Shown: one piece after another, positions 1 to 34,925 of the stretch
How positions within the stretch are numbered: position 1 is the first letter of the stretch
Layout of the letters: the number at the start of each line of letters is the position of its first letter
Assembly: GCA_017416805.1 (NCBI GenBank)
Contig: JAFQBB010000015.1
Coordinates: 1-34,925 of the forward strand
Source: Bacteroidaceae bacterium
Lineage (GTDB): Bacteria > Bacteroidota > Bacteroidia > Bacteroidales > Bacteroidaceae
Reading direction: 5' to 3'
DNA: 34,925 nt
Notes under the pieces: generated by a model
Seen by the model: only the letters and a program-made list of their open reading frames with translations
What the model was told of the DNA's origin: nothing
Database searches by the model: none
Program-made: the position numbers and the translations under genes

Positions 1-2
1 AA

Positions 3-74
3 GACTTCGAGCAGATATTCCGCCACTATTCGCCCGACACGACGTGCCGGATATTGCGAAAAGAGAGAAAATAG
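3..74 (+). CDS. 3' end of an unidentified gene (partial)
   Basis: Frame 3 is open from the window edge and ends in TAG at 72-74. It reads as a plausible C-terminus that begins DFEQIFRHYSPDT and ends in the basic tail RKERK. The other two forward frames read less like protein. Only 23 residues are visible, so no family can be assigned. The gap of about 140 bases to the next gene carries its own promoter-like element, so the two need not be co-transcribed. This could also be non-coding sequence. Confidence 0.35.
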   Translation, partial: DFEQIFRHYSPDTTCRILRKERK

Positions 75-118
75 AGAAAAAACTACCATAATATCATTCA
101 CTAATGAAATAAACTTGT

Positions 119-126
119 TACTTTTG
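119..126 (+). promoter_or_regulatory. Bacteroidetes -7 element (TACTTTTG)
   Basis: TACTTTTG matches the TAnnTTTG consensus of the primary Bacteroidetes sigma factor and lies 90 bases before the uroporphyrinogen-decarboxylase-family gene. No good TTTG -33 box lies at the expected distance, so this is a probable but incomplete promoter. Confidence 0.45.
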
Positions 127-216
127 CAGATGAGATAAAAAGAAGACAATCATGTCTGAGAAGGAAATGAAAAACTCACACATTTATTAATCATATAAAA
201 ACTAATCGGAAAAACT

Positions 217-1233
217 ATGAAAAAGAGTATTTTATCTGCTGTATGCTTATTGGCCATGTGTGTATCATGCCAACAACCGGCAAAGGAAGAGGCCAATACC
301 CAATTGACCAAACGTGAAATTATGGAAGACTACTTGAACGGAAAGAAACATGGGGAGTATGTTCCGACGGCTTACTTCATGCATTTCCCGGCCCGGGTAG
401 GACAGGATGCCGTTTACTACCACATACGCCACTTGGCAAGAACGGGTATAGACATCCTGAAGGTACAGTTTGAGCAACACCAACCAAAGATTAAAGTTGA
501 AACGGCGGCTGATTGGGAACAAATCCAGCCATTGCCACGCGACTATTATGCACCGACCGTAGAGGTGGTGAAAGAGGTGGTGGACATCGTGGGACACGAG
601 ACAATGGTATTGCCTACCATCTATTCGCCTTTCCAGGTGCTGAGAATGCAGATTGGCATCCCTAACGTGATCCGTTGGGCCAAAGAGGATCCCGAACAGG
701 TGCTGCGCGCACTGCGCATCTATGCCGATGCCCTGCTGAACTTTGCACGTGACTGTAAAGAGGTGGGGGTAGATGGGTTCTTCACTCCGACCCAAGGCGG
801 CGAGAACATCTACAACGAGGTACCCGACTTCTTCGAACGCTTTATCCGCCCGTTCGATATGGAAATCATGAACGAATGTAATGCGGGCACTCATTGCAAC
901 ATCCTGCACATTTGCGACTGGGAAGGTCCGTATGACGACTTGAGCTGCTTTACGTCTTACCCCGGACAGATTGTGAATGCTCCGAACTTTGTGGCAGGAA
1001 AGCCTTTCAGCCCTGCTGATGCAGAGAAATTGTTCGACCGTATGATTCTCGGAGGATTGGATCGCAAAGGTGTGATCAACAAAGGCACACCGGAGGAGGT
1101 TGTAGCTGAAGTGAAGAAAATCAAGGAGGGAAACTCCGGACGCCTGATAATCGGTGCTGAATGTACTGTTGACGGCAAGACTACTCCCATTGAGAATATC
1201 CGTGCTGCGGTCCGTACCGCCCATGGCAGATAA
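217..1233 (+). CDS. Uroporphyrinogen decarboxylase family lipoprotein
   Basis: The 338-residue product starts with a signal peptide (MKKSILSAVCLLAMCVSC). Cys18 is a likely lipidation site, although the -3 residue is not the usual Leu. The mature part has the URO-D/methyltransferase TIM-barrel pattern: an FPARVG stretch near the start, a central GVDGFFTPTQGG segment and a C-terminal ILHICD followed by Gly- and Asn-rich turns. Cytoplasmic HemE acts in haem synthesis, but an exported lipoprotein of this superfamily is unlikely to be HemE. Superfamily relatives include corrinoid methyltransferases, and the substrate here is unknown. The ATG at 217 is the only start that gives the signal peptide. 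A hairpin repeat follows the stop and separates it from the convergent neighbour. The family call is firm and the reaction is not. Confidence 0.75.
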   Translation: MKKSILSAVCLLAMCVSCQQPAKEEANTQLTKREIMEDYLNGKKHGEYVPTAYFMHFPARVGQDAVYYHIRHLARTGIDILKVQFEQHQPKIKVETAADWEQIQPLPRDYYAPTVEVVKEVVDIVGHETMVLPTIYSPFQVLRMQIGIPNVIRWAKEDPEQVLRALRIYADALLNFARDCKEVGVDGFFTPTQGGENIYNEVPDFFERFIRPFDMEIMNECNAGTHCNILHICDWEGPYDDLSCFTSYPGQIVNAPNFVAGKPFSPADAEKLFDRMILGGLDRKGVINKGTPEEVVAEVKKIKEGNSGRLIIGAECTVDGKTTPIENIRAAVRTAHGR

Positions 1234-1303
1234 TTGTACATCCAACTTTCATACGGATTTAGCAAAGAAACGATTCACACATCATAAAAGTTGAGGTTCC
1301 AAA

Positions 1304-1374
1304 TTTTCCCCTGTCTGAGAAATATTTCTTCCAGACAGGGGAAAAATATTTCTCAGACAAGGAAAAAATATCTT
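1304..1374. repeat. Convergent-gene hairpin and 22-24 bp iterated repeat (CAGACAGGGG family)
   Basis: TTTTCCCCTGTCTG at 1304-1317 and its exact complement at 1332-1345 form a 14-bp stem around a 14-base loop that is itself self-complementary (AGAAATATTTCT). CAGACA recurs at 1354, 22 bases after 1332, followed again by an A-run and AATAT. The element lies between two convergent genes and could act as a bidirectional terminator. Closely related words occur at 29252-29317. Confidence 0.75.
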
Positions 1375-1411
1375 ATTTACACACATGAAAAACGGGTAAC
1401 CCGATCTTTTC

Positions 1412-1861
1412 TTACAACTCACCATACTCGGGCACATCGGTCAGGAACTGATACGACTGATGGGCGTAATCCATGCGGCAACAATAGTGGGAGAGACCAT
1501 TGCTGACAATAAGGTAATCGACACGGAAGACAAGGTTGTAGCGGCAAATCTGATCAAAGACTTTTTGGGTGATAGGAATATGGGGCGCTTTGTATTCAAT
1601 GATCATGCGGGGGGAGAGGGTACGGTCGTAGAGCACGGTGTCGCACCGGCGGGAAGTGCCATTCAACGTCAAAGCCACCTCGTTGGCCAACAAAGAGGCT
1701 GGGTAGCCCTTATGCTCGACAAGAAAATGAACAAAATGCTGGCGCACCCATTCTTCGGGTGTCAAAGCTACATATTTACGACGGATAATATCCCAAATGG
1801 TGTTTTTTCCATCGCGAACAGCAACTTTTGTGGCGTAAGGTGGCAGATTTAATGATAACAT
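1412..1861 (-). CDS. Small HsdR-N-type PD-(D/E)XK domain protein
   Basis: This 149-residue protein consists of a single domain like the N-terminal nuclease domain of type I restriction R subunits. The core is visible: CDTVLYD supplies the Asp, and MIIEYKAP supplies the E-x-K after a beta strand. It is followed by a helix with QICRYN and the strand DYLIVSNG. No helicase or methylase genes are nearby, so it is not part of a type I restriction cluster. Its start is 65 bases from that of AMP nucleosidase, with divergent transcription. The intact catalytic triad suggests an active nuclease or nucleic-acid-binding role, perhaps in repair, but its function is unknown. Confidence 0.8.
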   Translation of the reverse strand: MLSLNLPPYATKVAVRDGKNTIWDIIRRKYVALTPEEWVRQHFVHFLVEHKGYPASLLANEVALTLNGTSRRCDTVLYDRTLSPRMIIEYKAPHIPITQKVFDQICRYNLVFRVDYLIVSNGLSHYCCRMDYAHQSYQFLTDVPEYGEL

Positions 1862-1926
1862 TTACTATTTTTGCAACTACAAATTGGATGTCGGAAATGT
1901 TTCCGCATGCAAAAGTAGCTGTTTTT

Positions 1927-2703
1927 ATGAAAACAAAGAAAGAAATCGTCACCAATTGGTTGCCCCGATACACAAAAAGATCGTTGGAGGAGTTCGGCGA
2001 ATACATCCTGCTGACCAACTTCAACAAGTATGTGGAGATTTTTGCTGAACTGATGGAGGTGGAGGTCATGGGACGAGATGCCAACATGACATCGGCCACA
2101 GCAGGAAACATCACCATCATCAACTTCGGCATGGGAAGCCCTAACGCGGCCATCATCATGGACCTGCTGGGAGCCATCCAGCCGAAAGCTTGTCTGTTCT
2201 TGGGCAAATGTGGAGGTATCAGCAAACATACACTCATCGGTGACCTCATCCTGCCCATTGCTGCCATCCGGGGCGAGGGAACATCAAACGATTATCTGCC
2301 TGCTGAGGTGCCGGCACTTCCTTCGTTCATGCTACAGCGAGCCGTCTCATCGGCTATCCGTGACCATGGAAACGACTATTGGACAGGCACCGTCTATACA
2401 ACCAACCGACGCATCTGGGAACATGACGAAGAATTTAAACAATTACTCCGTGAAACACGTGCCATGGCAGTGGATATGGAAACGGCAACTCTCTTCTGTA
2501 CAGGCTTCGCCAACCGTATCCCTACAGGAGCACTTCTCCTGGTGTCTGACCAACCGATGATTCCCGAGGGAGTGAAGACCGAGAAACTGGATAACTACGT
2601 GACACAGAAGTATGTACTCAACCACGTTAAAATCGGAATTGATGCCGTACAGATGATTCGCGATGAAAAGAAAACGGTGAAGCATCTGAAATTCGAGTGG
2701 TAA
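1927..2703 (+). CDS. amn: AMP nucleosidase
   Basis: The product is predicted to hydrolyse AMP to adenine and ribose 5-phosphate in the cytoplasm, part of purine salvage and adenylate control. From the ATG at 1927 it has 259 residues, the short form without the N-terminal domain of the E. coli enzyme. Phosphorylase-superfamily features are clear: a Gly-rich strand (NFGMGSPNAAI), CLFLGKCGGIS, the DLILP...IRGEGTS segment and the active-site-like AVDMETATLF. An upstream in-frame start at 1828 would run through the divergent neighbour and its promoter, so I reject it. A -7-like TATTTTTG lies at 1866-1873 without a matching -33 box. A hairpin follows before holA. Confidence 0.85.
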   Translation: MKTKKEIVTNWLPRYTKRSLEEFGEYILLTNFNKYVEIFAELMEVEVMGRDANMTSATAGNITIINFGMGSPNAAIIMDLLGAIQPKACLFLGKCGGISKHTLIGDLILPIAAIRGEGTSNDYLPAEVPALPSFMLQRAVSSAIRDHGNDYWTGTVYTTNRRIWEHDEEFKQLLRETRAMAVDMETATLFCTGFANRIPTGALLLVSDQPMIPEGVKTEKLDNYVTQKYVLNHVKIGIDAVQMIRDEKKTVKHLKFEW

Positions 2704-2740
2704 TATCTATAACTACGACACAGTATGAATTATACATATT

Positions 2741-2804
2741 GAACACCGAGAAACAAAGACACAGAGATTAAATAATATTTACTTATATAAGTGTCTTCGT
2801 GTTC
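2741..2804 (+). repeat. Interrupted hairpin between amn and holA
   Basis: GAACAC and AGACAC at 2741-2762 pair with GTGTCT and GTGTTC at 2791-2804 around an AT-rich centre. The words resemble the larger inverted repeat at 5609-5680 (AACACAG...AGACACAGAG). It may end amn transcription or shape the holA leader. The right arm contains an in-frame ATG at 2791 that I do not take as the holA start. Confidence 0.45.
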
Positions 2805-2820
2805 TAAAATAATACAAAAA

Positions 2821-3840
2821 ATGGCAAAGCAGGAAATTACACACGTTGATATCGTCAAAGATTTACAGGCAAAAAAATACAAACCTGTCTATTACCTGAT
2901 GGGAGAGGAGTCGTACTATATTGACCGTATAGCCGACTATATGGCCGACACTATCCTGACCGAAGAGGAGAAGGAATTCAACCAAATGATTCTCTATGCT
3001 TCGGATACAGATTTGTCAACAATTATCAACGCAGCCAAACGCTATCCGATGATGGCCGAACATCAGGTTATCATCGTAAAGGAGGCACAAAACCTGAAGA
3101 ATCTGGACGAGCTCTCCTTCTACCTGCAAAAACCACAACCTTCGACTATTCTCGTTTTCTGCCATAAAAATGGGGTACTTGACAAGCGAAAAAAAGTTAC
3201 AATTGAAATAGAAAAGAGTGGGGTGCTCTTTGAATCGAAACGTATGAAAGATGCCCAACTCCCCGGATTTATAGCCAGCTATTTGAAGAAAAAAAGTATC
3301 GATATTGAGCCACAAGCCTGCCAACTGATTGCCGAATCAATAGGCTCAGACTTGAACCGTATCAGTAGCGAACTTGACAAACTTTTTCTTAGTCTTTCAC
3401 CTCAACAAAAGCGCGTCACCCCCGAGTTGGTAGAGCGCCATATCGGCATCAGTAAGGATTTCAACAACTTTGAATTGCGAAATGCCCTCATCGAAAAGAA
3501 TATATTCAAAGCTAATCAGATAATAAAATATTTTGAAGAAAATCCAAAAAGTAACCCTATACAGATGACCCTCTCGGTGCTCTTCAATTTCTTCTCAAAC
3601 CTGATGCTGGCCTACTATGCACCCGAAAAAAGTGAGCAAGGAATAGCCACCCAACTGGGACTTCGCACCCCTTGGCAAGCACGCGACTACATGTCGGCCA
3701 TGCAAAAATATTCTGCCGTAAGAGTGATGCACATCATCAGTGACATCCGAGAGTGCGACGCAAAATCAAAGGGAGTAGGGAACCCATCGACCAGTAACGG
3801 TGACCTGTTAAAGGAACTCATCTATAAAATCCTGCACTAA
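2821..3840 (+). CDS. holA: DNA polymerase III subunit delta
   Basis: The 339-residue product is predicted to be the delta subunit of the clamp loader, which opens the beta sliding clamp during replication. It fits the HolA family in length and pattern. The N-terminal domain has YYLMGEESYYIDRIADY, near the position of the degenerate P-loop fold. It also has KRYPMMAEHQVIIVKEAQ, a family hallmark, and the strand STILVFCHKNG. The C-terminal half is helical (LIAESIGSDLNRISSELDK), ending in DLLKELIYKIL. I chose the ATG at 2821, which begins MAKQEITHVDIVKDLQ, rather than 2791, which lies in a hairpin arm. Neighbouring amn and the HsdR-N-type gene are not functionally linked in any obvious way. Confidence 0.88.
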   Translation: MAKQEITHVDIVKDLQAKKYKPVYYLMGEESYYIDRIADYMADTILTEEEKEFNQMILYASDTDLSTIINAAKRYPMMAEHQVIIVKEAQNLKNLDELSFYLQKPQPSTILVFCHKNGVLDKRKKVTIEIEKSGVLFESKRMKDAQLPGFIASYLKKKSIDIEPQACQLIAESIGSDLNRISSELDKLFLSLSPQQKRVTPELVERHIGISKDFNNFELRNALIEKNIFKANQIIKYFEENPKSNPIQMTLSVLFNFFSNLMLAYYAPEKSEQGIATQLGLRTPWQARDYMSAMQKYSAVRVMHIISDIRECDAKSKGVGNPSTSNGDLLKELIYKILH

Positions 3841-3870
3841 CAAGCCCTGTTCAACCTCAACTATAAGTAG

Positions 3871-4075
3871 CCACAGGAAATCGTTAACATACACAAATTG
3901 AAGAATAGACCTGAAAATGAACATATGTTCAAGCGCCTCTGAACATATGTTCAAGTGCCAACGAACATATGTTCGTGGCTATTTGAACTTATGTTCTTAT
4001 TTTTCCCTGATTTCAACTAAATGTATGTTAACGATTTCCGTTGACGACTTTGCAGAAGAGCCACGGAAATCGTTA
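3871..4075. repeat. Compound palindrome array: four GAACATATGTTC-type units every 22 bp, flanked by inverted arms
   Basis: The perfect 12-bp palindrome GAACATATGTTC occurs at 3919, 3941 and 3963, with a one-base variant (GAACTTATGTTC) at 3985. The spacing is exactly 22 bp. The array is bracketed by GGAAATCGTTAACATAC (3876-3892) and its inverse GTATGTTAACGATTTCC (4023-4039). A third partial copy, GGAAATCGTTA, in the first orientation lies at 4065-4075. No gene overlaps it. It begins 30 bases after holA. Confidence 0.9.
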
Positions 4076-5054
4076 TGCCTTATACTGATATTATAGGGAG
4101 ACACATTGGTATAATAATGAATTTTCTACCTCTCCTACGACATAGTTCCTGTAGATAATAATGGAGGGTATCCAGAGTTTTTCTATTTCAACCGATTTAG
4201 AGGACACAAAATTCGCATATAACACACTATATTACAATATATTATATCAAAATTACCTCTCTGAGAATCGCGTAAAACCATCAAAATCGGACAAAGGGGC
4301 GAAATAAGCCAAGGAAAATGCATTTCAACCCAAAAGGGCAGGAGAGTGGCTGACTGAAATTTGGCAATTCTCATGATTTCATCTCCCGCAATGGCTCCAC
4401 CGTTTGAGAATGCCAAAAAGTCAGAGAAAGGGAACCAATCGTTTAGTTGCAAAAACAACAATCAAATTTACAAAAATGTAGGATAATCAAGCGTAAATAC
4501 TGAAATGAACCCCCTATCACCTCTGAGTAATATTTAACAAAATAACACATCTATCAATCCGTAAGCAAAATATTTTAGTTACAAATGAAGAAAATTTTGC
4601 TTCATGTTTTAATTGTTTACACAAACAACTGTGTTTAATTGTAAACATGCTCTTGAAAATCTATTACTCATCCGTAAACATTTACATACTTTACAAACAC
4701 AAACTATACAACAAACAACAATTAGATTAAAAGCAAGGCCTTTATACGCATAAATAAAATTATTAATATACAAATCAAAGTCAAACACATAAATACATAT
4801 TAATCAGTATTATACAAATAATAGCAGAAGTGTTTTTATAATAAATTCAAGCATTTTAGGTGAACTTTTGTCAAATCATCCCTTTAGGTTAAATTTATAT
4901 TATTAACCCTATTTTCAGTCAGTTAATTACAACTTTTTGTTGTACCTATTTGTATTATATCTCTGACAGGGCTTTACAATCTAAAACTTCTTCAAATATA
5001 AAATTAAACTATTCACTATTCACAAATGAAGAATTTTATTTTTATATAGTTTAA
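4076..5054. other. AT-rich gene-free stretch
   Basis: I see no convincing gene here. The sequence becomes strongly AT-rich from about 4490. TTGTTTACA (4613-4621), TTGTAAACA (4639-4647) and GTAAACA (4674-4680) form a loose cluster of similar words that could be operator sites for the downstream regulator. An open frame on the minus strand at 4183-4461 has only a TTG start and no recognisable domain. Confidence 0.5.
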
Positions 5055-5086
5055 TTTGCAAAGTTGAAATATTATATTTATTTTTG
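5055..5086 (+). promoter_or_regulatory. Promoter of the XRE-type regulator
   Basis: TTTG (5055-5058), 20 bases, then TATTTTTG (5079-5086) is an exact match to the Bacteroidetes promoter consensus. Transcription should begin near 5090-5095, leaving a leader of about 40 bases before the ATG at 5132. Confidence 0.75.
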
Positions 5087-5131
5087 TAGCATGAAAATAG
5101 AAGAGCCTATCCTAACCAGAAAAGAAACTAA

Positions 5132-5584
5132 ATGAAAGATCGAATTATAGAGTTTATGAATTACTTGCAGATGAAACCATCTTCATTTGCAAATGCAACC
5201 AATATTAAATTGGCCACACTCTCACAAATTCTGAACGGAAGAAACAATCCCAGTTTGGAAGTTGTAACCAAAATACGTACGGCCTTCCCCTATCTGAGCT
5301 ACGATTGGATGATTTCGGGAGAAGGCCCGATGTGCAAAGAAGAACCTACACTCCCTTTTGATGAAAACGAAGACTTCAAAATGGACGAGAATCGCGAATT
5401 TACGACCGAAAGGACAGACAACACAGAAAATCGCAAGGATTTTGTGCCATATCAGCCCCAAGAGCAAGGCAAATCTGCTGTAGTTGAAGAGATTAGATAT
5501 ATAGAGCGTCCTGCTAAGAAAATCCGTGAAATAAAAATTTTCTTCGACGACGACACGTACGAGACATTTGTACCGCAAAAGTAA
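5132..5584 (+). CDS. XRE-family helix-turn-helix regulator
   Basis: The 150-residue product has an N-terminal Cro/CI-type helix-turn-helix at about residues 5-60: KPSSFANATNIKLATLSQIL supplies the two helices, followed by NGRNNPSLEVVTKI and a C-terminal YDWMISGEGPM. That last motif is typical of the Bacteroidetes members. Residues 65-120 are acidic and probably disordered. The last 35 residues contain a basic stretch (RPAKKIREIKIFF) that may be a second small domain. The target is unknown, but the long AT-rich upstream region with repeated TGTAAAC-like words is a candidate for autoregulation. An exact consensus promoter precedes it. It is followed by a large inverted repeat that probably ends transcription before pyrK. 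Confidence 0.8.
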   Translation: MKDRIIEFMNYLQMKPSSFANATNIKLATLSQILNGRNNPSLEVVTKIRTAFPYLSYDWMISGEGPMCKEEPTLPFDENEDFKMDENREFTTERTDNTENRKDFVPYQPQEQGKSAVVEEIRYIERPAKKIREIKIFFDDDTYETFVPQK

Positions 5585-5608
5585 ACAACAAACATATTTT
5601 TAAGAAAG

Positions 5609-5680
5609 AACACAGCGGCACAAAGACACAGAGTTCTCTCCCCTTTTTATAAATTCTCTGCGTCTCTGTGCCGCTGTGTT
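5609..5680. terminator. Large inverted repeat, probable terminator
   Basis: The 25-base arms at 5609-5633 and 5656-5680 match at 23 of 25 positions around a 22-base loop. The words (AACACAGCGGCAC, AGACACAGAG) look like a repeated intergenic element, and a weaker relative lies at 2741-2804. A-rich sequence follows the right arm. It lies 24 bases after the regulator gene and just upstream of the pyrK -7 element. Confidence 0.65.
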
Positions 5681-5693
5681 GAAAAAAATAAGT

Positions 5694-5701
5694 TATCTTT
5701 G
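5694..5701 (+). promoter_or_regulatory. -7 element for pyrK-pyrD (TATCTTTG)
   Basis: TATCTTTG matches TAnnTTTG and lies 32 bases before the pyrK ATG. The -33 region falls inside the right arm of the preceding inverted repeat and has no clean TTTG. Confidence 0.5.
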
Positions 5702-5733
5702 CACCAAAGATAAACAATCACCTTAATTATATA

Positions 5734-6510
5734 ATGAAAAAATATATTTTAGACCTGACCGTCACGGAGAACACGAAGTTGCACGATAGCTACGTATTGC
5801 TAAAATTGACACACTCCGAGGCGTTGCCCGAGATGCTACCAGGACAGTTTGCAGAGATTCGTGTGGACAACTCGCCCACCACTTTCTTGCGTCGTCCTAT
5901 TTCCATCAACTACGTGGATACAGAAAAGAATGAAGTGTGGTTCCTTGTCCGCCTGGCAGGAGATGGCACACGCAAGTTGGCAACCGTAAACGTGGGCGAC
6001 ACAGTGAATGTGGTACTCCCCTTAGGAAACGGCTTCACTATGCCGACAAACAGCACACAACGTCCGCTGCTCATCGGTGGTGGTGTAGGTACCGCCCCAC
6101 TTCTTTATTTCGGTAAGAAACTACAGGAAATAGGCATACGGCCTACATTCTTATTAGGTGCCCGTTCTGCTAAAGATTTGCTGCAACTGGATGAATTCAA
6201 GCAACTTGGCGATGTATATTGCACCACCGAAGATGGTTCAATGGGCGAAAAAGGCTTTGTCACCCAACATACGGTATTGAGCGAAAAACAATTCGACAGC
6301 ATCCATACCTGTGGTCCCAAGCCCATGATGGTGTCAGTTGCCCGCTATGCCAAACAAAGCGGCATTGAGTGCGAAGTTTCGCTGGAAAACACCATGGCTT
6401 GCGGCGTAGGCGCTTGTCTCTGTTGTGTGGAAAACACCGACGAAGGCCACGTGTGTGTATGTAAAGAGGGTCCCGTATTTAATATCAAGAAACTATTATG
6501 GCAGATTTAA
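5734..6510 (+). CDS. pyrK: Dihydroorotate dehydrogenase B, electron transfer subunit
   Basis: PyrK carries FAD and a [2Fe-2S] cluster and passes electrons from the PyrD active site to NAD+ in pyrimidine synthesis. The 258 residues show the ferredoxin-reductase order. A beta-barrel FAD domain contains [10 protein letters not shown] nucleotide-binding domain has [12 protein letters not shown] and HTCGPKPMM. The C-terminal cluster ligands lie in [12 protein letters not shown] followed by [11 protein letters not shown]. All four expected cysteines are present. Its stop overlaps the start of pyrD by 13 bases, indicating translational coupling of the two subunits. Confidence 0.93.
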
Positions 6511-7409
6511 GCGTAAACATAGGAAACCTGAACCTGAAGAACCCCGTCATGACGGCTTCAGGCACATTCGGATATGGAATAGAGTTTGAGGATTTTGTTG
6601 ACCTTGAGCAGATTGGCGGTATCATCGTAAAGGGAACCACCCTCAATCATCGCGAAGGAAATCCCTATCCGCGCATGGCAGAGACTCCTTCTGGCATGTT
6701 GAATGCCGTAGGCTTGCAGAATAAAGGCGTAGATTACTTTGTGGAGAAAATCTATCCGAAAATCAAGGATATCAATACCAATATGATTGTCAACGTATCA
6801 GGCTCAGACATTGAGTCTTACGTAAAAACAGCCGAACGCATTAACGAGTTGGAGAACATCCCAGCCATCGAGTTGAACATCTCTTGTCCCAACGTAAAAC
6901 AAGGTGGCATGGCCTTCGGAGTGACCCCTGATGGTGCCGCAGAAGTGGTAAGTGCCGTACGCAAAGCATACGACAAAACATTGATTGTGAAACTTTCGCC
7001 CAACGTGACAAACATAGCCGAGATTGCCCGTGCCGTAGAGGCTGCCGGAGCTGATAGCGTATCGCTTATCAATACCCTTTTGGGTATGGCCATCGATGCA
7101 GAGAAACGCAAACCGATCCTTTCTACCATTACAGGCGGTATGAGCGGAGCTGCCGTGAAACCCATTGCCCTGCGCATGGTATGGCAAGTGGCTCAGGCGG
7201 TGAAAATTCCTGTTATCGGATTGGGAGGCATCATGAACTGGCGCGATGCCGTTGAGTTCCTTCTTGCCGGTGCTACCGCCATCCAGATTGGCACAGCAAA
7301 CTTTATCGATCCGGCTATCACCGTGAAAGTGGCTCAAGGTATTGATGACTACCTGAATCGCCACAACTTCGCATCAGTGAAGGATATTATCGGCGGATTG
7401 GAAGTGTAA
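6498..7409 (+). CDS. pyrD: Dihydroorotate dehydrogenase B, catalytic subunit
   Basis: The 303-residue FMN-dependent TIM barrel is predicted to oxidise dihydroorotate to orotate with PyrK. Class 1B features are visible: [10 protein letters not shown] near the N-terminus and [12 protein letters not shown], where Cys130 is the expected catalytic base. Other features are IVKLSPNVT and phosphate-binding segments near [20 protein letters not shown]. The start overlaps the end of pyrK, and ATGGCAGATTTAAG also encodes the last PyrK residues. The next gene is convergent trmD, separated by a nested inverted-repeat region. Confidence 0.94.
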
Positions 7410-7410
7410 A

Positions 7411-7590
7411 GAAGAAGACCCTCCCCCTTACTCCTCCACAAAGGAGGGGAGTAAAATGTCTTGACTTGTATTATCATTTATCGAATGAAAAAATCATCCC
7501 AACCTCTTCCTTGGTGAAGAGATTGGGATGATTATTTTGTATTCATCCCCTCCCTTGGGAAGGGCAAGGAGGAGGGTCTCCTCTTTTCTT
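7411..7590. repeat. Nested inverted-repeat element between pyrD and trmD
   Basis: GAAGAAGACCCTCC near 7411-7424 is mirrored by GGAGGGTCTCCTCTTTTCTTC at about 7571-7591. Inside lie a smaller CTCC/GGAG hairpin (about 7427-7455) and the terminator hairpin at 7491-7533. The nesting gives a largely symmetrical block filling the whole gap between two convergent genes. Confidence 0.55.
7491..7533. terminator. Bidirectional intrinsic terminator
   Basis: AATCATCCCAA and TTGGGATGATT pair around an inner TCTTC/GAAGA stem. It is preceded by an A-run and followed by TATTTTGT, so it can act on both converging transcripts, pyrD and trmD. Confidence 0.75.
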
Positions 7591-7596
7591 CTTTTT

Positions 7597-8283
7597 TTAC
7601 CACCCACTTCCCTCCAACAAATCGGGGCGAAGTTGCTTGGTGCGCTCAATGGCTTGCTGCATTTCCCAGTCACGAATGTTGGCTTCGTGACCGGAAAGAA
7701 GCACATCGGGCACACGCCAACCTTTGTATTCAGCCGGACGGGTATAGACGGGCGGCGCCAACAAATTGTCTTGGAAAGAATCTGACAAAGCTGACTGCTC
7801 GTCAGAAATGACTCCAGGGATGATACGGACAATAGAATCAGCAATTACGGCAGCGGCCAATTCACCACCCGTAAGGACATAATCACCAATACTGATTTCT
7901 TTCGTTATCAGATGCTCACGGATGCGGAAATCAATACCCTTGAAATGTCCGCATAAAATGATAAGATTTTGTGAGAGGGAAAGTGTGTTTGCCATCCGTT
8001 GGTTGAACTGTTCGCCATCGGGCGAAGTGAAGATGACTTCATCATATTCACGCTGCTCCTTCAACATCGAGATGCAACGGTCAATCGGCTCAATCTGCAT
8101 CACCATGCCGGCACATCCGCCATACGGATAATCATCCACGCGACGATGCTTATCGAGAGTATATTCGCGAAGGTGGTGCAAATGGATTTCTGCCAATCCT
8201 TTCTTCTGCGCCCGGCTCATAATGGAACAATTGAAGAACCCTTCAATCATTTCGGGCAATACAGTTATGATATCTATACGCAT
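7597..8283 (-). CDS. trmD: tRNA (guanine-N1)-methyltransferase
   Basis: TrmD uses S-adenosylmethionine to methylate G37 next to the anticodon, which prevents frameshifting. The 228-residue length is normal. The start [17 protein letters not shown] and the following [12 protein letters not shown] are typical. The [21 protein letters not shown] loop region is present. The deep trefoil-knot signature is [19 protein letters not shown], followed by [13 protein letters not shown] in the C-terminal domain. Transcription converges with pyrD. A -7-like TACTTTTG on the minus strand at 8310-8317 may be its promoter. Confidence 0.94.
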
Positions 8284-8761
8284 AATTTGTCGTTTTTCCT
8301 AATTGGTTGCAAAAGTACAAAAAAAGTATGGGATTCATGCCTGATGTAAAGGAAAACAAATATGCAATCTAACTATAGAACAATTTGCTTTTTCACTACA
8401 AATACCCCAATATACCTCTCCAAATAACACGATATTCATTAAAATAAGGAAACATATCGAAAGAACAATGAAACATTTATGAAATCAGAGATAAATTTGC
8501 TGTCCAATAGTCTCATGCAAGCATTGTCAAATACGATTTTTCTATCAAACTGACAAACAAATATTTATAATAAATCTATAAAATAACAAACAACTTATTC
8601 AGATAAAAATAAATATTGATTTCTTATATACAATACTTTTAATTTACACCAATATAGAATATCTGTTTTAATGATTATAACAAGCTATAATAGCATAAAC
8701 AACTATACAAATGGCAAATATAAAGTCCTCTGAAAGTGATTCATTTTTACATCCTTCTTTA
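8284..8761. other. AT-rich divergent gap between trmD and ligA
   Basis: The stretch holds the trmD -7 element (complement of CAAAAGTA at 8310-8317). I see no convincing gene, RNA or repeat in the rest. It is markedly AT-rich. Confidence 0.5.
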
Positions 8762-8793
8762 TTTGGACATCTGAGGAATATATACTACCTTTG
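8762..8793 (+). promoter_or_regulatory. Promoter of ligA
   Basis: TTTG at 8762-8765, 20 bases, then TACCTTTG at 8786-8793 matches the Bacteroidetes consensus exactly. The transcript should start near 8800, giving a very short leader before the ATG at 8811. Confidence 0.75.
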
Positions 8794-8810
8794 CCTGAAA
8801 ATAAAGTCTT

Positions 8811-10823
8811 ATGAATACCATCCAACAACAGATAGAGACCCTGCGGGCAGAACTGCACCGCCACAATCATAATTACTACGTGCTGAATGCACCGGAGATA
8901 ACGGACTTTGAGTTTGACCGCATGATGCGCGAGTTGCAGGACTTGGAGCAGGCACATCCGGAGTTTTATGACGAAAACTCGCCCACCATGCGCGTAGGCA
9001 GCGACTTGAGCAAGGTATTCAGTCAAGTGACGCACAAGTACCCCATGCTCTCCCTCGGAAACACCTATTCGGAAGGTGAAGTGAGCGATTTCTACGAGCG
9101 TGCACGCAAGATGCTGGGCGAAGAGGAGTTCGAAATCTGTTGCGAGATGAAATACGACGGCACCTCCATCTCTCTGACTTATGAGAATGGCCTGCTGGTA
9201 AGCGCCGTGACACGTGGCGACGGAGTAAAGGGCGACGATGTGACGGACAACGTGAAGACCATCCGCACCATCCCCTTGAAATTGCAAGGGACTGATTATC
9301 CAATGAATTTTGAAATCCGTGGTGAGATACTGATGCCTTGGAATGTATTTGAGAAGTTGAACGAAGAGCGTGCCGCCAACGAAGAACCCCTCTTTGCCAA
9401 TCCACGCAACGCGGCCTCTGGCACGCTAAAGCTACAGAATTCATCGGTGGTGGCCAGCCGTAAACTGGATGCTTACCTCTATTATATGCTGGGCGAAGAA
9501 CTCCCCTGCGACGGACACTACGAGAATTTGCAGAAGGCTCGCGAATGGGGATTCAAGATTTCTGACGCCACACGCAAAGTCCGCACCTTGCAAGAGGTGT
9601 TCGACTTCATCCGTTATTGGGATACCGAACGTAAGAATCTGCCTGTAGCCACTGATGGAATTGTATTGAAGATCAACTCGCTACGTCAGCAGAAAAACCT
9701 CGGATATACGGCCAAGTCGCCTCGTTGGGCCATTGCCTACAAGTTTCAAGCCGAACGGGCTTGCACCCGACTGAACAGCATCAGCTATCAGGTGGGACGC
9801 ACCGGTGCCATTACTCCCGTGGCCAATCTCGATCCGGTGCAACTATCGGGCACTGTGGTCAAACGTGCTTCGCTCCACAATGCCGACATCATCGAGGGGC
9901 TCGACCTCCACATCGGTGATATGGTGTATGTGGAAAAGGGAGGTGAAATCATCCCTAAGATTACAGGAGTGGACAAAGAGGCCCGCTTCATGGTGGGCGA
10001 CAAGGTGCAGTTCATCACCCGTTGTCCCGAATGCGGCACTCCGCTGATGCGCAACGAAGACGAAGCGGCCCACTATTGCCCCAACGACAAAGCCTGTCCA
10101 CCACAGATAAAGGGAAAAATCGAGCACTTCATCACCCGTAAAGCCATGAATATTGACGGCATGGGTCCCGAAACGGTAGAGCAATTCTACAATGTGGGAC
10201 TCATCAAAAACATTGCCGACCTGTACGACCTGCATGCCACTGACCTGCAACTACTTGAACGCATGGGCGAACGCTCGGCAAACAATATCATAGAGGGCAT
10301 CCGCAAATCCACAGAAGTACCTTACCCACGCGTGCTTTTCGCCCTCGGTATCCGCTATGTAGGCGAAACGGTGGCTAAGAAGCTGGCCAATGCCTTTCCC
10401 ACGATTGACCAACTGAAGGAGGCCACACTGGACGACCTCATCCACGTGGATGAAATAGGTGAACGCATTGCCCAAAGTGTCATCCGCTGGTTTGCCGATG
10501 AAGACAACCTGCAACTGATTGAACGTCTGAAAGCTGCCGGACTCCAGTTTGAACTGAGCGAAGAGGTGTTGAGCGAGCGCACCGACCGTTTGGCAGGCAA
10601 GAGCATCGTCATCAGCGGTGTGTTTACCCACCATTCGCGCGACGAATACAAAGCCTTGATAGAGAAGCACGGAGGAAAGAACGTAGGAAGCATCTCCGGC
10701 AAGACATCCTTCATCCTCGCCGGTGAAAACATGGGCCCCAGCAAATTGGAGAAAGCCACCAAACTGGGCGTGGCCATCGTCAACGAAGAGGAGTTCTTGG
10801 GGATGATTGAAGGGGGGAAATAA
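8811..10823 (+). CDS. ligA: NAD-dependent DNA ligase
   Basis: LigA seals nicks, including those between Okazaki fragments, using NAD+. The 670-residue length is standard. The N-terminal Ia domain has [19 protein letters not shown]. The adenylation domain has the active-site Lys114 in CEMKYDG, then MNFEIRGEI and TDGIVLKI. The OB fold follows ([22 protein letters not shown]). A four-cysteine zinc site has CPECG and CPNDKACP. Helix-hairpin-helix repeats ([27 protein letters not shown]) and a C-terminal BRCT domain (about 590-670) complete it. All domains are intact. The two genes that follow are accessory and much more AT-rich. Confidence 0.96.
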
Positions 10824-10849
10824 TAAAAAATAGAGGAAGCTAAAAATAA

Positions 10850-11236
10850 ATGCTCAAAGAAACAATGATAACAAAAGTTGAAAATATTATAAATTTGTTA
10901 GATATAGCCAAAGAACTACCAACTAATCCTATTGTGCAGATTTATAGCATCAGGTCACATAAAAAAGCGTGTAAACTAATGGAGAAAATCCAAGAGGCTA
11001 ATTGCGACAAAGTTATTCATACCAACTCTTCCAATTATGCATACGCCCTCATTGATTTGTTTTGTGAATTAGACGAAACATTAAAATTCATAAGTTTTCA
11101 TCATCCCGAGATTCAAAACATAGAAATAACTCATAACGGATTAATTTATAAGCCCTATGAATTACTACAGGATGCTTTAAATATTACAACCCAATTATTC
11201 ACACCTATTAACGAAAATGGCGATAAATCAAAATAA
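10850..11236 (+). CDS. Hypothetical protein, AT-rich accessory gene
   Basis: I do not recognise this 128-residue protein. It has no signal peptide or membrane segment. It is largely helical by composition, with an opening amphipathic helix (ITKVENIINLLDIAKEL), a middle strand-turn region (FISFHHPEIQNIEITHNG) and a C-terminal helix. An AGGAAG sequence lies 13 bases before the start. An alternative ATG is at 10865. It follows ligA by 26 bases but is clearly more AT-rich, which suggests separate acquisition. It is 31 bases upstream of the PD-(D/E)XK gene, so the two probably form a pair. Confidence 0.65.
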   Translation: MLKETMITKVENIINLLDIAKELPTNPIVQIYSIRSHKKACKLMEKIQEANCDKVIHTNSSNYAYALIDLFCELDETLKFISFHHPEIQNIEITHNGLIYKPYELLQDALNITTQLFTPINENGDKSK

Positions 11237-11267
11237 ATAGCCTTTCATACAAATTATAATAATATTT

Positions 11268-12317
11268 ATGGAAAAATGGAATGAAATCTGTTCAGACTTT
11301 ATAGAATGTCAGAAAAACAATGTTTCGGAAAGAAGATTTCAAGATACAGTATGTTGGACATTACGCTCATTGGGGTGGCTTAAGAACGAAATCAAGCAAC
11401 AACTAAAAGTGGATTTAGGAGCTGCCCAAAGAGTTTTTCCTGATATAGTTTTGGAAATAGATTCTATTCCTCAAATAATAATAGAATTAAAAAAGCCAAC
11501 ACACAATTTCCGTGAAAGAGATAGCATACAATTAATTACCTATATGAAGCAATTAATTTGTTCCATAGGGTTCTATATTGGTGAAAACATTCAAATATAC
11601 TATTACAATAAAACAGAAGAACCACAATTAGTATCGACATTGCCTTATGAAACCAACTCTGAAATGGGACTTTGTTTTGTTGAATTAATGAAACGTTCTA
11701 TTTTCGATGTTAGAAAATGGGAAAATTATTGCTTAACACAGATAGAACAACGAAAGCAGGAAGAAGATATAGAAACAACCGTCAACAACTTAGTATCTGA
11801 CAATGGAAAAGCAGTTTTGTATAACCTCTTACGAACTAAATTAGGTGCAGACGGACATCAAGAAGATTCAATTGATTCCATACTGAATCGAATAGATATT
11901 ATTTTAGTTGACAAAAGTTCCAAAGATATTATAACTGTACAAGAATCTCACTCTAATATTTTAAAAGAGGATAAAATAAATCACTCAAAATCAAGTATAA
12001 AGAAAAGAATTTACTATTCATTAAACGGAAATGGAAGATTCTGCAAGAGAGAACTTGCTCTATCCATCGCCAAATTATATGTAAAGGAACATCCACATCT
12101 AACGTTTTCTGAGATTGAGACACGATTACCTGGTAGGATTTATCGAAAGGAAAGATTCGGAGAAGTCCGTTGTTTCAAAGAGGAGTCCCAATTGATGAAA
12201 AGCGCAGACGGTATCATATTTGCTTTAACAGACCAATGGGGTAAAGGATGTCCATTTGATAGTGATGAAATGATTCGCTTTGCTAAAAGAAATGGATATA
12301 AAATTGAAGAACTATAA
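11268..12317 (+). CDS. PD-(D/E)XK nuclease-like protein with HsdR-type N-terminus
   Basis: The 349-residue product begins with a restriction-type nuclease domain (about 1-150). The start helix SERRFQDTVCWTLRSLGWL supports this. So does the catalytic core, where VFPDIVLEID gives the Asp and IIIELKKP gives E-x-K, followed by QLITYMKQL. The middle (150-240) is helical. The last 100 residues form a separate basic module starting KKRIYYSLNGNGRFCKRELA. It contains HLTFSEIETRLPGRIY and a final DQWGKG segment, and resembles a winged-helix-like specificity or DNA-binding module. No methyltransferase or helicase is adjacent. The AT-rich composition and pairing with the preceding unknown gene suggest an acquired defence or restriction-like function, which is an inference. 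Confidence 0.7.
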   Translation: MEKWNEICSDFIECQKNNVSERRFQDTVCWTLRSLGWLKNEIKQQLKVDLGAAQRVFPDIVLEIDSIPQIIIELKKPTHNFRERDSIQLITYMKQLICSIGFYIGENIQIYYYNKTEEPQLVSTLPYETNSEMGLCFVELMKRSIFDVRKWENYCLTQIEQRKQEEDIETTVNNLVSDNGKAVLYNLLRTKLGADGHQEDSIDSILNRIDIILVDKSSKDIITVQESHSNILKEDKINHSKSSIKKRIYYSLNGNGRFCKRELALSIAKLYVKEHPHLTFSEIETRLPGRIYRKERFGEVRCFKEESQLMKSADGIIFALTDQWGKGCPFDSDEMIRFAKRNGYKIEEL

Positions 12318-12344
12318 CCCATACCGCAATAAAATACCATTCAA

Positions 12345-12419
12345 CTACCCCTTATATGCTTCATCAGCCCACGCTTTTGCTACAATCTTGGCATAAAGCC
12401 TCTTTTTCTGTTCTTTCAT
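12345..12419 (-). CDS. 24-residue peptide resembling a nitrile-hydratase-type leader (possible remnant)
   Basis: A minus-strand ATG at 12417-12419 opens a 24-codon frame ending in TAG at 12345. Residues 12-24, IVAKAWADEAYKG, resemble the conserved start of nitrile-hydratase-like leader peptides (NHLP), which precede the core of some ribosomally made, modified peptides. Family members usually continue with a LLxDP-type segment, which is absent because the stop follows directly. It may therefore be a truncated precursor, a gene fragment or a coincidence. No maturation enzymes are visible in this window. No clear promoter or ribosome-binding site was found. Confidence 0.35.
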   Translation of the reverse strand: MKEQKKRLYAKIVAKAWADEAYKG

Positions 12420-12454
12420 AAGACTTCTTATTTTTTTCAACTTTCGCAAGTAGA

Positions 12455-12630
12455 ATTTATGGAGATAAAGGAAGATTTATGGAGATAAAGGGAGATAAAG
12501 GCCGAATGTTTTGCTATACTATGATTCGCCAAAGGCTCATCGAAAACTTCTTTTGATTGTTTCATTAAGGTATGGTGGCCTTTATCTTCCCAAGAGCGAA
12601 GCGATATCTCCCTTTAACTCCTTTATTTAC
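12455..12630. repeat. GGAGATAAAGG iterated repeat with inverted copies
   Basis: GGAGATAAAGG occurs at 12461, 12481 and 12491. Inverted relatives follow at 12577-12591 (GGCCTTTATCTTCCC) and 12605-12615 (TATCTCCCTTT). GATAAAGGCC at 12494-12503 can pair with GGCCTTTATC at 12577-12586. The element lies in the convergent gap between the PD-(D/E)XK gene and the permease operon, and may end both transcripts. Confidence 0.6.
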
Positions 12631-12666
12631 ACGAAAGCCAAAGCTTGCGAAACTTAAATTATTTTA

Positions 12667-13959
12667 CTATATAAACACATATTTTAATATAAACAATACG
12701 GCTAACACATACATGGTGGGAGAAAGTTTTCTGAAGTTTCCGCAACAGACATTCAGCAGAACATAGCAGATGATACTCAACAGAATACCATCGGAAATGG
12801 AATAAGCCAATGGGATAACAATGATGCAGACAAAAGCAGGAATGGACTCCGTGTAGTCAGAAAAGTTAATCTTGCGTACAGGCTCCAGCATAAACAGACC
12901 TACGATAACCAACACTGGTGCTGTGGCTGCCGATGGGATGGACAGGAATAACGGAGAAAAGAACAAAGATATACCGAAACAACAAGCAATCACGAAAGCA
13001 GTCAGCCCTGAACGTCCGCCAATGGCCACACCCGAAGCACTCTCCACGTATGTTGTTGTGGTACATGTACCCAAGCAAGCACCTGCCGTCGTAGCCACAG
13101 CATCGGCCATAAAAGCCTCATTGATGCGACTGATGCTGCCATCCTTGTTGACCATCCCCGACTTGGTACATACCCCGACGATGGAACCTACCGTGTCGAA
13201 CAAATCCATGAAAAGCATGGTAAACACCACCACCAGCATGTCAAATGTAAAGATGTTCTCCCACTGGAACTGGCAGAAAATGGCTCCGATGGAATGCGGT
13301 TGGGAGAAAACTCCTTTAAACTCGGTTATTCCCACAGGAATACCAATGAGTGTAATCGCCAAGACACCAATCAACATGGCTCCTGGAATATTCCGGAAAT
13401 GAAGTGTACCAATAATCATCAATCCTATTATCGCCAAAAGCGGTGCACCCGAAGTAACGTCGCCTAACGAAATGAGAGTGGCATTATCTGCCACCACTAT
13501 TCCTGCATTCTGCAACCCGATAAAAGCGATGAACAGACCAATACCTCCACCGATAGCATAACGCAAGTTCAGCGGAATGGCATTGACTATAGCTTCGCGG
13601 ACTTTAGTCACCGTCAATAAAATGAACAATAACCCTTCGATGAACACAGCCGTCAAGGCAAACTGCCAAGGATAACCCATACCAAGACATACCGTATAGA
13701 CAAAGAAAGCGTTCAGCCCCATACCTGGAGCCAAGCCAAAAGGCAATTTAGCCACAAAGGCCATAACCAAAGTACCGATAATGGCCGCAAGTGCTGTAGC
13801 CGTGAACGATGCTCCCACGGGCATCCCCTCCAACACACTGAACATGCCGGGATTGACTGCCAGAATATACGACATGGTGAGGAAAGTGGTAATACCTGCC
13901 AATACTTCTGTACGCACAGAAGTTTCCTTTGGATTGAATCCGAATAGCTTTGTCAACAT
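12667..13959 (-). CDS. NCS2-family guanine/hypoxanthine permease (AzgA/PbuG type)
   Basis: The 430-residue inner-membrane protein has about 12-14 hydrophobic segments. It opens with MLTKLFGFNPKETSVRTE, the usual cytoplasmic start of the AzgA/PbuG branch. The substrate-path motifs FGLAPGMGLNAFFVYTVCLGMGY and MDLFDTVGSIVGV are intact, as is the later VESASGVAIGGRSG. The branch imports guanine, hypoxanthine or adenine by proton symport. It lies 9 bases after the STAS gene and is probably the last gene of the eight-gene operon. The nucleoside-hydrolase-like gene at the other end fits purine recovery. The exact base transported cannot be read from the sequence. Confidence 0.88.
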   Translation of the reverse strand: MLTKLFGFNPKETSVRTEVLAGITTFLTMSYILAVNPGMFSVLEGMPVGASFTATALAAIIGTLVMAFVAKLPFGLAPGMGLNAFFVYTVCLGMGYPWQFALTAVFIEGLLFILLTVTKVREAIVNAIPLNLRYAIGGGIGLFIAFIGLQNAGIVVADNATLISLGDVTSGAPLLAIIGLMIIGTLHFRNIPGAMLIGVLAITLIGIPVGITEFKGVFSQPHSIGAIFCQFQWENIFTFDMLVVVFTMLFMDLFDTVGSIVGVCTKSGMVNKDGSISRINEAFMADAVATTAGACLGTCTTTTYVESASGVAIGGRSGLTAFVIACCFGISLFFSPLFLSIPSAATAPVLVIVGLFMLEPVRKINFSDYTESIPAFVCIIVIPLAYSISDGILLSIICYVLLNVCCGNFRKLSPTMYVLAVLFILKYVFI

Positions 13960-13968
13960 AAGCCAATC

Positions 13969-14271
13969 TTATTGAATAGTAAGAATGCGTGAAAAGCCTG
14001 TCAACTCAAATACTGAACGAACTTCTGCTGTAAGGTGTCTCAATATGAACTTTCCACCTTTAGCTGTCACCATTTTATGAGTACTGAGAATGATACGCAG
14101 GCCTGAACTGCTGACATATTCCAACTTTTCGCAATCAAATACCAAAGTAATGCCTGCCTCGTTCCACAAAGGAGAAACCTGTTCATGCAATTCCGGGGCT
14201 GTTACTGTATCAACTCTACCTTCAATCATCACCACAGTTTCTGTGGTCTCTTTTAAAATTTTCACTTCCAT
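13969..14271 (-). CDS. STAS-domain anti-sigma-factor antagonist (SpoIIAA/RsbV-like)
   Basis: This 100-residue protein is a single STAS domain, the phosphorylatable partner in partner-switching systems. The order is standard: strand VVMIEGRVDTVTAPELHEQV, strand ITLVFDCEKLEYV, the phospho-site segment SSSGLRIIL, and GGKFILRHLTAEVRSVFELTGF. By position, Ser56 corresponds to the serine phosphorylated in SpoIIAA. The gene follows that of the RsbW-like protein by 31 bases and the SpoIIE-type phosphatase gene is just upstream, so kinase, phosphatase and substrate are encoded together. What the antagonist controls is unknown, because no sigma factor is nearby. Confidence 0.88.
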   Translation of the reverse strand: MEVKILKETTETVVMIEGRVDTVTAPELHEQVSPLWNEAGITLVFDCEKLEYVSSSGLRIILSTHKMVTAKGGKFILRHLTAEVRSVFELTGFSRILTIQ

Positions 14272-14302
14272 AATCTTTGCTTTTTAATATGTAATGATTT
14301 AT

Positions 14303-14710
14303 TTATAAATCTTTGCCTAACGTCAGCACATTTCTTCCATCAATACGTTGGTATTCAACCTGGTTCATTATTTGTCGGATTAGGAAGATTCCCAGTCCTC
14401 CAATCTGTCTGTCCTCTGCAGCGAGATTTACATCTGCATCCGGCATCTGAGTGGGGTCAAACTCCTTACCCGTATCAGTCAGGACGAAAAGTAACTGATT
14501 TTCTGTTTTCTTTGCCGTCAAAGAAATGTTCTCATGCTCCCCTTTGGGGTAAGCATACAAAATGACATTCGATACAGCCTCTTCCAATACCAGATTCAAA
14601 TTAAACACCAATTCTGGGGACAACCCGAGTTCTTCACCCAATTCATCAATAAAAAGGGCCAGTTTTGAAATTTCAGGAATTTCATTCTGCAAGACAAGAG
14701 TCTTTTCCAT
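14303..14710 (-). CDS. RsbW/SpoIIAB-like anti-sigma-type serine kinase
   Basis: The 135-residue protein is a GHKL ATPase domain of the anti-sigma-factor class (HATPase_c_2). The N-box is in NLVLEEAVSNVILYAYP, with Glu44 and Asn48. The G1 box is DTGKEFDP and the G2 box is GGLGIFLI. In known systems such proteins phosphorylate a STAS partner and hold a sigma factor or another target. All ATP-binding motifs are present, so it should be active. It lies between the phosphatase gene (17 bases) and the STAS gene (31 bases), in the usual partner-switch grouping. Confidence 0.88.
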   Translation of the reverse strand: MEKTLVLQNEIPEISKLALFIDELGEELGLSPELVFNLNLVLEEAVSNVILYAYPKGEHENISLTAKKTENQLLFVLTDTGKEFDPTQMPDADVNLAAEDRQIGGLGIFLIRQIMNQVEYQRIDGRNVLTLGKDL

Positions 14711-14727
14711 ATCTTTTACCTATGCTA

Positions 14728-16647
14728 TTATTTGTATTTCAAACACATGATTGTTATATCATCACTTTGTTCGGCACCTGCAGCATGACACACAATATCT
14801 TGAAAAACCTTTTCCACAAGCCCTGAAGGATGTTCATGTCGGTGCATAACCAGAAAATCCAAAAGGTGCTCATCGGAATAGAGCCGTTTCTCAATATTTT
14901 CAGCTTCTGTCACTCCATCTGTATAAAGGAACAGAGAATCACCCTTCATCAGTGTACATTCCTGACCGTCATAGGGGAACCCTTCAAACAGGCCCAAAGG
15001 CAAATTAGGAACCACTTCCATGAACTCTGTCTTTCCAGAGGCACGCATCACGACTGGAGCATTGTGTCCGGCATTGCAATACTGCATGTATCCCGTCTGC
15101 AAATCCAAAATACCCAAAAAGAAGGTACAGAACATGTTTGATTCATTATTCTCTGCCAATGTGTCGTTCAATGATGTAACTATTTCGGAAGGTTTCTGAA
15201 AATGAGATGCTACGGTACGGAACAGGCGGCAAGTCACAGCCATGACCAACGAAGCAGGGACTCCCTTGCCCGACACATCGCCCACAATGAAGTAAAGTTT
15301 GTTGTCCTCTATGAAGAAATCATACAGGTCACCACCAACTTCCTTAGCAGGAATCAGCTTGGCATATAAGTCCACATCCTCACGTTCGGGAAAGGCAGGA
15401 AAGATTTTCGGCACCATACCCATCTGTATCTCACGGGCAATACGCAGTTCGCTCTCTATACGCTCCTTTTTGGCTGTCGTATCTTTCAACTCATCAATAT
15501 AGGCCACCAATGATTGTTGCATGTGCTCAAACGAATCATGCAACTGTTTCATTTCATCCTGAGTATTGATAGTGGGCAATGATGTGGTAAAATTACCCTG
15601 TGCTATCTCCTTGGCAGAACCTGCAAAACGTGTCAATGGCGCGACCTGACGCCTTATCGTCATGTAACAGAACCCTGCCAACAACAAAAGTCCCAAAAAG
15701 CCAATAATAATAATTATATTGAGCAAACTGTCCACACCGGCAAATACGTCGGAGTGAAGACAAGCAACAGCCACCGACCATCCTGTACTCTTAACCGGAG
15801 CATAAAACATCGTCAATTCCGTCTTACTCTCGCCGAATGGCAACATTCCTCGTTCACCTGCCACCATTTGATGACCTAATTCTTTCAACTCCTCGCCATT
15901 TACCAGTTTGGAGGTTGCAAAGACAGTTTCGTTCAATATACACTCTTTGTTCCAATGTACCAAGAACTTTCCACCACGGCCAATCATCATATTGAAGGAA
16001 TTGGGATAAGGTTTGATAGCCTCAACCTTATCGGTAAACCATTCCAACGAAAGGTCGGCTGTAAAAATGGCATACAATTTTCCTGCTGAATCATACAAAG
16101 GATACGAATAAGTCGTCATAATCAAATCAGCACCACCATCATCGTAGTAAGGTTCGCTCCAATATGCCTTGCCCAACAACTTAGGAATCTGATACCAATC
16201 CATGTAATGATAATCATAATCCTTTGTACCCAACTGCTTGCTGTATATGTTATTGCCATCCCTGTAAGAATAGGGAGAAAACATCACACCTTTCTCCAGA
16301 TAGTAGGAAGGTTCAAAAGCTATGGCACATCCTACGACATGCGGATTGCTACGAAGCATTTGCTGAGTCAATACATACATGTAATCAGGTTGTTCCAACT
16401 TGTCTGCTACCAGCCACGAAAAATTCTGAACAGCAGTTTCCACAGAATTCAACACTTGGTCAATCTGCAGGATTGTGTTGTCCATCGCCACTTGCGCCCG
16501 TTCAATGGACTCCGCCTTGACTGACTTTCGGGCCGAATGGAAATAACTGAAAAAAGCCAAGACAAAAACCGGAACCGAAACACAGAGGATGTAAAGACTC
16601 AGACGGAAAGAAAATGAGCCTCTGATTTTCTTCATAAAGATGTTCAT
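14728..16647 (-). CDS. Cache-HAMP-SpoIIE/PP2C-type sensor phosphatase
   Basis: The 639-residue protein has one transmembrane helix near residues 12-32. An extracytoplasmic double-Cache-like sensor follows to about 295 (WYQIPKLLGKAYWSEPYYDDGG, MTTYSYPLY). A second helix (IIIIIGFLGLLLLAGFCYM) leads to a HAMP linker with APLTRFAGSAKEIAQGNF and a short coiled coil. The C-terminal phosphatase domain has GGDLYD at 438-443, GDVSGKGVPA, NAGH at 525-528, YTDGVTE at 575-581 and a final SDDITI, so the metal ligands are intact. It should dephosphorylate the STAS protein encoded two genes downstream in response to a periplasmic signal. Its start overlaps the NMT1-like gene by 4 bases, which may mean that this binding protein supplies the signal. 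Confidence 0.9.
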   Translation of the reverse strand: MNIFMKKIRGSFSFRLSLYILCVSVPVFVLAFFSYFHSARKSVKAESIERAQVAMDNTILQIDQVLNSVETAVQNFSWLVADKLEQPDYMYVLTQQMLRSNPHVVGCAIAFEPSYYLEKGVMFSPYSYRDGNNIYSKQLGTKDYDYHYMDWYQIPKLLGKAYWSEPYYDDGGADLIMTTYSYPLYDSAGKLYAIFTADLSLEWFTDKVEAIKPYPNSFNMMIGRGGKFLVHWNKECILNETVFATSKLVNGEELKELGHQMVAGERGMLPFGESKTELTMFYAPVKSTGWSVAVACLHSDVFAGVDSLLNIIIIIGFLGLLLLAGFCYMTIRRQVAPLTRFAGSAKEIAQGNFTTSLPTINTQDEMKQLHDSFEHMQQSLVAYIDELKDTTAKKERIESELRIAREIQMGMVPKIFPAFPEREDVDLYAKLIPAKEVGGDLYDFFIEDNKLYFIVGDVSGKGVPASLVMAVTCRLFRTVASHFQKPSEIVTSLNDTLAENNESNMFCTFFLGILDLQTGYMQYCNAGHNAPVVMRASGKTEFMEVVPNLPLGLFEGFPYDGQECTLMKGDSLFLYTDGVTEAENIEKRLYSDEHLLDFLVMHRHEHPSGLVEKVFQDIVCHAAGAEQSDDITIMCLKYK

Positions 16648-17591
16648 TTCTTGCCCCCTTTCACTCTTTCATAAGAAACAGGGTTTTGAATACGGTTATG
16701 TTTCATCAACAAGCCACACAGCCTTTCAACATCTTCCCGTTCCAATTTGAATGATGGCACGTCTTCACCCTCTTTGCATTGCAAGCGGAAAATCTCTTCC
16801 AACATCCATTTTTGATGAATACGATTTGTGTGTACATGTTCCTTGGTTACCAACTCCATAACTATATCCAGCGTTTCTTCGGGGTGACTACGAGCATATT
16901 CCCAACCTCGACGTGAAGCCTCAGCAAAAGCCTCTGCCTTTTCCGGATAACGTTGGTAAAAATCAGCTGAAACATACACTCCATCTTCCGGATAATCATA
17001 ATCGGAATCAGAAAAGCGAAGAACAGGTTTGTCTCCATGACCTGATGCCACAATCTGCAAATATTCATTGTAACTCATAGCCAAAGTAGCATCTATTGCT
17101 CCTGAGATGTACAGATTCGTCCCTTCCAAAAAGGGAATCCAACGAATGCCTAATCCAAGTTCGTTGTCTGCAATATAGCCAAAATCACCAAAACCCACTT
17201 TCCAAACACCCACTTTCTTGCCCTTCAAATCCTGAAAAGTACGAATGCTGTCTGTCCGAGAGACTATCAGCAAAGCATTCCGTTGCGATGTTTGCAGAAT
17301 GTTGACCAAAGGAATTTTCCTGTCAATCTCCACCATAGCAGGTAAAAGTTGCATGGTTATCACATTACTGCGTCCTTCCAGCAGGCGGTTCAGAGCCGGG
17401 TCTGAAGTGGATGGATGCTGTATATCCACATCCAGACCTGCATCCTTATAAAAGCCTTTCTTTTGAGCCACATAATACCCTGCAAATTGAGCTTGGGGTG
17501 TCCATTGGGGAGTAAAGACAATGCGTTGCCCATACATCCATAGTGAAAACAGGGAGGCAAACAACAATCCAATACGTCGTTTTAGTGTCAT
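16644..17591 (-). CDS. NMT1/THI5-like periplasmic substrate-binding protein
   Basis: The 315-residue product has an N-terminal signal peptide ending near WMYGQ, then the THI5/NMT1 pattern. [23 protein letters not shown] opens lobe one. Further features are [35 protein letters not shown] and [14 protein letters not shown]. Relatives bind thiamine-precursor pyrimidines, sulfonates or related small molecules. No matching SsuC/ThiX-type permease gene is present; the only permease in the operon is the HisM-type one fused to its own binding domain. It overlaps the upstream ATPase gene and the downstream phosphatase gene by 4 bases each. A sensory role for the phosphatase is therefore as likely as transport. 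Confidence 0.85.
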
Positions 17592-18697
17592 ATCTTCGCC
17601 AATTCAAATTGTACACGCACACGGGGACCTTCAGGATAATCCTCTACCACCTCAGTCATTGCGCTACACAAACCTTCAACAATGCTCATACTCAGTTCGT
17701 CAGGCTGGCGACTTTTATCCTTCAACACGGAAACAATACCGACGGGCATCAGCAATTCCAATGAAACAGTCTCGTTCTTTTCCGAATAGCGGAGGGCCAA
17801 ATCCACTTCACCTTTGTCCAACGGGACGAGCTGAAGCACCTCTTCGGTAAGCAGCTGTACACGGAATTGAACGGGTTGTGACAAGAAGTAACGCTGACAG
17901 AACTGCATCATGCCTGCCTGCAACTGGTAGAGGTCATACTTAGGTGAGTGGATGGAATAGCAATAATCACGAATGCGGTTGATGAACACGCGAGTACGCT
18001 CTTTTTGCGGATGTTCAAAAATCTCTTCTGGAGTACCTTCCTCATAAACAATACCTTGATCCATGTAGAATATACGAGTGCTGACATCGCGTGCAAAACG
18101 CATCTCGTGGGTCACAATAACCATTGTCATCCCTTGCTGTGCCAAGCTACGGATAACACCCAGCACTTCACTCACCATCGTAGGGTCAAGCGCAGAAGTT
18201 GGCTCGTCAAACAAGATAATTTCAGGTTCCATAGACAAGCAACGGGCAATGGCGATGCGTTGTTTTTGGCCGCCCGACAATTGGGAGGGCATGGCTTTTG
18301 CCTTTTCGGCCAATCCCACCATTTCCAGCAATTCTATGGCACGCTGTTCAGCCTCCTTGCGCGACTTGCCCAACAATTTTACGGGACCAATGCACAAATT
18401 GTCCATGATGGACATGTGGTTGAACAGATTGAAGTTCTGGAACACCATGCCCATCTTCTGTCTCAAATGAGGCACATTTGTTTTGGACGACATCAAATCC
18501 TGACCATCCACAACAATGCTTCCACCCGAAGGACGTTCAAGCAGATTCAAACACCGCAAGAACGTGCTTTTACCCGTCCCTGAAGGACCGATAATGGAAA
18601 TAACTTCTCCCTTTTGGATAGTGGCGTTCACATCGCGCAACACTTCCAATCCGTTACTGTATGTTTTCTTCAAATGAGTAACCTGTATCATAATCAA
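17588..18697 (-). CDS. Polar-amino-acid-type ABC transporter ATPase with extra C-terminal domain
   Basis: Residues 1-240 are a complete GlnQ/HisP-type ATPase: Walker [10 protein letters not shown] (37-45), Gln87, signature LSGGQKQR (140-147), Walker B ILFDEP (161-166) and the switch His197. The family ends near 245, but this protein runs to 369. The extra 125 residues look like a degenerate GHKL/anti-sigma fold: a helix with [10 protein letters not shown], strands GEVDLALRY and [10 protein letters not shown], a helix with [15 protein letters not shown], and a last strand VRVQFEL. The Asn and glycine ATP motifs are missing. The protein should power the fused permease encoded just upstream (4-base overlap). 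The tail may link transport to the partner-switch proteins, which is an inference. Confidence 0.88.
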
Positions 18698-20190
18698 CGT
18701 GCTTTTTTACCGATAAAATCAAGAACTGACGCAAATATCCATGCCAAGATGAAATAGAGCAATGCCACCATCAGCAACGGGAAAAAGGCATCGAATGTAC
18801 GCGAACGGATGATGTCGCTGACCTTGGTCAAGTCCTGCACAGCTATGTAACCGACAATGGAAGTCATCTTTATCAACGAAATCAATTCTCCCTTATAAAC
18901 AGGCAACACCTGCTTGAAGGCTTGCGGCATTACAATGTGGAAGAAGGTCTGCACAGGTGTAAAGCCCAATGCCACACCAGCCTCGGCCTGTCCACGGTCC
19001 ACACTCTCGATAGAGCTGCGGAACATTTCGCTGACGTAAGCCGCAAAATTCATGCCGAAAGTGATAATAGAAACTGTCACGGCATCAATGGTAGTCCCGG
19101 CAAACACCACATAGAACATCAGCATCAGCAACACCAATACAGGAGTGCCTCGCATGACACTGATATACAAACTTGCTACGCTCCTGAGTGACGCATGACG
19201 GCTCATACGCATCCAGCATACTATGGCACCAAGCAAGGTTCCCAACAATGCGGCCAAAAGGGAAATAAGAGCTGTCAGTTTCAAGCCATTCCATATCATC
19301 AGATAACGGTCTTCTTCGATGACGTTCAGGTAAAAGCTATCCTTCACCCCTTGAAGGATTCCTTTGCCGCCCACATTGGTTTCCGCAGCCTGCTTGGCGG
19401 AGTTCTCGGCACGGATACCAATCAACGAACCGCACTCAAAATAGGGGTCACTGAAATCGATGGCCTCAGCACGGGCAGGAGTGATATTCACCGCCGCCAC
19501 TATCATGTCGTGCTTTCCGCTAATCAATGCGGGAATAACTGAAGCGAAGTTCATGTCGCTCCACTCGATGGGGCGTCCTACATACTGGGCAAAGCGTGTG
19601 GCCAACTCGATGTCAAACCCCACCAACTTACCATTCCTGATGAAATCCAACGGAGGGGATGTAGAGCAGGTTGCAATACGGATTGGTTCGGCATCCTGTG
19701 GCAAGGGGATGTCGGGCATTTCCGCCTCGTTGGCATGATACATCCAACGGTCATAAATCTCATCATACGTTCCGTCTGCTTTGATTTTTGCCAAAAAATC
19801 GTTGAATTTCAAGCGCAACTCCACATTCTTGTTTTTCCCGAAGCAGAATCCCATGGTGGCCGTAACCAAGGGTTTTTCAAGATAATCCAACCCCTTTACG
19901 GTTTGCGAATGGTAGAGGAAGATGTAGTCGTCCAACACCACAGCCTCGCAACGCTTGGTGGCCAAGGCTTGCACCACATCGGCGGCATTGTCGATACGCA
20001 ACACTTCCACTTCGGGATATTCCTTCTCGATGATAGCTTCCTGGAAGCATCCCGTCAGTGCAGCCACCTTCCGCCCGTTCAAGTCGTCCAGCGTGCGGTA
20101 CACTGGCAATTGCTCCGCCTCCTGCTTTGCACCACAAGCGGCAAGCATACAAAGGAGCAAACATACAAATGGTTTTGTGATTCCTTTCAT
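18694..20190 (-). CDS. Lipoprotein substrate-binding domain fused to HisM-type ABC permease
   Basis: The 498-residue protein begins with a lipoprotein signal (LAAC, Cys19). Residues about 30-150 match the second half of an SBP_bac_3 binding protein: [23 protein letters not shown], and the family's usual C-terminal ending [12 protein letters not shown]. Residues 165-265 match the first half: [28 protein letters not shown], and DFSDPYF from 245. The two halves are thus in swapped order. From about 295 comes an integral-membrane permease domain with about five helices and the EAA-type loop [10 protein letters not shown]...IVMPQAFK. It should import a polar amino acid or similar solute with the ATPase encoded next, whose start overlaps its end by 4 bases. 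Confidence 0.88.
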
Positions 20191-20240
20191 GTCAATAAAA
20201 TATCTTTCTATGTACTCTTTTATTCTCTGTTCCGTCTGCT

Positions 20241-21275
20241 TTACCTACGGCTACTATTCCTTATTTTCTGCAACATCATCTGATTCCATTCGGTTGAGCC
20301 GGGTAGTTGATAACGGCAGTTACCCTTCGTGGAGGGAGTAAAGATGGTTTCTGCCTGTGGAGTGATGGAGACGTATCCACGTCCGGAGAGTGTAAACAAA
20401 GTGTCGCCCTCTACGGCGTGAATCACGGCCAAGGGGTCCCACATCTTTTGCCCCGTATTGCAATCGTAGTTCAGATAGACTTGGCGGATAGGATGATGTT
20501 CGTCCCACGCATAGTCGGCAATCACCTGATTAACCGGATATTCGACACCATCGCCCACTTCGCCCGGAGAGAAGAGCATATCCACCTCCATGGGCCACAG
20601 TTGGAAGAATGTCTGTGCAAAATCAAGCCCCTGACCAAAATTATAATCCGGTTCAATGGCTTTTCCGAACACGCCACCCATCACATAGATGGCCTTCACC
20701 TTGCGACGTACCAGCTCAATGCCATTCAATGAAGAATATTCATCAGCCTCAGATTGCAACAATTGAGCCAAAGCCGTGACAAAACCAACGGAACAGATAG
20801 AGACTGAATGGTCAGGTTCAGCAGCCAACAGGCGACGATAGAGTTTCCATCCATCGGGGAGCGCTTCGTAATCCGTCAATGCACGTTGAAACATAGGTTT
20901 CCCGTCCGTAGCAGAAAGGGTGGGAAGGAGGCTGTAGTCAATCCAGACGGAAGGATTCTCAATACCTTCGCGCACCAATCCTACAGGCACTTCGGAGTGT
21001 CCATAATAGGTGTTCATAATGTCCGCTACCTCGGCACCTGCCACCCCTTCACGGTCAACAACCACCCCCAACAAACGGCACATGGCGGAATCGGCATACT
21101 TATAGAGCATCTGCAAGGCAAACAGGTCGTCTGTGGATGAGGGTATATCCACATCAAGAATAATCGCAGGGATGTCCGGACAAACCATTTCATTGTCTTC
21201 CGAAGTGCTTCCCATCAAGACACTGCTACACATTGCTACAATAGCGACAGACAGGAGTTTTAACGTCGTTTTCAT
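20241..21275 (-). CDS. Secreted nucleoside-hydrolase-like protein
   Basis: The 344-residue product has a signal peptide (MKTTLKLLSVAIVAMCSSVL). The Asp-rich loop of nucleoside hydrolases follows in altered form: LDVDIPSSTDDLFAL instead of the canonical DTDPGxDDA. Other family marks are present: YVMGGVFG, EPDYNFGQGLDFAQ at the nucleoside-binding Glu/Asn site, and MWDPLAVIHA near the end. The fold is therefore clear, but the calcium-binding Asp spacing is changed, so activity is not assured. The likely role is releasing a base or handling a ribosyl compound in the periplasm. It is 50 bases upstream of the fusion gene and is probably the first gene of the operon that ends with a purine permease. 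Confidence 0.8.
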   Translation of the reverse strand: MKTTLKLLSVAIVAMCSSVLMGSTSEDNEMVCPDIPAIILDVDIPSSTDDLFALQMLYKYADSAMCRLLGVVVDREGVAGAEVADIMNTYYGHSEVPVGLVREGIENPSVWIDYSLLPTLSATDGKPMFQRALTDYEALPDGWKLYRRLLAAEPDHSVSICSVGFVTALAQLLQSEADEYSSLNGIELVRRKVKAIYVMGGVFGKAIEPDYNFGQGLDFAQTFFQLWPMEVDMLFSPGEVGDGVEYPVNQVIADYAWDEHHPIRQVYLNYDCNTGQKMWDPLAVIHAVEGDTLFTLSGRGYVSITPQAETIFTPSTKGNCRYQLPGSTEWNQMMLQKIRNSSRR

Positions 21276-21321
21276 AGTCTTTTGATAGTATTACAAAAGG
21301 TATATTGTCTGAATAACGGTG

Positions 21322-21350
21322 CAAATGTAGTAAAAGATTTGAATAATCAA
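21322..21350 (-). promoter_or_regulatory. Likely promoter of the eight-gene operon
   Basis: On the minus strand TACATTTG (complement of 21322-21329) matches TAnnTTTG, with TTG (21348-21350) 18 bases upstream as a short -33 box. It would start transcription about 40 bases before the nucleoside-hydrolase-like gene. Confidence 0.5.
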
Positions 21351-21439
21351 GGCTTCAAGGAGAAAAATATTAAAGGAGGTTCTACAAATCAGCTTCCGGA
21401 CTTATTCTCATAATTGACAGGAATTTCCTTTTGCCGTCT

Positions 21440-21508
21440 CTGCCAACCCGTGTTGGCAGTACTCTGCCAGCAACTTGGCAGTCTTCTGCCACTATGGAGG
21501 CAGTAGGC
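21440..21508. repeat. TGCCA...TGGCAG iterated palindrome, three units
   Basis: CTGCCA followed by TTGGCAG (or GAGGCAG) recurs three times, with TGCCA at 21441, 21465 and 21487, a spacing of 24 and 22 bp. Each unit is a small dyad. It lies in the divergent gap between the operon promoter and dapA, with no gene over it. Confidence 0.75.
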
Positions 21509-21626
21509 CTCATCCATAAACAAGGGCAGATACATCCCTGTCATGTATAGCATTCAATTGCTCTCAAAATTGCAATAAAGTCGATAATTTGTCAAGCAAA
21601 ATGCTGTGTTTACCGAATTTATTTTG

Positions 21627-21634
21627 TAATTTTG
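21627..21634 (+). promoter_or_regulatory. -7 element for dapA (TAATTTTG)
   Basis: TAATTTTG matches TAnnTTTG and lies 44 bases before the dapA ATG. The -33 position has only a weak TGTG. Confidence 0.5.
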
Positions 21635-21678
21635 CGGCCAATTAGTTTAAAATTGAAACGAAAGAAAACGTTATCTAT

Positions 21679-22572
21679 ATGATATACCATAAATTCAAAG
21701 GAATGGGCGTGGCCCTTATCACTCCGTTTAAGGAAGATGGCTCGGTGGATTATCCGGCCTTGATGCGCATGGTGGACCACTTGGTGCAGAATGGTGCAGA
21801 CTTCCTGTGTGTACTGGGTACCACGGCCGAAACCCCGACACTGACAACGGAAGAGAAACGAGAGATTACCCGCCTGGTTGTGGAGCGTGTGAACGGACGC
21901 ATCCCCATCATGCTGGGTTGCGGAGGAAACAATACACAAGCCGTCATTGATTCGTTGAAAAACGATGATTTCACCGGCATCGATGCCATCCTTTCCGTAG
22001 TACCTTATTATAATAAACCCTCGCAAGAAGGCATCTACCAGCACTATAAGGCCATCGCTGAATCGACCGACCTGCCCATCGTGCTCTACAACGTACCGGG
22101 ACGTACGGGCGTGAACATGACGGCAGAGACAACCTTGCGCATTGCACGCGACTTCAAGAACGTCATCGCCATCAAGGAGGCTTCGGGCAACATCACGCAG
22201 ATGGACGACATCATCAAGAACAAGCCGGAGAACTTCGACGTCATCTCTGGCGACGACGGCATCACCTTCCCGCTCATCACATTGGGTGCCGTGGGAGTCA
22301 TCTCGGTTATCGGAAATGCCTTCCCCAAGGAGTTCAGCCGCATGACCCGTCTGGCTCTGCAGGGCGACTATGCCAATGCCTTGAAGATTCACCACAGTTT
22401 CACCGAACTGTTCAGCCTCCTTTTCGTGGATGGCAATCCTGCCGGTGTGAAGGCCATGCTCAATGCCATGGGCATGATTGAGAACCGTCTGCGCCTGCCG
22501 TTGGTGCCCACACGCATCACCACCTTTGAAAAGATGCGCCAGATATTGCAAGAACTGCACATAAAGTATTGA
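21679..22572 (+). CDS. dapA: 4-hydroxy-tetrahydrodipicolinate synthase
   Basis: DapA condenses pyruvate with aspartate semialdehyde, the first committed step toward lysine and diaminopimelate for the cell wall. The 297-residue TIM barrel is of normal length. Catalytic residues are visible: the Schiff-base Lys166 in VIAIKEASGN, Tyr137 in YNVPGRTGVN, and the CVLGTTAETPTL substrate loop near residue 50. It appears to be a single-gene unit. A perfect 16-bp inverted repeat 20 bases after the stop is a likely terminator. Confidence 0.94.
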   Translation: MIYHKFKGMGVALITPFKEDGSVDYPALMRMVDHLVQNGADFLCVLGTTAETPTLTTEEKREITRLVVERVNGRIPIMLGCGGNNTQAVIDSLKNDDFTGIDAILSVVPYYNKPSQEGIYQHYKAIAESTDLPIVLYNVPGRTGVNMTAETTLRIARDFKNVIAIKEASGNITQMDDIIKNKPENFDVISGDDGITFPLITLGAVGVISVIGNAFPKEFSRMTRLALQGDYANALKIHHSFTELFSLLFVDGNPAGVKAMLNAMGMIENRLRLPLVPTRITTFEKMRQILQELHIKY

Positions 22573-22591
22573 GTATAAGCCCAAAAGTATT

Positions 22592-22658
22592 TTAGGCGCG
22601 GATTATGCGGATTGCACGGAAATATCCTTCCATGCTCTTCCACATAATCCGCGCCTAA
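22592..22658. terminator. Inverted repeat after dapA (GGCGCGGATTATG family)
   Basis: TTAGGCGCGGATTATG (22592-22607) and CATAATCCGCGCCTAA (22643-22658) are perfect inverted copies, followed by TCTTTTATATA. Its words resemble the elements at 23829-23906 and 24302-24375. Confidence 0.65.
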
Positions 22659-22709
22659 GTCTTTTATATAGAATATTGCACACTCGGCATTAAGTTTTTT
22701 TATCTTTTC

Positions 22710-22741
22710 TTCGTCCAATTCAAAAATAGTCTTTATATTTG
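22710..22741 (+). promoter_or_regulatory. Promoter-like element before the permease/DUF5020 scar and hpt
   Basis: TATATTTG at 22734-22741 matches TAnnTTTG, and TTCG at 22710-22713, 20 bases upstream, is one mismatch from TTTG. It probably once drove the lost permease gene and may now drive hpt through the remnant. Confidence 0.5.
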
Positions 22742-22777
22742 TGGCTTAGAATAAAAAAACACATCTGATTATCTATT

Positions 22778-23225
22778 ATGCTTGAAAAACTTTTCGGATT
22801 CGACCCGAAAACATCCAGGCTGCTACGACGATGCCTACTTGGCTGGTGCTACATGGAATTGGGCAAACGCAGATTTCAGCAAGACATTCTCCGTACAGGT
22901 TTTATACAAGTACTTGGCCAACCACCCGATCAACAAACACAGTTGGCAACTCACCACCGTATGGGGTATCCATTTCGGTCAAGGCCTCTATACATTCAGC
23001 GGATATGCCGATTTGTGGCACGACAACAGTGTCAACGGTGCATTGGTACTGAGCAGCGAACCCCAATTCTGGGTAAACCTGTGGGCGCTTGACAGTGTGG
23101 ATGATGCATGCAAGCTGAGTGTAGGTGCAGAAGTGGAAATCTGTAACAATCTGGTATGGCCTACCGACGGTAAAAACAACCGCTTCTATGCCATCCCGAC
23201 ATTGGCGGCCAAATGGACTTTCTAA
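22778..23225 (+). pseudogene. Deletion scar: NCS2 permease start joined out of frame to the end of a DUF5020 outer-membrane protein
   Basis: The first 11 codons from 22778 read MLEKLFGFDPK, nearly identical to the start of the intact NCS2 permease in this window (MLTKLFGFNPK). From about 22815 another frame carries the C-terminal half of a DUF5020 protein: DAYLAGATWNWANADFSK, YKYLANHPIN, GFTGFADFW-like YTFSGYADLWHD, EPQFWVN, and a final AAKWTF typical of outer-membrane barrels. Stop at 23223-23225. The two frames differ by one base, so no full product is made. DUF5020 proteins resemble Tsx-like nucleoside channels. A permease-DUF5020 pair beside hpt has evidently lost its middle by deletion, with the junction near 22809-22825. 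Confidence 0.75.
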
Positions 23226-23261
23226 CTAACACAAGAAAAACAAATAGAAAAAATCTAACCA

Positions 23262-23798
23262 ATGAACACCGTACAAGTAAAAGACAAACAATTTGCTTTA
23301 TATATCTCAGAAGAAGAAATATTAGCCCGTGTAAAAGAACTGGCCAACCGGATGAACACCGACTTGGCAGGAAAGAACCCCCTGTTCTTGGTCATACTGA
23401 ATGGTTCATTCGTATTTGCCGCCGACCTGTTGCGCGACATCACCATCCCTTGCGAAATCACTTTCGTGCGTGTGGCTTCCTACGAAGGAGTAAGCTCTAC
23501 AGGAGAAGTCAAGCAACTGTTAGGATTGACACAAAACATTGAAGGACGCACCGTCATCATCGTCGAAGACATCATCGACACAGGCTTTACCATGAAAGAA
23601 CTGCTCCGTATGCTGGAAGAAAAGCATCCTGCAGAAATACACATCTCGTCCCTGTTGGTAAAACCCGGCAATCTGCAAGTTGATTTGGACATCCCATACC
23701 GCTGTTTCGACATCGCCAATGAGTTCATCGTGGGCTACGGCCTTGACTACGACCATGAAGGACGCAACTTGCGCCATATCTATCAGGTAGTGGAGTAA
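23262..23798 (+). CDS. hpt: Hypoxanthine phosphoribosyltransferase
   Basis: The 178-residue enzyme is predicted to convert hypoxanthine (and guanine) with PRPP to IMP (and GMP) in the cytoplasm. The PRPP-binding motif VIIVEDIIDTGFTM is exact. LVILNGSFVFAADLLR carries the N-terminal PPi loop, and FIVGYGLDYDHEGRNLRHI is the usual C-terminal purine-binding segment. It starts 36 bases after the permease/DUF5020 scar and has no good promoter of its own, so it probably relies on the element at 22710-22741. An inverted repeat follows as terminator. Confidence 0.93.
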   Translation: MNTVQVKDKQFALYISEEEILARVKELANRMNTDLAGKNPLFLVILNGSFVFAADLLRDITIPCEITFVRVASYEGVSSTGEVKQLLGLTQNIEGRTVIIVEDIIDTGFTMKELLRMLEEKHPAEIHISSLLVKPGNLQVDLDIPYRCFDIANEFIVGYGLDYDHEGRNLRHIYQVVE

Positions 23799-23828
23799 CA
23801 ACACGCTAAAATGTGTCTATTTTAACTA

Positions 23829-23906
23829 TTTAGGCACGGATTACACTGATTTACACGGATTTTGCCACATTAATTATCCGTGTAATCCGTGTAATTCGTG
23901 CCTAAA
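23829..23906. terminator. Inverted repeat after hpt (GGCACGGATTACAC family)
   Basis: TTTAGGCACG at 23829-23838 pairs with CGTGCCTAAA at 23897-23906. The inner arms GGATTACAC and ACACGGAT pair with ATCCGTGTAATCC. CACGGATTA-like words repeat inside each arm. It ends hpt and lies just before the oppositely transcribed tRNA unit. Confidence 0.65.
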
Positions 23907-23943
23907 CTTTGTATACCCATATTATAATCCTTATAAAAGCAAA

Positions 23944-23973
23944 GAATACCCTCGCTTCACAGCGAGAGTATTC
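23944..23973 (-). terminator. Intrinsic terminator of the tRNA-Arg unit
   Basis: GAATAC (23944) and GTATTC (23968-23973) enclose an inner CTCGCT/AGCGAG stem. On the minus strand the hairpin is followed by CTTTGCTTTTATA, a T-rich tail. It begins 4 bases beyond the 3' end of the first tRNA. Confidence 0.8.
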
Positions 23974-23977
23974 CTTG

Positions 23978-24051
23978 TGACTCCGACAGGATTCAAACCT
24001 GTAACCTTCTGATCCGTAGTCAGATGCTCTATTCAGTTGAGCTACGGAGCC
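23978..24051 (-). tRNA. tRNA-Arg (anticodon ACG), distal copy
   Basis: On the minus strand the acceptor stem GGCTCCG pairs with CGGAGTC, with discriminator A. The anticodon stem TCTGA/TCAGA closes the loop CTACGGA, giving anticodon ACG (inosine-modified, reading CGU/CGC/CGA). The T arm contains GGTTTGAATCC. CCA is not encoded. It is identical in sequence to the next copy. Confidence 0.95.
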
Positions 24052-24081
24052 AAATGTCAAACAAATATTTATGAAGTATCG

Positions 24082-24155
24082 TGACTCCGACAGGATTCAA
24101 ACCTGTAACCTTCTGATCCGTAGTCAGATGCTCTATTCAGTTGAGCTACGGAGCC
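24082..24155 (-). tRNA. tRNA-Arg (anticodon ACG), proximal copy
   Basis: This is a second 74-base copy, identical to the one at 23978-24051, with a 30-base spacer between them. It is the first gene after the promoter at 24185-24216, so both should come from one transcript. Confidence 0.95.
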
Positions 24156-24184
24156 ATCATATATTTGCTTTTATTTAGCGAGTG

Positions 24185-24216
24185 CAAAGGTACTGCTTTT
24201 TCCTATATCAGCCAAA
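24185..24216 (-). promoter_or_regulatory. Promoter of the tandem tRNA-Arg genes
   Basis: On the minus strand TTTG (24213-24216), 20 bases, then TACCTTTG (24185-24192) is an exact Bacteroidetes consensus promoter. It lies 30 bases upstream of the first tRNA. Confidence 0.8.
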
Positions 24217-24301
24217 CTTTTCTGATACTTTTTTTAGAGTTTTTCCTCTCTATTTTTTCAATTGCCTGATACATGGAGCGTTATATTCTCTTACATTTAA
24301 A

Positions 24302-24375
24302 GGCACGGATTACACAGATTACACTGAAAGGTACTTTTATTATACCAATCCGTGTTTATCCGTGTATTCCGTGCC
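24302..24375. terminator. Inverted repeat after htpG (GGCACGGATTACAC family)
   Basis: GGCACGGA at 24302 pairs with TCCGTGCC ending at 24375, and CACGGATTA and CACAGATTA repeat inside the left arm. It lies 25 bases beyond the htpG stop. It is the third relative of this family within 1.8 kb. Confidence 0.6.
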
Positions 24376-24399
24376 CAAAATATAGTCAGACAGATTCTA

Positions 24400-26451
24400 T
24401 CAAATCAACTCGATGCTACGCTTAACGAAGTTGTTGAGTGCTTCGCCCTTGAGCATACCATTCTGAAGCAAAGCGAGGTCGATGAGTTGGTGTACCACCT
24501 TATTGCCTGCGGCATATTTGCTGATAACGGCCTCTTTCTTGCTCTTTTCATCGGCAATTTTCTTTTCTACATCGGCCAAATCATTCTTCTCAGTTTCGGT
24601 GATTTCATCGGCCTTCTTGTCCTTCTGAGCCTGTTCGATAGCAGCCTGACGGGCATTCAATCCGCGCAACTCAGCTTCGATAGGCGACAATTCGGCTTCA
24701 ATAGCCTGATCTGTATCGGTCATCACACTCTTGATGAGTTTATGGTCAACATTGAGCACCAAGTTGAACATGTCGGGCATTTCGCCATAGAATGCCATAC
24801 CTGGTTGCAGATTAGCCATCTCCTTCATACGGCGCATGTATTCGCCTTGTGTGATGAGGATAGGACTGGCATTCTCGCCCAATGAATGGGCTTCGACATG
24901 AAATTCCACCTTGTTTATCTGGGGCAATTGGCTGGTAAATACCGACGAAAGGATTTCTTCCTTACCTGCCTCGATGTCAGCCTTCTTATCGTCTTCTTTA
25001 GCAATGAGGCGATCAACCACATCGCTATCCACACGGGTGAAGCGAGCCTTCTCGAACTTATGCTCCAACATGCCTACGAGGGCCGTATCCAACTGGCCAT
25101 CCATCAGCAATACATTGTATCCCTTGGCCGAAGCTGCTTCAATGTAGCTATATTGCTCTTCCTTATTATTGGCATAGAGGTAGATGAGGTTTCCATCCTT
25201 ATCCGTCTGATTATCCTTGATAAGCGTTTGATACTCCTCATACGTGTAATACTTGCCATCCGTATCCTTGAAGAGGGTGTATTTGTTAGCCTTATCGTAG
25301 AAATCCTCCTGAGTGAGCAAACCATAGTGGATAAAGAGTTTCAAATCATCCCATTTCTCCTCAAACTCTTTACGGTCGTTCTTGAAAATGGCTTGCAAAC
25401 GATCTGAAACCTTCTTTGAAATGTAGGTAGAAATCTTCTTCACGTTGCTATCGCTCTGCAAGTAAGAACGTGACACGTTCAATGGGATGTCCGGAGAATC
25501 GATGACACCGTGCAACAAAGTAAGGAAATCGGGCACGATACCTTCCACTGAATCAGTTACATACACCTGATTGCAATAGAGTTGGATTTTATTCTTCTGC
25601 AAATCGATATTGCTCTTGATTTTGGGGAAATAGAGCACACCTGTCAAGTTGAAGGGGTAATCCACATTGAGGTGAATCCAGAAGAGCGGCTCATCGGACA
25701 TAGGATAGAGGTCTCGATAGAACTTCTTGTAATCCTCATCCTTCAACTCCTGAGGTTTCTTCATCCACAAGGGAGCAGTGTCGTTGATTACATTATCCTC
25801 CTCGGTATCAATCTGCTTGCCATCTTTCCACTCCTTTTTCTTTCCAAAGGCTACGGCAATGGGGAGGAAGCGGCAATACTTGTTCAACAAGGTAGAAATG
25901 CGGCTTTCCTCCAAGAACTCTTTGCAATCATCGTCAATGTGGAGCACGATATCCGTACCGCGTTCAGCACGTTCAGCATCTTCCAAGGTAAATTCAGGGC
26001 TACCGTCGCAACTCCATTTCACGGCTTGTGCACCTTCCTGGTAAGAGCGGGTGATGATGTCCACCTTCTTGGCCACCATAAAGGCTGAATAGAAGCCCAA
26101 TCCGAAGTGACCGATGATGGCGTTGGCATCGTCCTTATACTTATCCAAGAAATCGTTAGCACCCGAGAAAGCTATTTGGTTGATATACTTGTCAATCTCT
26201 TCGGCGGTCATACCAATACCATGGTCGCTGATGGTGATAGTACCAGCCTCTTTATCAAGAGAAACACGCACGGTAAGGTCACCTAGCTCACCCTTGAAAT
26301 CGCCCTTTGAAGCGTAAGTCTTGAGTTTTTGGGTAGCATCTACAGCATTTGAGACCAATTCGCGAAGAAATATTTCATGATCGCTGTACAAGAACTTTTT
26401 GATGACGGGGAAGATATTCTCGGTCGTAACCCCGATGTTTCCTTTTTGCAT
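24400..26451 (-). CDS. htpG: Molecular chaperone HtpG (Hsp90)
   Basis: HtpG is the ATP-dependent cytosolic Hsp90. At 683 residues it is longer than the E. coli protein (624), as is usual in Bacteroidetes. The N-terminal ATPase starts NIFPVIKKFLYSDHEIFLRELVSNAVDAT. It has the GHKL motifs DHGIGMT and GHFGLGFYSAFMV and TDIVLHI. The middle domain has GVLYFPK, a PLNVSRSYLQ segment and the catalytic Arg region. A charged coiled-coil-like insertion (AQKDKKADEITETEKNDLADVEKKI) sits in the C-terminal dimerisation part and explains the extra length. The start MQKGNIGVTTEN has an AAAGGA sequence only inside the coding region. No clear promoter was found. clpC, another stress gene, lies upstream with a terminator between them. 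Confidence 0.95.
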   Translation of the reverse strand: MQKGNIGVTTENIFPVIKKFLYSDHEIFLRELVSNAVDATQKLKTYASKGDFKGELGDLTVRVSLDKEAGTITISDHGIGMTAEEIDKYINQIAFSGANDFLDKYKDDANAIIGHFGLGFYSAFMVAKKVDIITRSYQEGAQAVKWSCDGSPEFTLEDAERAERGTDIVLHIDDDCKEFLEESRISTLLNKYCRFLPIAVAFGKKKEWKDGKQIDTEEDNVINDTAPLWMKKPQELKDEDYKKFYRDLYPMSDEPLFWIHLNVDYPFNLTGVLYFPKIKSNIDLQKNKIQLYCNQVYVTDSVEGIVPDFLTLLHGVIDSPDIPLNVSRSYLQSDSNVKKISTYISKKVSDRLQAIFKNDRKEFEEKWDDLKLFIHYGLLTQEDFYDKANKYTLFKDTDGKYYTYEEYQTLIKDNQTDKDGNLIYLYANNKEEQYSYIEAASAKGYNVLLMDGQLDTALVGMLEHKFEKARFTRVDSDVVDRLIAKEDDKKADIEAGKEEILSSVFTSQLPQINKVEFHVEAHSLGENASPILITQGEYMRRMKEMANLQPGMAFYGEMPDMFNLVLNVDHKLIKSVMTDTDQAIEAELSPIEAELRGLNARQAAIEQAQKDKKADEITETEKNDLADVEKKIADEKSKKEAVISKYAAGNKVVHQLIDLALLQNGMLKGEALNNFVKRSIELI

Positions 26452-26511
26452 AATGCTTTTTCTTTATTTAGTTTATTATTGATTCAACATTTCGGATATA
26501 TAAAAACAAAA

Positions 26512-26541
26512 AAAATGCCAGAGTTGTTTCTCTGACATTTT
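26512..26541 (-). terminator. Terminator of clpC
   Basis: On the minus strand AAAATGTCAGAG and CTCTGGCATTTT form a stem (one T-G pair) around AAACAA, followed by a run of T. It lies just past the clpC stop and before htpG. Confidence 0.8.
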
Positions 26542-26547
26542 GACATG

Positions 26548-29097
26548 TTATTGAATTACCCTCAATTCATCCTTCTCGGGATGCTTGTCGATGCAGATGG
26601 TTGAGCCGACGGGGATGGTACCATCTACAAGGAGTTCGGAGAGCAGGTCTTCCACATACGTCTGTACGGCACGCTTCAACGGACGGGCACCAAACTGCAC
26701 ATCATAGCCCTTGTCGGCCAGCAAATCACAGGCAGCATCGGTGAGTGTAAGCTGATAACCAAGTCCTTCCATACGCTTGTAAAGGCCCTGAAGCTCAATA
26801 TCGACGATGCGGCGGATGGCCGGCTTGTCCAATTGGTCGAAGGTGATGATTTCGTCCACACGATTGAGGAACTCGGGCGAAAAGTGCTTGTTCAGCGCCT
26901 TCTGTATGACGCTGCGCGACACCTCTTTATCATCCTTGATGTGGGCAGTGAATCCCACGCCCTTGCCAAAGTCCTTCAATTGGCGGGTACCGACGTTGGA
27001 GGTCATGATGATGATGGTGTTCTTGAAATCCACGGTGCGGCCATAGCTATCGGTCAGACGGCCTTCGTCCATCACCTGCAGAAGCATGTTGAACACCTCG
27101 CTATGCGCCTTCTCAATCTCGTCGAACAGCACAATGGAGTAGGGTTTGCGACGCACCTTCTCAGTCAGTTGTCCACCTTCCTCATAACCCACGTATCCCG
27201 GAGGTGCACCCACCAGACGACTGACGGCATGTTTCTCCATATATTCGCTCATATCCACACGGATAAGGGCATCGGGCGAGCCGAACATATATTGTGCCAA
27301 CTCCTTCACCAACAGGGTTTTTCCAACTCCTGTAGGACCTAAGAACATAAACGTACCGATGGGGCGGTTGGGGTCTTTCAATCCCACACGGCTACGCAGG
27401 ATAGCCTTCACTAGCTTCTCTACGGCCGCATCTTGGGCAATGACTTTCGACATCAATCCCTCCTTCATGCCCTTCAACTTGGCGCCTTCGGCTTGAGCCA
27501 TGCGTTGTACGGGGATGCCCGACATCATGGATACCACCCCAGCAATATCCTCTTCGTCAACCACTTGAGGAGTCTCTTTCTGTTGCTTTTCCAGCTCTTT
27601 CTTCTGCACCTCCAATTCATCCTCCATACGACGCACCTTGTCGCGGAAGCTGGCGGCCAGTTCATAGTTCTGTTGGCGAACGGCTTGATTCTTCTGCTCT
27701 TTCAACTCCTCGATAAGTTTTTCCTGCTCTTCAATCTCCTTGGGCACACTTATATTAATAAGGTGTACACGCGAGCCGGCTTCGTCCATCACATCGATGG
27801 CCTTGTCGGGGAAACTACGGTCGGTCAAGTAGCGCTCTGCCAATTTGACACATGCCGTGATGGCTTCGGGTGTGAAGCGCACGTTGTGATGCTCCTCGTA
27901 GCGGTCTTTGATATTTTGGAGAATCTGCATCGTCTCTTCTGGCGTAGAAGGCTCTACGATAACCTTTTGGAATCGGCGCTCAAGGGCTCCGTCCTTCTCG
28001 ATGCTCTTGCGGTATTCATCCAGTGTAGTGGCTCCGATGCACTGTATCTCACCACGCGCCAATGCAGGTTTCAGCATGTTGGCCGCATCCATCGAGCCAG
28101 GAGCCGAACCGGCACCCACAATGGTATGTATCTCGTCTATGAAAAGAATGACATCTGGATTCTTCTGCAACTCACTGATAATGGCGCGGATACGTTCCTC
28201 AAACTGACCACGGTACTTGGTGCCGGCCACTACGGCCGTCATGTCCAAGGCCACGAGGCGTTTGTCGAAGAGCAGACGCGACACCTTGCGCTGCACGATA
28301 CGAAGGGCAAGTCCCTCAACAATAGCCGATTTGCCCACACCCGGTTCACCGATGAGCACAGGATTGTTCTTCTTGCGCCGACTCAAGATTTGAGCCAAAC
28401 GTTCAATCTCTTTTTCTCTCCCCACCACAGGGTCAAGCTTCCCTTCTGCCGCCGCACGAGTCATATCAACACCGAAACTGTCTATAACAGGTGTATCGTG
28501 CGCACTTTTAGGCTGTTGCGTTGCCGTAGCTGACTGTCCTTGCCGATATTCCCCGGAAGAAGACTGATCGGCATAGCCCAAGCCTTCATCTTCGTCTTCA
28601 TCGTCAAGTCCAAAGCCCATATGGGGCTTTTCACCAACCAGACGGCTATATACCATTTGATAATCCACTTTATTCTCTTTCAATATTTTAGCTGCCATAT
28701 TATTACCTTCTTTCAATATTGCCAACAACACATGCTCCGAGTCCACCTCTGTTTTGCGCTGGACACGAGCCTCTAATGCACTAAACAACAACAAACGATT
28801 AGCCTCTTCGTTCAACACCATGTCATCTATGTGTGGAAAAGAAGCGAACTTTCCACCAGTTTCACCACAGATGTCATGTTGTTGCAATTTCTCCTCCAAC
28901 TGCTCCTTGATTTGCCCCAAATCGACAGACAAATCACGCAATACATCTATGGCACGTCCCTCACCATCACGAATAAGCCCCAACAACAAATGCCCAGAGC
29001 CAATGGATGAATTTTGCAGACGCACGGCTTCTTCTCGGCTATACGCCAAAACGGTTGATACCTTTTGTGAAAATTGACCTCTCATCATATATCTCAT
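26548..29097 (-). CDS. clpC: ATP-dependent Clp protease ATP-binding subunit ClpC
   Basis: ClpC unfolds damaged or regulatory proteins for ClpP. The domains are in standard order: double Clp-N repeats ([11 protein letters not shown]...[29 protein letters not shown]), then AAA domain 1 with [13 protein letters not shown] and [17 protein letters not shown]-type coiled middle region follows ([19 protein letters not shown]), and AAA domain 2 has [14 protein letters not shown] and [10 protein letters not shown]. The ClpP-docking tripeptide is VGF in GKGVGFTA. I place the start at 29097, directly after AAAGGAGG; ATGs at 29088 and 29085 are possible alternatives. A further 5' extension to a TTG at 29166 would overlap the promoter and is rejected. 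Confidence 0.93.
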
Positions 29098-29135
29098 TTT
29101 CCTCCTTTCAACTTTCTCTATAGTTTTTCGAATTG

Positions 29136-29167
29136 CAAAGATACACATAATACGGCATCTTGCCAAC
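29136..29167 (-). promoter_or_regulatory. Promoter of clpC
   Basis: On the minus strand GTTG (29164-29167, one mismatch to TTTG), 20 bases, then TATCTTTG (29136-29143) fits the Bacteroidetes consensus. The leader would be about 35 bases long. Confidence 0.65.
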
Positions 29168-29251
29168 TGGCAAACTTTTAATTTACCTACAAATAGTGTG
29201 CCAAAGTGATAAGAAATGCTAAAGATTTTGATTCCTGCACAATCTTTTTTT

Positions 29252-29317
29252 CAGACAGGGAAAAAATATTTCCCAAACGGAGAAAAAATATTTTCCGGAC
29301 AGGGGAGAAAATAACGA
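29252..29317. repeat. 22-bp tandem repeat, three units (CAGACAGGG family)
   Basis: Three units begin at 29252, 29274 and 29296, exactly 22 bp apart: CAGACAGGG then an A-run and TATTTCC; CAAACGGAG then an A-run and TATTTTC; CGGACAGGGGAG then AAAATA. The words match the element at 1304-1374, nearly 28 kb away. It lies in the divergent gap between clpC and gyrA. Confidence 0.8.
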
Positions 29318-29471
29318 CAGGCTGATAGCCCTCAAAAATGTTTGAATAACCCTAAAAAAGGCAAGAAAAGAGAAGTTTTTCCTTAAAAAACTTTCCCAAT
29401 TGACAATTTTGTAGTAATTTAGCATGGTTTTTGAAAGACATGTGAGAGTAGAATAAAAAGAATTAAACTAA

Positions 29472-32000
29472 ATGCTTGAACAAGACAGAATTATAAAGAT
29501 TAACATCGAGGAGGAGATGAAATCGAGCTACATCGATTACTCCATGTCAGTAATCGTTGCACGCGCCCTCCCGGATGTCAGAGATGGTTTGAAACCTGTA
29601 CACCGCCGTATCCTTTATGGTATGATGGAATTGGGCAACACATCAGATAAGCCTTACAAGAAATCCGCCCGTACAGTCGGTGACGTGCTCGGTAAGTACC
29701 ATCCCCATGGCGACTCTTCAGTATATGGTGCCCTCGTACGTATGGCACAGGATTGGGCCATGCGCTATCCATTGGTAGATGGCCAGGGAAACTTCGGTTC
29801 GGTGGATGGCGACTCTGCCGCTGCCATGCGTTACACCGAAGCACGCTTGCAGAAGATTGGCGAAGACATGATGCAGGACCTCTATAAGGAAACCGTTGAC
29901 TTCACCAACAACTTTGACGACTCGTTGCAAGAGCCTACCGTGATGCCCACACGAATCCCCAACTTGTTGGTAAATGGTGCTTCCGGTATTGCCGTAGGTA
30001 TGGCAACCAACATGCCTACCCACAACTTGGGCGAGGTGATTGACGCCTGCGTTGCCTACATCGACAATAACGACATCACCATCGATGAACTGATGCAATA
30101 CGTCAAGGCTCCCGACTTCCCGACAGGAGGATATATATATGGTATGGCCGGAGTTCGCGAGGCATACGAAACCGGACGCGGACGTATCATCATGCGAGCC
30201 AAAGCAGAAATTGAGACAGGACAGAACCACGACAAGATTGTAGTAACAGAAATCCCATACGGCGTAAACAAGGCCGAACTCATCAAGAGCATTGCCGATT
30301 TGGTGAACGAGAAGAAAATCGAGGGTATCAGCAATGCCAATGACGAGTCTGACCGCGAAGGTATGCGTATCGTTATCGACATCAAGCGCGATGCCAACGC
30401 CAGTGTGGTACTGAACAAGCTGTTCAAGATGACAGCCCTGCAAACCAGCTTCGGTGTGAACAACGTGGCACTGGTGGGAAATACCGGGCAACAACGTCCT
30501 AAGACACTGAATCTGAAGGACCTAATCCGTTATTTTGTAGAACATCGTCACGAAGTGGTAGTTCGCCGCACCCAATTCGACCTGCGTAAAGCCAAGGAGC
30601 GTGCACACATCCTGGAAGGTCTCATCATCGCCAGCGACAACATCAACGAGGTTATTGCCATCATCCGCGCAGCCAAAACTCCAGCCGAGGCCATCACAGG
30701 CCTGATGGAGCGCTTCAACCTCAGCGAAATACAGAGCCGTGCCATCGTAGAGATGCGTTTGCGTCAGCTCACAGGATTGATGCAAGACCAGTTGCACGCC
30801 GAATATGACGAAATCATGAAGCAAATCGCTTACTACGAGGAGATTTTGGCTAACGACGAACTCTGCCGCAAGGTGATGAAGGACGAACTCATCGAAGTAA
30901 AAGAGAAATACGGCGACCCACGCCGCTCCGAAATTGTTTACTCATCAGAAGAGTTCAATCCCGAAGATTTCTATGCTGACGATGAGATGATTATCACCAT
31001 CAGCCACATGGGTTACATCAAGCGTACACCGCTGAGCGAATTCCATGCTCAAAACCGTGGTGGAGTAGGGTCGAAGGGCTCTCAGACACGCGATGAAGAT
31101 TTCGTAGAGTACATTTACCCGGCTACCATGCACAACACCATGCTCTTCTTCACCCAGAAGGGACGTTGTTACTGGTTGAAAGTCTATGAAATCCCCGAAG
31201 GTACCAAGACCTCTAAGGGACGAGCCATTCAGAACATGCTCAACATCGACTCCGATGATGCCGTGAACGCATTCGTACGCATCAAGAATTTCAACGACAA
31301 GGAGTTCGTTAACAGCCATTACCTCGTCTTCTGTACCAAGAACGGTATCATCAAGAAGACTTCACTCGAAGCCTATAGCCGCCCGCGTGCCAACGGTGTG
31401 AACGCTATCCTTATCCGCGAGGACGACCGCGTAATCGAAGTTCGCATGACAAACGGCTCTAACGAAATCATCATGGCCAACCGCAACGGACGTGCCATCC
31501 GATTCAACGAAACAGCCGTACGACCTATGGGACGTGTCTCTACCGGTGTACGCGGTATGCAGCTCGACGATGACGGACAAGACGAAGTTATCGGCATGAT
31601 TTGCGTGAAAGACCCCGAGAAAGAAACCATCATGGTAGTATCCGAGCAGGGATATGGCAAGCGCTCCGATATCGAGGACTACCGCAAGACAAACCGTGGT
31701 GCCAAGGGTGTCAAGACTCTGAATATCACCGAAAAGACAGGTAAACTGGTAGCCATCAAGACCGTAACGGATGAAAATGACCTGATGATTATCAACAAGT
31801 CAGGTATCACCATCCGCTTGAAGGTTGCCGACGTACGCGTCATGGGACGTGCCACACAAGGCGTCCGCCTTATCGATCTCAAGAAACGTGGCGACCAGAT
31901 TGGTAGCGTATGCAAAGTAGCCACCGAAACGGAGGAGGAGAGTGTAGAAACTGGTGAAGCACCTCAAAATGAAGAAAATACGCCACCTGTAAATGAATAA
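29472..32000 (+). CDS. gyrA: DNA gyrase subunit A
   Basis: GyrA is the cleavage-religation subunit of gyrase, which introduces negative supercoils. The 842 residues begin with [29 protein letters not shown]-type sequence. The catalytic tyrosine lies in [10 protein letters not shown] and the helix-turn-helix region in [19 protein letters not shown]. The coiled-coil tower and a C-terminal six-bladed beta-pinwheel with GyrA-box-like [10 protein letters not shown] follow. It ends in an acidic tail. At position 86, where E. coli has Asp87, the residue is Gly; Ser82 (E. coli Ser83) is retained. No clean promoter is visible in the divergent gap with clpC. The TPR gene follows at 53 bases and may be co-transcribed. 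Confidence 0.96.
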
Positions 32001-32053
32001 CGAACAATTAAAGTAAACAAATTAATACACATTAATTCTAAAAGCAACAGATT

Positions 32054-33319
32054 ATGAAAAAAGTATTGTTTTCAATTTCAATGTTGATGCTTTCATGCAT
32101 CGTTGCGATGGCACAAGCAGACCCGAAAGCTTATGCAAAAGAGCTGAAACAGGCTCAAAAAGATGTAAAAGAGGCTCAAAGAGAGTTAGCCTTAGCTACA
32201 AGCGACCTGAACAAGGCTCAGATGTTGGTAGATGGAGCCATGAAATATCCGGAAATAACTGCACAACCTGACATTTGGAATGTAGCAGGAACCATCAAGA
32301 AGAAAATCTTCGAGGCTGAACTCCAAAAACTCTATTTGAAACAACAACCCGACGAAGAGAAGATGTACAATAGTCTCTATGACGTCTATACAAACTTCTT
32401 CAAGTGCGACGAAGTAGAGAAAACTGCCGTTGACAAGAAAGGACGCCCCATAAAGGTACAATATCACGAACCAAACAAGAAGTTCTTGACCGAAAACCGC
32501 GCGTTCCTTATCAATGGAGGTGTAAAATTCTTCAATGCACAAGAAGGCGACGAGGTTGCCAACAAGAAAAATGCTCTGAGATATTTCGCACTCTACATCG
32601 ATTCATCAACACACCCCATGTTGGGTGTACAGAATGACACCATGCTGACCATGATTGCCTATTATGCAGCATTGGGCGGCATGCACATCAAAGATTATAA
32701 AACAACACTCAAGTATGCTCCTATGGCCAAAACAGATCCTAAATACAGCGATAAAGGCTATGAGTTTACAGCCAGTGCATACCGCGAATTGGGAGATACC
32801 GTCAAGTGGATTGCCGAACTTCAGGAAGGAGTCAAGAAATTCCCGAACAGCAACTACTTCTTCGGGAACTTGCTCGATTATTACAACACGACCCACAAGT
32901 ACAACGAAGCGCTCGAATTTGCCAATGCCATGGTTGCACACAATCCCAATGATGCTTTCATGCAATACGTGAAGGGATATCTGTGCCAGAACCTGAAAAA
33001 GTATGACGATGCCATCACCGCTTACCAAGCCGCAGTATCCATCAATCCGGATTATGCCGAGGCTCATTCAAACCTCGGGCTGGTATATTGCCAACAAGCA
33101 CGTGATTATCAGGATGCACTTCCTTCAAACCTGACCAATGCCCAATATAAAAAGGAGCAAGAAAACATGAAGGAATTCTACCGCAAAGCAAAACCGCATT
33201 ACGAAAAGACACGCCAACTTAAACCAGATCAGACAAGCATGTGGCTCAATGGACTGTATAGCATCTATTACATGCTCAATATGGGACCTGAATTGGAAGA
33301 AATTGAAAAGCTGATGTAA
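32054..33319 (+). CDS. Secreted or periplasmic tetratricopeptide-repeat protein
   Basis: The 421-residue product has a cleavable signal peptide (MKKVLFSISMLMLSCIVAMA, cleavage likely before QADPK). A charged coiled coil follows at about 25-65 (ELKQAQKDVKEAQREL). The body is helical repeats. Those near 255-345 fit the TPR pattern best, as in NYFFGNLLDYYNTTHKYNEALEFANAM, YVKGYLCQNLKKYDDAITAYQAAV and NPDYAEAHSNLGLVYC. Such proteins are scaffolds for protein contacts in the periplasm or at the outer membrane. It sits 53 bases after gyrA and ends at a strong terminator. The partner and role are unknown. Confidence 0.85.
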   Translation: MKKVLFSISMLMLSCIVAMAQADPKAYAKELKQAQKDVKEAQRELALATSDLNKAQMLVDGAMKYPEITAQPDIWNVAGTIKKKIFEAELQKLYLKQQPDEEKMYNSLYDVYTNFFKCDEVEKTAVDKKGRPIKVQYHEPNKKFLTENRAFLINGGVKFFNAQEGDEVANKKNALRYFALYIDSSTHPMLGVQNDTMLTMIAYYAALGGMHIKDYKTTLKYAPMAKTDPKYSDKGYEFTASAYRELGDTVKWIAELQEGVKKFPNSNYFFGNLLDYYNTTHKYNEALEFANAMVAHNPNDAFMQYVKGYLCQNLKKYDDAITAYQAAVSINPDYAEAHSNLGLVYCQQARDYQDALPSNLTNAQYKKEQENMKEFYRKAKPHYEKTRQLKPDQTSMWLNGLYSIYYMLNMGPELEEIEKLM

Positions 33320-33340
33320 TTATTGAACAGATAAAACAAG

Positions 33341-33380
33341 AAATCTCCCATACGGATTAAGAAACGTATGGGAGATTTTT
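33341..33380 (+). terminator. Terminator after the TPR gene
   Basis: AAATCTCCCATACG (33341-33354) and CGTATGGGAGATTT (33365-33378) form a perfect 14-bp stem with a 10-base loop, followed by TTTATTTC. It is a strong intrinsic terminator for the gyrA-TPR unit. Confidence 0.9.
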
Positions 33381-33713
33381 ATTTCAGAAAAAACAATTCA
33401 ACACTCAGAACTCAAATAATTTTTCCAAGATTGGGTACAAAATACACACACGGAGATTACAAAGAGAAGAATCACAGAATATCTCTTTTAACCTTAAACA
33501 AACTGTACTTTGAAATGGTAAATTGTACATGCAATAAATAAAAGAGGAGCATACCTTATTTATTTTTTATAAAAGCTATTAAACATAATGCTAATTATTA
33601 ATTTGATTTCCTTGCAATAAAAAGAGACGAATTTACAGGAGGACGAAAATAATGAAACTACGATAGAGAATGGTTCTTCTACAATTTGGTTGAAAATAGA
33701 GAAAATAAGTAAT

Positions 33714-33801
33714 TTAAGATAAATGGCCCGAGAAGTTAAGATAAAGTGCCAAATATCTTAAGATGCTTGGCCAATGAACTTATAATGCTGAAGATGCAAA
33801 G
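33714..33801. repeat. 22-bp tandem array, four units (TTAAGAT...GCC family)
   Basis: Units begin at 33714, 33736, 33758 and 33780, each exactly 22 bp apart: TTAAGATAAATGGCCC, TTAAGATAAAGTGCCAA, TTAAGATGCTTGGCCAA and the drifted TTATAATGCTGAAG. There is no gene over it. The surrounding 33382-34184 is AT-rich, and I see no gene in it. Confidence 0.8.
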
Positions 33802-34194
33802 AGTGTTTTCGACCAAATTGCAGAAAACCAAGAGAATTAAGAATATTAAAATCTAAAGAATTAAAAGCTAAAAAACTCCTCCAATACGCAGAGCTTGAAA
33901 GTGCTGAATGCTAAGTGTTGGATTGAGAATTATCGGTATCCGATAAACAGCTGTAATGTTCTGTATTAGTGCGCCTTAAGGGTTTACAAGCCCCCACTTG
34001 CAATCTTTTGTTGGTTTATAATGCTATAGGAAGGTGTAAGAAATAGATTCTTCATCCGCAGATAGCGAAGATGAAAAATTTATGGTTACAGTTTTGCCGG
34101 ACACCAATAATTTATAATAGCCTCCCCTCCCCCTTTCGTCAGGCCTATTCGCAGGAGCAAATAGTGCTAAAAATATGGCATCTCAAGTGAACTA

Positions 34195-34403
34195 TTATTC
34201 ATTTGTCAAGCCGCTTATAGTTCATTTCCCAAGCCGTTAACTGTTCACTTAGGGTAGCCGTAAGTAGTTCACTTGGGGTAGCCGTAAGTAGTTCACTTGG
34301 TACACCGGAAGTTATTGGCTTCAAAAGTTGTAAGTTATTGACTCTGAAAGGCATAGATTGTTAGTTCTGGAAGGCGTAGATTATTGAATCTGAAAGGTGT
34401 AGG
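34195..34403. repeat. 23-24 bp degenerate tandem array, nine units
   Basis: Unit starts can be placed at 34195, 34218, 34241, 34265, 34289, 34312, 34335, 34358 and 34381 (steps 23, 23, 24, 24, 23, 23, 23, 23). Early units share TAGTTCACTTGGGGTAGCCG; later ones drift to TTATTGACTCTGAAAGGC with a TAGA/TAAG junction. The change along the array is gradual, so distant units share few bases while neighbours are clearly related. No open frame runs through it. Confidence 0.85.
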
Positions 34404-34568
34404 TTAATTCCATAAAATCTACTTATTTCCGGCATATTCTTTTTCTATTTTAGTGAGTTCACATCGCAAAGATATGCATTTCGCATCACAAATCATAAAC
34501 CATAAATATTCCAAATCTTCATTCTTCACTCTTCATTCCTCACTTACAAAGTCTGCGCCAGAACAGTA

Positions 34569-34616
34569 TTAACTCCGTTCGCCTACCGTGTTTGTTCGGT
34601 TCGCGAACGGAGTTAA
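34569..34616. repeat. Perfect 14-bp inverted repeat
   Basis: TTAACTCCGTTCGC (34569-34582) and GCGAACGGAGTTAA (34603-34616) are exact inverted copies around a 20-base loop that itself contains GTTCG. It lies 45 bases beyond the stop of the partial minus-strand gene and could be its terminator, although no T-run follows. Confidence 0.6.
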
Positions 34617-34660
34617 TAGTTTACGGAGAGTCTATTGATCTCTTCTTCCTGCCCTATAGG

Positions 34661-34925
34661 TTATTGATTCGCTTTACATTCGTCGCACTCGCCTGTGTGG
34701 GTCAGAGTGATGCTCTTCCATGTTACATTGCCACCCCAACTTGGCTTGAACCACACATTGTTTTCAAGATCGGGCTTGTATGTATCTTCGGTCTGCAGCT
34801 GCCCGCAGTTAAGGACGAGGTCACAGGAACCTCCATCAACCTCTTTTCCAACTTCGTAAAAAACATAAGAATTACTTTGATTGATAGACGTGACAACCGA
34901 ACCAAACGTCATTTTTTTCAAATAG
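34661..34925 (-). CDS. 3' part of an unidentified gene (partial)
   Basis: A minus-strand frame is open from the window edge to a stop at 34661. It reads about 87 residues and ends CDECKANQ. There is an internal ATG at 34912, but the frame continues to the edge, so the true start is probably outside. The visible part is beta-strand-like with many Gly, Thr and Trp residues (FKPSWGGNVTWKSITLTHTG) and four cysteines. It could be the end of an extracellular or lipoprotein domain. I do not recognise a family. Confidence 0.5.
   Translation of the reverse strand, partial: YLKKMTFGSVVTSINQSNSYVFYEVGKEVDGGSCDLVLNCGQLQTEDTYKPDLENNVWFKPSWGGNVTWKSITLTHTGECDECKANQ

Follow-up and report, generated by a model that had tools for sequence, protein, structure and literature searches.

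The operon and its genes

The window, a stretch of 34,925 nucleotides from a Bacteroidaceae bacterium, contains between positions 12667 and 21275 eight open reading frames, all on the minus strand. A sequence-only reading of the same DNA had placed eight genes there in a single direction, and all of them were recovered. Pfam also agrees with the family named for each, the nucleoside hydrolase match being marginal at 34.4 bits against a cut-off of 34.2. In transcription order, the features are as follows.

20241..21275, minus strand: P0008, nucleoside-hydrolase-like protein (Pfam IU_nuc_hydro), a peripheral member
18694..20190, minus strand: P0007, two SBP_bac_3 domains plus a polar-amino-acid-type ABC permease (Pfam, NCBIfam)
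17588-18697, minus strand: P0006, ABC ATPase, whole open reading frame
17984..18697, minus strand: P0006 ABC nucleotide-binding domain, EhuA/GlnQ-like (Pfam ABC_tran, 5e-38)
17600..17974, minus strand: P0006 predicted pseudo-RsbW (degenerate GHKL) C-terminal domain, approximately residues 242-366 (hhalign, AF2, Foldseek/VIA)
16644..17591, minus strand: P0005, NMT1/THI5-like periplasmic binding protein (Pfam NMT1, 4.9e-33)
14728..16647, minus strand: P0004, sensor phosphatase with PDC/Cache, HAMP, and SpoIIE (PPM) domains, SpoIIE at 14734-15306 (Pfam)
14303..14710, minus strand: P0003, stand-alone RsbW-like serine kinase (HATPase_c_2, 4.6e-25)
13969..14271, minus strand: P0002, stand-alone STAS protein (STAS, 1.5e-17), codon of the acceptor Ser55 at 14107-14109
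12667..13959, minus strand: P0001, NCS2 (xanthine/uracil-type) permease without a GHKL tail (Xan_ur_permease, 9e-46), a peripheral member

Successive genes are spaced by +50, -4, -4, -4, +17, +31, and +9 bases, which bears out the three 4-base overlaps and the gaps of 9 to 50 bases that had been reported. The frame of the ATPase opens with TTG, and a start at the ATG two codons on would leave a 2-base gap in place of the first overlap. Across positions 12300 to 21700, there are 21 promoter-like patterns (17.2 +/- 4.1 by chance) and 9 terminator-like patterns (8.4 +/- 2.7 by chance). Sites of the form TTTG-N18-22-TANNTTTG are absent from 12667-21275, the four in the window all lying outside that interval. 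With both scans at chance level and no such site inside, an internal split of the operon is unsupported and a single transcript is unproven. Is the gene order conserved, a check that the sequence-only reading had called for? Only the core recurs, consisting of the SBP-permease and an ATPase with a C-terminal tail; the phosphatase, kinase, and STAS genes come in variable order or lie elsewhere in the genome, and the exact eight-gene order was not found at other loci. Clustering of the neighbors at 81 loci gave no unannotated cluster present in more than 5 of them.

The importer

P0007 has a GlnPQ-like layout, with SBP_bac_3 twice followed by BPD_transp_1 (Pfam, NCBIfam). In GlnPQ-type importers, as far as the available text of PMC8025302 describes them, tandem substrate-binding domains are likewise joined to the permease. 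Together with the GlnQ/EhuA-type ATPase P0006, these components make up a polar amino acid-type (PAAT) ABC importer. The best NCBIfam models for P0006 are EhuA, TcyN, and GlnQ, none of them above its own cut-off, and among the matches listed for the importer genes no equivalog cut-off was reached. The Walker and DEPTSALDP columns of P0006 are invariant or nearly so in 76 aligned sequences. Unlike the GlnPQ type, however, the ATPase here bears a tail of about 125 residues that resembles RsbW, and the operon carries a phosphorylation switch. Among 100 tailed ATPases, a permease gene lies directly upstream of 69, while 18 are fused to a permease or lie in a frame of more than 700 amino acids.

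The switch genes

The phosphatase, the kinase, and the STAS protein correspond to the components of RsbU/RsbW/RsbV and SpoIIE/SpoIIAB/SpoIIAA in Bacillus: a PPM phosphatase, a GHKL serine kinase, and a STAS protein with an acceptor serine. P0004 couples a sensor domain to a SpoIIE domain (2.8e-55, Pfam) and is the sole SpoIIE match in the genome; it aligns with the Rv1364c and RssB structures, and SpoIIE structures are among the matches listed. P0003, the only genome match above the family cut-off, has intact N-box, G1, and G2 motifs (E44, N48, D79, G81, G104, G105, and G107), residues that are also kept in all 10 stand-alone kinases compared. By sequence it has one solved relative, RsbW (6m36/6m37). 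P0002 is the sole stand-alone STAS protein in the genome, and its Ser55 aligns with the acceptor serine of SpoIIAA (Ser58) and RsbV (Ser56); the acceptor position in the operon's own protein, previously given as Ser56, is thus corrected by one residue. The acceptor serine is present in 29/29 distinct small STAS proteins of these loci. Its motif is SSSGLR here, compared with DSSGLG in SpoIIAA and DSTGLG in RsbV, and SSAGLR occurs in another STAS protein of known structure, 4hyl, so a motif of this kind is not unique to the present system. Judged from sequence, then, the description of a complete partner-switching cassette appears sound. The cassette differs from the Bacillus switches in that no sigma factor is encoded among the eight genes (Pfam) and the transporter ATPase carries a further, degenerate RsbW domain.

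SiaABCD of Pseudomonas aeruginosa, in the available parts of PMC7647112 and PMC8457831, also combines a kinase and a switch protein with an output other than a sigma factor. Residues 308-636 of P0004 match the NCBIfam SiaA model at 56.6 bits, far below its 700-bit cut-off. The SiaABCD output described there, however, is a diguanylate cyclase and not a transporter, and no GGDEF domain was found by Pfam in the eight operon proteins.

A degenerate RsbW domain on the ATPase

What is the tail of P0006? Profile comparison and the predicted structure together show that the C terminus of the ATPase is an RsbW/SpoIIAB-type GHKL domain in which the ATP site has been lost. By hhalign it matches RsbW at 97% (E 1.1e-10), its AF2 model has a pLDDT of 93.8, and its best Foldseek/VIA fold matches are UsfX, SpoIIAB, SiaB-SiaC, and RsbW entries, placing it in the Bergerat-type fold of anti-sigma kinases. 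A sequence search of PDB chains with the tail profile gave 0 matches, and the placement came from fold comparison instead. The motifs of an active kinase (N-box Asn, DxG, GGLG) are missing: the ATP lid, the N-box Asn, and the G1 Asp are lost, and P0006 has L, M, and gaps at the ATP-site positions. In an alignment of 76 tails (P0006 and 75 others, with short, cut, or tail-less frames left out), the N-box Asn is found in 5, the G1 Asp in 0, and the two lid glycines in 1 and 0. Because these motifs are missing, the P0006 tail is a pseudo-kinase rather than a kinase. No Pfam match at E 0.01 was found for 70 of the 76.

Tailed ATPases and nearby switch genes

Tailed ATPases are linked to switch genes more often than tail-less ones. 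Among 100 of them (95 distinct sequences, the window's own included), 22 have switch genes within 8 kb, two of the 22 coming from one locus (L041), compared with 0 of 55 tail-less ATPases. The count left out the short duplicates L001, L082-L091, and L107-L111. Of 74 tail-less frames, 55 passed the 200-bit limit set for the controls, and 46 scored >=290 bits; L081, which belongs to the 55, ends at a contig edge, making its tail-less state uncertain. Without the score cut-off, the control count is 1/74. The exception, at L103, is a tail-less ATPase (192 bits) that sits among switch genes; it is one of the 19 frames outside the control set, and its locus was collected for its SpoIIE match. The enrichment extends over several phyla. 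G037 was scored as without a tailed ATPase, its match being a phosphatase-RsbW fusion; scored the other way, the comparison is 6/6 versus 24/114 (p 1.6e-4), and such Fisher values overstate independence, since the loci share ancestry. No switch gene lies within 8 kb of the other 78 tailed ATPases, whose contigs are partly short and partly long.

Tails also persist where the partner may be gone. Two Akkermansia genomes (G120, G121) have tailed ATPases but no match to the STAS profile; Pfam STAS domains occur there only in frames of 581-673 amino acids, plus one frame of 187 amino acids in G120, and G121 has no SpoIIE match above cut-off. In three Akkermansiaceae tails (L004, L005, L008), a conserved Glu-Glu is lost, which, read post hoc, is consistent with loss of a partner.

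Similar domains on other transporters

Domains similar to the P0006 tail occur in distant bacteria on MATE, NCS2, SDF, and EamA-like transporters, and linkage with switch genes is enriched in two transporter families. The MATE count covers L193-L252, with the tailed MATE proteins of CT loci L030, L031, L036, and L073 left out. The tail of the EamA-like protein resembles the ABC tails (93.8%) but shows no match to the RsbW set (1.2%). Among 18 MATE tails, the ATP-site Asn is retained in 10 and the Asp in 12, so that, by sequence, not all of them may be dead.

A transporter as the output of a partner switch

Taken together, these genes probably encode a phosphorylation-based partner switch that acts on a transporter rather than on a sigma factor, with the P0006 tail proposed as a dock for the STAS protein. 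The NMT1 protein would bind a periplasmic ligand and report to the Cache domain of the adjacent gene's product, the sensor phosphatase. The kinase, whose motifs are intact, would add a phosphate to Ser55 of the STAS protein, and an active sensor would remove it through its SpoIIE phosphatase domain, as in the homologous systems. Dephosphorylated STAS would then quit the kinase and dock on the pseudo-kinase domain, in which case the two partners of the switch, the live kinase and its dead counterpart on the ATPase, would share the RsbW fold. Docking would alter the ATPase cycle and either open or close the importer. The suggestion that the switch may gate uptake thereby gains a candidate physical basis in the predicted pseudo-RsbW domain, its linkage in several phyla, and its relatives on other transporters.

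Could the kinase and STAS protein instead run an unlinked sigma factor, with the transporter merely cotranscribed with the sensor and the tail serving, for example, to hold the ATPase dimer? The systems covered by the available text of PMC8256260 do have stand-alone STAS proteins that target sigma factors, and ECF-like sigma genes lie at 2/21 switch-linked CT loci (L012, L029), as well as at L105 and L106. In 19/21, however, a search for the ECF-like type found none, and for want of a recurrent gene of that type a sigma-factor output was disfavored. Such an output would also leave unexplained the RsbW kinship of the tail, the linkage bias (22/100 versus 0/55 or 1/74), and the domains on MATE, SDF, NCS2, and EamA-like proteins. 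We consider it rather unlikely. RsbW-type kinases are dimers, and the tail, having their fold, might serve as a dimerization partner that recruits the kinase to the transporter, from which STAS would release it. At L002, a kinase gene directly follows the tailed ATPase. At L018, L019, L020, and L093, however, the gene 13-88 bases downstream of the ATPase is STAS and not the kinase, and in the L093 genome the kinase accompanies the phosphatase on a separate contig (L095); kinase recruitment is therefore quite unlikely. The least probable alternative, a sensor of, e.g., a nucleotide or metabolite that works autonomously and needs no partner protein, would follow the precedent of ABC ATPases with C-terminal regulatory domains, such as MetN and ModC, and would suit both the 78 unlinked ATPases and the Akkermansia tails lacking a matching STAS, but the tail's specific resemblance to STAS-binding kinases and the linkage enriched in two transporter families make it very improbable.

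How far might STAS docking reach? We lean slightly toward a general mechanism in which a SpoIIE/RsbW/STAS phosphoswitch directly gates transporters through a pseudo-RsbW receiver, in as many as five unrelated families (PAAT ABC, MATE, NCS2, SDF, and EamA-like). With such domains on several transporters, one STAS protein could address importers and exporters at once, without transcription.

Direct action of a STAS protein on an ABC ATPase has a precedent in MlaFB, whose authors suggest possible phosphoregulation and state that no other PDB entry has both STAS and ABC domains (available text of PMC7367683). The C-terminal extension of MlaF described there is about 25 residues, with no GHKL domain, and that text reports no kinase or phosphatase; the STAS-ABC pairing proposed here is indicated by gene linkage. 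Partner switching itself has been described mostly for sigma factors, although a few other targets are known. The tail beside a complete switch, and similar domains on unrelated transporters in distant bacteria, suggest that a mechanism best known for regulating genes may also act directly to switch transporters. Should the tail be a STAS receiver, transporters would come under fast, posttranslational control set by phosphorylation. It would also bear on the MlaFB authors' question of whether phosphorylated STAS proteins regulate ABC transporters and would give a role to a domain that lacks a Pfam label at the end of most tailed ATPases (70/76). A search by title and start of abstract, mainly of open-access papers and with subscription papers and preprints largely outside it, found no literature on RsbW-like domains fused to transporters, a weak hint that such fusions may be unpublished.

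The other members

The NMT1 protein might have been taken for a second uptake system. This is probably wrong: none of the eight genes supplies it with a partner permease, and all 8 NMT1 genes found by profile adjoin a sensor-phosphatase gene, for which reason P0005 looks like the binding protein of the sensor. A nucleoside-related ligand, the alternative raised alongside gating of uptake, is not supported, nor is a nucleoside-related operon as a recurring theme. Relatives of the nucleoside hydrolase occur at only two other annotated loci (L041, L047) and relatives of the NCS2 permease at none. A tail-bearing NCS2 permease was, however, found in Methylotenera (L208), and P0001 is possibly a second client of the switch.

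The operon and its single circuit

The eight minus-strand genes of the operon (12667..21275) lie where the sequence-only reading placed them, with gaps of +50, -4, -4, -4, +17, +31, and +9 bases. Pfam backs the family names given to all eight proteins, although the nucleoside hydrolase only just passes (34.4 bits, cut-off 34.2) and has no NCBIfam match. Promoter-like and terminator-like patterns are no more numerous in the operon region than in shuffled sequence. Divergent from the first gene is a DHDPS-family gene (21679-22572, plus strand), and a pair of neighboring tRNA-Arg (acg) genes lies at 23977-24155.

The genome (3.16 Mb, 64 contigs, 91% complete) has one circuit, all of it in the operon: its one SpoIIE match, the one RsbW-type match that clears the family cut-off (two weaker ones fall in 336- and 387-aa frames), and its one stand-alone STAS protein (the remaining STAS match is in a 573-aa frame).

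A kinase fold without its ATP site

On what might such a switch act? The ABC ATPase carries a C-terminal tail with an RsbW-like GHKL fold. With motif columns numbered by alignment on P0003, the stand-alone kinase of the operon, the N-box Glu and Asn, DxG, and GGLG are retained in 10/10 stand-alone RsbW proteins. Among 76 ABC tails, the Asn is present in 5 and the G1 Asp in none; at the positions of the two lid glycines, 75 and 71 of the tails have a gap. Because the ATP-site motifs are lost across this set, the tail of the ABC ATPases is, judged by its motifs, a pseudo-kinase. Of 18 tails of MATE transporters, 10 have the Asn and 12 the Asp, but only 0 and 3 have the lid glycines.

The motifs of the switch proteins themselves are intact. 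In P0002, the STAS protein, the acceptor serine is Ser55 (aligned with SpoIIAA and RsbV), and the serine is present in all 29 distinct small STAS proteins of these loci (30 rows, the window's own protein entered twice), in the motif S-S-x-G-L-R or near it. The solved STAS protein 4hyl likewise has SSAGLR, so the motif is not exclusive to these loci. The SpoIIE domain of P0004, the sensor phosphatase, can be aligned with solved phosphatases. We infer that dephosphorylated STAS would dock on the tail; any direction assigned to its effect on the transporter would be conjectural, as would the ligand.

In MlaFB, a STAS protein sits on an ABC ATPase; in the accessible part of that study, the authors report no further PDB entry combining STAS and ABC domains and leave phosphoregulation open (PMC7367683). 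A review of stand-alone STAS proteins, in the portion available, focuses on sigma-factor control (PMC8256260), and the available text of a STAS phosphatase paper has no word starting with "transport" (PMC11418112). A literature search of incomplete coverage found no paper on RsbW-like tails on transporters.

Linkage of tailed ATPases to switch genes

Of 100 tailed ATPases (1197 kb scanned), 22 have a STAS, SpoIIE, or stand-alone RsbW gene within 8 kb, versus 0/55 tail-less ones (772 kb; Fisher p 4.6e-5, ignoring kinship); within 3 kb the counts are 18/100 versus 0/55 (Fisher p 3e-4, again ignoring kinship). The tail-less set comprises ATPases over 200 bits, 48 of which were taken from control regions of genomes that also hold a tailed locus. 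Counting all 74 tail-less frames gives 22/100 versus 1/74 (p 2.3e-5), the single exception being L103, a locus that had been chosen for its SpoIIE match; restriction to the 95 distinct tailed sequences gives p 1.9e-5. Many of the compared records are metagenome bins. In a 91-row tree, the ten tail-less controls group together (100/97) and the switch-linked rows are dispersed among the main tailed clades, in Bacteroidota, Bacillota, Pseudomonadota, Chlorobiota, Lentisphaerota, and Actinomycetota. Locus L211 (same genome as L076, Synergistales) adds Synergistota.

At L103 (genome G084; 3297-6692), the tail-less ABC ATPase is clustered with a 423-aa STAS-containing frame. The ATPase is followed, 59 bases on and on the opposite strand, by a small STAS gene of this type, and the locus also contains NMT1, Cache-SpoIIE, and RsbW. 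This arrangement could be a second way in which an ABC system is coupled to the switch.

Where do the switch genes lie in other genomes? At L018, L019, L020, and L093, a STAS gene is 13-88 bases downstream of the tailed ATPase. Genome G011 has SBP-permease, ATPase, and STAS (L093) on one contig and NMT1, phosphatase, and kinase (L095) on another. Genome G062 has five tailed frames of ABC size plus a tailed MATE; its single SpoIIE match is located with NMT1 and the genome's only STAS match of this type. In a set of 120 relatives, the STAS type (matched by profile A4 at E <= 1e-15) occurs in 5/5 genomes with a tailed ATPase versus 25/115 others (p 7e-4), and SpoIIE in 5/5 versus 52/115 (p 0.02). 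The STAS type is found in 27/30 genomes of tailed loci, several via loci used in building the profile, and is weak in G123 (60 bits). In G148, one of the three without it, Pfam STAS, SpoIIE, and tail-profile matches adjoin on one contig. The other two, Akkermansia G120 and G121, have STAS only in 581-673 aa frames and one 187-aa frame, and no SpoIIE over the cut-off was found in the G121 genome. These two are the clearest results against strict dependence.

In all eight loci where a profile found NMT1 (the window, L092, L095, L018, L019, L101, L103, and L205), the sensor-phosphatase gene adjoins it, overlapping in six; at L103 the neighbor is a Cache-HAMP frame, after which SpoIIE comes as a frame of its own. 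A tailed ATPase was not seen at four of them (L095, L101, L103, and L205). NMT1 should thus be grouped with the phosphatase, whose ligand-binding partner it most likely is.

Tail-like domains on other transporters

The tail profile also matches 557-671 aa frames in 16 of the 30 genomes of tailed loci. Pfam MatE was found in 10/10 of those scanned in one set, eight with HATPase_c_2, and in further frames too. Switch genes lie within 8 kb of 5/16 tailed versus 2/41 tail-less MATE genes (p 0.015) and within 3 kb of 5/16 versus 1/41 (p 0.005). A Methylotenera NCS2 permease (L208; Pfam Xan_ur_permease) bears a profile-matched tail. In the SDF symporters of L029 and L055 (Pfam), as in similar frames of L057, the copy is N-terminal; four such sequences gave hhalign probabilities of 96.9% against ABC tails (E 1.3e-10) and 93.7% against RsbW. 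The C-terminal domain of an EamA-like protein at L211 reached 93.8% against ABC tails (E 1.7e-7), a weaker case because this single sequence gave only 1.2% against the RsbW set. Three gene clusters join other tailed transporters to the switch.

Gene clusters with other tailed transporters
L194: STAS, RsbW, Cache-SpoIIE, GH3, MATE-tail
L201: SBP-permease, STAS, MATE-tail, Cache-SpoIIE, unknown, RsbW-like
L211: two STAS, EamA-like-tail, Cache-SpoIIE, RsbW, STAS-APH, three SBPs, permease, tailed ATPase

The GH3-family gene of L194 (3841-5511) separates the switch phosphatase from the tailed MATE gene and is on the same strand. Directly 3' of the tailed MATE gene at L204 is a frame (8088-9479) with N-terminal HATPase_c_2 and a weak GNAT acetyltransferase match. 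Frames of ~400 aa (~370-463 aa) with a STAS match recur; one, at L211 (6108-7304), lies inside the switch-transporter array, and its remainder matches APH phosphotransferase. At L029, the SDF symporter with the N-terminal pseudo-RsbW (9098-10696) starts within the final four bases of the gene for a tailed ABC ATPase. Two tailed transporters from different families thus look co-transcribed here.

The switch also adjoins transporters without a detected tail. Two genomes of the same genus have no tailed ATPase; there the switch is found beside a CitMHS-type transporter (L105, Pfam) or beside a frame likened to it by length and place (L106). The transporter flanked at L104 and L205 is a Na/H exchanger frame with TrkA_C. 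No pseudo-RsbW tail was detected on the transporters of these four loci, where Cache-SpoIIE-RsbW fusion proteins and a small STAS gene adjoin the transporter frames. The clusters at L105 and L106 also have ECF-like sigma frames nearby.
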